Part shown: positions 1-58,302 of the stretch, piece after piece
How the letters are laid out: each line of letters opens with the position of its first letter
How positions within the stretch are numbered: the stretch's first letter is position 1
NCBI RefSeq assembly: GCF_015999335.1
Contig: NZ_JAEACP010000011.1
Span: 125,048 to 183,349, forward strand
Source: Tabrizicola soli
GTDB taxonomy: Bacteria > Pseudomonadota > Alphaproteobacteria > Rhodobacterales > Rhodobacteraceae
Direction of reading: 5' to 3'
DNA length: 58,302 nt
Position numbers and translations under genes: made by a program
The notes under the pieces: generated by a model
What the model was told of the DNA's origin: nothing
Seen by the model: only the letters and a program-made list of their open reading frames with translations
Database searches by the model: none

Positions 1-70
1 GCGCCCGGCCCCCCCCCCCCCCCCCCCCCCGCCCCCCCCCCCCCGCGCCCCCCCCCCCCCCCCCCCCCCG
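1..70. other. Poly-C run at contig edge, probable artefact
   Basis: Positions 11-69 are almost pure C with only a few G. The run ends abruptly where a perfectly readable valS frame begins at 71. A homopolymer like this cannot be the missing part of valS, because it would encode polyproline. It looks like a low-quality read end or poly-G sequencing artefact joined to the contig. Confidence 0.75.
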
Positions 71-1939
71 ACTCTGATCCCCTACGTCGAAGCCAAGCCG
101 ATCATGCAGCCCTTCGGCGACCGCTCGAAAGTGGTGATCGAGCCGATGCTGACCGACCAGTGGTTCGTCGACACCGCGAAGATCGTCGAACCGGCGCTGG
201 AGGCCGTGCGGACCGGCCGCACCCGGGTCATCCCGCCCTCCGGCGAGAAGACCTATTACCACTGGCTCGAGAACATCGAACCCTGGTGCATCTCCCGCCA
301 GCTCTGGTGGGGCCACCAGATCCCGGTCTGGTATGGTCTCGACCTCACCGCCCCCGGCTTCAGCGACGACGAGGGCGACGGCGCGATGGACGAGGTGGAG
401 ATGCTCCAGTTCCTCGGCGATGGCGGCCATGTCCAGCGCGACGCCCGCCACCACTGCGCCGCCGATTTCGCCACCGTCGCCGACCGCTTCCTCGATGACC
501 TCGCCGCCCTGCCGGTGCCGCTGAACCACGCCCGCGTGATCGAGGCCGCCGACCGCGCCCAGGCCGTGGATCTCCTCGCCGCCGCGCTGGGGGAATACGA
601 GGTCACGCAAGACCCGACCAGACTCGTCTACCCGATCTGGCGCGACCCCGACGTCCTCGACACCTGGTTCTCCTCCGGCCTCTGGCCCATCGGCACGCTC
701 GGCTGGCCCGAACCCACCGAAGAACTGAAGAAATACTTCCCCACCTCGGTCCTGGTGACCGGGCAGGACATCCTGTTCTTCTGGGTCGCCCGGATGATGA
801 TGATGCAGCTTGCCGTGGTCGACGACATCCCCTTCCACACCGTCTACCTGCATGGCCTCGTCCGCGACGCCAAGGGCAAGAAGATGTCGAAGTCGCTCGG
901 CAACGTCATCGACCCCTTGGAGATCATCGACGAATACGGCGCCGATGCGCTGCGCTTCGCCAATGCGGCGATGGCCTCGCTCGGCGGCGTGCTGAAGCTG
1001 GATACCAGCCGCATCGCGGGCTACCGCAACTTCGGCACCAAGCTCTGGAACGCCTGCCGCTTTGCCGAGATGAACGGCGTCTGGGAGGGCCACGCGACCG
1101 GCCCCGCGCCCGCGCCGAAAGCCACAGCAAACCGCTGGATCATCGGCGAGACCGCGAAGACCCTGGCCGAGGTCGACGAGGCGCTGGAGACCTTCCGCTT
1201 CGACCAGGCCGCCGACGCGCTCTACAAGTTCGTCTGGGGCAAGGTCTGCGACTGGTATGTCGAATTCGCCAAGCCGCTGTTCGACGGCCCCGACGCCACC
1301 GAAACCCGCGCCACGATGGCCTGGGTCCTCGACCAGTCGATGATCCTGCTGCATCCCTTCATGCCCTTCCTCACCGAGGAGCTCTGGTCCACCACCGGCA
1401 AGCGCGCCAAGCTTCTGGTCCACACCGACTGGCCCGACCTGCCCGCCACCCTGATCGACCGGGCGGCCGAGGCCGAGATGACCTTCGTCACCACCCTCAT
1501 CGACGACATCCGCTCGGCCCGCGCGCAGGTGCATGTGCCGGTGGCGCTGAAGGCCGACCTCGTGGCCACCAGCCTGACCGACGAGGCCCGCGCCGCCTTC
1601 CAGCGCAACGAGGCCCTGATCAAGCGCCTGGCACGGGTGGACAATGTGACCGAAGGCCCCGCCCCCAAGGGCTCGATCGCCGTCGCGGCCGAGGGCGCCG
1701 CCTTCGCGATCCCGCTCGCCGGCCTGATCGACATCGCCGAGGAGAAATCCCGCCTGCAAAAGGCGCTGGACAAGCTGGCTAAGGAAATCGGCGGCCTCAA
1801 GGGCCGGCTCGACAACCCCAACTTCGCCAGATCCGCGCCCGAGGATGTGGTGATGGAGGCGACCGCCAACCTCGAGGCCCGGCAGGAAGAGGCGCAGAAG
1901 CTGCGCGATGCGCTGGCCCGCCTGGCCGATCTCGGCTAG
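71..1939 (+). CDS. valS: Valine--tRNA ligase, C-terminal part (5' truncated)
   Basis: Class I aminoacyl-tRNA synthetase that charges tRNA-Val with valine in the cytoplasm. The open frame runs from the window edge; the first Met at 104 is internal, because in-frame codons from 71 read [11 protein letters not shown] and continue into it. The KMSKS signature ([13 protein letters not shown]) lies near residue 270 of the visible part. It is followed by the anticodon-binding domain ([10 protein letters not shown] region) and a C-terminal coiled coil ([19 protein letters not shown] to the end), the tRNA-binding arm typical of ValRS. About 620 residues are visible, so roughly the first third (HIGH motif and start of the editing domain) is missing because of the contig edge. 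Identity is certain. Confidence 0.97.
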
Positions 1940-2000
1940 GCCGGGCGCTCGCTTGCGGCGGCGGCCGATCGCACCCACCTTCGGGTGCAAGAGGTGACGC

Positions 2001-2303
2001 ACGTCCTGGCTCTCCCGCCTTGCCGAACGCCAGATCCAGAAGGCCCGCCTGAAGGGCAAGCCCCTGCCCGACCGGACCGGCGATGCCTTCGTGTCGGCGG
2101 GCGATGCGGTGGGCTTCCGGATCATGGCCGAGGCCGGCGTCCTGCCCGAGGAGATCCGGCTGAAGCAGCAGGTCGCCGCGGCGCGGGAACGGCTCGCCGG
2201 CCTGCAAGACGAGGCCGCGCGCAAGGCCGCCATGGCCGAAATCGCCCGGTTGGAGATGCTGCGGGCGATTGCCGAGGAAGCCCGCCGGAAATTCCTGCGC
2301 TGA
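2001..2303 (+). CDS. DUF1992 (DnaJ C28-like) small protein, possible ACG start
   Basis: The frame reads SWLSRLAERQIQKARLKGKPLPDR-, then GFRIMAEAGVLPEEI and a charged coiled coil ending EEARRKFLR. This resembles the DUF1992 domain (conserved domain of DnaJ homologue subfamily C member 28), whose role in bacteria is unknown. Homology begins upstream of the first usual start (GTG at 2091, which gives only 70 residues). An in-frame ACG at 2001 sits six bases after a GAGG Shine-Dalgarno, exactly where an ATG would be expected; the preceding in-frame stop is TGA at 1995. The true start may be ACG, may be mutated, or may be a sequencing error. The segment before KPLP also looks shorter than the family usually has. 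A small hairpin (1971-1988) lies between valS and this gene. Confidence 0.55.
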   Translation, partial: TSWLSRLAERQIQKARLKGKPLPDRTGDAFVSAGDAVGFRIMAEAGVLPEEIRLKQQVAAARERLAGLQDEAARKAAMAEIARLEMLRAIAEEARRKFLR

Positions 2304-2323
2304 GCGCCGGTCGCGATGAAAAA

Positions 2324-2345
2324 GGGGCGGCCCGAAAGCCGCCCC
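2324..2345 (-). terminator. Rho-independent terminator of the peroxidase gene
   Basis: Perfect 8-bp stem GGGGCGGC / GCCGCCCC with loop CCGAAA. On the minus strand the stem is followed by a run of T (the A-run at 2319-2323 on the plus strand). It lies between two converging genes, so it may also serve the DUF1992 gene. Confidence 0.85.
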
Positions 2346-2367
2346 CGCACTCGTTAAAAAACAGGTT

Positions 2368-3405
2368 TCACTCGACCATGGTCGTCGGGCGCGGCGTGCC
2401 CGCGGTCTCGGCCGGCAGCACCGGCAGCGTGACTTCGGGCATGGTCCCGGTCAGGCTGTCCAGGAAGGCGACGATCTGCGCGGTTTCCTCGGGCTTCAAC
2501 TCCTCGCCCAGCTGGCTTTCCGCCATGATCTCGACCGCGACCGACAGATCCCAGACCTTGCCGGAGTGGAAGTAGGGCGCGGTCAGGGCGATGTTGCGCA
2601 AGGGCGCGGCGCGGAAGACATATTCGTCGTCCGCCGTCTCGGTCACGGCGAAGCGGCCCTTGTCGCCTTCCGGCAGCACTTCCGAACCGGGCTTCTCGAT
2701 CAGGCCGAAGGGATAGTAGCCGTGCCCGCCGACGTTCACGCCCGAGTGGCAGGAGGAGCAACCCTTGTCCATGAAGAGTTGCAACCCGGCCTTGGCCTCG
2801 GCCGTCAGCGCGTTGTCGTCGCCGTTCAGATAGGCGTCGAAGGGCGCGGGCGTCAGCAGCGTGGCCTCGAAGGCCTCGATCGCCTTGGCCATGTTGTCGA
2901 AGCTGACCGGATCGGCCGCTTCGGGGAAGGACGCGCCGAACCAGGTCACGTAGTCCGGCAGCGATTTCAGCGTCGCCACCACGTTGTCCGGGGTGTTGGC
3001 CATCTCGACCCCCGCCTGCACCGGACCCTTGGCCTGCGCGGCAAGGTCATCGGCCCGGCCGTCCCAGAACTGCGCCTCGTTCAGCACGGCGTTCAGCGCG
3101 GTCGGCGCGTTGCGCGGCCCCTTCTGCCAGCCGTGGCCGACCGAGGTTTCCATGTTGTCGTCGCCGCCGGTGGTCAGGTTGTGGCAGGAATAGCAGGAGA
3201 AGACGCCCGAGGCCGAAAGCCGGGGATCGAAGAACAGCGCCTTGCCAAGCGCGATCTTCTCGGGCGTGACGGTGTTCTCCTTCAGCGCGGGAATGGTCGA
3301 CGGAAGCGGCTTGAAGGTCTCGGTCGCCGCATCGCGCAGGGCATCTGCAGCAACTGGTGCCGAAAGCGCGGATGAAAGAACAAGGAACAGGATTGGGGAC
3401 CGCAT
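2368..3405 (-). CDS. ccpA: Di-haem cytochrome c peroxidase
   Basis: Periplasmic enzyme that reduces hydrogen peroxide to water with electrons from cytochrome c. A signal peptide (MRSPILFLVLSSALSAPVAA) starts at the second Met of the open frame, giving 345 residues, normal for the family. Two haem c sites are visible: CYSCH near residue 75 and CSSCH near residue 215. The expected C-terminal AAPLRNIALTAPYFHSG motif, with a histidine that takes part near the active haem, is present. The gene is monocistronic, ends in a strong terminator, and has a Fnr-type box about 63 bp upstream of the start. This fits the oxygen-limited expression known for these enzymes. Confidence 0.93.
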   Translation of the reverse strand: MRSPILFLVLSSALSAPVAADALRDAATETFKPLPSTIPALKENTVTPEKIALGKALFFDPRLSASGVFSCYSCHNLTTGGDDNMETSVGHGWQKGPRNAPTALNAVLNEAQFWDGRADDLAAQAKGPVQAGVEMANTPDNVVATLKSLPDYVTWFGASFPEAADPVSFDNMAKAIEAFEATLLTPAPFDAYLNGDDNALTAEAKAGLQLFMDKGCSSCHSGVNVGGHGYYPFGLIEKPGSEVLPEGDKGRFAVTETADDEYVFRAAPLRNIALTAPYFHSGKVWDLSVAVEIMAESQLGEELKPEETAQIVAFLDSLTGTMPEVTLPVLPAETAGTPRPTTMVE

Positions 3406-3467
3406 AACTACCTCCATCTGGGTCTTCGGAACAGTGGGAAGTATCGCGCGCGGGCACGCGCGGGACC

Positions 3468-3481
3468 ATGATCTGGATCAA
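3468..3481 (-). promoter_or_regulatory. FNR/FnrL box upstream of ccpA
   Basis: Read on the minus strand the site is TTGATCCAGATCAT, matching the FNR consensus TTGAT-N4-ATCAA at 9 of 10 defined bases. It is centred about 70 bp upstream of the ccpA start codon and oriented with it. Fnr control of bacterial cytochrome c peroxidases is established in related bacteria; its use here is inferred. Confidence 0.75.
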
Positions 3482-3690
3482 TTCCAAGTTACGCCGCGAT
3501 GCGGCAGACGGCCGCAGGCAATTGTTATTGCAACGAAATCCCGACAGAATCCGGCAGGAACTCCCATCCCCGCCGCCCTGCCGTCACGCCCCCCTCTCCG
3601 ACCTGTCATCGGGCGGAGAAAGGGACGGGAAGGCCGCCGAAAGCGCCCGGCGTTGCGGCGAAGGTTGACGCCACCGGGCCAGTTGCCCGG

Positions 3691-3734
3691 CCAGACAGAT
3701 GCCAGACGCCTGCCAGACGGATGGCAGACGCTTC
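3691..3734. repeat. Four tandem 11-bp repeats (CCAGACNNNTG) in intergenic region
   Basis: Four consecutive 11-mers begin with CCAGAC, CCAGAC, CCAGAC and GCAGAC at 3691, 3702, 3713 and 3724. One-helical-turn spacing suggests a protein-binding array on one face of DNA. It lies about 80-125 bp upstream of the aminotransferase start and about 290 bp upstream of ccpA. The rest of the 3406-3814 intergenic stretch holds only the Fnr box and no convincing gene. Confidence 0.5.
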
Positions 3735-3814
3735 GTCCGCCCCAGATCACCCCGTTCCCTGCCGCAGCGCACGCCCCCTTGCGAAGCCCCCCGCCCCGTG
3801 CCAGCCTCCCGCGC

Positions 3815-4915
3815 ATGAGCCGCTTCCTCACCCCCCACGCCGCCCGGCTGCCCTCCACCGTCCCCTTCACCGGACCCGAGGCGCTGGAGCGCCGCTCCGG
3901 CACCCCGTTCCGCGCCCGGCTCGGCGCGAATGAATCGCTCTTCGGCCCCTCCCCCAAGGCCGTCGCGGCGATGCAGGCGGCCGCAGGCGGGGCCTGGATG
4001 TATGGCGATCCCGAAAATCACGATCTGAAACAGGCACTTGCCGCCCATCACAGCGTCACGCCCGCCCATATCGCGGTGGGTCCGGGGATCGACGGTCTCC
4101 TCGGCCTGATCTGCCGCCTGACGCTGGAGCCCGGCACCCCCGTCGTCACCAGCCTCGGCGCCTATCCGACCTTCAACTTCCACGTTGCCGGCCATGGCGG
4201 AAGCTTGACCCGCGTGCCCTACAAGCACGACCACGAGGACCCGGAAGCCCTTGTTTTCGCAGCGAAAAACACCGGCGCGCGGCTTGTCTACCTCGCCAAC
4301 CCCGACAATCCGATGGGCAGCCACCACCCCGCCCGGGTGATCGAGGACATGGTGGCGAACCTCCCCGACCATTCCCTGCTGATCCTGGACGAGGCCTATG
4401 CCGACCTCGCCCCGCCCGGCACGGTGCCGGCGATCGCGGCGGATCATCCGCAGGTGATAAGGATGCGCACCTTTTCAAAGGGTTACGGCCTTGCGGGCGC
4501 GCGTGTCGGCTATGCGATCACCCATCCCGAACTTGCGCTCGCCTTCGACAAGGTGCGCGACCATTTCGGGATGGGCCGCGTCTCCCAGGCCGGGGCCCTG
4601 GCGGCGCTGCGGGATCAGGACTGGCTGAAAAGCGTGCAGGATCTGACACTTGCCGCCCGCACCCGTCTCTCTGCCATCGCGTTGCAGAACGGGTTGCGGC
4701 CCCTGCCCTCGGCCACCAATTTCGTCACCATCGACTGCGGCCGCGACGGGGACCATGCGGGAAAGGTGCTGGCAGAGCTGGGACGCCGCGGGGTGTTCAT
4801 CCGGATGCCCGGCATCGCCCCGCTCGACCGTTGCATCCGCATCAGCCTGGGCGACGACCAGGCGCTTGATATTCTTGCGGAAACTTTGCCCCTGGCTCTG
4901 AAGGCCGCGGGCTGA
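3815..4915 (+). CDS. PLP-dependent aminotransferase, HisC-like (class I/II)
   Basis: Fold-type I aminotransferase of 366 residues, resembling histidinol-phosphate aminotransferases. Visible motifs are RLGANESLFGPSP near the N-terminus (substrate/cofactor loop), YLANPDNPMGS (NPxNPxG-like), LILDEAYADL (the Asp that contacts the PLP pyridine N), TFSKGYGLAGARVGY with the Schiff-base lysine, and CIRISLG near the C-terminus (carboxylate-binding Arg). The ATG at 3815 was chosen because homology begins there; the open frame upstream is not conserved-looking. It stands alone, not in a his operon, so it may use another amino acid or phosphate ester. It ends directly against the stop codon of the converging DUF4177 gene. 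Confidence 0.85.
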   Translation: MSRFLTPHAARLPSTVPFTGPEALERRSGTPFRARLGANESLFGPSPKAVAAMQAAAGGAWMYGDPENHDLKQALAAHHSVTPAHIAVGPGIDGLLGLICRLTLEPGTPVVTSLGAYPTFNFHVAGHGGSLTRVPYKHDHEDPEALVFAAKNTGARLVYLANPDNPMGSHHPARVIEDMVANLPDHSLLILDEAYADLAPPGTVPAIAADHPQVIRMRTFSKGYGLAGARVGYAITHPELALAFDKVRDHFGMGRVSQAGALAALRDQDWLKSVQDLTLAARTRLSAIALQNGLRPLPSATNFVTIDCGRDGDHAGKVLAELGRRGVFIRMPGIAPLDRCIRISLGDDQALDILAETLPLALKAAG

Positions 4916-5296
4916 TCACTCGGCGGCGAGCTTCGGGTTGACCGGGCCGACGGCTGGCGCGGCGCCGGAAAGCGGCACCTCGGCCGGGCCGAGCCGCGGG
5001 GCCGAGACCATGGCGGCCTCGGCCGCCACCAGGCGCAGGGGCGCCGAGGCTTCGGCAAGCGCGCCCAGCTGGCGGCGGAACACCAGCACGTTCTGGAACG
5101 TGGTCCTGGTCCCGGTCAGCCCGACCCTTTCGTCACAGGGCAGGCTGTCGGCGCGGACATAGTCCCAGCCCTCGGCCCCGAGACCGTTCATCAACTGGGT
5201 CAGCGTTTGGGCAAAGCGGTCCTCGGTGGACTTAACGCCCCGCGCCTTCTCGCCGCGCTTGGGGGCGGGAATGACCTTGTATTCGAAGCGCTGCAT
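4916..5296 (-). CDS. DUF4177 domain protein
   Basis: 126 residues from the ATG at 5296 (MQRFEYKVIPAPKRG). The N-terminal FEYKVI, the GAEGWDYVRADSLPC segment and NVLVFRR form the short beta-alpha-beta DUF4177 domain, whose function is unknown. The C-terminal 50 residues are Ala/Pro-rich and probably disordered. An earlier Met at 5335 lacks domain homology. Its stop codon abuts that of the aminotransferase with no spacer. It lies downstream of gatB on the same strand but is separated from it by two perfect palindromes. Confidence 0.75.
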   Translation of the reverse strand: MQRFEYKVIPAPKRGEKARGVKSTEDRFAQTLTQLMNGLGAEGWDYVRADSLPCDERVGLTGTRTTFQNVLVFRRQLGALAEASAPLRLVAAEAAMVSAPRLGPAEVPLSGAAPAVGPVNPKLAAE

Positions 5297-5397
5297 CCTG
5301 GTCTCCGGCCTTGGGTCGGGCAAGGAATATGGCATTCGTTCCCCGACCGCAAATCACGGAAGCTTTCCCCGGCAGAACCGCGCCGGTCAGGCGGCCC

Positions 5398-5441
5398 AAA
5401 ATCCTTCGAAGGATTTTGCAAGACTTTTCGAAAAGTCTTGC
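5398..5441. terminator. Two adjacent perfect palindromes, likely gatB terminator / intergenic repeat
   Basis: AAAATCCTTCGAAGGATTTT (5398-5417) is a perfect 20-bp palindrome. It is followed at once by a perfect 24-bp palindrome (5418-5441, half-site GCAAGACTTTTC). Both centre on TTCGAA and both can fold into tight hairpins. They lie 9 bp beyond the gatB stop on the minus strand. I recall similar paired palindromes as common intergenic elements in Rhodobacteraceae, but that is memory, not a search. Confidence 0.65.
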
Positions 5442-5450
5442 GCGCCCCGA

Positions 5451-6962
5451 TCAGAGGCCGAGCTTTGCCGCCACCAGCGCGTTCACCGTCGCCGGGTTCG
5501 CCTTGCCGCCCGAGGCCTTGATCACCTGCCCGGTGAACCAGCCCGCAAGCTTTGGATTTGCCTTGGCTTTTTCCACCTGCTCGGGGTTCGCGGCGATGAT
5601 CTCGTCCACCGCCTTCTCGATGGCGCCGGTGTCGGTGACCTGCTTCATCCCCCGCGCCTCGGCAATCGCCGCCGGGTCGCCGCCTTCGGTATAGACGATC
5701 TCGAACAGGTCCTTGGCCATCTTGCCGCTGATCGTTCCAGCCGCGATCAGGTCGATGATCCCGCCCAGTTGCGCCGCCGAGACCGGGCTTTCGGTGATGT
5801 CGTGGCCTTCCTTCTTCAGCCGGCCGAAAAGCTCGTTGATGACCCAGTTCGCCGCCATCTTGCCGTCGCGGCCCCTGGCCACCTCGTCGAAATAACGGGC
5901 CGAGACGGCTTCGGCGGTCAGCACGTTGGCGTCATAGTCGGTGAGGCCGTAGTCGGCCATGAAGCGGGCCTTCTTGGCGTCGGGGAGTTCCGGCATCCGC
6001 GCGGCGATGTCGTCGACCCAGGCCTGCTCGATCTCCAGGGGCAGCAGGTCGGGGTCGGGGAAGTAACGGTAATCATGCGCCTCTTCCTTCGACCGCATCG
6101 AGCGGGTCTCGTTCTTGTCGGGATCGTAGAGGCGGGTTTCCTGCACCACGCTGCCGCCATCCTCGACGATGGCGATCTGGCGGCGGGCTTCGTATTCGAT
6201 GGCGGCCTGGATGAAGCGCATCGAGTTCATGTTCTTGATCTCGCAGCGGGTGCCGAGGTGCGAGAAATCCTGCGTTTCCTGATACTTCTCGTATTGACCC
6301 GGCCGGCAGATGCTGACGTTCACGTCGGCCCGCAGGTTGCCGTTCTGCATGTTGCCGTCGCAGGTGCCGAGATAGCGCAGGATCTGGCGCAGCTTGGTCA
6401 CATAGGCCGCCGCTTCCTCGGGTCCCCGGATGTCGGGGCGCGAGACGATCTCCATCAGCGCGACGCCGGTGCGGTTGAAGTCGACAAAACTGAGGTTCGG
6501 GTCCATGTCATGGATGGATTTCCCGGCGTCCTGTTCCAGGTGGATGCGTTCGATCCGCACGCGGCGGGCGACGCCGGGGGCCATCTCGACGATCACCTCG
6601 CCCTCGCCCACGATCGGATGGTAGAGCTGGCTGATCTGATAGCCCTGCGGCAGGTCGGGGTAGAAATAGTTCTTGCGGTCGAAGGCCGAGGCCAGGTTGA
6701 TCCGCGCCTTCAGCCCCAGCCCAGTGCGGACCGCCTGTTCGACGCAGAATTCGTTGATCACCGGCAGCATTCCCGGCATCGCGGCATCGACGAAGGAGAC
6801 ATTGCTGTTCGGCTCGGCCCCGAAGGCGGTGGAGGCGCCCGAGAAGAGCTTGGCGTTCGACGAGACCTGGGCGTGGATTTCCATGCCGATCACCAGTTCC
6901 CAGTCGTGCTTCGCCCCGGCGATCACCTTGGGCGCGGGCGCGGTATAGGTCAGGTCAAGCAT
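5451..6962 (-). CDS. gatB: Aspartyl/glutamyl-tRNA amidotransferase subunit B
   Basis: Subunit B of the GatCAB complex, which converts misacylated Glu-tRNA(Gln) (and Asp-tRNA(Asn)) to the correct amide in the cytoplasm. The 503 residues match full family length. The cradle-domain signature is intact ([55 protein letters not shown]). The C-terminal tail YqeY-like domain ends [11 protein letters not shown]. GatA and GatC are not adjacent, which is common in this group. Confidence 0.97.
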
Positions 6963-7028
6963 CTGTTTTCCTCGGCGCTGTCGTCGCGCCGGGTTTAGGC
7001 CGCGCGGGCGTTCGGGGCAAGGGGTCCG

Positions 7029-8237
7029 TCACGCGCGCGGGATGCGGCTGCCCAGCCCCTCGCCCCAGCGGACGATCCTGGCACCGCGCGCCAGGGCCGG
7101 GCCGAAGACCTCGGCCAGGGCGAAGGCGAGGCCGTCGGCGCCATGGGTCCAGCAATCCAGGTGGATTTCCTTGACCCGGTTCCACAGCACGTCGGAAAGG
7201 GCGGCCCGCGCCTTGGTCAGCTGCCAGACCGCATCCGGCCCCGCCGCGCGATAGTCGTGCACCATGCGGGTCAGCAGGTCGGCCGCGACATTGGCGCGGT
7301 GCTGGCAGCCGGTCGCATCCTGATAATCCCCCAGCGCCGCGAAGAAGAGCTCGACATCCAGGTTGGGCAGGAAATCCCCCAGCCTTTCCTGCGCCGCGAT
7401 GTGGAAGATGGCATAGGCCGCCTTTCCGGTAGCCCCCTGCGTCATGCCGGCGGCGCGCCGGGCCTCCTTCTCGAAGCCCTGCAGCGAGCCGAACCAGTCG
7501 GGCAGCATGTCGATGGCATGGGTGGCGTGGACCGCGGCGTCCAGCGGGTCGAGGTCGCACCAGTCCTCGAACCAGTCGCGGCACAGCCCGGCCCCGTCCT
7601 CGATCCCGCGCACCAGAAGATAGCGCGTTCCGGCCAGAAGCGGCGACATCAGCTCGATCGGGTCGAAGGACAGCAGCAGGTCCTCGGCCTCGGCGTAATG
7701 CGCGGCGCTTTCGGCCGAGAGATCGCGCGACAGCCGGCCCTGCCCCGCCGCAAGACCCAGCGCCGCGCCGAAATCGACATGGGCCTGCGCCAGGAGATGC
7801 GCGGCGGCGTGATTCTCGGGGTGCATGGCCAGGACGGCATCGAATCGGGCAAGCTCGGTCCGCGCGGCGCCCCAGTCCTGCCGGTCAAGCGCGGCAAGCA
7901 GCGCGCCGCGCAGACCTTCGCTGATCAACGCCGCCACCCGCCGCCCGCCCGAGGCCATGCTGCGCTCCTCATCGGCGAAGCGCAGGGATTCCAGCAGATC
8001 GGCCCATTCCCCGGCCTCGGCCATGCGGGTGTGATCGGCACGGATGCAATTCCATTCAGTGACTTCCGGGCCCAGTCGCAGCACCGGAACCTCGAGCCGC
8101 GACAGCACCAGATCGGCCCGGATCCCCTCGACCCGCCAGGATGCCGGGGCGGTGCCGCCGACCAGCCGGGCGGCATCTTCCTGCCGATCGCGGCCGGTGC
8201 GGGTTTTCACGTGCAGAAGCGAGGGGGTAATCAGCAT
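7029..8237 (-). CDS. Conserved hypothetical, alpha-helical (TPR-like) protein
   Basis: 402 residues from Met at 8237 (MLITPSLLHVKTRTGRDR); an earlier Met at 8279 adds 14 weak residues. I do not recognise a named family. The protein is Ala/Leu/Glu-rich and helical, with segments such as NHAAAHLLAQAHVDFGAALGL and ELARFDAVLAMHPEN that look like tetratricopeptide-type helices. It also contains repeated Trp/Asp-rich helices (DWFEDWCDLDPLDAAVHATHAIDMLPDW). There is no signal peptide or membrane segment. The gene stands alone between gatB and a divergent lytic transglycosylase. Confidence 0.7.
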   Translation of the reverse strand: MLITPSLLHVKTRTGRDRQEDAARLVGGTAPASWRVEGIRADLVLSRLEVPVLRLGPEVTEWNCIRADHTRMAEAGEWADLLESLRFADEERSMASGGRRVAALISEGLRGALLAALDRQDWGAARTELARFDAVLAMHPENHAAAHLLAQAHVDFGAALGLAAGQGRLSRDLSAESAAHYAEAEDLLLSFDPIELMSPLLAGTRYLLVRGIEDGAGLCRDWFEDWCDLDPLDAAVHATHAIDMLPDWFGSLQGFEKEARRAAGMTQGATGKAAYAIFHIAAQERLGDFLPNLDVELFFAALGDYQDATGCQHRANVAADLLTRMVHDYRAAGPDAVWQLTKARAALSDVLWNRVKEIHLDCWTHGADGLAFALAEVFGPALARGARIVRWGEGLGSRIPRA

Positions 8238-8301
8238 CTCGAATTTCCCGGGCGGTCCACGGGGCCGCCATGGGTGCAAGCATGGCTCAGATCAGGGCGG
8301 A

Positions 8302-8931
8302 ATGATGGAAATGCGGTGGATTTCAGGTGACGCCAGCCGGCGCGTGGCGGCAATTTCGGCAGTGATTGCGGCAACTTCGCTGTCGGCCTGCGTTCCCGCC
8401 GGCACCGGCGACACGATGTCCTTCGCGGCACTTCCGATGCAGTGGGACCACCATCCCGAGGCCGAGGAATGGACCGAATCGACCATGGTCGCCATCTCGA
8501 CCAAGGACCCGATTCTCTCGGAACGCGTGCCCGCCGACATCGGGACCTGGTGCCCCGGCTATCCCGATGCCTCGGTCGAGGAGCGCCGCGCCTTCTGGAC
8601 CGGGCTTCTTTCGGCGGTCGCAAAATACGAGAGCACCTGGAACGAGAAGGCCTCGGGCGGGGGCGGGCGCTGGATCGGGCTGATGCAGATCTCGCCGCGC
8701 TCGGCCGCCAATTACGGCTGCGAGGCGACCTCGGTCGGCGCGCTGAAGGATGGCGAGGCCAACCTGGAATGCGCGGTCGAGATCATGTCGACCCAGGTCG
8801 CCAAGGATGGCCTCGTCGCCGGCGGCGGCAATCGCGGCATCGGCCGCGACTGGGCGCCGCTGCGCTCGGGCGAGAAGCGCGCCGCGATGGCGGCCTGGAC
8901 CCGCGCCCAGCCCTATTGTCAGGCCGGCTGA
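8302..8931 (+). CDS. Lytic transglycosylase SLT-domain lipoprotein
   Basis: 209 residues. The N-terminus has a signal sequence and lipobox (ATSLSAC, about residue 30), predicting an acylated lipoprotein. The central AKYESTWNEKASG... RWIGLMQISPRSAANYGC segment matches the goose-lysozyme-like SLT domain, with the catalytic Glu in YEST and the GLMQIS motif. The likely role is cleavage of peptidoglycan glycan strands in the periplasm. The start could be 8302, 8305 or 8311. The 3' end overlaps the converging pepN gene by 13 bp. Confidence 0.85.
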   Translation: MMEMRWISGDASRRVAAISAVIAATSLSACVPAGTGDTMSFAALPMQWDHHPEAEEWTESTMVAISTKDPILSERVPADIGTWCPGYPDASVEERRAFWTGLLSAVAKYESTWNEKASGGGGRWIGLMQISPRSAANYGCEATSVGALKDGEANLECAVEIMSTQVAKDGLVAGGGNRGIGRDWAPLRSGEKRAAMAAWTRAQPYCQAG

Positions 8932-11492
8932 CCCGCCGCCAGCATCCGCCCTGCCATTTCCCGCAGGTCGCCGCTGAGATCGGGCGCGGCCAGGATCCGC
9001 TCCAGTTCCGCCTGGGCCAGCTTGCGCCGCGCGGCGTCATAGCGCGGCCAGGTCTCGAAGGCGGTCGAGACGCGGGCCGCCGTCTGCGGGTTCAGGGGAT
9101 CCAGCTTCAACAGCCAGTCCGCCACCACGCGATACCCCCGACCTGAAAGGTGATGGAACCCGGCATGGTTCGCCGCCAGCGCCCCCACGACCGAGCGGAA
9201 GCGGTTCGGGTTCTTCCAGTCGAAATCCGCCCGCGCGGTCAGCCGTTCGGTCAGCTCCGCCGCCTCGCCCGGCTCGGCCAGCGCCAGCTGGAGGGCGAAC
9301 CACTTGTCCATGACATTGGCGTCGCCCCCCCAGCGGTCGGCGAAGACCTGCAACTCGGCCGCCCCCTGCCCCACGTCCAGCAGCGCGGCCAGCGCGCCGA
9401 TCTCCTCGGTCATGCTGCGCGCCCCGGCAAAGGCCTCGGCCGCCAGTTTCCCGCCGTCCCGCCGCGCCAGGAGCGCCAGCGCCGCCAGCCGCAGCGCCCG
9501 CCGCCCTGCCTGTTCCGCCGAGGGCGAGAACTCCGCCCCGTCGTCCAGATCGCGGCAAAGCTGCACCAGCCCCTCGCCCAGCCGGATCGCCAGGGCGCCC
9601 GCCATCGCGCGGCGGGCGGAATGGATCCGCGCCGGGTCGGGGATCCGGCCCATGGCATGAATGGTCTGCGCCATGTCGTCCTCGGCCGGAAGCCGCAGGC
9701 AAAGCGCCCGGAACGCCGGGTCCAGCCCCCCGTCGAAGGCCACCGCCGCCACCGCGTCCAGCCAGGCCGGGCTGGGCGGCGCATCCTGCAGCACCATCGC
9801 GGCCATGACATCCTTGGCCAGCGCCCGGCCCGCCTCCCATTTGTTGAACGGGTCGGTGTCATGCGCCAGAAGGAAGGCGCGTTCCTCGGGCGGGGCCTCG
9901 CGCTCCAGCACCACCGGGGCCGAGAAACCGCGCAGGATCGAGGGCACCGGCCGCGCCGCAAGCCCCTGGAAGCGGAAGCTCTGCCGCTCCTGCGTCATCT
10001 CCAGCATGATCGTCGGCACCACCTCGTCGCCATTCGGGTTCAGAAGGCCGACGTTGATCGGGATCACCCGGGGCGCCTTCTCGGGCTGGCCGGGGGTGGG
10101 CGGGGTCGACTGGGTGAAGGTCAGGGTATAGACCCCGTCCTGCCAATCCTCGGCGACCTGCAGCCGGGGGGTGCCGGCCTGGGAATACCAGAGCTTGAAC
10201 TGCGACAGGTCGCGTCCCGTGGCATCCTCGAACACATTCAGCCAGTCCTCGATCGTCGCCGCATCGCCGTCATGGCGGTCGAAATAAAGGTCCAGCGCCC
10301 GCTTGTAGCCCTGATCGCCGACCAGGGTCTTCAGCATGGCGATGACCTCGGAGCCCTTCTCGTAGACGGTCGCGGTGTAGAAATTGTTGATCTCGACGAA
10401 GCTTTCGGGCCGCACCGGATGGGCCAGCGGCCCTGCATCCTCGCGGAACTGGCGCGCGCGCAGCGCCACGACCTCCTCGATCCGCCGCACCGCGGCCGAG
10501 CGCATGTCGCCCGAGAACTGGTGGTCGCGGAAGACGGTCAGGCCTTCCTTGAGGCAAAGCTGGAACCAGTCGCGGCAGGTGATCCGGTTGCCGGTCCAGT
10601 TGTGGAAGTATTCATGGGCGATGATCGCCTCGATCCTTGCGTAGTCGTCGTCGGTGGCAGTTTCGGGCGAGGCCAGGACATAGCGGGAGTTGAAGATGTT
10701 CAGCCCCTTGTTCTCCATCGCGCCCATGTTGAAGTCGTCGACGGCGACGATATTGAAGACGTCGAGGTCGTATTCCCGGCCATAGACCTCCTCGTCCCAG
10801 CGCATCGAGCGGATCAGGCTGTCCATCGCATAGGCGCAGCGGTCCTCGTCGCCGGGGCGGACCCAGATGTTCAGCGCGACCTTGCGGCCCGAGGCGGTGG
10901 TGAAATCGGCGGAATGGGCGCGAAGGTCGCCTGCCACCAGCGCGAAGAGATAGGCGGGCTTCGGCCAGGGATCGTCCCATTCCGCCCAACCCTGGCCGTT
11001 TGCGGTCGGGTTGCCGTTGGACAGAAGCACCGGCAGGTCGCTCTCGATCCGCACCCTGAAGCGCGACATCACGTCCGGACGGTCGAGGTAATAGGTGATC
11101 TTGCGGAACCCTTCGGCCTCGCATTGGGTGCAATACATGCCCTTCGACATGTAGAGCCCCTCCAGCGCGGTATTGGCCTCGGGCGCGATCTCGACCTCGG
11201 TCTCCAGCAGGAACGGACCTTCGGGCAGGTCCTCGGGCGCGATGGTCAGCCCGCTGTCATCCAGCGCCGGGGCGACCGCCTGCCCCGCCACGGCGCAGGC
11301 GACCAGCCGCAGCCCCTCGCCATCCAGCCGCAGCGGATGGCGACCCGGCCGGGCCGGGTTCGGCGCCAGATGCAGCTGCGCCAGAACCCGCGTCGCCCCC
11401 GGCGCAAGGCGGAAGGTCAGCTCCACCCGCTCCACCAGATGCGTGAACGGCTGGTAATCGGCCAGGTGGATCGTCTTCTGCGCGTCGAGCAT
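8919..11492 (-). CDS. pepN: Aminopeptidase N (M1 zinc metallopeptidase)
   Basis: 857 residues from Met at 11492 (MLDAQKTIHLADYQPF), typical for bacterial alanyl aminopeptidase. GAMENKGLNIF is the substrate-binding exopeptidase motif. HEYFHNWTGNR with CLKEGLTVF supplies the HEXXH-X18-E zinc site, and the NFYTATVYEKGSEVI segment holds the catalytic Tyr. The large C-terminal helical domain is complete. It removes N-terminal residues from peptides in the cytoplasm. The start choice drops 16 Arg-rich residues with no family similarity. Confidence 0.96.
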   Translation of the reverse strand: MLDAQKTIHLADYQPFTHLVERVELTFRLAPGATRVLAQLHLAPNPARPGRHPLRLDGEGLRLVACAVAGQAVAPALDDSGLTIAPEDLPEGPFLLETEVEIAPEANTALEGLYMSKGMYCTQCEAEGFRKITYYLDRPDVMSRFRVRIESDLPVLLSNGNPTANGQGWAEWDDPWPKPAYLFALVAGDLRAHSADFTTASGRKVALNIWVRPGDEDRCAYAMDSLIRSMRWDEEVYGREYDLDVFNIVAVDDFNMGAMENKGLNIFNSRYVLASPETATDDDYARIEAIIAHEYFHNWTGNRITCRDWFQLCLKEGLTVFRDHQFSGDMRSAAVRRIEEVVALRARQFREDAGPLAHPVRPESFVEINNFYTATVYEKGSEVIAMLKTLVGDQGYKRALDLYFDRHDGDAATIEDWLNVFEDATGRDLSQFKLWYSQAGTPRLQVAEDWQDGVYTLTFTQSTPPTPGQPEKAPRVIPINVGLLNPNGDEVVPTIMLEMTQERQSFRFQGLAARPVPSILRGFSAPVVLEREAPPEERAFLLAHDTDPFNKWEAGRALAKDVMAAMVLQDAPPSPAWLDAVAAVAFDGGLDPAFRALCLRLPAEDDMAQTIHAMGRIPDPARIHSARRAMAGALAIRLGEGLVQLCRDLDDGAEFSPSAEQAGRRALRLAALALLARRDGGKLAAEAFAGARSMTEEIGALAALLDVGQGAAELQVFADRWGGDANVMDKWFALQLALAEPGEAAELTERLTARADFDWKNPNRFRSVVGALAANHAGFHHLSGRGYRVVADWLLKLDPLNPQTAARVSTAFETWPRYDAARRKLAQAELERILAAPDLSGDLREMAGRMLAAGQPA

Positions 11493-11600
11493 GCGGCACT
11501 CCCTTTGCGCCCAAGCTAAGCCCCTGCGCCGCGGGCGCAAGTGGGTCCGGCCCGCAATGGGTGCTTTACGAATCCGCCGGCGACGCTAGATCTATGTTCC

Positions 11601-12968
11601 ATGAATGTTCTCGTCTGGCTGAAACGCGACCTGCGGCTGCACGACCATCCGGCCCTGACCCTGGCGGCGGGCCTCGGCCCCGTGCTGCCGGTCTATATCG
11701 CCGAGCCTTCGCTCTGGTCCCGGCCCGATGCCTCGGCCCGGCAGTGGGAGTTCGTGGCCGAAAGCCTGGCCGACCTGCGCGAGGCGATGGCGGGCCTGGG
11801 CCTGCCCTTGGTGATCCGCCTTGGCGAGGCGGTGGAGGTGCTGGACCGTCTCTGCCGCCAGCACCGGATCGCCCGGATCATCAGCCATCAGGAGACGGGG
11901 ATCCCCGCCGACCGGGCCCGCGACCGCCGGGTGGAGGCCTGGGCGCAGGGCGCGGGGATGGAGTGGACAAAGGTGCCGCAGCCCGCCGCCGAGGGCGATC
12001 CCGCCGCACAGCCGCTGCCGCTGCCCGCCGCCCGCGCCGTCCCGGGCGTGGAGCCCGGCGCGGTCCCCGGCACCCGCGCCCTGAAACTCGCGCCCGATCC
12101 CTGCCCGCACCGCCAGCTTGGCGGCAGAACAAGGGGGCTCGACCTCCTCGACAGCTTCCTCGCCCGTCGCGGCGAACCCTACCGCAGCGCCCTCGCCTCG
12201 CCCCTCGCGGCCGAGCGCGCCTGCTCGCGCCTCTCGCCGCATCTCGCCTGGGGCACGCTTTCGGGGCGCGAAGTGGCGCAGGCCACGGCCATCCGCCAGG
12301 CCGAGCGCCCCGGCGGGCGCTGGACCGGGGCGCTGGCCGAGTTTCGCCGCCACCTCGCCGCCCGCGACCGGCTCTTGCGGGGGCCGGAGGACGGGCCCGG
12401 CCTTAGCGACCATGGGACCGGGGCCGCGGGCCTGCAGGCCTGGGCAGAGGGCGAAACCGGCCTGCCCTTCCTCGACGCCTGCCTGCGTTACCTGCGGGCG
12501 ACGGGCTGGCTGAGCTTTCCGCTGCGGGCGATGGTGGCTTCGGTCGCGACCGGACCGCTCGGCCTCGAGTCGGAGACGGCGGGGCAGGAGCTGGCGCGGC
12601 GCTTCACCGATTACGCGCCCGCGATCCACTGGCCGCAGATCCTGGCGCTGTCGGGCGGTCCCGGGGGGCAGCGCGCGCCGAATCCGGTGCGACAGGGCCT
12701 GCGGCAGGACCCGACGGGCGGCTTCACCCGGCGCTGGCTTCCCGAGCTGGCCGCCGTCCCCGAGGCCTTCCTGCACGAGCCCTGGAAGTGGCCCGAAGCG
12801 CGCCGCCTTCTTGGCCACCGCTATCCCGAGCCGCTGGTGGACTTCGCCAGCGCCCCCCGACCGGCGCGGAAAGTCCCAGCCCGGCGGGTCGAGGCCGCGC
12901 AACTGGTGCTGGACCTCCAGGCCGCCTTGCCCTGCCGGGCGCCGCCGATTTCCGAACGGAAATCGTGA
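11601..12968 (+). CDS. Cryptochrome/photolyase family protein
   Basis: 455 residues starting MNVLVWLKRDLRLHDHPAL, the N-terminal Rossmann antenna-domain signature of deoxyribodipyrimidine photolyases. The C-terminal FAD-binding helical domain is visible (SRLSPHLAWGTLSGREV, GLPFLDACLRYLRATGWLSFPLRAMVAS, FTDYAPAIHWPQI). GLPFLDA...R...TGWL corresponds to the usual lesion/FAD region in variant form. It may repair UV-induced pyrimidine dimers or act as a blue-light receptor; sequence alone does not decide. It diverges from pepN and is followed by a hairpin terminator. Confidence 0.85.
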   Translation: MNVLVWLKRDLRLHDHPALTLAAGLGPVLPVYIAEPSLWSRPDASARQWEFVAESLADLREAMAGLGLPLVIRLGEAVEVLDRLCRQHRIARIISHQETGIPADRARDRRVEAWAQGAGMEWTKVPQPAAEGDPAAQPLPLPAARAVPGVEPGAVPGTRALKLAPDPCPHRQLGGRTRGLDLLDSFLARRGEPYRSALASPLAAERACSRLSPHLAWGTLSGREVAQATAIRQAERPGGRWTGALAEFRRHLAARDRLLRGPEDGPGLSDHGTGAAGLQAWAEGETGLPFLDACLRYLRATGWLSFPLRAMVASVATGPLGLESETAGQELARRFTDYAPAIHWPQILALSGGPGGQRAPNPVRQGLRQDPTGGFTRRWLPELAAVPEAFLHEPWKWPEARRLLGHRYPEPLVDFASAPRPARKVPARRVEAAQLVLDLQAALPCRAPPISERKS

Positions 12969-12991
12969 CGGAATTCTCCTTCAGAATTCCG
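12969..12991. terminator. Hairpin between converging photolyase and SRPBCC genes
   Basis: CGGAATTCT and AGAATTCCG form a perfect 9-bp stem around a CCTTC loop. It starts right after the photolyase stop codon and sits 17 bp before the stop of the converging SRPBCC gene. There is no T-run, so it is either an imperfect bidirectional terminator or a stabilising hairpin. Confidence 0.6.
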
Positions 12992-13008
12992 CGCGCCCGG
13001 CCGCAGCG

Positions 13009-13896
13009 TCAGTCTGCACCGACAAAGCGCGCAAGCTTGCCCAGCGTCTGCAGCCCCAGTTCCACCGCGCCGAAGCCCTTCGCCTGCTGGAACTCCTGCG
13101 CCGTCGCGAAGATCATCCCCAGCGTCACCCGCGTCGCCCCGCCCTCATCGGCGAACATCGCCCAGGCATCGGCATGTTTCGGCCCGTTCTCGCCCCAGTG
13201 CAGCGCATAGTCCAGCCGCGCCTCGGGGACCACCGCGCCATAGCGGTGGTGGTTCGGGAACACCGTCCCGTCCGGCCCGATCATGTCGAAGACCCATTCG
13301 CCCCCTTCCCGCAGGTCGATGCGCGCGGTGCGGCAGGAGAACCCCTCCGGCCCCCACCATTGCGGCAGGGTCTCGGGGTTCATCCAGGCGCCCCAGACCA
13401 GCCGGCGCGGCGCCCTGATCACCCGCTCCAGCAGCATCATCCGCTCGGCCACCCCGCGCAGGTTGTCGAGCCCGCCGCCGAAGCCCTGGCGGTAGCCTTC
13501 CGCCATGTCCTCGGCCAGCGAGGAAAGCTGCACCGTCACCGCGATCCGGCTGCCCGCGCCCCCGGCCGCGAACTCCGCCGTCACCAATGCGGCGGACTGG
13601 GCGATGCCCTCGGCCGAGATCACCTCGTGGTTCACGCAGCATCCCGGCGCAAGCACCAGCCAGCCGCTCTCGCAGCGGATCTCCGGCGGCCGGGGCCCGC
13701 GGCAGATCGAGACCTCGCGCCCGCCCGGCCGCGGGTCTGATTCCAGGATCTCCACCGTCACCTCCGGCGAGGGCGCCGACCAGACCGCCCGCGCGGCGGG
13801 GGCGGTCCAGGCCTGCCGAAGCACCGCCACCGGCGCGTCGACCTCGCGTTCGAAGGCCAATGTGGCGAAGCGGCCGCCCATCGGATCGGGGATCAT
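13009..13896 (-). CDS. Tandem SRPBCC (AHSA1-like) domain protein
   Basis: 295 residues with two START-like ligand-binding domains. Domain 1 (about residues 10-145) begins FEREVDAPVAVLRQAWTAP and domain 2 (about 150-295) begins LERVIRAPRRLVWGAWMNPETLPQWWGPEGF, both the standard beta1-helix signature. Substrates of such proteins are usually unknown hydrophobic molecules. It is the last gene of an ArsR-led operon and overlaps the upstream SRPBCC gene by 4 bp (ATGA), so the three genes are translationally coupled. Confidence 0.85.
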   Translation of the reverse strand: MIPDPMGGRFATLAFEREVDAPVAVLRQAWTAPAARAVWSAPSPEVTVEILESDPRPGGREVSICRGPRPPEIRCESGWLVLAPGCCVNHEVISAEGIAQSAALVTAEFAAGGAGSRIAVTVQLSSLAEDMAEGYRQGFGGGLDNLRGVAERMMLLERVIRAPRRLVWGAWMNPETLPQWWGPEGFSCRTARIDLREGGEWVFDMIGPDGTVFPNHHRYGAVVPEARLDYALHWGENGPKHADAWAMFADEGGATRVTLGMIFATAQEFQQAKGFGAVELGLQTLGKLARFVGAD

Positions 13897-14369
13897 TCCA
13901 TCAGTCCCTTCGCATAATCTTCCAGCTGCGTCGCCACCGTGCCCCAGCCGTCGAAGAAGCCCATGTCCTCATGTGCCTTGCGGGTGTCCGGGTTCCGGTG
14001 CCGGGCGATGGCGGTATAGGTCGTGCCGCCGCCGGGGGCGTCTGCGAGAAGCAGGATCGCGGTCATGAAGGGTTCGGGCGCGGGCTTCCAGCCTTCGGTA
14101 TAGGCATCGGTGAAGACGAGCTTTTCCAGCGGAACCACTTCCAGATAGACGCCGTGGTTGTCCATCGCGTTGCCTTCGACCTCGAAGGTCGTGTTGAAGC
14201 GGCCGCCGACCCGCAGGTCGATGTCGACCGCGGTCACCTTGTGCGGTTTCGGCACGAAGAAATGCGGGATGTGCTTCGGGTCGGTCCAGCATTCCCAGAC
14301 CAGTTGGCGTGGCACCGCAAGGGTGCGGGTGAAGCTCAGGTCGGTGGCGGGGTCCAGATCGGGGGTCAT
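13893..14369 (-). CDS. SRPBCC (AHSA1-like) domain protein
   Basis: 158-residue single-domain START-like protein: FTRTLAVPRQLVWECWTDPKHIPHFFVP at the start, GGRFNTTFEVEG in the middle, and a C-terminal helix MGFFDGWGTVATQLEDYAKGL typical of the family. It lies second in the ArsR-SRPBCC-SRPBCC operon, with ATGA overlaps on both sides. Its partner regulator suggests control by an unknown effector. Confidence 0.87.
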   Translation of the reverse strand: MTPDLDPATDLSFTRTLAVPRQLVWECWTDPKHIPHFFVPKPHKVTAVDIDLRVGGRFNTTFEVEGNAMDNHGVYLEVVPLEKLVFTDAYTEGWKPAPEPFMTAILLLADAPGGGTTYTAIARHRNPDTRKAHEDMGFFDGWGTVATQLEDYAKGLME

Positions 14370-14707
14370 GTCGCGCGCTCCTGCATCAGGGTCATCACAT
14401 AATCGTCCAGCCGGTCGAGCCGCGCCTCCCAGATCGCGCGCTGCTCCTCCAGCCAGTCGCGCACCGGAGCCAGCGCCTCGGGGACCAGCGCGCAGGACCG
14501 CACGCGGCCATCCTTCTGCGTCGCGACCAGCCCCGCCTCTTCCAGCACGGCGAGATGGCGCATGATCGTCGGCAGCCGCAGCCCGGTGGGGCCGGCAAGC
14601 GCGCTTACCGCCGCCGGGCCGCGTGCCAGGCGGGACAGCATCATCCGCCGCGTGGGGTCGGACAGCGCGTGGAACAGAAGCGACAGGTCGGGATCATGCT
14701 TAGCCAT
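14366..14707 (-). CDS. ArsR-family transcriptional regulator
   Basis: 113 residues from Met at 14707 (MAKHDPDLSLLFHALSDPTRRMML). A winged helix-turn-helix is clear: ALSDPTRRMMLSRLARGPAAVSALA, then LRLPTIMRHLAVLEEAGLVATQKDGR. There are no Cys pairs for metal sensing. This fits the ArsR subgroup that is co-transcribed with AHSA1-type SRPBCC proteins rather than a metalloregulator. It is the first gene of the operon and probably autoregulatory. Confidence 0.88.
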   Translation of the reverse strand: MAKHDPDLSLLFHALSDPTRRMMLSRLARGPAAVSALAGPTGLRLPTIMRHLAVLEEAGLVATQKDGRVRSCALVPEALAPVRDWLEEQRAIWEARLDRLDDYVMTLMQERAT

Positions 14708-14890
14708 GTCACTAAGTAACACGGGGCCACCCCTCGCGCAACCGACAGTTCGTCACTTGGCTAAGTTTATTCGCTGCCGATTCAGACAGGTGCTTTTCGC
14801 CTTTGCCACATAATCCCCGCCGCCGCCGTCCTTGCCCCGCCCCGCCCCCGGCCGGTATCCTGAAGCCTGAATTCCAGCGGAGGGACGAGG

Positions 14891-17032
14891 ATGGCACGGG
14901 TCGAGCGGTCGGGGCTGAAGGTCGACGGACAACTCGCCGGCTTCGTCGAGGACGAGGCCCTGCCGGGCACCGGGATCGCGCCCGCCGCCTTCTGGGACGG
15001 GTTTGCCGGCCTGCTGCAGGAGTTCGCGCCGCAGAACCGCGCGCTGCTGGCCCGGCGCGAGGCGCTGCAGGCGCAGATCGACGCCTGGCATGTCGCGCGG
15101 CGCGGCAAGCCGCATGACCACCTGGCCTACCGCAGCTTCCTGGGCGAGATCGGCTATCTTCTGCCGGAAGGCCCGGCCTTCGCCATCGAGACCGCCAATG
15201 TCGACCCCGAGATCGCCCGCGTCCCCGGACCGCAGCTGGTTGTGCCGATCACCAATGCCCGCTATGCGCTGAACGCCGCCAATGCCCGCTGGGGCAGCCT
15301 GTACGACTGCCTCTACGGCACCGACGCCATGGGTTCCACCCCGCCCGCCGGCGGCTATGACCGCGGCCGCGGCGCGCGGGTGGTGGCGCGCGCGCGGGTC
15401 TTCCTGGACGAGGCTTTCCCGATCGCCGGGACCAGCCATGCCGACGTGCGCCGCTATGTGGTGAAGGACGGCGCGCTTCTGGTCGACGACCTGCCGCTGG
15501 TCCAGCCCGGGAAATTCGCGGGCTACCGCGGCAATCCGAAGGCGCCGGACTCGGTTCTTCTGCGCAACAACGGCCTGCATGTCGAGCTGGTCTTCGACCG
15601 GGCGCATTTCATCGGCTCGCGCGACCAGGCGCTGCTGGCCGACGTGCAGCTGGAAAGCGCGATGACCGCGATCATGGACTGCGAGGATTCGGTCGCCTGC
15701 GTCGATGCCGGGGACAAGGTCGGCGCCTATCGCAACTGGCTGGGGCTGATGCAGGGCAACCTCGCGGAGGCGTTCGAGAAGGCTGGTCGCCAGGTCGAGC
15801 GGCGGCTGGCGGCGGACCGGGAATATCTGGACCCGAACGGCAGCCCCTTCACCCTGAAGGGCCGCGCGCTGATGTGGGTGCGCAACGTCGGCCACCTGAT
15901 GACCAACCCGGCGATCCTGCTGCCCGACGGCTCGGAAGTGCCCGAGGGGCTGATGGACGCGATGGTGACGGTGGCGATCGCGCTGCATGACCTGAAGAAG
16001 ACCGAGGGAATGCGAAACTCGGTCCTGGGGTCGGTTTATGTGGTGAAGCCGAAGATGCACGGGCCGGAGGAGGTCGCCTTCGCCGATGCGGTGATGGCGC
16101 GGGTCGAGGCGGTGCTGGGCCTGCCGGCCAACACGGTGAAGCTGGGGATCATGGACGAGGAGCGGCGGACCTCCGTGAACCTCAAGGAATGCATCCGGGC
16201 CGCCAAGGGGCGGGTGGCGTTCATCAACACCGGCTTCCTCGACCGGACCGGGGACGAGATTCATACGAGTATGGAGGCCGGGGCGTTCAGCCGGAAGGAT
16301 TTCATCAAGCGGAAGTCCTGGATCACGGCCTACGAGAACCTGAACGTCGATATCGGGCTGGAATGCGGGCTGTCGGGCAAGGCGCAGATCGGCAAGGGGA
16401 TGTGGGCGATGCCCGACCTGATGGCGGCGATGCTGGACGAGAAGATCGCCCATCCCCGCGCCGGGGCGAACACGGCCTGGGTCCCCTCGCCCACGGCGGC
16501 GACGCTGCATGCGCTGCACTATCACAAGGTCGACGTCTTCGCGGTGCAGGCGCGGCTGGCGAAGGGGGGCCGCAGGGCGCAGGTGGACGGGATCCTGGAG
16601 ATTCCGCTTGCCACCTTCCAGGGCTGGACCCGCGCCCAGGTGCAGCGGGAGGTCGAGAACAACGCCCAGGGGATCCTGGGCTATGTGGTGCGCTGGATCG
16701 ACCAGGGGGTCGGCTGCTCGAAGGTGCCGGATGTGAACGATGTCGGGCTGATGGAGGACCGGGCGACCTGCCGGATCTCGGCCCAGCATGTCGCGAACTG
16801 GCTGCATCACGGGGTGGTCTCGGAAGGCGAGGTCATGGCGGCGATGCAGAAGATGGCCGCCGTGGTGGACCGGCAGAACGCGGCGGATCCGCTGTACGTT
16901 CCCATGGCGCCGGGGTTCCAGGGCGCGGCCTTCCAGGCGGCCTGCGAGCTGGTCTTCAAGGGCCGGGAACAGCCTTCGGGATATACCGAGCCCCTGCTCC
17001 ATGCCTGGCGGCTGCGGGTCAAGGCGGGGTGA
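14891..17032 (+). CDS. glcB: Malate synthase G
   Basis: 713 residues, the full length of the monomeric G isoform. It condenses glyoxylate and acetyl-CoA to malate in the glyoxylate/glycolate pathway. Family segments include [31 protein letters not shown]-equivalent [16 protein letters not shown], the magnesium/glyoxylate region [17 protein letters not shown], and the C-terminal [19 protein letters not shown] segment carrying the catalytic Asp region. A good Shine-Dalgarno (GGAGGGACGAGG) precedes the ATG. It stands alone. Confidence 0.96.
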
Positions 17033-17585
17033 GAGGCCAGGGCAGCCTTTCCTGCCCGCGTGACCCCTCGGTCCGGGGCGGCTTTTGAAGCGAGCGCCTG
17101 GCAGCTCAGGCGAAAGCTTCGCGGATCCGCCTGACCCGTGCGGCAAGGAAGAACGTCCGCCAGGGCATTGTCAGGCAATGCGATTTTCCGCCGGCTTTCG
17201 GTGGCGTCGATGACCGGCAATCGACGGATGTCACGCCGCCGGCGCGGTAATCGGGCCCGCGCCCGGCATCGCCTGCAACGGGCGCGGCATTTCCGCTCCG
17301 TTCGACATGGCCGCGATCCGCGCCATCGGCGACATGGCCAAACTCGGAGAAAGGCGACCGCCCGCGCCTGCTGGTCGGCGGAGGCCGCCTCGGCGATCGC
17401 CCCGGCGCCGGCCTGCTGCCGCTTCAAGAACGGCGTGACGGAATGCGGCGCGACCAGCCGCAGCTATAGTATTCAAGGCTTGCGGCGAGCGCCCCTTGCG
17501 GCCCCAAGCCAAGGCGCATCCGGGCCCGGACCGCGCAATCCGGGCCAAGGCCGTCAGGGCGTGGAGGCCAGAATCGGAAGGGTTG
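17033..17585. other. Intergenic stretch without a supported gene
   Basis: There are 553 bp between glcB and the MerR gene. Short open frames exist on both strands, but none has a plausible start, composition or recognised motif. The region is probably spacer or decayed DNA at the left edge of the accessory region. Confidence 0.5.
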
Positions 17586-18008
17586 TCATGCCGGCCCGTG
17601 GTCATGGGCGCAAAGCGCGTGGTCGCCCAGCGTCTCGATCACCCGGCAGTCCCTGATCGTGCCGCAGGCGCACTGGTCGATCATGCGGTGCAGTTCGGCC
17701 TCCAGCGCCTTCAGCCTGCCGATCCGGGCCTGCACGGCCTTCAGTTGCGCCCTGGCGATGTCGTCCACCGCGGCGCAGGGCCGGTCGGGCCGGTCCGACA
17801 GGCTGAGGAGGTCGCGTATCGCCTCGAGCGGGAAGCCGAGTTCGCGGGCATGGCGGATGAAGGCGAGGCGGTCGAGCGTTTCGCGGCCATAGAGGCGCTG
17901 GTTGCCCGCGCTGCGCCCCGCTTCGGGCAGAAGGCCGATCTGTTCGTAGTAGCGGATGGTCGGGACCTTCACGCCCGTGGCCTGTCCCAACTTCCCGATG
18001 CTCAGCAT
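17586..18008 (-). CDS. MerR-family heavy-metal regulator (ZntR/PbrR-like)
   Basis: 140 residues. The N-terminal helix-turn-helix is MLSIGKLGQATGVKVPTIRYYEQIGLLPEAGRS, followed by a dimerisation coiled coil. The C-terminal metal-binding loop is rich in Cys and His: Cys near 78, CACG near 113-116, Cys near 121, and a terminal CAHDHG. That pattern fits sensors of divalent Zn, Cd or Pb rather than Cu(I). It diverges from the ZntA-type ATPase gene with a MerR-type promoter between them, so it presumably activates the pump and represses itself. Confidence 0.9.
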   Translation of the reverse strand: MLSIGKLGQATGVKVPTIRYYEQIGLLPEAGRSAGNQRLYGRETLDRLAFIRHARELGFPLEAIRDLLSLSDRPDRPCAAVDDIARAQLKAVQARIGRLKALEAELHRMIDQCACGTIRDCRVIETLGDHALCAHDHGPA

Positions 18009-18018
18009 GCGAATGTCC

Positions 18019-18049
18019 TTGAAGCTATAGCCGCTAGAGAAATTAGGTA
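18019..18049 (+). promoter_or_regulatory. MerR-type promoter of the Zn/Cd/Pb ATPase
   Basis: A -35-like TTGAAG (18019-18024) and a -10-like TAGGTA (18044-18049) are separated by 19 bp, the over-long spacing typical of MerR targets. Within the spacer lies the dyad CTATAG-CCG-CTAGAG (18025-18039), differing from a perfect palindrome at one base. Confidence 0.75.
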
Positions 18050-18092
18050 GGAGGCTGACCCGATTCGGACAAGGTGAGGGAAGGCGCAGCAA

Positions 18093-20375
18093 ATGGCAGA
18101 GCGGCTCGAATGGAATGTCAGCGGCATGGACTGCGCCTCTTGCGTGGCGAAGGTGGCGCGGGCGGTGGAGCGGATGCCGGGGGTGAGCGAGGTGTCGGTC
18201 GCGCTGATGGCCGAGAAGCTTTCGTTGACCCTCGCACCCGACACCACGCCGAGGGAAAGGATCGAGGCGACGGTCAGGGCGCTTGGCTATGGCATCGCGC
18301 CGAAGGGCACGGCGGCGCCGAAGCAGAAGGGCTTCGTGCTGCCCGAGGCGAAGACGCCGCCCGACCACGGGCCAGGGCATCTCCATGCGGGCGGGACCGA
18401 GCTTGACCCTGGCCATGAGCCGGGCGACGGCGACCATGCCGCTGCCGCGGGGGCCGATGCCGGTCATGGCAGCGGTGGCCATCTCCACGACGCCCCCGCC
18501 GACCGGGGCAGGCGCTGGTTCCGGACGGCCAAGGGTCGGCTGGTCCTCGTCACCGGACTCTTGCTGGCGGCGGCCTGGGCTGTGGATCTGACCGCCGGCC
18601 ACGAGCTCGGATATCGGGCCTTCGCCGCCGCCTGCGTGATCGGCGTCGCTCCGGTCGCGCAACGGGCATTCGCGGCGCTGCGGATGGGCCAGCCTTTCAC
18701 CATCGAAAGCCTGATGACCATCGCCGCTGTGGGCGCCCTGTTCATCGGCGCGGTCGAGGAGGCGGCGCTGGTCGTCTTCCTCTTCGCCGTGGGCGAAGTG
18801 CTGGAGGGGGTGGCCGCCAACCAGGCCCGGGACGGCATCCGTGCGCTGGCGAACCTCGTCCCCAGGACCGCGCTGCTGGTCGAGGGCGCGGCCACGCGCG
18901 AGGTCCCTGCGGCCAGCCTGGTCATCGGCCAGACGGTCCTTGCCCGCCCCGGCGACCGCATTCCGGCGGATGGCGAGATCGTCGAGGGAACGAGCGGCGT
19001 GGATGAAAGCCCCGTCACCGGCGAAAGCCTGCCCAAGACGCGCGGCCCTGGCGAGGCGGTCCTTGCCGGCTCGATCAATACCGAGGCCGCCCTGCGCATC
19101 CGCGTGACCAAGGCGGCCGAGGACAACACCATCGCCCGCATCATCCGGCTGGTGGAGGAGGCCGAGGAGGCGCGCGCCCCGACCGAACGCTTCATCGACC
19201 GCTTCAGCCGCTGGTACATGCCGCTGATCGTCGCGCTGTCCGTGGCCGTGATCCTGATCCCGCCCTTGGCCATGGGGGCGGACTGGGACACCTGGATCTA
19301 TCGCGGGCTGACGCTGCTCCTGATCGGTTGCCCTTGCGCGCTGGTGATCTCGGTCCCGGCCTCCATCGCCTCGGCCCTCTCGGCGGGGGCGCGGCGGGGG
19401 CTCCTCATGAAAGGCGGCGCCGTGATCGAGGCGGCGGCCTTTGTGCGGCAGGTCGCGTTCGACAAGACCGGCACGCTCACCCATGGCCGCCCGGAGGTGG
19501 TGGATGTGGTGCCCGCCGGCCGCGCGACCGAGGCGGAGGTGCTGCGCCTCGCGGCGGCCGTCGAGAGCGGGTCCAGCCATCCGCTGGCGCAGGCGATCCT
19601 GCGGCGGGCGGAAGGAATCCCCCTGCCCGCTGCCACTGCCGCCCGGGCCATCACCGGCAAGGGCGTGTCGGCGACGGTCGAGGGGCGCGATCTGACCATC
19701 GCGAGCCCTCGCCACGCCGCGGAGACGGGCGCGCTTCAGGGCGAGGGAATCCACCGGACCAGGGTGATGGAGGAGGAAGGCAAGACTGTCGCCGTCCTGT
19801 TCGAGGGCAAGGCGGCGCTTGGCCTGATCGGCTTGCGCGACGTGCCGCGCGCCGATGCGGTCGAGGCGGTGCGCCAGCTGCGCGCCATGGGGATCACGCC
19901 CACGATCCTGACCGGCGACAACCCGCGCACCGCGGCGGCCATCGCAGGCAGCCTCGGCACCGAATTCCGGGCCGGGATGCTGCCCGGGGACAAGCTGGCC
20001 GCGATCCGCGAGATGGCGGCGCGGGGCGGGGTGATGATGGTGGGCGACGGGATCAATGACGCGCCGGCGCTGAAGCACGCCTCGGTCGGGGTGGCGATGG
20101 GATCGGGGACGGATGTGGCGCTGGAGACGGCGGATGCGGCGATCCTGCGCGACCGGGTGACGGACGTTCCGGCGCAGATCCGGCTGGCCCGCGCCACCAT
20201 GTCGAACATCCGGCAGAACGTGGCGCTGGCCCTGGGGCTGAAGGCGGTGTTCCTCGCAACGTCCGTCTTCGGCATCACCGGGCTCTGGATCGCGATTCTC
20301 GCCGATACCGGGGCGACCGTGCTGGTGACGCTGAACGCGCTGCGGCTTTTGGCCTACAACCCGGAGAAGGCCTGA
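18093..20375 (+). CDS. zntA: Zn/Cd/Pb-exporting P1B-type ATPase
   Basis: 760-residue inner-membrane pump. Domains in order: HMA domain (GMDCASC, about residue 12); a long His-rich linker of about 45 residues (HGPGHLHAGG... HGSGGHLHD); membrane segments; actuator with TGES; the CPC metal-site helix (IGCPCALVIS); DKTGTLTHG phosphorylation site; SSHPLA; and MVGDGINDAPAL. CPC plus a MerR divalent-metal sensor points to a ZntA/CadA-type Zn/Cd/Pb exporter. The His linker probably gathers metal. The next gene starts one base after the stop, so they were once an operon. Confidence 0.93.
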   Translation: MAERLEWNVSGMDCASCVAKVARAVERMPGVSEVSVALMAEKLSLTLAPDTTPRERIEATVRALGYGIAPKGTAAPKQKGFVLPEAKTPPDHGPGHLHAGGTELDPGHEPGDGDHAAAAGADAGHGSGGHLHDAPADRGRRWFRTAKGRLVLVTGLLLAAAWAVDLTAGHELGYRAFAAACVIGVAPVAQRAFAALRMGQPFTIESLMTIAAVGALFIGAVEEAALVVFLFAVGEVLEGVAANQARDGIRALANLVPRTALLVEGAATREVPAASLVIGQTVLARPGDRIPADGEIVEGTSGVDESPVTGESLPKTRGPGEAVLAGSINTEAALRIRVTKAAEDNTIARIIRLVEEAEEARAPTERFIDRFSRWYMPLIVALSVAVILIPPLAMGADWDTWIYRGLTLLLIGCPCALVISVPASIASALSAGARRGLLMKGGAVIEAAAFVRQVAFDKTGTLTHGRPEVVDVVPAGRATEAEVLRLAAAVESGSSHPLAQAILRRAEGIPLPAATAARAITGKGVSATVEGRDLTIASPRHAAETGALQGEGIHRTRVMEEEGKTVAVLFEGKAALGLIGLRDVPRADAVEAVRQLRAMGITPTILTGDNPRTAAAIAGSLGTEFRAGMLPGDKLAAIREMAARGGVMMVGDGINDAPALKHASVGVAMGSGTDVALETADAAILRDRVTDVPAQIRLARATMSNIRQNVALALGLKAVFLATSVFGITGLWIAILADTGATVLVTLNALRLLAYNPEKA

Positions 20376-20376
20376 C

Positions 20377-20814
20377 ATGCTTCTTCGCTCTGGTTGGGCG
20401 GCGCTGGCTGTCCTTGGCGTCTACCTGATCCTGTTCTTCGTGGGCGGGGTGCGGGCGGCGCAGGCGTCGGGGCGTCCGATCTGGCTCTTCGGGGCGGCGA
20501 CCGGGTGGGATCGCATGGCGGCGACAGGCTTCCGTGCGGCCTTCGCATTCTCCCTCGCGGGGCCGCTGCTGTGGCTCGCCGTTCCTGCACTGCACAAGGT
20601 CGATCCCCTCTGGACCGCAGGGGGCCTTTCCCTTCCCGGCCTTTCGGGCGTCGCCCTCGCGGCAGGCGGCGCGATGCTGGCCTTTGCGGCGCAGAGGACG
20701 ATGGGGGCGTCGTGGCGGGTGGGTGTGAAGACAGGCGAGACGGGGGCGCTGGTGCGGGGCGGTCTGTTCCGGCTTTGGCCCGACGCAGGTTTCGGGGGCC
20801 AAGTTTCATGGTAG
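20377..20814 (+). pseudogene. Truncated isoprenylcysteine carboxyl methyltransferase-like gene
   Basis: The first ~130 residues look like a membrane protein of the ICMT family: hydrophobic N-terminal helices, then GASWRVGVKTGETGALVRGGLFR. The conserved continuation (RNP-x-F-x-GQ, the cofactor-binding catalytic half) is only faintly visible as a garbled WPDAGFGGQVS before a stop at 20814. The C-terminal third is absent. The break lies 25 bp before a CRISPR repeat, so a rearrangement has removed the 3' end. It begins one base after zntA. Confidence 0.65.
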
Positions 20815-20839
20815 AAGCTGTGTGGGATGGCGAGCGCCT

Positions 20840-20937
20840 GTTTCGATCCGCGCTCCCGGATGGAGAGCGACTGAAGGGCGTGGCAGCGTTCGCCCCCCGA
20901 GCCGAGTTTCGATCCGCGCTCCCGGATGGGGAGCGAC
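20840..20937 (-). CRISPR. Orphan CRISPR remnant: two 32-bp repeats, one 34-bp spacer (type I-C-like)
   Basis: Repeats at 20840-20871 and 20906-20937 are identical except for one base (GGAGAG versus GGGGAG). The spacer at 20872-20905 is 34 nt. On the minus strand the repeat starts GTCGCTCCCC and ends GCGGATCGAAAC. Its length, GTCGC start, internal dyad and GAAAC end match type I-C repeats. The mutated copy is then the leader-distal one, as usual for terminal repeats. No cas gene is present. The 34 nt after the second repeat (20938-20971) is also spacer-sized. Confidence 0.8.
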
Positions 20938-21403
20938 GCGCGCTTCTCGCGCACAGCGATGTCATCGCGGAAGGTTCCAGCAACAGACGTTCGCAGGCGT
21001 TGTCCGGTCCATAGATCGGGTCATCATTCCGTGTGGCAATCCCGAGGATCAGCAAAGCCATGTCCGCGTTCGCAGGGTCGGGCGAATACTTTGTTTCCCA
21101 CGGCCAGTACTGCGGCCTTGTGACATTGGCTGCCATCCAGGCCTCCCGTTTCTTGATCCATTTCAGAACCTCGCGTTGCGCAAGCCGCTTGCCCGCAATC
21201 GCATCCTGATAGGTGCGGTGCTGGAGCGCTTCCTCCACCGACACCTCCTGCGCCCGCCCGTTGCGGGTGATCGTCAGGATCCGGTCGATGATCACGTCGA
21301 AGGCCGATGGCTGTGTGTCGACCGCCTTCGTCGGTCGCCCCTTCGGATTGCCACTCGCTCCCGGCCTGAAGCGCCCGGCGTTGGAAGCATTGCCCTTCGT
21401 CAT
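20938..21403 (-). pseudogene. DUF5681 protein gene, 3' end lost at the CRISPR remnant
   Basis: From Met at 21403 the frame reads MTKGNASNAGRFRPGASGNP then KGRPTK, the N-terminal signature of DUF5681 proteins of mobile elements and prophages (function unknown). Convincing protein-like sequence continues to about residue 144 (YGPDNACERLLLEP, near 20972). After that the frame simply translates the CRISPR repeats, giving a repeated RSPSGSADRN peptide, and runs on antisense to the broken methyltransferase gene. The native 3' end is therefore missing; the exact breakpoint is uncertain by some tens of bases. Confidence 0.7.
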
Positions 21404-21598
21404 GAAGCCTCGCCCTCGCGCTGCGGATCCTGCCCGGTCACAGTACCATGTGATGGAATACTATCGAGAAGTTGAAAAATTCTTACACCAGCGACTGGAC
21501 TTGCCCGGCAAGAAGAGCGTTGCGGACATCATGCCCGGATCCCCGGGCTTGCCCCGGTACGGGCGACAGGTTCGCCCGCCAACCGAAAGGGCAACAAG

Positions 21599-22045
21599 AT
21601 GACCACCCGCAAACACAACACCATTGTCCCGGACACACCGCCCAGCGAGCGGTCGAAGGATGCGGCCAATAGCGACGACACGACGGCCGCGATCCCGGCG
21701 GTGCCGAAAGCGCCCCAGCCTCCACGCCGAGGCAAGGACAAGGCGACGACAAGAAACGAGACGAACGCGCCAGCAGCTTCTGAGGACGAGGCGCCGAACG
21801 GGGCCGCCCTTGCGACCGGAGTGGCAGTCGCGAACTCCCTGCCACAGTCGAAGCTCGACCGTCTCCTTATCCGTCTCCGCCAGCCCGGCGGCGCTACGAT
21901 CAGCGATCTTATGGATGCGACCGGCTGGCAGGCGCACTCCGTGCGGGGCGCGATTGCCGGCGCGCTACGGAAGAAGGGCCACACTGTGGTGTCCGGGAAG
22001 ACGGACGGCGGAGAGCGGCGCTACCGGCTCCAGGGGGCTCCATGA
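21599..22045 (+). CDS. DUF3489 domain protein of a recombinase cassette
   Basis: 148 residues. The first ~80 are Thr/Pro/Ala/Glu-rich and probably disordered. The C-terminal KLDRLLIRLRQPGGATISDL- then ATGWQAHSVRGAIAGALRKK is the winged-helix-like DUF3489 domain, likely DNA binding. It overlaps the following DUF2924 gene by 4 bp (ATGA). DUF3489-DUF2924-recombinase is a recurrent trio in alphaproteobacterial mobile elements. Confidence 0.85.
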   Translation: MTTRKHNTIVPDTPPSERSKDAANSDDTTAAIPAVPKAPQPPRRGKDKATTRNETNAPAASEDEAPNGAALATGVAVANSLPQSKLDRLLIRLRQPGGATISDLMDATGWQAHSVRGAIAGALRKKGHTVVSGKTDGGERRYRLQGAP

Positions 22046-22476
22046 TGCGGCGAGCCTCTGGGGCGAATGTAACGGAGGCCGAGATCAATGCCCTTGCGGG
22101 GCTCGACCTGCCCGCCCTCCGCGCCATCTGGGAGAACCGCATCGGCCAGCCACCGAAACTGCGATCCCGGGAGCTTCTGCGCCACCTCCTCGCCTGGCAT
22201 CTGCAAGTCGAAGCGTTCGGGGACCTCGACCGCGAAACCCGACGGCGGCTTGCCGCCCGTGGGCCGGTCGAGGCCGAGGGCCGGCATCTCGGGATCGGGG
22301 CCATCCTGCGCCGTGACTGGCAGGGGCGGCGCATCGAGGTGGCCGTAGAGAGCGATGGTTTCCGCTGGGACGGGCGGCTCTTCCCGAGCCTGTCATCAGT
22401 GGCCCGCGCCGTCACCGGCACCCGCTGGAACGGTCCACGCTTCTTTGGGTTGCGCGCCGACGAGGCGGCGGCATGA
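22042..22476 (+). CDS. DUF2924 domain protein of a recombinase cassette
   Basis: 144 residues: LDLPALRAIWENRIGQPPKLRSRELLRHLLAWHLQ is the family core, and the C-terminal WDGRLFPSLSSVARAVTGTRWNGPRFFGLR is a typical DNA-binding-like ending that resembles RAMA/HTH-like domains. It overlaps both neighbours by 4 bp, so the three products are made together. It is probably an accessory factor of the recombinase; no biochemical role is known to me. Confidence 0.87.
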   Translation: MMRRASGANVTEAEINALAGLDLPALRAIWENRIGQPPKLRSRELLRHLLAWHLQVEAFGDLDRETRRRLAARGPVEAEGRHLGIGAILRRDWQGRRIEVAVESDGFRWDGRLFPSLSSVARAVTGTRWNGPRFFGLRADEAAA

Positions 22477-24122
22477 AGCCAGATGCCGGGCGACCGCAGT
22501 TCAGACGGCCGGAGCAAAGGCGCTGCGCTGTCTACACCCGCAAAAGCTCCGACGAAGGTCTGGATCAGGAATTCAACTCGCTTGATGCGCAGCGCGAAGC
22601 CTGCTCCGCCTATGTGAAAAGCCAGTCCGGCGAGGGCTGGAGGCTCTTGCCCGCGCCTTACGACGATGGCGGCTGTTCAGGCGGGACAATGGATCGTCCC
22701 GCACTCCGGCGCCTCCTTGCCGACATCGAGGCCGGGCGCATCGACATCATTGTGGTCTACAAGATCGACAGACTGACCCGCTCGCTGACGGATTTTGCAC
22801 GGATGGTCGAGATCTTCGATCGCCACGGCGTCAGCTTTGTCTCGGTCACTCAAGCCTTCAATACCACAACGAGCATGGGGCGGTTGACGCTCAATGTCCT
22901 GTTGCCCTTTGCCCGGTTCGAACGCGAGGTGACGGGCGAGCGGATCCGCGACAAGATCGCCGCCTCCAAGGCCAAGGGCATGTGGATGGGGGGAGTCTTA
23001 CCCATCGGCTACGACAGGCCGATCCACGGGAGCCGCACACTCGTTGTGAACGAGACCGAAGCCGCGCTGGTGCGACGTATCTTCGCCAGCTATCTCGATC
23101 TCGGATCAGTCCATGCGCTCGAGCACCAATTGCAAAGGGAAGGCATCGTCTCGAAGCGGCATGTCAGCAGCACGGGCCGAGAGACCGGAGGCCAGCCCTT
23201 CAGCCGGGGCGCACTGTTCCACCTCCTGCGCAATCGTCTCTATCTCGGGGAGATCCGACATGGCGACACCTACCATCCGGGTTTGCATCCCGCCATCGTG
23301 GACGCGACCCTGTTCGACGCCGTGCAACATCGGCTCGACGGCAATGCCCGCAAGCGCAAGTCCGCGCGCGAAAGCGTGGCGCGCTCCGCCCTGACCGGTC
23401 GGATCTTCGATGCCGACGGCCATCCGATGTCGCCGACCTTCGCCTATGGCAAGGGTGGCCGGCTCTACCGCTACTATGTCTCGGCGCCGCTGCAGCAGGG
23501 CGCGCGGCGCAGTGCAGGCGACACTGGCCCCCGCCGGGCCTCAGGCCCAGCGCTGGAAGAATCGCTCGCCACTGCGCTGCGCCGTCTGATGCCGGAAGAC
23601 ATGAGGATGGACGTGGATCCGCTTGCCCGCATTCTGCGGATCGAGGTTCTGCGCGACGGCGTCGAGGTCGTTCTGCCCATCACGCTTCTACGCCGACTTG
23701 AGCCCCGATTGGCCACCGGCGAACAGGCTGCTGTCGATCCTGCCGATCCCACGCACCTGCGCCTGGAACTTCCGCTGCGGCTCTCGACCCACAGGGGCCG
23801 TACAGAAATTCTGGCGGCAGCACCGCGCCCGCGCAAGGCAGATCCGGTCCTGGTAGCGGCCCTGCGTTCGGCGCAACAGATGTTCATGCGGGGCACTCAA
23901 GGCAGGCCCACGCTCGACGCCGCACCTGACACCTCGCACCGCCGTCGCCTTGTCCGTCTGGCCTTCCTCGCACCCGATCTGCAGCGCGCCATCCTGGCGG
24001 GAGAGCAACCGGAAAACCTGACCCTCGCCCGGTTCCTTGACAGTGATCTGCCCCTGTCCTGGGCGGCCCAGCGGCGGATGTTCGAGGTCATCGCCTCCGA
24101 GAACCATCACCGGCGCGTTTGA
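22473..24122 (+). CDS. Large serine recombinase (site-specific)
   Basis: 549 residues. The N-terminal resolvase/invertase domain begins CAVYTRKSSDEGLDQEFNSLDAQREAC; the catalytic Ser is in YTRKSS. VVYKIDRLTRSLTDF carries the active-site Arg motif. A recombinase domain follows (GVLPIGYDRPIHGSRTLVVNETEA to RGALFHLLRNRLYLGEIRH), with a zinc-ribbon-like region lacking an obvious Cys quartet and a long C-terminal region. It probably integrates or excises the local element. No att sites can be proved, but a hexamer-repeat cluster lies just downstream. Confidence 0.92.
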   Translation: MKPDAGRPQFRRPEQRRCAVYTRKSSDEGLDQEFNSLDAQREACSAYVKSQSGEGWRLLPAPYDDGGCSGGTMDRPALRRLLADIEAGRIDIIVVYKIDRLTRSLTDFARMVEIFDRHGVSFVSVTQAFNTTTSMGRLTLNVLLPFARFEREVTGERIRDKIAASKAKGMWMGGVLPIGYDRPIHGSRTLVVNETEAALVRRIFASYLDLGSVHALEHQLQREGIVSKRHVSSTGRETGGQPFSRGALFHLLRNRLYLGEIRHGDTYHPGLHPAIVDATLFDAVQHRLDGNARKRKSARESVARSALTGRIFDADGHPMSPTFAYGKGGRLYRYYVSAPLQQGARRSAGDTGPRRASGPALEESLATALRRLMPEDMRMDVDPLARILRIEVLRDGVEVVLPITLLRRLEPRLATGEQAAVDPADPTHLRLELPLRLSTHRGRTEILAAAPRPRKADPVLVAALRSAQQMFMRGTQGRPTLDAAPDTSHRRRLVRLAFLAPDLQRAILAGEQPENLTLARFLDSDLPLSWAAQRRMFEVIASENHHRRV

Positions 24123-24190
24123 GCACAAGGCGCAGCGGCAGAGGCGATCAGCAGCACTCCGTGCCTCCTTCACGAGCCAGATTGCAGTCA

Positions 24191-24514
24191 CCTGTTATTT
24201 TGCGAAACTGCCCGATAACAGGAGGGAACAGGCCCTGATACGGCGCCTAAATCGCCTGTTCCGCGGCAAAACAGGAAACTGCCGTTCTGCGCTCCAACCC
24301 ACTGAAATGACGGCACTCTCTGGCGCATAGGCCGGTAGACTCCGCGATCCGGGCCTGTTTTGTCCTGTTAATCGCGAAAAACTCCCTGTTCCGCGCAAAC
24401 TCCACCTCCTTCCGGGCCGCCGGAGACCGGGCCGCGGCAAGGGCTTGAATACCCAGGAACAGGTGCCGAATACGCGAGGCAGGAACGGGTTGGCGATAGG
24501 AAAGTGCCCCTGTT
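24191..24514. repeat. Cluster of ten CCTGTT/AACAGG hexamers downstream of the recombinase
   Basis: CCTGTT occurs at 24191, 24255, 24354, 24364, 24385 and 24509. Its complement AACAGG occurs at 24217, 24227, 24270 and 24458. Fewer than one copy would be expected by chance in 324 bp. Several continue as CCTGTTCCGCG. The 24123-24693 stretch has no credible gene. The repeats may be recombinase- or accessory-protein-binding sites or a control region of the element. Confidence 0.7.
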
Positions 24515-24693
24515 ACGGGCGGTTAGCGGCGCGCGGCGCCATCAGAGACCAATCGTGGGGGTGGGTGGCGGAGGAAACGGGACTGCCGTCGAACCTTCTC
24601 TGAAAAAGATGTAATAAATTCAATAAGCTGCGACATCGCAACAGATCGTGTGCACAAGGTTGGAACCGGCTTTGGAAGGCTGGTCAAGATTGT

Positions 24694-26097
24694 TCACACG
24701 TCTCCGACGGGCAAGCGAACAACGACTTCTAGTCCTCCTTCTGGCAAATTGCGGAGCAGGACCGTCCCGCCATGAGCCTGAATGATTGACCGGGCGATTG
24801 CGAGGCCCAGACCAACGCCCCCCGTATCGCGGCTGCGTGATCCCTCCAGGCGCACAAACGGCTCAAACACAGCCTCAAGCTGATCACTGGGCAATCCGGG
24901 ACCCTTGTCTGCGATGGTAATGACAGCCATTCCCGGTTCTTGCTTCAGCGTCACCTTCGCTACGCCGCCATAGCGGACCGCATTGTCGATCAGGTTGCGC
25001 AGCGCGCGGTTCAGGGTCTGCGGGCGGATGGTTGCGAGCAGCGGCTGTGACGGGGCAAGGGTGGCCCTGTCGCCGCCTACATCGCCCACCAGATCGGCCA
25101 GCAGCTTGGCGAGGTCGACTTCGGTGGCGGGTTCCGCCCTCGCGACCCCGCGCGCGAATTCCAGCGTGGCCTCGACCATGGCCTGCATCTCCTCGACCAG
25201 TGCTTTCAGCCGGATGCTGTCCTCGGTTTCATCAAGCATCTCGATCCGGAGCCGCATCGCGGTCAGGGGCGAACGCAGGTCATGGCTCAGGGCAGCAAGC
25301 ATATGCGCGCGCTCGTTCACGAAGCGGGTCAGTCGGTCTTTCATCCGGTTGAAGGCCTGTGTGGTCTCGCGCACCTCGGACGGCCCCTTCATCGGCAGCG
25401 GATCGGCATCAAGGCCGCGACCCAGCCGGTCGGCGCCGACGGCGAGGGCGCGCATCGGGCCGACGACACGCTGCGCAGTCCACCAGGCCACCAGAGCCAC
25501 GGCCACCGCCATCAACAGCAGCGGCAACAGGGCTTGCGGCGAAAGCTGCGGGCCGGGGCGATGAAACATCGTGCGCACGTTCAGCCAATCGCCCGCAGCG
25601 AGACGGATCGACAGCGTCAGTTCGATGGGGTCGGTGTGTCCGGCCATCATCGCCTCGTGCATTGGGCGCATGGCGGCGGGCATTGTATCCGGCATCGGCA
25701 GGGGAGCGACGGAAAGTGCATGAACATCGGCGCGGACTTCCCGGTCCGGCTCGCCAAGGATCTGCCGGATCTGGCTGAGAACCAGGTCCGCCTCGGCGCT
25801 GTCGCGGGACGCTTCAGGTTCTGGTCCCACCTCGAACCTGACCAGAGGCGAGTCTGCCGCCCGCAGGATGGACGGGCGCAGATCGGGTGGGGCACTGTCC
25901 AGAAGCAAGACCACATTCGCTGCGCGCCCTGCGGCCTCCAGCCCCAAGGCAGCCCGGACCGCGCGGTTCCGCTCATCTGTCAGCAGCAAAAGGCCAAGCC
26001 CCTGCGTGACGGCCAGCGCCAAAAGCAGCATGACCAGCAACTGTCCTCCCAGGGATTGAGGAGACAGCCTGCGCAGGAAAGGGGAGCGCGGGTTCAC
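24694..26097 (-). CDS. Sensor histidine kinase
   Basis: 467 residues in the inner membrane. It has an N-terminal transmembrane helix (LLVMLLLALAVTQGLGLLLL), a periplasmic sensor of about 140 residues with a Met-rich stretch (MPDTMPAAMRPMHEAMMAGH) suggestive of copper binding, and a second helix. HAMP, the H-box (LAALSHDLRSPLTAMRL), the N-box (RNLIDNAVRYGG), and G boxes (ADKGPGLP, GGVGLGLAI) follow. The GTG start overlaps the response-regulator stop (GTGA). The Met/His-rich proteins encoded divergently suggest a metal, perhaps copper, as stimulus. Confidence 0.92.
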   Translation of the reverse strand: MNPRSPFLRRLSPQSLGGQLLVMLLLALAVTQGLGLLLLTDERNRAVRAALGLEAAGRAANVVLLLDSAPPDLRPSILRAADSPLVRFEVGPEPEASRDSAEADLVLSQIRQILGEPDREVRADVHALSVAPLPMPDTMPAAMRPMHEAMMAGHTDPIELTLSIRLAAGDWLNVRTMFHRPGPQLSPQALLPLLLMAVAVALVAWWTAQRVVGPMRALAVGADRLGRGLDADPLPMKGPSEVRETTQAFNRMKDRLTRFVNERAHMLAALSHDLRSPLTAMRLRIEMLDETEDSIRLKALVEEMQAMVEATLEFARGVARAEPATEVDLAKLLADLVGDVGGDRATLAPSQPLLATIRPQTLNRALRNLIDNAVRYGGVAKVTLKQEPGMAVITIADKGPGLPSDQLEAVFEPFVRLEGSRSRDTGGVGLGLAIARSIIQAHGGTVLLRNLPEGGLEVVVRLPVGDV

Positions 26098-26819
26098 GGT
26101 ATCTCCCTCACATCGGCAGCAAGGCTGTACCCGCCACCCCAGACCGTAGCAATCAGCGCAGGCTTGGCGGGATCGGCCTCGATCTTGCGGCGCAGGCGGC
26201 TGATCTGGTTGTCGATGGTGCGGTCAAACACTTGCGCTGCGCGGCCCGAGGTCAGATCCAGCAGTTGTTCGCGGCTGAGCACGAAGCGCGGCCGTTCGAG
26301 GAACACCGTCAGCAGGCGGAATTCGGCGGTCGTCAGCGAAACTTCGTCGCCATCGGCTTCGGTGAGGGTTCGGCGGTCGGTATCCAATACCCAACGGTCG
26401 AATGCCAACCTGTGCCCGGCAAGGCTGCCGCCCACCACTTCCGCCCGATCGGATCGGCGCAAGATCGCCTTGATCCGGGCCAGCAACTCGCGCGGGTTGA
26501 ACGGTTTGGGCAGATAATCATCGGCGCCGACCTCCAGCCCCACGATGCGGTCGGTTTCATCGCCCAAAGCGGTCAGCATCAGGATCGGGATGCCGCCTTG
26601 TGCGCGAAGGCGTCGGCAGACCGACAGGCCATCTTCGCCCGGCATCATCACATCCAGCACGATCAGATCGAACTGACCCACCTTCATCGCCGCATCCATC
26701 GCCACGGCGTCAGCGGCAGAAGTCGCGCGCATGCCGTTCCTTGCCAGATACTTCACCAGCGCGTCGCGGATCTCGCGGTGATCATCGACGATCAGGATGT
26801 GCGGCGGGCTGGTCATCAT
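26094..26819 (-). CDS. OmpR-family response regulator
   Basis: 241 residues from the first of two Met codons at 26819. The receiver domain has the acidic DDH pair, the phospho-acceptor Asp in LIVLDVMMPGEDG, and the conserved Thr/Lys (MLTALGD, YLPKPFNPRELLARI). The C-terminal winged helix is Trans_Reg_C: LTTAEFRLLTVFLERPRFVLSREQLLD... RTIDNQISRLRRKIE. It is co-transcribed with the histidine kinase and probably controls the divergent EF-hand/DUF302 cluster. Confidence 0.95.
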   Translation of the reverse strand: MMTSPPHILIVDDHREIRDALVKYLARNGMRATSAADAVAMDAAMKVGQFDLIVLDVMMPGEDGLSVCRRLRAQGGIPILMLTALGDETDRIVGLEVGADDYLPKPFNPRELLARIKAILRRSDRAEVVGGSLAGHRLAFDRWVLDTDRRTLTEADGDEVSLTTAEFRLLTVFLERPRFVLSREQLLDLTSGRAAQVFDRTIDNQISRLRRKIEADPAKPALIATVWGGGYSLAADVREIP

Positions 26820-26873
26820 CGTGTCTCCTGATCTGAACCCTAGCTGATCCTGAGGGCGCTTCGGGTAGAAGAT

Positions 26874-26909
26874 TGTCGCAAACCTCTCTCTGCGCCGCCG
26901 CTTGCGACA
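26874..26909. promoter_or_regulatory. Inverted repeat in the divergent regulator/EF-hand promoter region
   Basis: TGTCGCAA (26874-26881) and TTGCGACA (26902-26909) are perfect 8-bp inverted arms separated by 20 bp, in the 181-bp divergent region. It is a candidate operator for the adjacent response regulator; no experimental support is known to me. Confidence 0.4.
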
Positions 26910-27000
26910 GATTGATACAAAACACCCGCCGACCTGACAAACCTGTGGGACATCTGCCCCCCAGATTGGACCCATCACAATCCAATCCAGGAGAGACGGA

Positions 27001-27504
27001 ATGAAAAGCTCGACAAAATTCGCCCTTGCAGCCGTTGCCGCCCTTGGCATTGCCGCTGTCGCGGTGCCTGTCGTCGCCCAGCAGGGCCAGATGCAGCTTG
27101 GTGGCATGATGGATGGCGGCATGAGCATGATGGGCCACCATGGCGGCAAGATGGGCGGCGGCATGGGGATGATGGGCGGTGCTCAAAGCTACGCCATGGC
27201 GACATTCGACACCAACAAGGATGGCACGCTCAGCTCCGAGGAAATGACGGCCGGTATTCAGGCCGAGATCAAGACCTATGACACCGACACCAACGGCACG
27301 CTGTCGCTGGATGAGTTTGCGGCAATGCACGCGGCCCATACCCGGCCGATGACCGTGCGTGCCTTCCAGTTGCACGACGCCGACGGCGACGCGCAGGTAA
27401 CGGAAGGCGAAATGGCTACCATGGCCGCGATGATGCAAGGCCACATGGACGGGCAGCGGGGTGCCATGCAGGGCATGGGTCAGGGCATGATGGGCAACAA
27501 CTGA
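27001..27504 (+). CDS. Exported Met/His-rich EF-hand protein
   Basis: 167 residues with a signal peptide (MKSSTKFALAAVAALGIAAV, cleavage near VAQQ). A Met/Gly/His-rich segment follows (GGMMDGGMSMMGHHGGKMGG) and resembles periplasmic copper-binding repeats. Three EF-hand-like loops come next (DTNKDGTLSSEE, DTDTNGTLSLDE, DADGDAQVTEGE), then a second Met/Gln-rich tail. Ca2+ binding by EF loops is family knowledge; Cu binding by the Met/His segment is inferred. It is preceded by CAGGAGAG and divergent from the two-component system. Confidence 0.85.
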   Translation: MKSSTKFALAAVAALGIAAVAVPVVAQQGQMQLGGMMDGGMSMMGHHGGKMGGGMGMMGGAQSYAMATFDTNKDGTLSSEEMTAGIQAEIKTYDTDTNGTLSLDEFAAMHAAHTRPMTVRAFQLHDADGDAQVTEGEMATMAAMMQGHMDGQRGAMQGMGQGMMGNN

Positions 27505-27579
27505 CAGGCGCCTTTCCCTCGCCAATCGGGCCTTGCACCGGTTGGCGGGGACAATCCCATCACAGATCAGGAGGCTTTG

Positions 27580-27696
27580 ATGATGAACGGCTATGGTATG
27601 GGTTTCGGAATGGGCTTCGGCTGGCTCTGGATGATCGTCATCCTTGTGCTTGCCGGTCTCGCCATTGCGGCGCTTGTCAAATACCTGCGCAAGTAG
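27580..27696 (+). CDS. 38-residue membrane peptide
   Basis: Two adjacent Met codons (27580, 27583) follow a strong ATCAGGAGG site. The product is Gly/Met/Phe-rich at the start (MNGYGMGFGMGFGWLW), then one hydrophobic helix (MIVILVLAGLAIAALVKYLRK) with a basic C-terminus. Similar tiny proteins sit in copper clusters of Rhodobacteraceae; function unknown. It lies in line with the EF-hand and DUF302 genes. Confidence 0.7.
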   Translation: MMNGYGMGFGMGFGWLWMIVILVLAGLAIAALVKYLRK

Positions 27697-27711
27697 GCGA
27701 AAGGTAAGCCA

Positions 27712-28014
27712 ATGGATTACACGATCAACCGTCTGATAACGGAAGCGGACTTTGACGCCGTCGACGCCCACACCCGCGCAGCGCTGTCCGCACATGGCTT
27801 TGGCGTTCTGACCGGAATCGACATCAAGGCGAAGAAGAAGAAGCTGGATGTGGATATGCCACCCTGCAACGTGATCCTGCGCGAGGTGACAGGCGGGGTG
27901 GAGGTCAGCGCGATCGACCCGGCGGCCTCGATGCAGGTCATCGACAATCCTCTCTTGCATGCAGTCGCCGGTCAGATGCGCGACCTGCTGACCAAGGCCG
28001 TTGCAGACATCTGA
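27712..28014 (+). CDS. DUF302 protein with internal in-frame deletion
   Basis: 100 residues. The N-terminal half (MDYTINRLI... GFGVLTGIDIKAKKKKLDVDM) and the C-terminal half (PPCNVILREVTGGVEVSAID- and later) both match DUF302. The family normally has about 25 residues between them (a YRILGACNP-type segment ending in MLPCNV). Here DVDMPP runs directly into CNVI, so the central strand and its conserved Cys are lost without breaking the frame. The product may be non-functional. Confidence 0.75.
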   Translation: MDYTINRLITEADFDAVDAHTRAALSAHGFGVLTGIDIKAKKKKLDVDMPPCNVILREVTGGVEVSAIDPAASMQVIDNPLLHAVAGQMRDLLTKAVADI

Positions 28015-28127
28015 TTGTGCGCGCAGCAACAATCCGTGCGTGATCTTCCAGTACTTGGAATGAGCACATTCAAGCGGAGGCCCGCGTAACGGCCTTCACG
28101 CGGCGCAGACCGCGAAAGGAGAACGCC

Positions 28128-28295
28128 ATGTCCACGACCGATCCGATCGCGGGCCATGGCATACCGATTGCGGCCGGGTTGCTCTACCCCGTCACCGGCC
28201 TCTTGCTGTCGCCGATGATCGCGGCGGCCGCGATGAGCCTGTCTTCCGTCTCGGACATCACCAACGCGCTACGGCTCAGGAGGGTGAAACTCTGA
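28128..28295 (+). pseudogene. C-terminal remnant of a CopA-type Cu+ ATPase
   Basis: The 55-residue frame has a ribosome site (AAAGGAGAACGCC) and a short leader, then [20 protein letters not shown] and [19 protein letters not shown]. This is the last transmembrane helix pair and C-terminus of copper P1B-1 ATPases. All catalytic domains are absent. It is either a decayed copA or a product of recombination that put a fresh start on the tail. Confidence 0.8.
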
Positions 28296-28325
28296 AATGA
28301 CCATTGCAAATCGAAAGGAAAGACA

Positions 28326-28805
28326 ATGACCCGACACACATTCTCACGCCGCGCCGCTTTGATCGCCGGGGCGGCGATGCTGGCCGCCGGCGCCCTGCCG
28401 GCGGCGGCGCAGGACACCGGACCGGCGCTCCATGTGCTGAAGGACCCGAACTGCGGCTGCTGCACCGCCTGGATCGAGGTCGTCGCGGCCGAGGGGTTCG
28501 AGGTGACGACCGAACTTGCCGACGGGGCGGCCCTGATGCGCTTCAAGATGGAAAACGGCATCCCCGAAGCGATGGCCTCCTGCCACACGGCGCGGGTCGA
28601 GGGCTATCTGATCGAGGGCCATGTCCCGGTGGCCGACATTCGCCGCCTGCTTGATGAGCGCCCCGATGCCGTTGGCCTCGCCGTGCCCGGAATGCCCTGG
28701 GGATCGCCGGGCATGGGGCCCGACACCGAGCGCGACGCCTATGACGTCCACCTGATCCACCGCGACGGCAGAACCACGGTGTTCAGCAGCTACGCCGCCG
28801 CCTGA
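28326..28805 (+). CDS. DUF411 protein, exported metal-binding
   Basis: 159 residues. The N-terminus has an SRRAALIAG motif and a hydrophobic stretch ending AAAQ, like a Tat/Sec signal peptide. The mature part has the DUF411 signature LKDPNCGCCTAWIE and a conserved SCHTARVEGYLIEGHVP; the Cys residues (CGCC and SCH) probably bind a thiophilic metal such as copper. DUF411 proteins are common in copper-resistance clusters. The short spacing from the CopA remnant suggests an old operon. Confidence 0.88.
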   Translation: MTRHTFSRRAALIAGAAMLAAGALPAAAQDTGPALHVLKDPNCGCCTAWIEVVAAEGFEVTTELADGAALMRFKMENGIPEAMASCHTARVEGYLIEGHVPVADIRRLLDERPDAVGLAVPGMPWGSPGMGPDTERDAYDVHLIHRDGRTTVFSSYAAA

Positions 28806-28889
28806 GTCTCATTCCAGAATCTCCACGCATCCGGCCCGGCGATTGCCACGCCCGGTCCTGACTTCGTAACATCCAGAGGAAAACCCGAC

Positions 28890-29975
28890 ATGACATTTCA
28901 CGCCTCTTTCCCCGCTGCATCCGCGATGCTCGCGACCAGATCCCGCCGGGGCCTGGCTGCCCTGGCGCTGACCGCCCTTCTTGGCGTGCCGGGCATGGCG
29001 CTGGCGCAGCAGGCCGCCGCAACGAACGGCCTGGTCTTCACGGCCGACGAGCATGGCAATTCGGTCAGCCGCGTCGATCTGGCGACCGGAGAGGTGACAA
29101 CCGTGCCGCTGTCGGTCACGCCCCACAACGTGCAGGTCACGCCGGACATGAAGCAGTTGCTGCTGGTGGGTTCACCGGCCATGGCCGGTCATGGCGACGG
29201 CAATTCTGGCGACCACGGTGACACCGGCATGGCCGGCCGGCTCCTCGTGCTCGATCCGCTGGCGCTGGATGCCGCCCCGGTGGAAATCGAGGTCGGCAAC
29301 CATCCCGCCCATCTCGTGACCGACCGCGAGGGAGGCCGCGCCTTCGTCACCAACGCGGAAGACGACACGATCTCGGTCGTCGATCTTGCCTCGCGCAAGG
29401 TCACGAGCATTCCGGCCGGCGACTATCCGCATGGGCTGCGGCTGTCACCGGACGGGCGGCACCTGCTGGTGGCGAACGTCGAGGGCGGCTCGGTCTCGCT
29501 GTTCGATACCGAAATGCTGGCCGAGGTCGCGCGCATTCCCGTGGGTGCGGCGCCGGTTCAGGTGGCCTTCCTGCCCGACGGCAGCCGCGCCTATGTCTCG
29601 CTGCGCGACGAGGATGCGGTGGCGGTGATCGACCTTGCCACCCGCGAAGCCACCGCCCGCATCCCGGTCGGCGACGGCCCGATCCAGCTTTTCGCCACAC
29701 CGGATGGAGGCAGGGTGTTCGTTGCCAACCAAGGCACCGAAACCGCCCCGAGCGATGAGGTTTCGGTGATCGACGTGGCAAGCAATGCCGTCATCGCCAC
29801 GGTGAAGGCGGGCATGGGAGCCCACGGCGTTTCCATCAGCACGGATGGCGCGCTGGCCTTCGTGACCAACGTCAACGACGGCACGCTTTCGGTGATCGAC
29901 ACCGCCAGCAACGAAGTCGTTGCGACCCACACCGTCGGCGCTGGCCCGAATGGCATCACCTATTTGACCCGGTAA
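28890..29975 (+). CDS. YVTN-type beta-propeller periplasmic protein
   Basis: 361 residues with a signal peptide (about residues 1-39, ending GMALAQQ). Repeated blades follow the YVTN pattern: GRAFVTNAEDDTISVVDLASRKV, GSRAYVSLRDEDAVAVIDLATRE, GRVFVANQGTE... EVSVIDVASN, ALAFVTNVNDGTLSVIDTASNEV. A His/Asp/Gly insert (HGDGNSGDHGD) lies in an early blade. The role is unknown; the location next to DUF411 hints at metal or redox function. It ends the plus-strand cluster. Confidence 0.87.
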   Translation: MTFHASFPAASAMLATRSRRGLAALALTALLGVPGMALAQQAAATNGLVFTADEHGNSVSRVDLATGEVTTVPLSVTPHNVQVTPDMKQLLLVGSPAMAGHGDGNSGDHGDTGMAGRLLVLDPLALDAAPVEIEVGNHPAHLVTDREGGRAFVTNAEDDTISVVDLASRKVTSIPAGDYPHGLRLSPDGRHLLVANVEGGSVSLFDTEMLAEVARIPVGAAPVQVAFLPDGSRAYVSLRDEDAVAVIDLATREATARIPVGDGPIQLFATPDGGRVFVANQGTETAPSDEVSVIDVASNAVIATVKAGMGAHGVSISTDGALAFVTNVNDGTLSVIDTASNEVVATHTVGAGPNGITYLTR

Positions 29976-30173
29976 TCCTCTCAAGCCATGGGGCGCACGA
30001 TTTGCTCCGAAGCATTGGTCGGCCGAATCCTGGACATCGCGGATATGCGGCCGACCAACATGCACGGAACCGAGGATTGGGCTGGATGCCTTCTCCTTCA
30101 GCTTGTGCTTTGACACCACGAGTTTTCGCGCATCGTGATGCCGTCAGGGGAGAGCGGCATCCACCCCATATCT

Positions 30174-30377
30174 CTACCCGAGCATCGGCCCGCCCCCCAC
30201 CAGAGCCAGCTTGGACAGGTTATTGGCCATCTGAACCAATGCCGAGGCGCCGACGACCATTTCGACTGGCATTGGAAGGGCAAAGGCCAACGTCAGGATC
30301 GTGCTGAGGCCGAAGCCAGAAAAGAGCGTGGGTTCCGAGGCCAGGAAAGGGACAAGCGCGACGAACAGGATGTCCAT
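30174..30377 (-). pseudogene. N-terminal fragment of a TauE/SafE-type permease
   Basis: The frame begins MDILFVALVPFLASEPTLFSGFGLSTILTL and ends at 67 residues, with homology-like sequence stopping at NNLSKLALVG. TauE/SafE anion exporters are about 250 residues, so some three quarters are missing. It diverges from the PadR gene, sharing its promoter region. The 200 bp downstream (29976-30173) hold nothing I recognise. Confidence 0.7.
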
Positions 30378-30429
30378 GAAACTCTGCGCTCCGGCGTTGC
30401 GGGGATTGACGCCAGAAATAGGAGGTAGT

Positions 30430-30446
30430 TTATCGAATACCGATAA
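30430..30446. promoter_or_regulatory. Inverted repeat upstream of padR-chrA
   Basis: TTATCG-AATAC-CGATAA is a perfect 6-bp inverted repeat with a 5-bp spacer, 32 bp upstream of the PadR start codon. Its size and position fit an autoregulatory PadR operator; binding is inferred. Confidence 0.55.
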
Positions 30447-30478
30447 CGAAAGCAGATAGAGACATTTTTCCCGAGCGC

Positions 30479-30781
30479 ATGGACCATCATGATCTGCTGT
30501 CCGGCCTGGTGCGGCTGCACATCCTGCACCATGCAGCGCAGCACCCGGTCTACGGCCAGTGGATGATCGACGAGTTGGCGCGGCACGGCTACCGACTGTC
30601 GCCCGGAACCCTCTATCCGATGCTTTCGAAGATGGAGCGCGACGGCTACCTGACCAGCACCACAAAGCGCGAGGGACGCACATCCCGCAAGTTCTACACG
30701 ATCACCGACAAGGGGCACGAAGGGCTGGCGGTCGCGCGGGTCCGACTCATGGAACTCAAGGGCGAGGCAGGAACGCAATGA
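30479..30781 (+). CDS. PadR-family transcriptional regulator
   Basis: 100 residues: LVRLHILHHAAQHPVYGQWMIDELARHGYRLSPGTLYPMLSKMERDGYLTS is the PadR winged helix with its LSPGTLYP signature, followed by the wing (REGRTSRKFYTITDKG) and a short C-terminal helix. Short PadR proteins next to chrA act as chromate-responsive repressors in several bacteria. Its stop overlaps the chrA start (ATGA). Confidence 0.92.
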   Translation: MDHHDLLSGLVRLHILHHAAQHPVYGQWMIDELARHGYRLSPGTLYPMLSKMERDGYLTSTTKREGRTSRKFYTITDKGHEGLAVARVRLMELKGEAGTQ

Positions 30782-31995
30782 GCGATAGCACAGACACTGC
30801 CGACGATAAGCCATCCCGAGGAACTCCGGGAGAAGTCTTTGGGACCTTCCTGAAACTCGGCCTGACATCGTTCGGTGGCCCTATCGCACATCTGGGTTAC
30901 TTCCGCGACGAACTGGTCACGCGGCGCGGCTGGCTTTCGGATCACGCCTATGCGGATCTTGTTGCCCTTTGCCAATTCCTCCCCGGGCCAGCTTCGAGCC
31001 AGGTCGGTTTTGCGCTGGGGTTGATGCGGGCCGGCTGGCTGGGTGCGCTCGCGGCCTTCACCGCGTTCACGCTTCCCTCGGCTCTCATCCTTCTGGCCTT
31101 CGCGATGACGGCCGCGACCGTCTCGGGTCCGATCGGCACCGGCGCCCTGCATGGGCTCAAGATCGTCGCCGTCGCCATCGTGGCGCAGGCGGTGTGGGGC
31201 ATGGCCAGGAACCTGTGCCCCGACCGTGAGCGCGCCAGCATCGCGGTCGGCGCCGTTGCCGTACTTGCCCTCGTCCCCGGCGCATTCGGGATGGTGGGCG
31301 CTATCGTCCTTGGCGCCCTCGCGGGGCTGATCCTCGGCCGGGGGACAGAAAAGCCGGTCGGGGGCCACGTCACGATGCCCGTCCGCCGCGGACAGGCGGG
31401 TATCGCCCTCGCGGCCTTCGCCTCCCTTCTCGTCCTGCTGCCGCTTGTCGCTGGCGGCTCGCAGACACTCGCGGTCATCGACAGTTTCTACCGCGCGGGC
31501 GCGCTGGTGTTCGGCGGTGGTCACGTCGTTCTACCCCTTCTGCAGGCGGAGGTCGTCGTCCCGGGCTGGGTCACGCCGGACGCCTTTCTCGCGGGCTACG
31601 GCGCGGCGCAGGCGGTACCGGGGCCGCTCTTCACCTTCGCCGCCTATCTCGGCGCCGTGCTGGGACCCGAGCCGAACGGCATCTCTGGCGCGGTCATTGC
31701 GCTCCTCGCCGTCTTCCTCCCCGGCTTCCTGATCCTGATCGGAGTCCTGCCGTTCTGGGACCGGTTTCGGGCCATGGCCACTGCGCAATCCGCGATGCAG
31801 GGCGCGAACGCCGCCGTCGTCGGCATCCTCGGCGCCGCGCTCTATTCGCCGGTCTTCACCAGCGCTATCGGAGATATGCGGGACTTCACCCTGGCGCTGG
31901 TCTGTTTCGTCCTGCTCATGGCGTGGAAGACGCCGCCTTGGGTTGTGGTGATCGTCGCCGCCCTTGGCGGTGCAGGGCTGGCGCTGACGGCCTGA
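30778..31995 (+). CDS. chrA: Chromate efflux transporter ChrA (two-domain)
   Basis: 405-residue inner-membrane chromate/anion exporter of the CHR family. The two homologous halves show duplicated motifs: FLKLGLTSFGGPIAHLGYFR with LCQFLPGPASSQVG in the first, and FYRAGALVFGGGHVVLPLLQ with AAQAVPGPLFTFAAYLG in the second. Length and both FGG/GP motifs are normal for long-chain CHR proteins. It confers chromate resistance by exporting the oxyanion. Coupled to padR, which presumably controls it. Confidence 0.95.
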   Translation: MSDSTDTADDKPSRGTPGEVFGTFLKLGLTSFGGPIAHLGYFRDELVTRRGWLSDHAYADLVALCQFLPGPASSQVGFALGLMRAGWLGALAAFTAFTLPSALILLAFAMTAATVSGPIGTGALHGLKIVAVAIVAQAVWGMARNLCPDRERASIAVGAVAVLALVPGAFGMVGAIVLGALAGLILGRGTEKPVGGHVTMPVRRGQAGIALAAFASLLVLLPLVAGGSQTLAVIDSFYRAGALVFGGGHVVLPLLQAEVVVPGWVTPDAFLAGYGAAQAVPGPLFTFAAYLGAVLGPEPNGISGAVIALLAVFLPGFLILIGVLPFWDRFRAMATAQSAMQGANAAVVGILGAALYSPVFTSAIGDMRDFTLALVCFVLLMAWKTPPWVVVIVAALGGAGLALTA

Positions 31996-32006
31996 GAGGG
32001 TCAGCC

Positions 32007-32219
32007 GAGAGCGGCCACGATCCGCTTGTCCCGCGCAGCCATGTCGAACATCCCCAGAACGTGACCATCGCGCTTTGCCTGAAGCTCGTGTTCCTCGTGA
32101 CCTCGGTTCTGGGGTTGACCAGCCTCTGGATCGCGATCCTTGCCGATACCGGGGCGACGGTGCTGGTCACGCTGAATGCGCTGCGACTGTTGCAGTTTAA
32201 TCCGGAACGCAGGGCCTGA
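32007..32219 (+). pseudogene. C-terminal remnant of a ZntA-type ATPase, frameshifted
   Basis: AATIRLSRAAMSNI reads in one frame. One base has been lost at about 32053 (ATCCCCAG where ATCCGCCAG is expected). The rest reads QNVTIALCLKLVFLVTSVLG to TLNALRLLQFNPERRA in the next frame. It matches the last ~70 residues of the intact ZntA in this window. The rest of the gene is absent; it begins just after chrA. Confidence 0.85.
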
Positions 32220-32249
32220 TACTGCTCGCGCATCCATGATCTTGCAGAC

Positions 32250-32266
32250 ATCCCCCCTGGGGGGAT
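32250..32266. promoter_or_regulatory. G-tract operator of the RcnR/CsoR-type repressor
   Basis: ATCCCCCC-T-GGGGGGAT is a perfect 8-bp inverted repeat ending 10 bp before the start codon of the repressor gene. CsoR/RcnR/FrmR-family repressors bind inverted G/C tracts of this type. Binding would block initiation of the whole transcript. Confidence 0.8.
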
Positions 32267-32276
32267 ATGTGCCATC

Positions 32277-32534
32277 ATGACCGAGACAGCATTGCACCGA
32301 TCGCACCCCGACATCATCAACCGGCTCAAGCGGGCTGAAGGTCACCTGAGATCAATTATCGCCATGCTGGAGGCGGGGAAGCCCTGCGCCGAGATTGCGA
32401 ACCAGCTCAAGGCGGTCGAAAACGCCATCACGGCCGCCAAGCGGACGCTGATCCACGACCACATCGATCATTGCCTGGGGCTCGGCGGCGAGGACGAACT
32501 CGCCGAGTTGCGGGCGATGGCCAGACTTCTTTGA
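32277..32534 (+). CDS. Metal-sensing repressor, RcnR/CsoR/FrmR family
   Basis: 85-residue all-helical repressor: SHPDIINRLKRAEGHLRSIIAMLEAGKPCAEIANQLKAVENAITAAKRTLIHDHIDHCL. The conserved N-terminal His, Cys near 37 and the HDHIDHC segment form the sensor. His-rich ligands fit Ni/Co (RcnR-like), but FrmR-like aldehyde sensing cannot be excluded. The MFS transporter with a His-rich tail starts 7 bp downstream, arguing for metal export control. Confidence 0.9.
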   Translation: MTETALHRSHPDIINRLKRAEGHLRSIIAMLEAGKPCAEIANQLKAVENAITAAKRTLIHDHIDHCLGLGGEDELAELRAMARLL

Positions 32535-32541
32535 GGGCGTC

Positions 32542-33855
32542 ATGCTGGCCATCCTTGCCAATCGCACCTACCGCCATCTGTTCGCCGCACAGGTGATCGC
32601 GCTCGTCGGCACCGGACTTGCCACGGTCGCCCTCGGACTTCTGGCCTGGGAGATCGCGGGGGCCAATGCGGGGCTGGTGCTCGGCACGGCGCTCGCGATC
32701 AAGATGATCGCCTACGTGACACTTGCACCCGTCGCCGCCGCCTTCGCCGAGCGCGTGCCGCGCCGCGCGATGCTGGTGGCGCTCGACCTGATCCGGGCGA
32801 CGGTGGCGCTGGCGCTGCCCTTCGTGTCCGAGGTCTGGCACGTCTACATCCTGATCTTCCTGCTACAGGCCGCGTCGGCCGGTTTCACGCCAACCTTCCA
32901 GGCGACGATCCCGGACGTTCTGCCTGACGAGGCCGAATACACCCGGGCCCTGTCGCTCTCGCGGCTGGCCTATGATCTGGAGAACCTGCTCTCGCCAATG
33001 CTCGCGGCCGCACTTCTGACGGTGGTGAGCTTTCCGGTTCTGTTCGGCGGCACCGTCATCGGCTTTCTCGCATCGGCCGCACTCGTGATGACCGTCACCC
33101 TGCCTTCACCACAGCCCACGCAGCCGCGCTCCGTCTGGGACCGGACCACCCGCGGCATCCGCATCTATCTCGCCACGCCGCGCCTTCGCGGGCTGCTTGC
33201 GCTGAATCTTGCGGTGGCCGCGGCGGGGGCGATGGTGATCGTCAACACGGTCGTGCTCGTTCAGGCGCGCCTCAGCCTCGGCGAAGCACAGGTGGCGCTG
33301 GCCCTCGCAGCCTTCGGCGGGGGCTCAATGATCGCGGCGCTGCTACTGCCGCGGCTGCTCGATCGCATGCCTGACCGTCCCGCCATGATGGCGGGCGCGG
33401 TGATTCTTGCGCTCGGGACGGCTCTTGGGCCGCTGGCCGGATCTCTGACGGCGCTGATGTCCCTGTGGCTCGTGATCGGCTTCGGCTACAGCCTGACACA
33501 GACACCGACGGGTCGGCTGTTGCGTCGGTCCGCCCAGCCGCAGGACCGGCCGGCGATCTTCGCCGCCCAGTTTGCGCTCAGCCATGCCTGCTGGCTTCTC
33601 ACCTATCCGCTGGCCGGGCGGTTCGGGGCCGCGTTCGGTCTGGATGCGACCTTTCTCACCATGGCTGGCCTCGCTGCGCTCGGGGTGGCGGGGGCAATGA
33701 TGCTCTGGCCTGCGGCAGAGCCGGAGGTTCTGTCCCATGAGCACCCCGATCTGCCCGAAGGACATCCGCATCTGCGAAACAAGGGAGAGAGCGGCCACAG
33801 CCACGCCGTGGTGATCGACGACCTGCATCGACAATGGCCGCCGCGGCGCGTCTGA
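32542..33855 (+). CDS. MFS exporter with His-rich C-terminus (probable Ni/Co efflux)
   Basis: 437 residues with 12 predicted membrane helices of the major facilitator fold; the loop FAERVPRRAMLVALD is the MFS motif A region. The cytoplasmic tail EHPDLPEGHPHLRNKGESGHSHAVVIDDLHR has seven His within about 40 residues, as in NreB-type nickel exporters. Substrate assignment rests on this tail and the RcnR-type repressor upstream, so it is inference. Confidence 0.82.
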   Translation: MLAILANRTYRHLFAAQVIALVGTGLATVALGLLAWEIAGANAGLVLGTALAIKMIAYVTLAPVAAAFAERVPRRAMLVALDLIRATVALALPFVSEVWHVYILIFLLQAASAGFTPTFQATIPDVLPDEAEYTRALSLSRLAYDLENLLSPMLAAALLTVVSFPVLFGGTVIGFLASAALVMTVTLPSPQPTQPRSVWDRTTRGIRIYLATPRLRGLLALNLAVAAAGAMVIVNTVVLVQARLSLGEAQVALALAAFGGGSMIAALLLPRLLDRMPDRPAMMAGAVILALGTALGPLAGSLTALMSLWLVIGFGYSLTQTPTGRLLRRSAQPQDRPAIFAAQFALSHACWLLTYPLAGRFGAAFGLDATFLTMAGLAALGVAGAMMLWPAAEPEVLSHEHPDLPEGHPHLRNKGESGHSHAVVIDDLHRQWPPRRV

Positions 33856-33864
33856 CCGATCATC

Positions 33865-34299
33865 ATGGGCGATCCTGCCGTTTATGGAGGCCTGTTTCTG
33901 GCTGCCTTCACCGCTGCGACTCTGCTCCCTGCCCAGTCCGAGGCACTGGTAGTGGGCCTCTTGCTGACCGATTACCCGCCATGGCTGGTGCTGGTTGTGG
34001 CGAGCGTCGGGAATGTACTGGGTTCTGTGGCCAACTGGTTTCTCGGGCGAGGGATCGAACGGTTCCGCGGCCGCCGCTGGTTTCCGGCGAGCCCCGCCGC
34101 GCTGGAACGGGCGGAAGGCTGGTATCGCCGCTACGGTCGATGGTCGCTGCTGCTGGCCTGGGCGCCGATTATCGGCGACCCGCTGACTGTCGTAGCGGGC
34201 GTGCTGCGCGAGACCTTCCTGGTATTCCTGCTCCTCGTCAGCATCGCGAAAATCGGCCGCTACCTTGTTCTGGCAGCAGCGACGCTGGGGTTCGGCTGA
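33865..34299 (+). CDS. YqaA/VTT-domain membrane protein
   Basis: 144 residues: GGLFLAAFTAATLLPAQSEALVVGLL, NVLGSVANWFLGRGIERFRGRRWFP, ERAEGWYRRYGRWSLLLAWAPIIGDPLTVVAGVLR. These are the reentrant loops and Arg-containing helix of YqaA/DedA-like (VTT) proteins. DedA relatives act in lipid or ion handling; the specific role here is unknown. It follows the MFS gene by 9 bp. No gene is evident in 34300-34552. Confidence 0.88.
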   Translation: MGDPAVYGGLFLAAFTAATLLPAQSEALVVGLLLTDYPPWLVLVVASVGNVLGSVANWFLGRGIERFRGRRWFPASPAALERAEGWYRRYGRWSLLLAWAPIIGDPLTVVAGVLRETFLVFLLLVSIAKIGRYLVLAAATLGFG

Positions 34300-34552
34300 C
34301 TATGGCTCTGAGTGTGCCTCGGCTCGCAGTGCGAAGATAAAGTGCTACGGCGCGCGGCGTAGCGGTCTCCAGGTGTTTGATCCCACGGTTTGATGGTGCG
34401 ATCCTTTCGTCAGAATGGAACGATGCCCGTGCTGAGTAGCGGTCGGCATCGCTGGTCGCACGGGCAACCGGACGCCACCAGATGCCCTTCGGCGGGCTTC
34501 CGCGCCGCCCTTGCCATCCCGAAGCGCCGAGTTCACTCCACCAGTTCTCGCT

Positions 34553-35830
34553 TCAGATCACGAACACCGGCGCGAACCCGCCCCCTGGCGTCCTGAAGTT
34601 CGTGGTTTGACCTTGATAAAGGCGCGCGGCCACCAGAAGCACCTGCCCATCATAGGTATACAGTCGCACGTCCATTTTGCGCCTCTGGGGTGTCTCGTCG
34701 ATCTTGATCATGCGCTCGCTGGGGCGGACCAGCGTCTGAGCAACGTATCCGCCCTCCGCGATTTCCGCCCAGACTCCTTTTGTCAGCTTGTCGCCGCGAT
34801 ATACCGCCTTGCCGCCATGTCCGCCGGTCGGCTTGAAGAACAGGTCCTTGCGGGATCTCCAAAGTGCATCAGCGTTGTCGGGATTGACCAGGACGGTGCG
34901 TGGCACAGCATCGAGCAGGGCGCGAAATCTCGGCTCCACTCCCCATGCCTCAAGCGTCGCGGCATTCGAAAGAAGCGAAAGGTTGCGCTTGTCGGCAAGG
35001 AGCGCGTGGTTGTGCGGATTCGGCGTCACGACCACCGCGCCATCCCGGTAGGCTTCCTGCAGTGCCTTGTGCTCGGGCTGATCGAAGGCGAAATCGGTGA
35101 CCCGGTTGTAAACGAGATCGATTGCCTTTCCATCGACGCTGAGCCGACCATCGTCGTAGCGAAGGCGACCGGCGTCGGCGATGACCGCGTCTACTCCTCG
35201 TGCCGCGAAAACCTGCCGCGCGAGCACGAACTCGGGATAGAGATACTGTTCCGGCGGACTGTCATCGACGATGGCGATGCGTTGTGGCGCGCCCGTTCCC
35301 CGCTGCCGAATCCATTCGTTCTGGAACATGTGGAACGCCGCGTCCTCGAAGGATAGCAGCGTCGGGGGGATGTCCATTTCGGCGCAACACGCGCGCTGCG
35401 CCCTCGCAAGAAAGGCATTGAGAAACGCGCCGCCGGCGTTGGTGTTGATTTCGATCAACCGGGGGCCGTCTTCACCAAGATGAAAGTCGTAGCCCATCAA
35501 AGCCCCGAGCGGGCCGTGATCCGCCCGCGCGATTTCCGGCGCCCAGGAGAGGACTGCGGCCTTGTATGTCGCGAGTTGGGCGGTGGTCTCCACGGCCACT
35601 GCGATCGCGCGCATCTCATCCACCGTGGTGGCCGAAAGGAACACTGGCACGTGCGAGAACAGATGGGCTTTGGGGCGGATGAACGTCTCGAAGAACGCCG
35701 ACTCACCAGCCTCGTGCTCCATCGCTTCGCGCAGCGATGGAACGTCCAGTGTAACGCAGAAGCAGTTCTTGTTGAGCCGCTCCGTGCGGTCCTGAACTCG
35801 ATCCGATGAACTGGAGCCCGGATTGTTCAT
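34553..35830 (-). CDS. Uncharacterised ATP-grasp-like protein
   Basis: 425 residues with no named family that I recognise. ATP-grasp features are visible: LIEINTNAGGAFLNAF in the first half, DLFFKPTGGHGGKAVYRGDK (nucleotide-binding, Gly-rich with Lys), and a C-terminal KMDVRLYTYDGQVLLVAARLYQGQTTNFRTPGGGFAPV, like the metal-binding DxR...N strands of glutathione-synthetase-like ligases. It may ligate a carboxylate to an amine. The start overlaps the preceding small gene by 4 bp (ATGA). Confidence 0.7.
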   Translation of the reverse strand: MNNPGSSSSDRVQDRTERLNKNCFCVTLDVPSLREAMEHEAGESAFFETFIRPKAHLFSHVPVFLSATTVDEMRAIAVAVETTAQLATYKAAVLSWAPEIARADHGPLGALMGYDFHLGEDGPRLIEINTNAGGAFLNAFLARAQRACCAEMDIPPTLLSFEDAAFHMFQNEWIRQRGTGAPQRIAIVDDSPPEQYLYPEFVLARQVFAARGVDAVIADAGRLRYDDGRLSVDGKAIDLVYNRVTDFAFDQPEHKALQEAYRDGAVVVTPNPHNHALLADKRNLSLLSNAATLEAWGVEPRFRALLDAVPRTVLVNPDNADALWRSRKDLFFKPTGGHGGKAVYRGDKLTKGVWAEIAEGGYVAQTLVRPSERMIKIDETPQRRKMDVRLYTYDGQVLLVAARLYQGQTTNFRTPGGGFAPVFVI

Positions 35831-36030
35831 CGAGAGAAACCCCGAGGTTGCGCCAAGGTCAAGCGTGCTTCAAACGCGAGGTAAGCCATGAATAATCCCA
35901 CAAAAATCGCTCCCAAAAGTTTCGCCATCATGCCGATCCAAATATGCCGCTTCTGTCCGGCAGTCTCAACTGTCACCGGGCTGGCCTCGTGAAACTGAAC
36001 TGCCGGTCGCTCGGCAGCTCCGGCCTGCAA
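35827..36030 (-). CDS. Small single-helix membrane protein
   Basis: Up to 67 residues from a TTG at 36030; a GTG at 35976 or the Met pair near 35931 are alternative starts. One hydrophobic helix (LLGAIFVGLFMAYLAFEARL) is preceded by KRHIWIGMMAK. The gene is supported mainly by its ATGA overlap with the ATP-grasp gene and its position behind the cytochrome gene; function unknown. Confidence 0.5.
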   Translation of the reverse strand: MQAGAAERPAVQFHEASPVTVETAGQKRHIWIGMMAKLLGAIFVGLFMAYLAFEARLTLAQPRGFSR

Positions 36031-36061
36031 CGAAGCTCCATCCCGAAGGTGCCGTCATCGC

Positions 36062-36532
36062 TCAGCGTGCCTGCGACACATTCTCCTGGTAGGTCCGCTC
36101 GCGCGCTGGCCAGGTGCTCTTGATATAGACGAGGACAGCCCGGATCTCGGCGTCGCTGAGGACATCGGCAAACCCCGGCATGTCGCTCTCATAGCCGCCC
36201 CCGACGATGGCGGCCGTGCCTTCCTTGACGATGCGGAACAGGATGTCATCGGGATGGTGCCAAGTGTGGCCGCCGGCATCGTGCGGTGGCGCCGGGAGAC
36301 GCCCGGACGGAAGGGGCGTCTTCCAGTCCGGCTGCCCCTCGAGGTGCGCACCGTGGCAGGTCGCACATTGGTCCGCATAGACCTGCCGGCCTTGTTCGAA
36401 GACTTCTGCAGATGACGCGGCGGTGGACGCGGTACGGACCTGATGCCATCCAACGAGGACCGCCAGGATCAGGCCGCCGAGGAGCAACCCGAGCCACAAG
36501 ATCTTACGGAGTTCATTGCGCATGAGTTGCAT
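36062..36532 (-). CDS. Membrane-anchored mono-haem cytochrome c
   Basis: 156 residues. An uncleaved N-terminal helix (ILWLGLLLGGLILAVLVGW) anchors it in the inner membrane. GRQVYADQCATCHGAHLEGQ carries the haem c site, and GGYESDMPGFADVLSDAEIRAVLVYIKSTW carries the distal Met ligand. This form is common next to copper/multicopper-oxidase clusters, where it may pass electrons to a terminal acceptor. It diverges from the Cys-rich protein and multicopper oxidase genes. Confidence 0.92.
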   Translation of the reverse strand: MQLMRNELRKILWLGLLLGGLILAVLVGWHQVRTASTAASSAEVFEQGRQVYADQCATCHGAHLEGQPDWKTPLPSGRLPAPPHDAGGHTWHHPDDILFRIVKEGTAAIVGGGYESDMPGFADVLSDAEIRAVLVYIKSTWPARERTYQENVSQAR

Positions 36533-36545
36533 GACTGCTGGTGAA

Positions 36546-36580
36546 GAATTTCAATCGGCTACATGCCGAGATTGAATTTC
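36546..36580. promoter_or_regulatory. 11-bp imperfect inverted repeat between cytochrome and Cys-rich genes
   Basis: GAATTTCAATC and GATTGAATTTC are inverted arms with one mismatch and a 13-bp spacer. They sit in the 73-bp divergent region between the cytochrome c start and the next plus-strand start, so this is a candidate operator for both directions. The regulator is unknown. Confidence 0.45.
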
Positions 36581-36605
36581 TGCCAGAGGCGCGACGTTGG
36601 GGGCA

Positions 36606-36998
36606 ATGGACATTCCCGTGACCAGCGCCTATCTTTCCCGCATGTTCTCGCGCTTCATCACCATGATTGCCGTACTCGCGATCGCCGTCATAACGACGGT
36701 GACGTCCGCGCATGCGGCGGGCTTGAGCGCAGAGCCGGATCACTCGGTGCATGTCGGCGAGATGATGCAGGTTGCGACCGGCAGCGAAAATCCCTGTGAT
36801 GGTGATCAGCACTGCGGCTCAGGTGATGCCGAAGCCTGTGAGGTGCTTTGCGCAGGTCTTTCGGTCTTCCTGACCTCCCCTGGCGAAGGCTCTGGCAGCG
36901 ATTACGCGCCCGCCAGCCATGACCTGCCCTCCGGTGCAATCGTCGCCAGCCGGGCACCTGCGCTGAACGACCGACCTCCCAAATTTCGTCTCCTCTGA
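36606..36998 (+). CDS. Secreted Cys-rich small protein
   Basis: 130 residues from ATG 36606 (an inner Met at 36642 is an alternative). A signal peptide FSRFITMIAVLAIAVITTVTSAHA is clear. The mature part has NPCDGDQHCGSGDAEACEVLCAG, four Cys plus acidic and His residues that could bind a metal or form disulphides. I do not recognise the family. It precedes the multicopper oxidase gene by 75 bp, suggesting a copper-linked role. Confidence 0.65.
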   Translation: MDIPVTSAYLSRMFSRFITMIAVLAIAVITTVTSAHAAGLSAEPDHSVHVGEMMQVATGSENPCDGDQHCGSGDAEACEVLCAGLSVFLTSPGEGSGSDYAPASHDLPSGAIVASRAPALNDRPPKFRLL

Positions 36999-37073
36999 TC
37001 ACGCGTCCGGGCCGAGGCCCGCGGCGTCCTGTCGGTTTTGATGAACGGGACAGGCTGTCCCGAGGAGACGACC

Positions 37074-38582
37074 ATGAATACCCTTTCAAGACGCGGCTTT
37101 CTTGCCGCTGGCGCAGCCGTGCTGGCCCATGCGCATCTGCCCCGCATCGCGGCAGCGCAGGGCTTGGCCCCGCTGTCGCTGCACGCCGCCACCCGGACGC
37201 TGGACATCGACGGCCGCGCTGCCACGGTCTGGGGTCTTGCCGGGCCGACCGGACAGGGCCTGACACTCGATCCCGGCGCGCGGTTCCGGGTGGATCTGCG
37301 TAACGATCTCGATGTCGACACGCTGATCCACTGGCACGGCCAGATCCCCCCCAACGCACAGGATGGCGTGCCCGACATGCCTCTGCCGATGCTCACCCCC
37401 GGCGAGACACGCGCCTATGACTTCGCGCCGCTTCCCGGCACCTATTGGATGCACGCGCATGTGCCGCTGCACGAGATGCGCCTCCTGGCGGCACCGCTGA
37501 TCGTGCGCAGCGCCGAGGATGTCGCCGCTGACCGGCAGGAGGTGGTGCTGTTCCTGCACGATTTCTCGTTCAAGGCGCCCGAGGAGGTGATGGCCGAGAT
37601 CACGGCCGGCCACGGGGCCGCGGGTGGGCACGGAGGCGATCAAGGCGCGAGCATGGGCGGCATGGCAGACATGGACCATGGCGCGATGGGAAACATGCCG
37701 ATGGCTGGCATGGATCACGGCGCCATGGGCGGCATGATGGGGATGGGGGCCATGGACGGCATGGCGATGGACCTCAACGACTATGACTGGGACGCCTATC
37801 TTGCCAACGACCGCACGCTTTCGGATCCCGAGGTGGTGCAGGTCGAGCGCGGCGGGCGCATCCGGCTGCGGGTGATTAACGCCGCCGCCGCGACGGTGTT
37901 CTGGATCGACACCGGGGCCGCGCCAGCGCGATTGGTGGCGGTTGATGGTCATGCCGTCGCACCACTATCCGAAACGCGGTTCGGTCTGGCTATGGGCCAG
38001 CGACTCGATCTCGAGATCGACCTGCCGCAGGAGGGCGGCGCTTGGCCGATCCTCGCGCTGCGAGAGGGCGCGCGCGAGCGCACCGGCCTGATTCTTGCCA
38101 CGCAGGGCGCCGAAATCCGGCGCATTGATGGCGTGGCGGAAAGCGAAGCACCCGCCTTCGACACCGACCTTGCGCAGGAGTCGCGACTGACCGCCGTCGA
38201 CACCTTGCCGGATCGGCCGGTGGACCGCAGCCACATTGTGATGCTGGGCGGTTCGATGCAGCCCTATGTGTGGACGATCAACGGTGCCGTCTGGGGCCAG
38301 CATCGCGCGCTTGCCGCACGCAGCGGCGAGCGGGTCGTGCTGTCCTTCCACAACATGTCGATGATGGGCCACCCGATGCATCTGCACGGACATGTGTTCC
38401 AAGTCGTCGGGTTGAACGGACGCGCGGTCCGGGGCGCGCTGCGCGACACGGTGTACGTGCCGCCGATGTCGATGGTCGATATCGCGCTCGACGCCGGCGA
38501 GGCCGCGCGCTGGATGCTGCATTGCCACCACATGCCGCATCTTGAGACCGGCATGATGACCGAGTTCACGGTCAGCGCATAA
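37074..38582 (+). CDS. Multicopper oxidase (CueO/CopA-like)
   Basis: 502 residues with a Tat signal (LSRRGFLAAGAAVLA), so it is exported folded. Copper sites: HWHG and WMHAH (cupredoxin 1), then HPMHLHGH and HCHHMPHLETGM (cupredoxin 3), the latter holding the type 1 Cys, His and Met ligands. A Met/His/Asp-rich insert (MADMDHGAMGNMPMAGMDHG and following) resembles the cuprous-oxidase regulatory segment. It probably oxidises Cu(I) to Cu(II) in the periplasm. A hairpin terminator follows. Confidence 0.94.
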   Translation: MNTLSRRGFLAAGAAVLAHAHLPRIAAAQGLAPLSLHAATRTLDIDGRAATVWGLAGPTGQGLTLDPGARFRVDLRNDLDVDTLIHWHGQIPPNAQDGVPDMPLPMLTPGETRAYDFAPLPGTYWMHAHVPLHEMRLLAAPLIVRSAEDVAADRQEVVLFLHDFSFKAPEEVMAEITAGHGAAGGHGGDQGASMGGMADMDHGAMGNMPMAGMDHGAMGGMMGMGAMDGMAMDLNDYDWDAYLANDRTLSDPEVVQVERGGRIRLRVINAAAATVFWIDTGAAPARLVAVDGHAVAPLSETRFGLAMGQRLDLEIDLPQEGGAWPILALREGARERTGLILATQGAEIRRIDGVAESEAPAFDTDLAQESRLTAVDTLPDRPVDRSHIVMLGGSMQPYVWTINGAVWGQHRALAARSGERVVLSFHNMSMMGHPMHLHGHVFQVVGLNGRAVRGALRDTVYVPPMSMVDIALDAGEAARWMLHCHHMPHLETGMMTEFTVSA

Positions 38583-38599
38583 ATCAGAGGATGGCAGAG

Positions 38600-38618
38600 G
38601 ACGCCGGATGCCGGCGTC
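38600..38618 (+). terminator. Hairpin after the multicopper oxidase gene
   Basis: GACGCCGG-ATG-CCGGCGTC is a perfect 8-bp stem with a 3-base loop, 17 bp after the oxidase stop codon. Only two T follow, so termination may be partial. Confidence 0.6.
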
Positions 38619-38645
38619 TTCCCATGGCAACAAGGAGGCACAAGC

Positions 38646-38822
38646 ATGGTGATGTCGCAAAGCGATCATGCCGGTCACATGCCCACGAGCGACGGTCGCA
38701 AGGCGCTATGCATCAACGCGAAGCCGCTCGAACGCGACGCAAGGATAACGCAGCCACTCGGGCTGTCGATGAGGAGATATCCGCGAAGCCAGTCGCTGCG
38801 AACCTGCAGAGCAAAGGAGTGA
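38646..38822 (+). CDS. Short His/Met-rich ORF, possibly a chimeric gene fragment
   Basis: 58 residues starting MVMSQSDHAGHMPTSDGRKAL after a strong AAGGAGG site. The His/Met start is like small copper-cluster proteins. The remainder (RRYPRSQSLRTCRAKE) looks non-native, as if an original gene was cut and fused to the sequence upstream of the GAPDH gene. It overlaps the GAPDH ribosome site. Confidence 0.35.
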   Translation: MVMSQSDHAGHMPTSDGRKALCINAKPLERDARITQPLGLSMRRYPRSQSLRTCRAKE

Positions 38823-38827
38823 AGATC

Positions 38828-39883
38828 ATGGCCGAGCAAGCTAGAACGCGTGTCGCTGTCAACGGCTACGGAGTGATTGGCAAGCGGGTCGTCGATGCTA
38901 TTGCTCTCCAAGACGATATGGAGCTGGTCGGCATCGCCGACGTTGCATTCGATTGGCGCATTCAAGTGGCGGCGCGCAAGGGCTATGCCATCTTCGCCGC
39001 TACGGAAGAACGGCTTGAGCCGATGCGCAAGGCGGGGCTCGACGTCGCGGGTGCCCTTGGCGATTTACTTGGAACCGCCGACGTGGTCGTCGACTGCACG
39101 CCGAAAAACGTCGCCGCGAAGAATGTCACAATCTACCGGAAGAAGAACGTGAAGTTCATCCTCCAGGGCGGCGAGAAGCACGAGGTCACCGGCCATTCCT
39201 TCGTCGCTGACGCCAACTACGAGAGTGCGATCGGCCGGGACTCCACTCGCGTCGTCTCGTGCAACACGACGTCGACGGTCCGCACGCTGACGGCGCTCAA
39301 GCACGCCGGGCTGCTCCGGAAGGCCCGCGGGACTTTGCTGCGGCGCGCCACTGACCCATGGGAAAGCCATCTCGGCGGCATCATGAACACACTGGTGCCC
39401 GAACCCGAAATCCCAAGCCATCAAGGACCTGACGCGCAGAGCGTCGACCCCGAGCTGGACGTCCTGACGATGGCGGTGAAGGTGCCGCAAACGCTGGCGC
39501 ATCTGCACTACTGGACTGTGCAGCTGACCGGCGCCGCGAGCAAAGACGAAGTACTCAACGCGTTCCGCGCCTCGTCGCGGATCGCACTCGTCGAGATTGG
39601 CGACGGCCTCTCGGCGATTAACGCCGTCAAGGAAATGATGGCCGACCTCGGGCGCCCCCACGATAATCTCTACGAGGTGGCGCTCTGGGCCGACATGCTG
39701 AAGGTCGAGGGCGACGAGCTCTTCTACGCCTACATGGTCGACAACCAGGCGATCGTGATCCCCGACACGATCGACGCCATCCGCGCCCTGACCGGCCGGG
39801 AACGCGATGCAAAGCGCTCGATCGCCGCGACGGACCGCTCACTCGGCGTCGGCGCGATCACCGATGCCCTTGGGCGAGGCTGA
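38828..39883 (+). CDS. gap: Type II (archaeal-type) glyceraldehyde-3-phosphate dehydrogenase
   Basis: 351 residues starting at an ATG behind AAAGGAGTGAAG. The Rossmann start is RVAVNGYGVIGKRVVDAIALQ; the catalytic Cys lies in SCNTTSTVRTL; the C-terminal NLYEVALWADMLKVEGDELFYAYMVDNQAIVIPDTIDAIRA is typical of the archaeal phosphorylating form that can use NADP. This form is rare in bacteria and distinct from the ordinary gapA family. With the phosphoketolase gene downstream it could handle the triose phosphate released there. Transfer is likely. Confidence 0.93.
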   Translation: MAEQARTRVAVNGYGVIGKRVVDAIALQDDMELVGIADVAFDWRIQVAARKGYAIFAATEERLEPMRKAGLDVAGALGDLLGTADVVVDCTPKNVAAKNVTIYRKKNVKFILQGGEKHEVTGHSFVADANYESAIGRDSTRVVSCNTTSTVRTLTALKHAGLLRKARGTLLRRATDPWESHLGGIMNTLVPEPEIPSHQGPDAQSVDPELDVLTMAVKVPQTLAHLHYWTVQLTGAASKDEVLNAFRASSRIALVEIGDGLSAINAVKEMMADLGRPHDNLYEVALWADMLKVEGDELFYAYMVDNQAIVIPDTIDAIRALTGRERDAKRSIAATDRSLGVGAITDALGRG

Positions 39884-40096
39884 CCGATGTCCGCCCTAGA
39901 CCCATTCCTGTCGCGGACGCGCATCGCGTTCACGATGAGATGGTTTCTAGCGGAAAGCACCTGTTTGATGGCCTCGGATCGCTCGGCGCAATACAGCCCG
40001 GTTGCTCGCCGCCTATCCCAAGTACAGCATCACACCGATACGCAAGAGCAACGCTATCTCGCGGCTCTGCCGCACAAGTAACGATAGGGACAACTG

Positions 40097-42211
40097 ATGA
40101 GTTCTCCACACTCCCACCATCATGGCCATCAGAACCATCAGGCGGATGCGAGCGTGCATCATGATGGAGAAGGCCCACGCGGTGACTCGCAAATTCTAGC
40201 CGCCGCCGGCTCCAGCCATTCCGAGCATGCCGGCCACGCCGGACATGATCATGGTGAGATGGTCGCCGACTACCGGCGCCGCTTCTGGCTGGTTCTGTTA
40301 CTGACGCCGCCGATCTTGTTGCTTTCGCCGATGATCCAGCATTGGCTTGGCATCGCAGAGACTCTGGCGTTCCCCGGCGACCGCTACGTCATCTTCGTGC
40401 TCTCAACAATTGCGTACCTTTATGGCGGATGGCCGTTTCTGACGGGCTTTACCTCCGAGCTGCGCAAAAGGCAGCCCGGCATGATGACCCTGATCGCGCT
40501 GGCGATCTCGGCCGCCTATTTCTTCTCGGTCGCCGTAACGTTCGGCTTTCCGGGCGAAGAACTTTACTGGGAACTGGTGACCCTCATCGCGATCATGCTG
40601 CTCGGTCACTGGATCGAGATGCGTTCGATCATGGGAGCATCGCGCGCGCTTGAGGAACTCGTGCGGCTCCTTCCGGATTCGGCCACCCGGATAAGGCCCG
40701 ACGGATCCGCGGAGGAGGTGCCAATCTCAACCCTCCAGCCCGGTGACAAGGTCATCGTACGGCCCGGTGCAAAGGTTCCGGTGGACGGCGAGATCATCGA
40801 GGGCTCGTCCGGTTTCAACGAGGCCATGCTCACCGGCGAATCGCGGCCAGTAACCAAGGGGGTCGGCGCCGCCGCCATCGGCGGCGCCATAAACGGGGCC
40901 AGCGCCGTGACCATAAAGGTAACGGCGACAGGCGACGCCACCTACCTGTCGCAGGTCATCGAACTCGTAAAGAAGGCGCAGGCGACGCGATCGCGGACTC
41001 AGGACGTCGCCAACCGTGCGGCCGCCTGGCTGACCTACATAGCACTCATCGTGGGCTTCGGCACGCTGTTCGTCTGGTGGCTTTTCCTCGACGCGCCCCT
41101 CGAGTTTGCCATCGAGCGCATGGTGACGGTCATGGTCGTTGCCTGCCCCCACGCCCTCGGTCTCGCTGTCCCGCTGGTCGTCGCGGTCAGCACGTCGCTG
41201 TCGGCCGGCAACGGGCTGCTGATCCGCGACCGCGCAGCCTTTGAGCGGGCGCGCAACCTCAACGCGGTCGTGTTCGACAAGACCGGCACATTAACCGAGG
41301 GTCGTTTCGGTATCAGCGATATCGTATTGCTTGCCGAGGGTGACGAAAACGAGGAACTCAGCTTCGCTGCGGCCGCCGAGAGCCAGTCCGAGCATCCCAT
41401 CGCCCACGGCATCGTGGCCGAGGCGAAGGAACGAAGCCTGGTCATTCCCAGTGCAACTGACGTTAGCAACATCACCGGCGAAGGCATCGTGGCCAAGGTG
41501 GACGGCCAGGATGTGCGTATCGTCAGCCCTGGCCACCTGGCACGACAGGGCAATGCTATCGCCCATAACAGCCTCAAGCGACTGGAAGGACAGGGCAAGA
41601 CAGTCGTCGTTCTCGTCCGCGACGGCGAGCCGCGGGCACTCTTTGCGCTGGCTGATATCGTTCGTCCGGAATCGAAGGAGGCCATTGCAGAACTCAAGTC
41701 CCTCGGGATCAGCTCGATGATGCTCACCGGTGACGCCGAGGGCGTTGCAAAAACGGTCTCGGATGAACTCGGAATCACCGAATACTTCGCCGAAGTGCTG
41801 CCTGATCAGAAATCGCAAAAGATCGAGGAACTCCAAGCACGAGGGCTCTCCGTGGCCATGGTCGGCGACGGGGTGAATGACGCGCCTGCGCTCGTGATGG
41901 CCGATCTCGGGATCGCCATCGGCGCGGGCACCGATGTTGCCGTCGAATCGGCCGACGTGGTTCTCGTGCGCAGCGACCCGAGCGACGTCGGCGCGATCCT
42001 TGGTCTCTCGCGCGCCACTTACCGCAAGATGGTCCAGAACCTCGTCTGGGCGACCGGGTATAATGCGATCGCCATCCCGATGGCAGCCGGCATTACCTTC
42101 GGGACCGGCTTCATGATGACCCCTGCTGTTGCGGCTGTCTTCATGTCGGCCAGCACCATCATCGTGGCCATCAACGCCCAGTTCCTGCGCTCCTACAGGA
42201 GGCACAAATGA
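40097..42211 (+). CDS. copB: CPH-type P1B-3 metal ATPase (CopB-like)
   Basis: 704 residues. The N-terminal ~55 residues are His-rich (SSPHSHHHGHQNHQ... SEHAGHAGHDHGEM) in place of an HMA domain. Actuator TGES, the transmembrane metal site ACPHALGLAVPL (CPH), DKTGTLTEG, SEHPIAHG and MVGDGVNDAPAL are all intact. CPH pumps export Cu2+ or Ag+ (and in some cases Cu+) across the inner membrane. Its stop overlaps the PRPP synthase start (ATGA), an unusual coupling of a metal pump with a nucleotide-precursor enzyme. Confidence 0.94.
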   Translation: MSSPHSHHHGHQNHQADASVHHDGEGPRGDSQILAAAGSSHSEHAGHAGHDHGEMVADYRRRFWLVLLLTPPILLLSPMIQHWLGIAETLAFPGDRYVIFVLSTIAYLYGGWPFLTGFTSELRKRQPGMMTLIALAISAAYFFSVAVTFGFPGEELYWELVTLIAIMLLGHWIEMRSIMGASRALEELVRLLPDSATRIRPDGSAEEVPISTLQPGDKVIVRPGAKVPVDGEIIEGSSGFNEAMLTGESRPVTKGVGAAAIGGAINGASAVTIKVTATGDATYLSQVIELVKKAQATRSRTQDVANRAAAWLTYIALIVGFGTLFVWWLFLDAPLEFAIERMVTVMVVACPHALGLAVPLVVAVSTSLSAGNGLLIRDRAAFERARNLNAVVFDKTGTLTEGRFGISDIVLLAEGDENEELSFAAAAESQSEHPIAHGIVAEAKERSLVIPSATDVSNITGEGIVAKVDGQDVRIVSPGHLARQGNAIAHNSLKRLEGQGKTVVVLVRDGEPRALFALADIVRPESKEAIAELKSLGISSMMLTGDAEGVAKTVSDELGITEYFAEVLPDQKSQKIEELQARGLSVAMVGDGVNDAPALVMADLGIAIGAGTDVAVESADVVLVRSDPSDVGAILGLSRATYRKMVQNLVWATGYNAIAIPMAAGITFGTGFMMTPAVAAVFMSASTIIVAINAQFLRSYRRHK

Positions 42212-43242
42212 CGACCAGAAGCGAATCCTTGGAAGCTCGTGCCATGCGACTGATCCTTCCCTTGCCGGGTAACGAAACGTTCGCGCGCCGTCTCGCTGAC
42301 GAAGGAGGATGGGAATTGGGTGCGCTGGAAACGCGGCGTTTTCCTGATGGCGAGACTTACGTCCGCCTTCTCTCGGAGGTGAAAAATAAGGTAGTCGACT
42401 TGGTTTGCACGCTAGCGCGTCCCGACGATGGTTTTCTACGGTTGATCTTCGCGGCGGATGCAGCCCGGGACTTGGGGGCCAGTCAGGTGAACCTGATCGC
42501 CCCCTACCTCTCCTACATGCGGCAGGATCGCCGCTTCCAACGGGGAGAGGCGGTCACCTCCAAGAGCTTCGCGCGGCTTGTCTCGGCCAGCTTCGACCGG
42601 TTGGTGACCGTAGATCCGCATCTCCATCGCTATGCGGCGTTGTCGCCTCTCTACACGATCCCGACAGATACACTGCATGCCGCGCCGCAGCTGGCGCACT
42701 GGATCGCCGCAGAAGTCGACAAGCCCCTGATCATAGGTCCTGACGAGGAAAGCGACCAATGGGTCTCGGCCATCGCGGCACGTATCGGTGCTCCGCACGC
42801 CGTGCTTCGCAAGGTGCGCCATGGCGACCGCAATGTTGAAGTTAAGCTGCCGGACCTTTCCGAGTGGCGCGGGCTCCAGCCGGTGCTCGCCGACGATATA
42901 GCATCGTCGGGGCATACGCTGATTGAGGCTGCCCGCCAGCTTCCGCTGCAGGGCTTCGTTCGGCCCGTGGTTGCCGTGGTGCATGGGATATTCGCCGACA
43001 ATTCCTTTGAGCGCCTCGCTGCTCTTTGTGACCGCATCGTCTCGACCGACTCCGTGCCCCACGAAAGCAATGCCGTCCGGCTCGCCTCCCTGGTCGCCAA
43101 GGCAGTTGCCGCTGCGCCCGACGATGAGGGCGATCTCATCAGGCATCGGCGTCCGCCGGAACCAATAGACGAAGTGGAACAGGCGGGTTTGGACTCCTTT
43201 CCGGCGAGCGATCCGCCATCCTGGACCGGGGGCGTTACCTGA
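42208..43242 (+). CDS. prs: Ribose-phosphate diphosphokinase with SFPASDPP tail
   Basis: 344 residues. It makes PRPP from ribose-5-phosphate and ATP. FPDGETYVRL, YLSYMRQDRRFQRGEAVTSKSFA and the PRPP loop LADDIASSGHTLIEAA are visible. The catalytic flexible loop has the basic residues LRKVRHGDRNVEV. The C-terminus carries an extra tail, DEVEQAGLDSFPASDPPSWTGG, a motif I recall as a short appended module on assorted alphaproteobacterial stress proteins. The family length is about 310, so the tail accounts for the excess. Coupled to copB by ATGA. Confidence 0.9.
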   Translation: MTTRSESLEARAMRLILPLPGNETFARRLADEGGWELGALETRRFPDGETYVRLLSEVKNKVVDLVCTLARPDDGFLRLIFAADAARDLGASQVNLIAPYLSYMRQDRRFQRGEAVTSKSFARLVSASFDRLVTVDPHLHRYAALSPLYTIPTDTLHAAPQLAHWIAAEVDKPLIIGPDEESDQWVSAIAARIGAPHAVLRKVRHGDRNVEVKLPDLSEWRGLQPVLADDIASSGHTLIEAARQLPLQGFVRPVVAVVHGIFADNSFERLAALCDRIVSTDSVPHESNAVRLASLVAKAVAAAPDDEGDLIRHRRPPEPIDEVEQAGLDSFPASDPPSWTGGVT

Positions 43243-43275
43243 CAACGAGAGCAATTTGGTGAAAGCGGTGACGAC

Positions 43276-45645
43276 ATGAACGAGTTCACAACGGCGACCT
43301 CAGAAGCATGGCGGCAGGGATATGGCCTGATCAGCCACAACGATGAGACGATTGAACGCGTAGCTTTGCTGGCGGCGTCCGGCCTGATCGAACAGGAGGC
43401 CCTCTATCGTATCCTTGCCGCAGCGGACCGGCTGACTTCCGCCGCAATGTGGACAGTTGTCCACATGACCTATGCCCAACGTGTCGACCTTTCGGGCGCG
43501 CCGCTGCCTGCCGAGGCGTTCAAGCCGACGCCCGAGGGCCACACCGGCGGCTCGCTCAACATGGTGCCCGCTTTCGTCGGCTATCTCGCGGCCAACGCGA
43601 TCACCGCGAAAACCCGTTCATGGATGATGGGGCAAGGCCATTCTGTCGCTGCGATCGAAGCGATAAATGCGCTGACGGGGGACGTTTCTCCTGCACAGAG
43701 GGGCCGCTACGATAGCAGCGAGAGAGGACTTTCGCAGCTAGCGGCCGATTTCTATTCCTATGCCATCGACGCCGACGGCGCTGCCGCGGTCCCGCTCGGC
43801 AGCCATGCCGGGCCGAACACCGCTGGCGCCATCTCGGAGGGCGGCTATCTCGGCTTCGCCGAAGTCCAGTACGCCCATGCGCCGCTGCCGGGCGAAAGCC
43901 TCGTCGCCTTCCTGAGCGACGGGGCCTTCGAAGAGCAGCGCGGCTCGGACTGGACGCCCCGGTGGTGGCGCGCTGAAGATTCTGGCCTCCCAATTCCAGT
44001 CATGATCCTCAACGGCCGGCGCATCGAGGAACGTGCCCAAATCGCGCAGCAGGGCGGTGCGGACTGGCTCGTCGACCACCTGAAGCTGAACGGTTTCGAT
44101 CCCTTCATCATCGATGGCCGTGATCCCGCAGCCTTCGCCTGTGCGATCATTGAGGCTGAAAGGCGACTTGAACGCTTCGCAGCCGATCCTGGCCGCACCT
44201 ATCCGGCTCCCGTTCCCTATGTCATTGCCGAGTCGGTCAAAGGCTTCGGCTTTCCAGGCGCCGACACCAACGCGGCGCACAATCTACCGCTCGGCGGCAA
44301 TCCCTCTCAGGACCAGCCGGCGAGAGACGCCTTCAACGAGGCGGCGCAAACGCTGTTCGTTCCCGCCGGGGAGATCGAGAGCGCCGTCGCTGAAATCGCC
44401 GTTTACGGCAAGCAGGGACGGGAGCCGGAAAGCCGGCATGCGCTCGCGCTGCGCAACCCGGCCGCACCTGACCTGCCCGAGCCGGACTGGACGGTCGCCG
44501 GCGATCCGCCCGATTGCGCGATGCATGCGCTCGACCGCTGGTTCGCCCGCGTCGTGGACGCCAACCCTGCGCTCCGCCCGCGTGTGGGCAATCCCGACGA
44601 GTTACGCTCCAACCACATGGGAGCCACGCTCGACCGGCTGCGCCATCGCGTGAATACCACTGAGCCCGGCGTTGCCGACGCGATCGACGGTGCAGTCATC
44701 ACCGCGCTCAATGAGGAAGCGGTCGCGGGCGCGGCGCTGGCCAACAAGGGCGGGATCAATCTGATCGTCAGCTACGAAGCCTTCGCCATGAAGATGCTTG
44801 GTGGTGTGCGGCAGGAGATCGTCTTTTCCCGGCGGCAGCGGGAGGCCGGCCAGGAGCCGCGCTGGATTTCGGTTCCCCTGGTCGTCACTTCCCATACCTG
44901 GGAGAACGCGAAGAACGAACAGTCACATCAGGACCCGACCATTGGCGAGGCGCTGCTGGGCGAGATGTCCGACACCTCGCGGGTGCTTTTCCCGGTGGAT
45001 GCGAACAGCGCCATGGCTGCGCTCCGATCCATCTACGAGGGTCGCGGTCAGGTGGGGTGCCTGATCGTCTCCAAGCGCGACATGCCGCACCGCTTCGATG
45101 CCGAGGCCGTCGAGCGTTTCGTAACCGACGGTGCCGCCCATGTGCAGGGCGAGACGGAAGGAGCCGAGCTCCAAATCGTGGCGATCGGCGCCTATCAGCT
45201 TGAGGAGGCCCTCAAGGCGGCCTATCGGCTCCGGAGCCATGGTCGCCATGTGCTAGTGACCGCGGTCTCCGAGCCGGGTCGCTTCCGCATGCCCCGTGAT
45301 CCCATCGAGGCCGCTTTCACAGCGAGCGACGAGAACCTGGCTGCCCTGTTTCCGCCGGGCATTCCCCGCCTGATCGTTTCCCATACGCGACCGGAACCCA
45401 TGCTCGGCCTGCTCCGGCGAGTGGACTCCGGCCCGCGGACGACGGCCGCCCGCGGCTACATCAGCCGGGGCGGCACACTGGACGTGCCAGGGATGCTGTT
45501 TGCCAATCGCTGCACCTGGGCGCATCTGATCGACGCTGCTGTTCCTCTCACTGGGTGGAGCAGGGATGACCTTCTTGCTCCCGATGAACGGGACGCCGTG
45601 GAAGGCCGCGGAAATCCCGCTGACATCGCTGCATTCAACATCTGA
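43276..45645 (+). CDS. xfp: Phosphoketolase (xylulose-5-P/fructose-6-P)
   Basis: 789 residues, full length. This ThDP enzyme cleaves xylulose-5-phosphate or fructose-6-phosphate to acetyl phosphate plus glyceraldehyde-3-phosphate or erythrose-4-phosphate. The TPP region is visible (GSLNMVPAFVGYLAANAITAK, MGQGHSVAAIEAINA, LVAFLSDGAFEEQRGSDWTPRWW). The central domain carries NEEAVAGAALANKGGINLIVSYEAFAMKM and SHTWENAKNEQSHQDPT. The C-terminal region is intact. It follows prs by 33 bp and is probably in the same transcript. Confidence 0.93.
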   Translation: MNEFTTATSEAWRQGYGLISHNDETIERVALLAASGLIEQEALYRILAAADRLTSAAMWTVVHMTYAQRVDLSGAPLPAEAFKPTPEGHTGGSLNMVPAFVGYLAANAITAKTRSWMMGQGHSVAAIEAINALTGDVSPAQRGRYDSSERGLSQLAADFYSYAIDADGAAAVPLGSHAGPNTAGAISEGGYLGFAEVQYAHAPLPGESLVAFLSDGAFEEQRGSDWTPRWWRAEDSGLPIPVMILNGRRIEERAQIAQQGGADWLVDHLKLNGFDPFIIDGRDPAAFACAIIEAERRLERFAADPGRTYPAPVPYVIAESVKGFGFPGADTNAAHNLPLGGNPSQDQPARDAFNEAAQTLFVPAGEIESAVAEIAVYGKQGREPESRHALALRNPAAPDLPEPDWTVAGDPPDCAMHALDRWFARVVDANPALRPRVGNPDELRSNHMGATLDRLRHRVNTTEPGVADAIDGAVITALNEEAVAGAALANKGGINLIVSYEAFAMKMLGGVRQEIVFSRRQREAGQEPRWISVPLVVTSHTWENAKNEQSHQDPTIGEALLGEMSDTSRVLFPVDANSAMAALRSIYEGRGQVGCLIVSKRDMPHRFDAEAVERFVTDGAAHVQGETEGAELQIVAIGAYQLEEALKAAYRLRSHGRHVLVTAVSEPGRFRMPRDPIEAAFTASDENLAALFPPGIPRLIVSHTRPEPMLGLLRRVDSGPRTTAARGYISRGGTLDVPGMLFANRCTWAHLIDAAVPLTGWSRDDLLAPDERDAVEGRGNPADIAAFNI

Positions 45646-45652
45646 GGCAATC

Positions 45653-46300
45653 ATGCTGACGCTAACCTCTCTCGGCGGCGCAAGCACCGTCACCGGCTCC
45701 AAACACCTCCTTACCAACGGCGACAAGCGCATCCTGATCGATTGCGGCCTTTTCCAGGGGCTCAAGAACCTGCGCGAGTTGAACTGGGCGCCGCTGCCAG
45801 TGCCGCCGTCCAGCATTGATGCCGTGGTGCTCACCCATGCCCACCTCGACCATTCGGGCTATCTCCCGCGACTGGTGCGCGATGGATTCAGGGGTCGGAT
45901 CTACGCCACCGCGGCGACACGAGACGTGGCGGAGTTGATCCTCAAGGACAGCGGCTTTCTCAACGAAAAGGATGCCGAATACGCCAATCGGAAGGGCTTC
46001 TCCAAGCACAAGCCGGCTTTACCGCTTTACGGCGTGCGCGATGCGGAACGCGCCATGGCAATGTTCACCATTGTGCCGTTCCAAGACGCCTTTGAGCTTC
46101 CAGGCGGTGCGACCCTGACGTTCCGCTATGCGGGTCACATTTTGGGTGCGGCTAGCGCCGACATCGAATGGGGCGGTCGCCGTATTGCGTTTTCTGGTGA
46201 CCTTGGGCGCTACGGCGACCCTTTGGAGCCTTTTGCTTCTGGGGCTTGCACTCCTCGTAGTTGCCGCATTGATCAAGTACGTATTCTTCCGCTGACGTAG
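45653..46300 (+). pseudogene. Truncated MBL-fold (beta-CASP-like) hydrolase
   Basis: From MLTLTSLGGASTVTGSKHLL, with VVLTHAHLDHSGYLPRLVRDG giving the HxHxDH metal site and RYAGHILGAASADIEWGGRRIAFSGDLGRYGDP. Homologues are about 450-540 residues and continue into the beta-CASP and RNA-specificity parts; here native sequence ends near 46215. The DNA then reads, in another frame, WSLLLLGLALLVVAALIKYV plus FFR-stop, the tail of a small membrane protein, followed by phage DNA on the other strand. Two junctions therefore lie within 100 bp. Confidence 0.88.
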
Positions 46301-46304
46301 CGCT

Positions 46305-47204
46305 TCGATCGAGCTGAGGGGCGCTACTGCGGCGTTTGCTGCTGCCCTCGCAGAAGCCGCGAGCCGATCTGCCTCTGCGCTCGCCTCCGCAGCCGCGCCA
46401 GCCGTTTCGTAGAAGGCAGACCCGGCGCTAACCGCCGCTCCATAGACGCCAAGCATGGTGGACTCCATGCCTGGAATGCCGTCGAGGCCGCGCGCCACGG
46501 CGTGCAGGAAGTCCGCCCACGTCTTCTGGATCTTTTGGAGCGCTGAAAGCCAGCCCGCGCGAATGGAAGCCCACACGGATTGGAGGGAGAGCGAAAGCGA
46601 CTCTCCGCCCAGCTTGATCCGGTCCCAGACCTCCGAGGCGACATCGCCAAGCAAGGCCATCGCATTGGCCCGCGACAGCCGCGCGCTCTGCGGCAGGCAC
46701 GAAGTTCTCGATGGCGGCGTTGATCGCACCCACGCGCTGGTCCAGCGGCAGCGCGATCAACTCTGATGCGGAAAGCCCCAGCCGGTCGAACGCGTCGGCA
46801 GCGGGACCGGTCCCGGCGGCCGCCTGGCTGAGACGGCGCGTCAGATCCTTGGTGGCCTGCTCGATGCCGGACATCGACACGCCCGCCAACTCGCCCGCCC
46901 GCTCCAAGGTCTGGATCGAGGCGACGGTGGTGCCGAGCGACTGCGCGAGCTTGGCCTGCGCATCGACGGTCTGGAGGCCGGAGCGGATCATCGCCACGCC
47001 AGCGGCAGCTGCGGCTCCAACTGCGGCGGCGGCCGCGACCCGCACCCGCCGCGAGAAGGCCGCGAGCCGTGCGTTCGCCGCTACCATCTCCCGGCTCAGC
47101 CGTCCAAAGCCGCGCGATCCGGCCTCGCCGACGCCTTCCAGTTCGGCGCGCACCTGCCGTCCGCCCACGGCCGCGAGGCGGACGGACACTCGCTTTTCAG
47201 CCAT
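46305..47204 (-). pseudogene. Phage tail tape-measure protein, internally deleted and 3' truncated
   Basis: The N-terminal part (MAEKRVSVRLAAVGGRQVRAELEGVGEAGSRGFGRL..., SGLQTVDAQAKLAQSLGTTVASIQTLERAGEL) is a typical start of siphophage tape-measure proteins. Near 46690 the frame shifts. The continuation (SRANAMALLGDVASEVWDRIKLGGESLSLSLQSVWASIRAGWL) belongs to a much later part of such proteins, so a large internal piece is deleted. It ends near 46305 where MBL-gene DNA begins. These proteins set tail length and are usually over 600 residues; the copy is non-functional. Confidence 0.8.
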
Positions 47205-47274
47205 TGGTCAGAGTCCTTGCTTTCGCCGCACCGGCGTCTTACGTTTTAGGCATCGATTACATGAGGGTATGACC

Positions 47275-47487
47275 ATGGCCGAGACCGCGACCCTGTCCTC
47301 GAAGTTCCAGATCTCGATCCCCAAGGCGATCCGCGCGGCGCAGCACTGGGAGGCCGGGCTGACCTTTGCCTTCATCCCGAAAGGCACGGGCGTCCTGCTG
47401 GTGCCTGTGCCCAAGCGGGAGGCGCTGAAGGGGCTCGCGCGCGGCGCGTCCGCCACCGATTATCGCGACCGGACGGATCGGCTCTGA
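47275..47487 (+). CDS. AbrB/VapB-type antitoxin
   Basis: 70 residues from ATG 47275, chosen because GAGGG lies 7 bp upstream (the Met at 47269 is too close). ATLSSKFQISIPKAIRAAQHWEAGLTFAFIPKGTGVLLVPV is the swapped-hairpin SpoVT/AbrB domain of VapB antitoxins. It ends in a toxin-binding tail (LARGASATDYRDRTDRL). It overlaps the toxin start by one base and is encoded opposite to the surrounding phage tail genes. Confidence 0.9.
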   Translation: MAETATLSSKFQISIPKAIRAAQHWEAGLTFAFIPKGTGVLLVPVPKREALKGLARGASATDYRDRTDRL

Positions 47488-47867
47488 TGATCCTCGTCGA
47501 CACGTCGGCGTGGATCGAATGGCTGATCGGCTCACCAACGGGTGAGAAGATGTCCGGGCAATTGCCCGAACAGGCCGAGTGGCTTGTCCCGACCATGGTC
47601 CAGCTCGAGCTGGCGAAATGGCTGACCCGCGAGGTCGGCGAGGACAAGGCGGATCAGGTCATCGCGTTCACGCAGGTCTGCACTGTCGTTCCGCTCGATA
47701 CCGAGATCGCGCTCGCGGCGGCGGAGGCGTGCCGGGAGCATAAGCTGGCAACCGCCGACGCCATCATCTTCGCAACTGCACGGGCCCAAGGCGCGACGCT
47801 TCTGACCTGCGACGCGCATTTCGAGGGGCTGCCCGGCGTCTCGCTGATCGAGAAGATCAAGACCTGA
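47487..47867 (+). CDS. vapC: VapC-type PIN-domain RNase toxin
   Basis: 126 residues. The PIN fold has its acidic residues: MILVDTSAWIEWL (Asp5), VQLELAKW (Glu), ATADAIIFATARAQGATLLTCDAHFEGLPGV (two Asp). VapC toxins cleave tRNA or rRNA and halt translation when VapB is degraded. It converges with the tail-chaperone gene, overlapping it by 11 bp. It lies as a 'moron' between the chaperone and tape-measure genes of a prophage remnant. Confidence 0.92.
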   Translation: MILVDTSAWIEWLIGSPTGEKMSGQLPEQAEWLVPTMVQLELAKWLTREVGEDKADQVIAFTQVCTVVPLDTEIALAAAEACREHKLATADAIIFATARAQGATLLTCDAHFEGLPGVSLIEKIKT

Positions 47868-48536
47868 CACCGCTGCCGCCATTCGCGGCCAGTTCCTCGT
47901 TCAGCTTGGCGACCATCACCGCTTCGAGGACGGGCAGCAGTTCGGCCATGGCGAGCGGCGGCACGCCGAGCGCGTCACCGAGCGCCAGCGCCGCCGACAT
48001 GTCCCAGCCGATCACAGCGCCGGGCAGCACACGCAGCTGGCCGCCGAGACGGCCGACCAGGTCCCAGACCTGCCAACCCTCCGGCGTTTCCGGACGGTTC
48101 AGCCGCGTCGGGCAGTCCGGGCAGGTTTGCGCGCAGGCTTCGCAGTAGCGCTCGCCCCCGCCGAAGGACCATTCGGCGAGGGCGCGGAGGCGTTTTTTTC
48201 CTGCTCCAGAAGCAGGCCCTTCGAGACGTAGGTCAGCTGGAACGCCTCGAAGATCGGCCAGATGTCGAGCAGCGCGTCGATGGCCTCCGGGCTCGGGTCG
48301 ATAGGCTTGCTGTCGGCGTTGCCGATGCCCTCCCAGGCGAGCACCGCCCGCCGCGCCAGCGCCTTGGCGAAGGCGACGGCGCGTTCCTCGTCGGAGGCAT
48401 TGTCCGGCATGGCCTCGACGGCCGGATCGCTCCGGGTCGCGACCATCAGGGCGGTGGTCAGCGGGCGCAGCTGCACCCGCACGCCCGGGGCAAGGTCGTG
48501 CCAGCGGGGCGCGTTGGTCAGGTCGAGCGTGAGCAT
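47857..48536 (-). CDS. Tail assembly chaperone fusion made by -1 frameshift (GT-like)
   Basis: If ribosomes slip back one base at 48198-48192, translation passes from the G frame into a second open frame: KKRLRALAEWSFGGGERYCEACAQTCPDCPTRLNRPETPEGW and on to ELAANGGSGVRS, about 226 residues in total. The downstream part has no start codon of its own near the junction but is clearly protein-like, with CEAC and CPDC pairs that may bind zinc. The arrangement matches the lambda G/GT mechanism, where the two forms load the tape-measure protein during tail assembly. Confidence 0.8.
48099..48536 (-). CDS. Phage tail assembly chaperone, zero-frame product (G-like)
   Basis: 145 residues. MLTLDLTNAPRWHDLAPGVRVQLRPLTTALMVATRSDP and the central helix region are typical of siphophage tail chaperones. 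They sit between tail tube and tape measure, the position of lambda gpG. The gene overlaps the tube stop by one base (TGATG). After residue 114 the frame meets an A AAA AAC slippery site; ribosomes that do not slip make this form, which ends in a Ser/Ala/Lys-rich tail. Confidence 0.8.
   Translation of the reverse strand: MLTLDLTNAPRWHDLAPGVRVQLRPLTTALMVATRSDPAVEAMPDNASDEERAVAFAKALARRAVLAWEGIGNADSKPIDPSPEAIDALLDIWPIFEAFQLTYVSKGLLLEQEKNASAPSPNGPSAGASATAKPARKPARTARRG
48192..48198 (-). promoter_or_regulatory. Programmed -1 frameshift slippery heptamer A AAA AAC
   Basis: On the minus strand the heptamer reads A AAA AAC in correct phase with the chaperone reading frame (codons GAA AAA AAC), the X XXY YYZ pattern of efficient -1 sites. 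It sits within a run of seven A. The shift joins two otherwise separate open frames. Confidence 0.85.
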
Positions 48537-49477
48537 CAGTACACCTCAATGTCATTGATCAGGGTTGCGGTGCACATCCGGCCAACGACGCTGTCGCGCG
48601 CCGCCTGCCAGTCGAAGGTGGCCTGAACGCCCTGCGGCCCCGAGATCTCGATGCGCGGGCGCGGCAGGTAGACGGCGTGCACGGTGAAGGTGAAACTCTC
48701 TCCGGAGGGTAGCGAATAACCGAACTCGAGTTCGCAGGCCTCGCCGTTGATGGCCTGCGTCACCAGCGTGCTGTCGGCGAAGCGCACCTCAATGGAGCCG
48801 GTCAGTGCCGCGATGGACGGGTCCGCGCCGTCGATGCGACCGTCGTTCCGGATGGTCTCGATCCGGTCGAGGTTGTTCGCGTAGGTGATGTCGGCCGAGA
48901 CCACATTGCCAAGCGGGGAGCCATTCCGGGTCATCGCGCCGTTGAAATGCCCAAAGCGTTTCAGTTCGAGCGCGGCAGGAGTTCCCGCGCTGGTGGTCGT
49001 GCCCACCGTCTCGCCCTGCGCGACCAGCCGCGCCGTCGCGGTCAGCAACCCCGAGCGCTGCATCTGCCAGGTGATCTGGTCGAGGACGCAGCCCGAATAC
49101 ATCGCGTAGCGCGGCACCTCGGGCATGCCCGTCTCGATCGACATCGAGGGCAGCGTCCAGGACCCCGACTGGAACTCGTGGCTGTATGGGGCTTCCGCGC
49201 CGGTGGTCGTCGGCGTGCCGAAGGCCGCCTTCAGCCAGAAGCCGAAGGCCTCTGCGTCGAGCGGCAACACGACATCGCCGTCGGCCGTCACCGCGTCCTT
49301 GATCGGCGCCAGCGGATCGCGTCCGTAGCCGAGCAGTTCCGAGTTCAGCAGCGGCTGCTCCGCGCCGAGCGAGGTGCTGGCGAAGGGCATGCGGGTGAAG
49401 CCGCTGGCGGGCGGCGTTCCATAGGTGGTCTCGAACGCAAGCGCCATCAGCGCCCGCGCCCCCTGGGCTCGTGCCAT
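48536..49477 (-). CDS. Phage tail tube protein
   Basis: 313 residues: MARAQGARALMALAFETTYGTPPASGFTRMPFASTSLGAEQ is a start I associate with tail tube proteins of alphaproteobacterial siphophages. The rest is beta-rich (DAVTADGDVVLPLDAEAFGFWLKAAFG, YANNLDRIETIRNDGRIDGADPSIAALTGSIEVRFAD). It would polymerise into the tail tube. Gene order terminator - tube - chaperone - tape measure supports the call. Apparently intact. Confidence 0.82.
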   Translation of the reverse strand: MARAQGARALMALAFETTYGTPPASGFTRMPFASTSLGAEQPLLNSELLGYGRDPLAPIKDAVTADGDVVLPLDAEAFGFWLKAAFGTPTTTGAEAPYSHEFQSGSWTLPSMSIETGMPEVPRYAMYSGCVLDQITWQMQRSGLLTATARLVAQGETVGTTTSAGTPAALELKRFGHFNGAMTRNGSPLGNVVSADITYANNLDRIETIRNDGRIDGADPSIAALTGSIEVRFADSTLVTQAINGEACELEFGYSLPSGESFTFTVHAVYLPRPRIEISGPQGVQATFDWQAARDSVVGRMCTATLINDIEVY

Positions 49478-49501
49478 GTTCGTCTCCTATGATCGGTTGG
49501 G

Positions 49502-49918
49502 TCAGGCCAGCTGGTCGGCCGTGGAATAATGCAGCACCACCGGGATGACGGCAGCCTTCAGGCTGGCCGCGCCCTCGACCGGCAGATCGACCGGGCGCGG
49601 CGCTTCCGCCTCGACCCAGTCGCAGAGGCCGCCGAGTGTGCGGTCGATCGAGAGCGCAGCCCCGATGCTGGCGATCAGCGTGTCGAAGTCAGCGTCACGG
49701 TCGGTGCCCTGCACGACCGCCTCGATCTCGGCGCGGTGCTGATAGTGGTAGGCGAGCGGCGACAGCGTCACTTCGGGCTCTCCCGGCTCGCCATCGCGCA
49801 GGATCAGCAAGCCATTGGTCGGTACGCGCTCGGGCAGGACGTCGCCGCGCAGGGCGGTGGCAGGCAGCGCCGAGAGCCGCGTGTGCAGCGCGGCGAGGAT
49901 GGTTTCGCGAGGGGTCAT
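49502..49918 (-). CDS. Phage tail terminator-like / tail completion protein
   Basis: 138 residues from ATG 49918 (MTPRETILAALHTRLSALPATALRGDVLPERVPTNGLLILRDG). Its place directly before the tube gene, its length and the AEIEAVVQGTDRDADFDTLIASIGAAL segment fit a tail terminator (lambda gpU-like). Its ATG overlaps the merR stop (ATGA), so the phage block starts exactly where the mercury module ends; upstream head genes are missing. Confidence 0.7.
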   Translation of the reverse strand: MTPRETILAALHTRLSALPATALRGDVLPERVPTNGLLILRDGEPGEPEVTLSPLAYHYQHRAEIEAVVQGTDRDADFDTLIASIGAALSIDRTLGGLCDWVEAEAPRPVDLPVEGAASLKAAVIPVVLHYSTADQLA

Positions 49919-50340
49919 GGATTGGCGGACCTGGAAATTGCGTCGAGCACCGGACAGTCCGGAACCTCGGCGCCCGAACACTTGGATGCGGTCTCGGTGA
50001 GGACGATTTCGATGCGCCTGAGATCCGCGATCCTCGCGCGGACATCGGCAAGGTGGCGCTCGGTCCGCTCCTTGACCTCTGCGCAAGTTGGCGCGGCACC
50101 GTCTTCGAGCCCCATGAATCCGCGGATGTCCTCCATCGAGAACCCGAGTTCGCGCGCGCGCAGGATGAAGCGCAGGCGCGTGGCATGCACAGAGGAGTAG
50201 ATGCGGTAGCCTGCGCCCGTCCTGGGCGGGTCGGGCAGCAGGCCAGTCTTCTCGTAATAGCGAATCGTCTCGATGTTGCAGTCGGTCGTCCGAGCTAGGT
50301 CTCCGCGTGTAAGGCCGCTCTCGCTCTCGTGATCGGTCAT
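49915..50340 (-). CDS. merR: Mercury-responsive regulator MerR
   Basis: 141 residues. N-terminal helix-turn-helix: GLTRGDLARTTDCNIETIRYYEKTGLLPDPPRTGAGYRIY. The three Hg ligands of MerR are in place: Cys near 82 (APTCAEVKERTE), and two in KCSGAEVPDCPVLDAI. It activates the divergent mer genes when Hg(II) binds and represses itself otherwise. The last residues (SRSANP) and the stop lie on the phage boundary and may not be native. Confidence 0.93.
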   Translation of the reverse strand: MTDHESESGLTRGDLARTTDCNIETIRYYEKTGLLPDPPRTGAGYRIYSSVHATRLRFILRARELGFSMEDIRGFMGLEDGAAPTCAEVKERTERHLADVRARIADLRRIEIVLTETASKCSGAEVPDCPVLDAISRSANP

Positions 50341-50354
50341 CGGCCAGTTTCCCC

Positions 50355-50385
50355 TTGAGCCTGTAGTTGCTACAGATCTTACACC
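50355..50385 (+). promoter_or_regulatory. MerR-type promoter of the mer operon
   Basis: TTGAGC (-35, 50355-50360) and TACACC (-10-like, 50380-50385) are 19 bp apart. The spacer holds the perfect dyad CTGTAG-TTG-CTACAG (50361-50375). It starts 15 bp from the merR start codon and reads towards merA. Confidence 0.8.
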
Positions 50386-50431
50386 TCTCATCAATAGCAG
50401 ACGAGAGGTACGCGACGGGGAGCTTGCAGAC

Positions 50432-50575
50432 GACCGAACGGACAGCCCGACCGCGGATCGCCCGGCCCGAAAGGGATGGCTCGCAGCGGGTGCCTGTTGG
50501 GCGCCTTTTACAGGTCTAGGCTGTCTGACGGCGGCAGCGGCGACTGAACACTCGAACGGACGGATGACCTCATGA
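50432..50575 (+). pseudogene. Possible merT N-terminal remnant
   Basis: A frame reading ADRPARKGWLAAGACWAPF resembles the N-terminus of alphaproteobacterial MerT mercury-uptake proteins. It then turns into an unrelated AAAATEHSNGRMTS and stops overlapping the merA start. No start codon and no Cys-Cys transmembrane pair remain. This suggests that merT (and merP/merF) were deleted between promoter and merA. Confidence 0.4.
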
Positions 50576-51993
50576 AAGACGACTGCGCCCCGAAAGACGA
50601 TTTCGACCTTGCCGTGATCGGTGCCGGCTCGGCCGGGTTCTCGGCCGCGATCACCGCCGCCGAAGGAGGCAAGCGGATTGCCCTGATCGGTCATGGCACC
50701 ATCGGCGGGACCTGCGTGAACGTGGGCTGCGTGCCGTCCAAGACGATGATCCGTGCCGCCGAGGCTGTCCACGGCGCGCAGTCGGCGCATCGGTTCCCGG
50801 GCCTCAGGGGCGAGGCGCAGGTCGCCGACTGGGCGGCGCTGGTCGCGGCCAAGGACGATCTCGTCTCGACGCTGCGCCAGAAGAAATATGCCGACCTGCT
50901 GCCGGGCTACGATGGCGTGACTTATCTCGACGAGGGTCCGGCACGTCTGGTCGAAGGCGGCGTCGAAATCGGCGGGCGCAAGATCACAGCCCCCAAGGTC
51001 ATCGTCGCCACCGGCGGGCGGCCCGCCGTGCCCGACATCCCCGGTATCCTGGACGTCCCGACGCTCGACAGCACGTCGCTCCTGGAGCTGGAGCGGCTGC
51101 CCGAGAGCCTGATTCTCCTCGGCGGCGGCTATATCGGCGTGGAACTCGCGCAAATGATGGCGCGGATGAGCACACGCGTCACCATCGTCTGCCGCTCGCG
51201 CCTGCTGCCGCGGGCAGAGCCGGAGGTCTCTAGGGCACTCGCCGAGGTCTTGCGTGCCGAAGGTCTCACGATCCTCGACGGCGTGACCTATGACGCCGCG
51301 CGGCGCGACGGCGACCGCGCCGTTCTGACGGTAACGGTTGACGGCAACGTACGCGATCTGACCGCGGATCACCTTGTCCTGACCACCGGGCGCGCGCCCA
51401 ACACCGAAGGGCTGGGTCTGGCCGAAATGGGCATCGAGACCGATCGACGCGGCGCGATCAAGGTTGGCGACGACATGGCCACGACACGCCCCGGCATCTA
51501 TGCGGCGGGCGATGTGACGGACCGGGACCAGTTCGTCTACATGGCCGCCTATGGCGCCAAGCTCGCGTCCCGCAACGCCGTGCTGGGCGGGGCCGAGCGC
51601 TACGACAACGCCGCGATGCCCTGGGTGGTGTTCACCGATCCGCAGGTCGCCGGCGTCGGCCTGACCGAGGCGCAGGCGCGCGCGGCGGGTCATGACGTCA
51701 AGACCAGCGTGCTGACCCTCGACAACGTACCCCGCGCGCTCGCCGCCCGCGACACGCGCGGCCTGATCAAGCTGGTCGCGGACCGGGCGACCGACCGCCT
51801 GCTGGGCGGCGTGATTATGGCGCCGGAGGGCGCCGACAGTGTCCAGACGCTTGTCCTGGCGTTGAAGTTCGGCATGACGACAAAGGCGCTCGGCGAGACG
51901 ATCTTCCCCTATCTCACCACGGTCGAGGGCCTGAAGCTCGCCGCGCAGACCTTCGACAAGGATGTCGCGAAGCTGTCGTGCTGCGCGGGGTGA
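50572..51993 (+). CDS. merA: Mercury(II) reductase
   Basis: 473-residue flavoenzyme that reduces Hg(II) to volatile Hg(0) with NADPH. The FAD site is DLAVIGAGSAGFSAAITAAEGG; the redox-active disulphide is GGTCVNVGCVPSK; the NADPH fold is LILLGGGYIGVELAQMMARM; the C-terminal vicinal Cys pair that delivers Hg is in KLSCCAG at the end. There is no N-terminal HMA domain, as in many short MerA proteins. It is driven by the MerR promoter 190 bp upstream. Confidence 0.96.
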   Translation: MKDDCAPKDDFDLAVIGAGSAGFSAAITAAEGGKRIALIGHGTIGGTCVNVGCVPSKTMIRAAEAVHGAQSAHRFPGLRGEAQVADWAALVAAKDDLVSTLRQKKYADLLPGYDGVTYLDEGPARLVEGGVEIGGRKITAPKVIVATGGRPAVPDIPGILDVPTLDSTSLLELERLPESLILLGGGYIGVELAQMMARMSTRVTIVCRSRLLPRAEPEVSRALAEVLRAEGLTILDGVTYDAARRDGDRAVLTVTVDGNVRDLTADHLVLTTGRAPNTEGLGLAEMGIETDRRGAIKVGDDMATTRPGIYAAGDVTDRDQFVYMAAYGAKLASRNAVLGGAERYDNAAMPWVVFTDPQVAGVGLTEAQARAAGHDVKTSVLTLDNVPRALAARDTRGLIKLVADRATDRLLGGVIMAPEGADSVQTLVLALKFGMTTKALGETIFPYLTTVEGLKLAAQTFDKDVAKLSCCAG

Positions 51994-52260
51994 CCCTACC
52001 GGAACATCGCCGGTGACCACCTCAGCCAGAACTTACACCACGCTCAGGGACAGCATCCACCTCGGTCACGTCCGTCACTGAGGTGTAGAATCTCGATGTA
52101 GCGGTTGCTGCCATCGTTATGCGGCCTTGGTGCTGGTGATCATGGGCTGAGGATCTGAAGCGGGCGCGTCGAGACCGTCGGGGAGATTTCAGACCACAAT
52201 CTCGATGAAGCCATCACCGGAAAGAGCATGCTCGGCTCTGCGCCGGATAGTCTTGCCGGA
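51994..52260. other. Intergenic stretch, possible insertion-sequence scar
   Basis: 267 bp without a credible gene. The stretch around 52015-52060 (CCAGAACTTACACCACGCTC) reminds me of IS256-family ends, but no transposase or paired inverted repeat is visible. Confidence 0.3.
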
Positions 52261-52911
52261 TCAGTCAAGAAGCGCCCGTTGGTGCGGGAATGCGCCTCTC
52301 GCGAGCCAGGCAATCTCTGCTGGCGTGGAGACGCGGCCGAGGATGGCGTTGCGGTGGGGATGGCGGCTAAAGGCGGCAATCACCGCGCGCACCTCGCCGG
52401 CCTGTGCGACAAGCGAGTGATAGAGCGGTTGCAAGGCTTCGGGCGACCGGGCAGCGACACCCTCACGCAGGGCGATCAGGCGGTCGATGCGCTCCAGATG
52501 GTCCGGCCCCTCGGCATGGCCCAGCGGCTGGGTGAAGGCGATCTGGAACCATGGCGCGGGCTGCGCCGCGTAGTGGCCGTTTTCCAGCCCCGCCAGCGCC
52601 AGCGTCAGCGCGGCCGGGTCCTGCGCGAAGGCGCGGGGCGTTCCGCGCCAGAGCGAGCGCGGGAACTGGTCAAGGACGACGATCAGCGCCAACCGCCCCT
52701 CGGGCGTCACGGCCCAGTGGTCAAGCGCGCCCTCGACCGCCCTTGCCGTCAGATCTGCAAAGCGCGCCGTGATCGCCTCGTCTGCACCGCCATGCAGCCG
52801 CCAGCGCCAGTGCTCAGTATGGCGTTCCGGGTCGATACCCGGTGCACTACCCTCGGGGAACCAGAAGGCCAGAACCTCGTGCCATGGTCTTGCGTCATCG
52901 TTGTCAATCAT
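52261..52911 (-). CDS. DUF924 family protein
   Basis: 216 residues: VLAFWFPEG near the start, ALIVVLDQFPRSLWRGTPRAFAQDPAALTLA in the middle, WFQIAFTQPLGHAEG, and LYHSLVAQAGEVRAVIAAFSRHPHRNAILGR at the end. These are the helical core motifs of DUF924, a TPR-like family of unknown function. It is complete. Its start codon overlaps the stop of the broken ATPase (ATGA) only because a deletion joined its upstream region to that gene. Confidence 0.93.
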   Translation of the reverse strand: MIDNDDARPWHEVLAFWFPEGSAPGIDPERHTEHWRWRLHGGADEAITARFADLTARAVEGALDHWAVTPEGRLALIVVLDQFPRSLWRGTPRAFAQDPAALTLALAGLENGHYAAQPAPWFQIAFTQPLGHAEGPDHLERIDRLIALREGVAARSPEALQPLYHSLVAQAGEVRAVIAAFSRHPHRNAILGRVSTPAEIAWLARGAFPHQRALLD

Positions 52912-53636
52912 CGTGGTTCCTCCGGGTTGAAGCGAAGGCCGGGGGCGCGTTCCTCCTGGGCCTCCTCGACGCGGCGGATGATGCGGGCCAGCGTGGTGTC
53001 AGAACCGATGCCCGTGGCGCGGATGCGCAGCACGCCGTTTTCGGCGATGGTGCCGGCATGGACGTGGCTGCCCGGCGCCTTTTCAGCCGGGATCGGCTCG
53101 CCGGTGATGGCGGCCTCGGAGACGGCGGCATTGCCCTCGGTCACCTCGCCATCGACAGGGATGCGGCTGCCGGCGCGCACCAGCACCGTCTCGCCGAGGC
53201 GCACGGCATTGGCCGCGACCTCGACCGGCTGACCGTCGCGGATGACGGTCGCGACCTCGGGCGCGGCCTTCAGCAAATCGGCCAGCGCGCCACGGGTCTG
53301 GCGCAAGGTGCGCGCCTCCAGCCAGGCGCCCAAGCTGAACAGAAAGGTGACAGCGGCGGATTCCCAGTATTCGCCGATGAACAGCGCGCCGATGGCGGCG
53401 ACCGTCACAAGCAACTCGATCGAGAAATGGCGGATGCGCAGCGCGTGGACCGCCCGCCAGGCAATGTCGGAGCCGGCGACAAAGGCCGCCGTCACCATGG
53501 ATGCCGCCCAAAGCCCGGGCAGGCCGAACCCGTATAGGGCAATCAGGCCCAGCACGATCAGGGTGCCGCTGATGATCGTCAGCCGTTTCCGGCGGCTGGC
53601 GGGCTGGCGAAGGGTCGTCAGGATGGGGGTCAACAT
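52908..53636 (-). pseudogene. N-terminal half of a P1B-type ATPase fused to DUF924 upstream DNA
   Basis: 242 residues from Met 53636. Membrane helices (LTIISGTLIVLGLIALYGFGL; IELLVTVAAIGALFIGEYWE) and the actuator (GSRIPVDGEVTEGNAAVSEAAITGEPIPAEKAPGS) are present. The frame then ends RRVEEAQEE plus a foreign RAPGLRFNPEEPR. The CPx metal helix, DKTGT phosphorylation site and ATP-binding domain are missing. The foreign tail is simply translation of the DUF924 leader, including its GGAGG site, so a deletion removed about 1.4 kb. It cannot pump. Confidence 0.88.
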
Positions 53637-53699
53637 GCGGGACCTCTGATTTGAAGGTCCGGCCGCACGCGCACGCACGGCCAGGCTGGAAGGGATGCA

Positions 53700-53918
53700 T
53701 CAGAATGCGGTCGGGCGGGCCTCATAGCCGGCGGATTTCACCACCGAGACAAGGGCCGCGACTGGCGCGGATGCGGGATCATGCTCGACCTCGATGCGGC
53801 CGGTGTTGAAATGCACCTTGGCGCTGGTCACGCCAGGGGTTGCGGCGAGCGCCTTTTCGATCTTGACGACGCAGGAGGGGCAGGAGAATTCGTCGCTGCG
53901 CAGAACGGTCGTGGTCAT
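53700..53918 (-). CDS. HMA-domain metal-binding protein
   Basis: 72 residues from Met 53918: TTTVLRSDEFSCPSCVVKIEKALAATPGVTSAKVHFNTGRIEVEHDP is a complete heavy-metal-associated domain with a CPSC metal-binding pair. It is upstream of the ATPase fragment that lacks its own HMA domain, so it once was its chaperone. It diverges from a LysR gene that may regulate it. Confidence 0.88.
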   Translation of the reverse strand: MTTTVLRSDEFSCPSCVVKIEKALAATPGVTSAKVHFNTGRIEVEHDPASAPVAALVSVVKSAGYEARPTAF

Positions 53919-54026
53919 GGCTGGTTTCCTTCCATTGCCCACCGGCTCGGGCGGTGACTGCTTGCCCTCTCAAGATATGCTGTTCTTTAAGGATCAGCAT
54001 TGGCGATACCGACAAGGAGTCCTTGC

Positions 54027-54944
54027 ATGAACGCACAGGGGCAGGATTGGGACGATCTGCGACTGTTTCTGGCCGTGGCGCGGACAGGGTCGCTGTCGGG
54101 CGCGGCGCGGGTGCTGGGCGTCACCCATTCGACCGTCTTTCGCCGCATCGGCGCCTTCGAGACACGGCTGGGGGTGCGGCTGTTCGACCGGCTGCCCGGC
54201 GGCTATGCCCTGACCGCCGCCGGCGAGGAGATGCGCGATTCCGTTACGAGGATCGAGGAGGAGATCGCAGCGCTGGCACTGAAGGTCGCCGGACAGGACC
54301 AGCGGCCAGGCGGGACGATCCGCGTCACCACGACCGACCTGCTCGCGGTGGGGCTGCTGCCTCGGCATATCGCCGCATTTCGCGGCAAGTGGCCGCGGAT
54401 CGAGGTCGAGGTGATCGTCGCCGATACCATGCTTGACTTGACGCGGCGCGAGGCGGATGTGGCCTTGCGCATCGGCAATCCCGGTCAGGAGGCGCTGGTC
54501 GGGCGGCGGGTCGGGCGGCTGGCCTTTGCCGTCTATGCCGCGGCAAGCCTGCATGCGCGGGGTCTGGACGATCCGGGTGCAAGCGACTGGATCGGCTACG
54601 GTTCCGCGCACGGTCCGCTCAGCCGCAGCCTGACGCACTGGTGGCCCGGCATGCGGCAGGTCTATCGGACGAACTCGATCACCGCCGCCCATGCCGCGGC
54701 GCGCGTGGGAATCGGTCTGGCGGCGTTGCCTTGCACGATCGCCGATTGCGACCACGAACTGGTTCGCGCCGCTACGTTTCCCGAAGACTTTATGCTGGAT
54801 CTCTGGCTTCTGACGCATGAGGATCTGCGCAATACCGTGCGCATCCGCCTATTTCTGGACTTCATGGCCGAAGCACTTGCTGCCGATGCCGATCTGCTGG
54901 AAGGGCGCTGCCCCGATTGCAGAGGGAGGGCGGCCGGGATGTGA
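54027..54944 (+). CDS. LysR-family transcriptional regulator
   Basis: 305 residues. Winged helix: DWDDLRLFLAVARTGSLSGAARVLGVTHSTVFRRIGAFETRLGVRLFDRLPGGYALTAAG, followed by the substrate-binding domain (GGTIRVTTTDLLAVGLLPRHIAAF... READVALRIGNP). The C-terminus has an extra CPDC pair (LLEGRCPDCRGR), unusual for LysR proteins and perhaps a metal site. It starts behind AAGGAG and diverges from the HMA/ATPase genes, whose regulator it probably was. Confidence 0.92.
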   Translation: MNAQGQDWDDLRLFLAVARTGSLSGAARVLGVTHSTVFRRIGAFETRLGVRLFDRLPGGYALTAAGEEMRDSVTRIEEEIAALALKVAGQDQRPGGTIRVTTTDLLAVGLLPRHIAAFRGKWPRIEVEVIVADTMLDLTRREADVALRIGNPGQEALVGRRVGRLAFAVYAAASLHARGLDDPGASDWIGYGSAHGPLSRSLTHWWPGMRQVYRTNSITAAHAAARVGIGLAALPCTIADCDHELVRAATFPEDFMLDLWLLTHEDLRNTVRIRLFLDFMAEALAADADLLEGRCPDCRGRAAGM

Positions 54945-55575
54945 TCTCTCGGCCGGTTGGTCGCATCCGCAGCCCTGCCTCAGTCGAGAGCCTGCCAGCC
55001 CGGATGTTCGAAATGCTCGCCATAGGCGTTCAGCGCCTGAACGATGCTGACAGCGCCGGTCTCGATCTCACCTGCCTCCAACGCGGAGATGCCGGTCATC
55101 ACCTCGCCGAGGACGATGGAAGATCCTGATCGACCGGGGACTCGACGTGTTTCAGCGAGCAGACCTGAACAATGGGTTCGGCCCGGCCAAGAGGCATCAG
55201 CGCTTCCGGCAAGTGAAGGTTTTTGAGGTGAACTATCTTCGAGAAGGAGCGGATTACCTGCGATATTGCTTACTTTTCCATGGGTTTGATGAAGCGTTTC
55301 TGAGGGTCGCCCCAACCAGATTGACGGGCGGCTAGACTTGAAACCGGCCAGAGAGGCAGGTGCACAATTGTGCCCGTTTCCGCGTGCGACGGACCCAGCC
55401 CTTTCGTGCCATGATCCAGGCGCAGCGAATCTCTGCCGCTCTTTGACAGCGTGAACCCTGAACCGGGCCGGGCGATGCCTGCGGTCGAGGCGTCTGGCGC
55501 TTCCCGCTTGTGGCTTGCCCAGCCCGGCTCTCACCCAAGGGGCGTCGGCCCAGCGTGCTGGGGTGATCACCCCCC
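54945..55575. other. Junction region of two gene fragments, no intact gene
   Basis: On the minus strand 54980-55116 encodes a C-terminus-like piece (GEVMTGISALEAGEIETGAVSIVQALNAYGEHFEHPGWQALD) of an unrecognised protein. On the plus strand 55117-55335 encodes WKILIDRGLDVFQRADLNNG... FEVNYLREGADYLRYC, which resembles the MIT C-terminal (phospholipase-D-like) domain. The two meet at about 55116, so a recombination joint is likely. Nothing was recognised in 55336-55575 apart from a small palindrome GCACAATTGTGC at 55362. Confidence 0.45.
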
Positions 55576-55743
55576 TCACCTCACCCGCTTGTCGGCGACG
55601 GACCAGACGGTGGACCCGATGGTGAGGATGGCCCCGATCACCGGTTCCACCTGGGAGGCCTCGATATAGCCCTTGGCGACGAGGGCGGTGCCTGCGACGG
55701 TCAGGATCTGGCGGACGAGCGCCAGGATGGCAGGTTTCAGCAT
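55576..55743 (-). CDS. Small phage holin-like membrane protein
   Basis: 55 residues: MLKPAILALVRQILTVAGTALVAKGYIEASQVEPVIGAILTIGSTVWSVADKRVR, with two hydrophobic helices separated by a short turn. It resembles the Pam3-gp28 type of small holin. It lies 14 bp downstream of the endolysin gene, the usual lysis arrangement. Confidence 0.8.
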   Translation of the reverse strand: MLKPAILALVRQILTVAGTALVAKGYIEASQVEPVIGAILTIGSTVWSVADKRVR

Positions 55744-55757
55744 GGGGACTCTCCTCA

Positions 55758-56411
55758 TCAAGCTTCGTTGGTGGTGGTTGGAATCCCGCCCGGCTTCATC
55801 ACCGGCAGAGCCTCGATGCGGGGCGGGACACTCGCGGGCCAGCGCGCGCCGAGGAGGCGGGACTTGGCGATGCGGGCAATGGTGACGGCATCGGACTGGT
55901 TGCCGCCAATGACGTGGAAATGCGTGTCGTCCTGACCCATGGCGAAGCCGACATGGCCGCCTGAGCCGCGGGCGAACACCAGGACCGCGCCCGGGATCGG
56001 TGGCACCTCCTGCCCGAAGCGGAGCCAGTTCCGCGCCCAGTAGGGATTGCTGCCCAAGGCCCCGAGGAGCGGCTCGTCCGGCAACGCGACCCGGATGCAG
56101 GTCTCCATGAAGTCGCCGCACCAGGGGTTCTTCGCCGGATCACCAAGGCTGCGGCCATCGCGTTTCAGCCAGGCCATGAGCCAGGAGCGGTCGCGGACTT
56201 CATGGCGGTCGAGGGCGGACATCGCTTCGGCGATCCAGGGCAAAGGTCCGGAGGTCGACGCGGATGCGGCGCGACCCTTGGCGGCCAGAAGGGCTTCGAG
56301 GGCGCGTGCGGTGCGTGGCCCCCAGAGACCATCGATGGCGCCGGGAGAATGGCCGAGGCGTTCCAGCGCGCGCTGGAGGTCACGGATCGGTTTGCGCATG
56401 TCTGTCGGCAT
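55758..56411 (-). CDS. Phage endolysin (peptidoglycan-binding plus CHAP-like)
   Basis: 217 residues from Met 56411. The N-terminal peptidoglycan-binding domain is IRDLQRALERLGHSPGAIDGLWGPRTARALEALLA. The C-terminal part (NPWCGDFMETCIRVALPD, PGAVLVFARGSGGHVGFAMGQDDTHFHVIGGNQSDAVTIARI) has the Cys and His of the TIGR02594/CHAP amidase fold. It would cut cell-wall peptide links at phage release. The upstream Met at 56447 adds weak residues. Confidence 0.87.
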   Translation of the reverse strand: MPTDMRKPIRDLQRALERLGHSPGAIDGLWGPRTARALEALLAAKGRAASASTSGPLPWIAEAMSALDRHEVRDRSWLMAWLKRDGRSLGDPAKNPWCGDFMETCIRVALPDEPLLGALGSNPYWARNWLRFGQEVPPIPGAVLVFARGSGGHVGFAMGQDDTHFHVIGGNQSDAVTIARIAKSRLLGARWPASVPPRIEALPVMKPGGIPTTTNEA

Positions 56412-56544
56412 GGGCTCGGTTCCTTTCGCTGGAGGCTGGGCATGCAAAAACCCACCTGCGGAGCGGGCTCGCGGGTCGGTCTGGATTGTCCCCGGGCCGG
56501 GTCGCCGAGTGTCGACCTGGCGCTCGCGCCAGGATGCCTGCGGC

Positions 56545-57006
56545 TCAGACCCCGGCGAAGCCGGTCCAGATCGCGTCGAGCTCTTCCTCGGTCTTGCCGG
56601 CAGCCGCGGCGATCATCGCGGTCAGGGGATCGAGCCGGTAGGCCAGCTGGAATGCGGCGAAGGTGACGCGGGCGTCGGTCTGCTCGGGCTCCGGCAGGGC
56701 GGCGAAGGTGGGCTCGAGGGCGGCGGGCACGGCGCCGGTGGCGGCCGCGGCCACGGCCTCCTCGGCGGTGATGAGCCCCAGCCGGTGCAGCGCGATGAAG
56801 AGCTGGCGGCGGGTGAGCGGCGGGATCGCGGCCCGGGGATCCTCAAAGGGTGGCTCAGGGTCCACGGGTGGGGCGTAGGGCACGATGTCCGGCCGGGCGG
56901 AAGCCTCCCCCCAGAGCGGATGCCCGGGCTCGACGATCACGACATGGCCGCTGTCTTCGATGAGGGCGAGGATGGTGCGGTCGGCAGTGCGCCATTCGGC
57001 TTGCAT
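56545..57006 (-). CDS. Phage tail-fibre-associated hypothetical protein
   Basis: 153 residues between the fibre and lysis genes. MQAEWRTADRTILALIEDSGHVVIVEPGHPLWGEA is followed by a Pro-rich linker and a helical domain (LTRRQLFIALHRLGLITAEEAVAAA... FAAFQLAYRLDPLTAMIAAAAGKTEEELDAIW). Position suggests a fibre-assembly chaperone. I do not recognise a named family. It ends about 130 bp before the endolysin gene. Confidence 0.65.
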   Translation of the reverse strand: MQAEWRTADRTILALIEDSGHVVIVEPGHPLWGEASARPDIVPYAPPVDPEPPFEDPRAAIPPLTRRQLFIALHRLGLITAEEAVAAAATGAVPAALEPTFAALPEPEQTDARVTFAAFQLAYRLDPLTAMIAAAAGKTEEELDAIWTGFAGV

Positions 57007-57009
57007 GGA

Positions 57010-57888
57010 TCAGATCCCGATCAGAGAGCGCTGGTCCGTGAGGTAACGGACGTTGCGGATGAGTGATTGGCCGGTGGTGTTGACGGTGGTGTTGCCGACA
57101 TCGGTCGTTCCGCCTGTCGCACCAAGCCGGATGCAGAGCGTCTGACCCGCGGCCAAGGTCACATCGATGCTGCGGGCAGCCCAGGAGGTGCTGGAGGTGG
57201 TCCATTCCTGCAAGACCAGCCCGTCCCGGACCACGGCGGCATATTGCGTGGCCGTCGTGCCACCCCGGGCCTGGTCGAAGACCACGCGCAGGGCGCAGTC
57301 CCGGGTGGCGGTGATCCCGGTTTCTCCGGCGAGGAAGACATAGCTGGTCCCGTTGCCGGACTTGTCGTGGGAGATGGGCAGGGTGCCGCCGCCGGAGCAA
57401 TGCTTCAGGACCACGGTGTCGGCGGCGAGCGTCGGCGCCATGGCATCGGGCAGGAGGTTCGAGACCCCGGTCACCAGCGCGGCGATCGCCTCCGCCACCC
57501 GAAGGGGCGTCATCAGCGTGGCATTGTCTATCCCCGCCTGGGCCTGCGCCTGGCTTGCAAGCCCCAGCGTGGCCCCGGCGCCAAGGCCGAGCGCCATGCG
57601 CTGCGCCGCAACGCTGGCCGCCGCGATCAGCGCGCGACCGGCCTCGGACGTTCCGGCCAGTTCGAACCCGCCCGGGGTGAGGCTGCCGAGCGGGGTCCAG
57701 CCGGCGTTCAGCGCATTGCGGATCTTCAGGACCGGGCTGGCGCCGGAGGCATCGACCCAGATCTGCCCGGCCGTCGTGGTGGCGGGCGGTGTGGCCCCGA
57801 AGGCGCAGGACTGCAGGGCCGCCAGGATCAGGTTCAGCTCGGCGCGGAACTGCGCCCCGGACTGGTTGGCAAGATTGTAGTCGACCAT
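57010..57888 (-). CDS. Phage tail fibre-like protein
   Basis: 292 residues. The N-terminus ANQSGAQFRAELNLILAALQSCAFGATPPATTTAGQIWVDAS is the repeat-like attachment region seen in fibre and collar proteins. The central Ala-rich part (AAQRMALGLGAGATLGLASQAQAQAGIDNATLMTPLRVAEAIAALV) is typical of fibre shafts. The C-terminal beta-rich part probably folds as the receptor-binding tip. Start overlaps the preceding gene stop (TGATG). Confidence 0.78.
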   Translation of the reverse strand: MVDYNLANQSGAQFRAELNLILAALQSCAFGATPPATTTAGQIWVDASGASPVLKIRNALNAGWTPLGSLTPGGFELAGTSEAGRALIAAASVAAQRMALGLGAGATLGLASQAQAQAGIDNATLMTPLRVAEAIAALVTGVSNLLPDAMAPTLAADTVVLKHCSGGGTLPISHDKSGNGTSYVFLAGETGITATRDCALRVVFDQARGGTTATQYAAVVRDGLVLQEWTTSSTSWAARSIDVTLAAGQTLCIRLGATGGTTDVGNTTVNTTGQSLIRNVRYLTDQRSLIGI

Positions 57889-58302
57889 CAGGATACCTCT
57901 TCCGCATGGATGCGGAGCCTCAGGAGGAGCACGTTGTAATCGGGGCTCTCAGACATCAGCCGGGCGCGCAGCTCGACCGCCCGGACCTCGTCTTCCGAGC
58001 TGTCGAGCCGGGACCAGTCGGACCAGACGGGCATGCCGGCCGGATCGTCGTCGGTGACACGGGCTTCGACGATCACGTCGATCTCCGCGCCGTCGGTGTC
58101 ATCGACATCGAGCCAGCTGTCGATCAGCGCCAGCCGGTCATCGATCAGCCCGCCGAGGTTCAGCGCGGCGACATCGATCTCCGAGCGCAGCCGCACGCGG
58201 CGCAGGGTCCCGAAGTCCATCCCGGCCGGGAAGGTAAAGCTGCCCTCGCTGCCGATATCCGCAAGCTTCAGCGCCCCGCCATCGACCGCGACATTGACAC
58301 CG
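57888..58302 (-). CDS. Phage tail-tip / host-specificity protein, C-terminal part
   Basis: The frame is open to the window edge and the visible 138 residues are a C-terminus: GSFTFPAGMDFGTLRRVRLRSEIDVAALNLGGLIDDRLALIDSWLDVDDTDG... SDWSRLDSSEDEVRAVELRARLMSESPDYNVLLLRLRIHAEEVS. This matches the end of GTA/lambda J-like tail-tip proteins. The rest of the gene lies outside the window. Confidence 0.75.
   Translation of the reverse strand, partial: GVNVAVDGGALKLADIGSEGSFTFPAGMDFGTLRRVRLRSEIDVAALNLGGLIDDRLALIDSWLDVDDTDGAEIDVIVEARVTDDDPAGMPVWSDWSRLDSSEDEVRAVELRARLMSESPDYNVLLLRLRIHAEEVS

What the first reader, a model, noticed from the sequence alone, without database searches (positions are those of the whole stretch)
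38828..46215. Possible metal-linked pentose-phosphate module: archaeal-type GAPDH, CPH ATPase, PRPP synthase, phosphoketolase, MBL nuclease
Type II GAPDH is rare in bacteria. Here it lies with phosphoketolase (giving acetyl phosphate and triose phosphate), PRPP synthase, and a copper-type ATPase whose stop overlaps the prs start (ATGA). I recall similar neighbourhoods in other alphaproteobacteria. A shared stress role is plausible: bypassing metal- or oxidant-sensitive glycolytic GAPDH while making acetyl-P and PRPP.
Basis: inference. Interest (0 to 1): 0.75.

Follow-up and report, generated by a model that had tools for sequence, protein, structure and literature searches.

The report
Truncated copy of nucleotide-ribose salvage operon
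The genes form a real, recurring bacterial gene cluster, here missing its end, that probably breaks down RNA building blocks for energy when oxygen is scarce, and it contains a look-alike of a well-known enzyme that may do a different, undescribed reaction.

Summary
In detail: type II GAPDH, a CPH P-type ATPase, a PRPP-synthase-like (PRS-like) gene, a divergent phosphoketolase and the first ~190 codons of a beta-CASP RNase gene lie head to tail at 38828-46221. The cluster is cut off there by a prophage fragment. Relatives (Paracoccus sp. WLY502 and others) continue with the whole RNase and an archaeal-type nucleotide phosphorylase; this genome keeps PRS-RNase-phosphorylase elsewhere, beside arginine deiminase genes.
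The neighbourhood recurs, but the strongest link is of prs with the absent phosphorylase: 36 of 36 PRS-like genomes among 299 Pseudomonadota carry it, and 19 of 37 fetched pairs overlap by 4 bases. The PRS-like proteins keep the PRPP-synthase catalytic residues, but a loop reads PDxES instead of PDxGG. In 4 of 12 genomes where the phosphorylase lacks PRS-like, it is fused to or beside PhnN, which turns ribose-1,5-bisphosphate into PRPP. In published data a like-named triad rises at 0.5% oxygen in Bradyrhizobium.
I therefore favour low-oxygen nucleotide-ribose catabolism through ribose-1,5-bisphosphate over a metal or oxidant bypass. No reaction has been assayed; the window copy shows no oxygen-responsive site, and the ATPase's role is unexplained.

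The parts
37074..38582 (+). multicopper oxidase, upstream neighbour; a relative lies upstream of GAPDH in L008 too
   Evidence: Pfam Cu-oxidase domains; TIGR01480 179 bits, below its cut-off 479; L008 order
38828..39883 (+). type II (archaeal-type) GAPDH
   Evidence: NF003251 449 bits, TIGR01546 335 bits, both over cut-off; closest solved chain 1cf2, 292 bits
40097..42211 (+). P1B-type ATPase with CPH motif and His-rich N-terminus
   Evidence: TIGR01511 585 bits; a P-type ATPase adjoins PRS-like in 6 named loci plus the window, the CPH motif being read in 5 of the 6
42208..43242 (+). PRPP-synthase-like protein of subfamily PRK07199, loop PDEES in place of PDxGG
   Evidence: NF005537 429 bits; comparison of 46 PRS-like with 12 ordinary PRS
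43276..45645 (+). divergent phosphoketolase
   Evidence: Pfam XFP and XFP_N over cut-off; GQGH, PDE and SHQDP motifs present
45653..46221 (+). 5' part of a beta-CASP MBL ribonuclease gene; homology ends at 46221, the chimeric frame runs to 46300
   Evidence: intact relative in L008 17125-18570 and on this genome's contig C11 (L007 5207-6571)
46222..47204 (-). broken prophage tail tape-measure gene that abuts the truncated RNase gene
   Evidence: phrog_8462, profile positions 2-178 of 672 only; junction
34553..35830 (-). ATP-grasp-like gene of unknown function that recurs near type II GAPDH
   Evidence: a cluster of such genes occurs in 23 of 83 loci clustered; 87% DNA identity in L008; PF14403 21 bits, below cut-off 32

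Best explanation
The window holds a 3'-truncated copy of a recurring operon for catabolism of nucleotide-derived ribose, probably under low oxygen. Full order in relatives: CPH ATPase, PRS-like, phosphoketolase, beta-CASP RNase, nucleotide phosphorylase, with type II GAPDH beside it. Proposed flow: (1) RNase releases NMPs from RNA [inferred]; (2) the archaeal-type phosphorylase splits NMP + Pi to base + ribose-1,5-bisphosphate (R15P) [inferred from family and motif]; (3) the PRS-like enzyme takes R15P onward, to PRPP and/or ribose-5-phosphate [inferred from the near-obligate pairing, its altered loop, and PhnN as partner in other lineages]; (4) ribose-5-P becomes xylulose-5-P by housekeeping enzymes and phosphoketolase yields acetyl-P + glyceraldehyde-3-P [inferred]; (5) type II GAPDH oxidises the triose [family function]. 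Shown: gene order, co-occurrence, conserved and changed residues, PhnN fusions; microoxic induction of a like-named triad is published. Sub-estimates: NMP-derived ribose via R15P 0.75; PRS-like acting on R15P itself 0.5; phosphoketolase and GAPDH using the same carbon 0.55; ATPase part of the function 0.25.
For: PRS-like in 36 of 299 Pseudomonadota genomes, all 36 with the phosphorylase, which is in 39 of 299. In 144 Alphaproteobacteria 9 of 10 PRS-like genomes carry it (18 of 144 overall), within 1.5 kb in all 9: directly adjacent in 8, only the RNase between in the own genome. Of 38 fetched PRS-like loci 37 have it, all on the same strand, 19 overlapping by exactly 4 bases; RNase in 21 of 38. 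All 46 PRS-like proteins compared (46 of 51 hits; 4 partial pieces and 1 ordinary PRS left out) have Glu where all 12 ordinary PRS have Gly, with the catalytic residues kept. The phosphorylase carries KTSSRAITSxAGTAD, as in archaeal AMP phosphorylase, in 41 of 46, unlike this genome's DeoA. R15P isomerase over cut-off in 0 of 55 phosphorylase-bearing genomes. Of 12 phosphorylase genomes without PRS-like, 3 have PhnN fused and 1 beside it; of 43 with PRS-like, 10 have a PhnN over cut-off and none within 20 kb. Full operon in named genomes. Arginine deiminase, ornithine carbamoyltransferase and carbamate kinase adjoin PRS-RNase-phosphorylase on C11. Microoxic rise of bll3115, bll3116, bll3117 and a phosphoketolase bll2518.
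Against: I ran no enzyme assay and saw none for the bacterial pair. The phosphorylase scores 471 bits against AMP_phos, below the curated 535. In 8 of the 12 phosphorylase-only genomes neither PRS-like nor a linked PhnN was found. Most PRS-like loci lack phosphoketolase (3 of 38 have it), GAPDH (0 of 38) and ADI genes (0 of 38), so steps 4-5 hold only for a subset. No FNR box lies upstream of the window copy. In the 144-genome sample type II GAPDH and PRS-like coincide only in this genome. The Bradyrhizobium triad is known to me by product name and gene order, not sequence; it is in that paper's looser list (log2 change of at least 1 at both levels), not among the 62 significant proteins, and is not marked as a FixK2 target.
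Confidence: 0.57

Rival explanations
1. Base recycling: PRS-like is an ordinary PRPP synthase that makes PRPP so that bases released by the phosphorylase are rebuilt into nucleotides; the pair is a salvage device and not an energy pathway.
For: All PRS catalytic residues are conserved; fusion of the phosphorylase to PhnN, a PRPP-forming enzyme by family name, also points to PRPP as a product.
Against: This genome has an ordinary PRS elsewhere (contig C9), so a second with an altered loop is not needed for supply; the operons with phosphoketolase point to carbon catabolism.
Confidence: 0.27
2. One reading: a metal-linked stress module that bypasses metal- or oxidant-sensitive glycolytic GAPDH.
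For: The window also holds a Zn/Cd-type ATPase and a mercuric reductase; P-type ATPase near type II GAPDH in 58 of 80 loci and multicopper oxidase in 17 of 80, against 11 of 38 and 1 of 38 PRS-like loci.
Against: PRS-like and phosphorylase mostly occur without metal genes (ATPase of at least 40% identity in 2 of 38 loci); the published rise of the like-named triad is at low oxygen; ADI genes lie near type II GAPDH in 22 of 80 loci.
Confidence: 0.12
3. GAPDH and ATPase are hitch-hikers: only PRS-like, phosphoketolase, RNase and phosphorylase are functionally linked, and the rest sits with them because islands are mosaic.
For: GAPDH lies 213 bases upstream of the ATPase and elsewhere occurs with other partners; the GAPDH paralogue on C11 sits about 12 kb from PRS-RNase-phosphorylase beside another ATPase.
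Against: The ATPase overlaps or abuts PRS-like in 6 named loci plus the window; GAPDH and the PRS-phosphorylase pair meet in 9 of 80 loci from several families.
Confidence: 0.3

Closest known systems
Archaeal NMP shunt / pentose bisphosphate pathway (NMP phosphorylase, R15P isomerase, Rubisco)
   Same: Homologous NMP phosphorylase with nearly the same KTSSRAITSxAGTAD stretch; same presumed product R15P (passages of PMC9700705)
   Different: No R15P isomerase over cut-off in 55 genomes; a PRS-like protein, or in some genomes PhnN, is the partner
PhnN, ribose-1,5-bisphosphokinase (R15P to PRPP; family name, passage of PMC9700705)
   Same: Found fused to, or beside, the same kind of phosphorylase in other genomes, so it points to R15P as the shared intermediate
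   Different: Guanylate-kinase-like family, not PRS; in the window the partner is PRS-like
NARP1 Adps/Namat of phages (passages of PMC12774641)
   Same: Two-gene unit in which an enzyme that parallels PRPP synthetase works on a different ribose phosphate next to a partner that handles the base
   Different: Different partner and pathway; NARP1 rebuilds NAD+
Ordinary PRPP synthase (NF002095, TIGR01251 families)
   Same: Family score and the shared invariant residues, including the lysine and arginine K202 and R204
   Different: PDxGG to PDxES, plus invariant R141 and conserved W185 (window numbering), and near-strict linkage to a phosphorylase
FNR/FixK2/Anr microoxic gene sets
   Same: ADI pathway and CBS neighbours of type II GAPDH; like-named triad and phosphoketolase rise at 0.5% oxygen in B. 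diazoefficiens
   Different: No such box upstream of the window copy; the triad is not marked as a FixK2 target in that table

Membership tests
Type II GAPDH (NF003251 / TIGR01546) | score over curated cut-off | tested here: met
   449 against 185 and 335 against 232.9 bits
Type II GAPDH (NF003251 / TIGR01546) | catalytic Cys in SCNTT | tested here: met
   SCNTT aligned in the 1cf2 alignment; that this Cys is catalytic is recalled
PRPP synthase subfamily PRK07199 (NF005537) | score over curated cut-off | tested here: met
   429 against 322 bits
Ordinary PRPP synthase | conserved PDxGG loop | tested here: not met
   Glu and Ser/Ala replace Gly-Gly; Glu in 46 of 46. That this loop contacts the pyrophosphate is recalled
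Ordinary PRPP synthase | PRPP formation from ribose-5-P + ATP | not testable with these tools
   needs an assay
Phosphoketolase (XFP) | XFP and XFP_N Pfam domains | tested here: met
   138 and 43 bits, both over cut-off
Phosphoketolase (XFP) | NCBIfam subfamily cut-offs | tested here: not met
   best 137 bits against 962
Copper-translocating P-type ATPase (TIGR01511) | score over curated cut-off | tested here: met
   585 against 397 bits; the metal itself is not tested
AMP phosphorylase (TIGR03327), protein on C11 only | score over curated cut-off | tested here: not met
   470.5 against 535; over cut-off for the wider NF003338 and TIGR02645
AMP phosphorylase (TIGR03327), protein on C11 only | archaeal-type KTSSRAITS motif in place of the DeoA motif | tested here: met
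   41 of 46 relatives; archaeal letters
Beta-CASP ribonuclease, window copy | Beta-Casp and RMMBL domains | tested here: not met
   truncated; both present in the C11 copy
FNR/Anr regulon | TTGATNNNNATCAA upstream of the module | tested here: not met
   none upstream in the window; present upstream of GAPDH in 7 of 9 Marinobacter loci

The most novel reading that the evidence does not exclude
The PRS-like family is a new enzyme of the ribose-1,5-bisphosphate node. For example it may catalyse R15P + ADP to PRPP + AMP, alone or followed by PRPP + AMP to ribose-5-P + ATP. Paired with the NMP phosphorylase it would save the glycosidic-bond energy of NMPs as ATP, and with phosphoketolase it would make an oxygen-free RNA-ribose fermentation in Proteobacteria.
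Probability: 0.25. Interest if true: 0.85.

Novelty: new variant of a known kind. Interest (0 to 1): 0.66.

Why it matters
A gene usually named ordinary PRPP synthase is, in this subfamily, almost strictly tied to an NMP-phosphorylase-type gene, and PhnN seems to take its place in some lineages. That predicts where ribose-1,5-bisphosphate goes in bacteria without R15P isomerase, a question that one purified protein could answer. It would also offer a function for a like-named triad that rises at low oxygen in Bradyrhizobium, and put 'thymidine phosphorylase' and 'ribose-phosphate pyrophosphokinase' labels of these subfamilies in doubt.

Tried and rejected
Metal-stress bypass as the main role: set back because the near-invariant partner of prs is the phosphorylase, not the ATPase. 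FNR control of the window copy: no box upstream. The excess of perfect boxes over 80 GAPDH loci (25, against 0-1 for each of 19 permuted palindromes and 1-3 in five Markov replicates) is only partly regulatory, since some lie inside genes (L008 5048, window 35445). R15P isomerase as the exit route: none over cut-off in 55 genomes. PhnN presence alone does not separate phosphorylase-only from PRS-like genomes (6 of 12 against 10 of 43, p = 0.09); only physical linkage does (4 of 12 against 0 of 43, p = 0.0015). In some genomes more PhnN candidates arose than the 50 scored, so misses are possible. The ordinary PRS used for comparison were picked with a pattern that requires Asp in DDxxD, so the Ser-for-Asp difference at 233 is built in; the PDxGG difference is not. 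p-values ignore kinship. No structure prediction or fold search was run. Literature: judged from their listings (searches listed 25 of 38, 15 of 202 and 12 of 15 papers) and the passages named in the report, showed no paper that joins AMP phosphorylase with a PRS-like protein or PhnN; a review on ribosyl 1,5-bisphosphate (PMC6383446, seen only as a reference) is not held.
Full report
WHAT IS THERE. The window is G000:C3:125048-183349 of a 57-contig genome. The five genes reported are real: type II GAPDH 38828-39883, CPH-type ATPase 40097-42211, PRS-like 42208-43242 (ATGA overlap), divergent phosphoketolase 43276-45645, and a beta-CASP MBL ribonuclease gene from 45653. The last is only a stump: DNA similarity to Paracoccus sp. 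WLY502 (L008, about 91%) and Pelagibacterium lentulum (L057, 82%) ends together at 46221, where a prophage tape-measure gene, itself reduced to profile positions 2-178 of 672, begins on the other strand. In L008 the operon goes on with the whole RNase (17125-18570) and a 509-residue phosphorylase (18567-20096). The missing 3' part was not found elsewhere in this genome: the RNase query finds, at E up to 1e-30, only the C11 copy and this stump, and the phosphorylase model finds the C11 gene and a DeoA-type gene.

SECOND LOCUS. On contig C11 the same genome has a GAPDH paralogue (74% DNA identity) beside another heavy-metal ATPase. About 8 kb further begins a run of arginine deiminase, ornithine carbamoyltransferase, carbamate kinase and a DUF6629 gene, followed, about 12 kb from the GAPDH, by PRS-like, intact RNase and phosphorylase. 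The C11 phosphorylase falls in a clade of ten (98/94 support), eight of whose operons carry the divergent phosphoketolase, so C11 looks like the same kind of operon without phosphoketolase; three other phosphoketolase-bearing loci (L046, L086, L119) lie outside that clade.

RECURRENCE AROUND TYPE II GAPDH. One scan of GTDB genomes with the window GAPDH gave 201 confirmed stretches, of which the best 80 were kept. Within up to 10 kb, with contigs often shorter: P-type ATPase 58 of 80, arginine deiminase 22, divergent phosphoketolase (at least 40% identity) 12, phosphorylase 10, PRS-like 10, RNase (at least 40%) 10, multicopper oxidase 17. PRS-like and phosphorylase together: 9 of 80 (L008, L009, L046, L057, L066, L079, L084, L085, L086); families as printed are Paracoccaceae, Devosiaceae, Sphingobiaceae, Hyphomonadaceae, Rhizobiaceae, Parvularculaceae and Marinobacteraceae (L009 is not in that tree). 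Other frequent neighbours, out of 83 loci clustered, are a cyclopropane-fatty-acid synthase (22), a D-2-hydroxyacid dehydrogenase (17), DUF3141 (13) and a DcuC-family carrier (24). Type II GAPDH itself is rare: over cut-off in 2 of 144 alphaproteobacterial genomes.

THE STRICT LINK. In 144 Alphaproteobacteria (class sample, at least 90% complete) PRS-like at 300 bits or more is in 10 genomes and the phosphorylase in 18; 9 of the 10 have both, directly adjacent in 8 and with the RNase between in the own genome. In 299 Pseudomonadota PRS-like is in 36, the phosphorylase in 39, and all 36 have both. Hypergeometric p is 8e-9 and 2e-43, ignoring kinship. I fetched 38 PRS-like loci: 30 of the 36 phylum genomes (not fetched: G315, G160, G180, G210, G240, and the own genome, already in hand) and 8 of the class. 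The phosphorylase is in 37 of 38 (not L145), same strand in 37 of 37, with a 4-base overlap in 19 of 37. The RNase is in 21 of 38 (14 at 40% identity or more). Phosphoketolase (3 of 38), multicopper oxidase (1), ADI (0) and GAPDH (0) are not part of this core, so the wide core is phosphorylase and PRS-like, often with the RNase, and the window type is an extended form.

WHAT IS ODD ABOUT THE PRS. Forty-six PRS-like proteins (of 51 hits; 4 partial pieces and 1 ordinary PRS left out) aligned with 12 ordinary PRS share F45, D47, E49, R105, Q106, D107, H138, P178, D179, K202, R204, D229, D230 and T237 (window numbering). The loop PDxGG of ordinary PRS is PDxES, rarely PDxEA: Glu in 46 of 46, the next residue Ser in 93%, W185 in 96%; R141 replaces Gln in 46 of 46. 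From memory this is the loop that holds the pyrophosphate of PRPP; if so the change sits where a monophosphate (R15P) would differ from PRPP. Some other differences (G113, E114, S233) are shared with the archaeal PRS 1u9y, the best solved relative; that of 233 was partly built in by the pattern with which I picked the ordinary PRS.

THE NATURAL REPLACEMENT. Twelve genomes had the phosphorylase without PRS-like (9 class, 3 phylum). PhnN, which by family name makes PRPP from ribose-1,5-bisphosphate, is over cut-off in 6 of 12; it is fused to the phosphorylase in 3 (L160, L161, L162; PhnN model 192, 169 and 164 bits over a cut-off of 156) and beside it in 1 (L163). Of 43 genomes with PRS-like, 10 have a PhnN over cut-off, none within 20 kb of the phosphorylase. 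A protein search with one fusion scored 7999 candidates and reported 2950 at E up to 1e-60; of the 120 listed, 119 are 677-702 residues long and align over 96-100% of the fused query, and where sources name them it is as PhnN, as thymidine phosphorylase, or (one) as a hypothetical or multifunctional protein. The three fusions form one branch (100/100) inside a supported group of 28 that also holds 17 PRS-linked and 8 other phosphorylases; the root and so the direction of change are not settled. Three phosphorylase-only genomes have the RNase beside it (L164, L165, L166). R15P isomerase is over cut-off in 0 of 55 genomes tested (18, 37); weaker matches occur in 10 of 18 and 19 of 37, which I take, from memory, for the related methylthioribose-1-phosphate isomerase.

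REGULATION. Perfect TTGATNNNNATCAA sites number 25 in the 80 GAPDH loci, against 0-1 for each of 19 permuted palindromes and 1-3 per Markov replicate. Upstream of GAPDH they are found only in Marinobacter (7 of 9 loci, near relatives); some others lie inside genes. In the 38 PRS-like and 2 further loci there are 4 perfect sites, none within 300 bases upstream of PRS-like, phosphorylase or RNase. The window module has none upstream. Published data carry the stronger argument: in Bradyrhizobium diazoefficiens at 0.5% oxygen, MBL-fold protein bll3115, ribose-phosphate pyrophosphokinase bll3116 and thymidine phosphorylase family protein bll3117 rise at protein level (log2 2.9, 4.4, 2.1) and transcript level (15.4, 7.7, 5.1 fold), as does a phosphoketolase bll2518 (4.3; 8.2 fold), whose subtype I do not know. 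They stand in the paper's looser list (log2 change of at least 1 at both levels), not among its 62 significant proteins, and none is marked as a FixK2 target (PMC6515984: section 18 part 1 and passages). That bll3116 is of the PDxES type is inferred from its position between the other two. A predicted FixK regulon also lists a phosphoketolase (PMC2908626, one passage).

MECHANISM. My reading: NMPs from RNA are split by the phosphorylase to base and R15P; PRS-like (elsewhere PhnN) brings R15P to PRPP and perhaps on to ribose-5-P; phosphoketolase and GAPDH draw carbon and energy from it in the extended operons. Gene anatomy and co-occurrence are shown here, the rise at low oxygen is published; every reaction is inferred from families. 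An enzyme that parallels PRPP synthetase but uses another ribose phosphate has a precedent in NARP1 (PMC12774641, passages). A 2026 preprint on PRPS evolution (PMC13252144, passages) has no occurrence of the word phosphorylase.

VERDICT. Observation confirmed; interpretation partly supported. The find is a truncated member of a recurring module whose core, an NMP-phosphorylase-type gene with a PRS look-alike, is well supported and, as far as the listings show in an open-access library, not described as such.

Noticed in passing
window 46222-50100 and 55500-58302, - strand: Prophage tail genes in the first block and phage-like genes by eye in the second, with a mercuric reductase and, by eye, a cation-ATPase and LysR gene (50.1-54.9 kb) between them; a mosaic or an assembly join.
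   Followed up: partly
window 39888-39950: By eye, the gap after GAPDH begins with a frame (MSALDPFL..RIAF) like the start of the carbohydrate-phosphorylase gene that follows GAPDH in L012; possibly a decayed remnant.
   Followed up: no
window 47300-47867, + strand: PIN-domain gene (PF01850) behind an AbrB-like stretch (by eye) next to the tape-measure fragment; VapBC-type pair.
   Followed up: partly
window 22473-24122: Large serine recombinase gene (Resolvase and Recombinase domains) near metal-resistance genes; candidate integrase of an island.
   Followed up: partly
L160, L161, L162: PhnN fused to an NMP-phosphorylase-type protein; frequent in protein databases under two different names.
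   Followed up: yes
L168-L171: Phosphorylase relatives whose sugar-phosphate motif has changed (no KTSSRAIT) with neither PRS-like nor linked PhnN; possibly another activity.
   Followed up: no
window 34553-35830: ATP-grasp-like protein of unknown role, in 23 of 83 loci near type II GAPDH and at 87% DNA identity in L008.
   Followed up: partly
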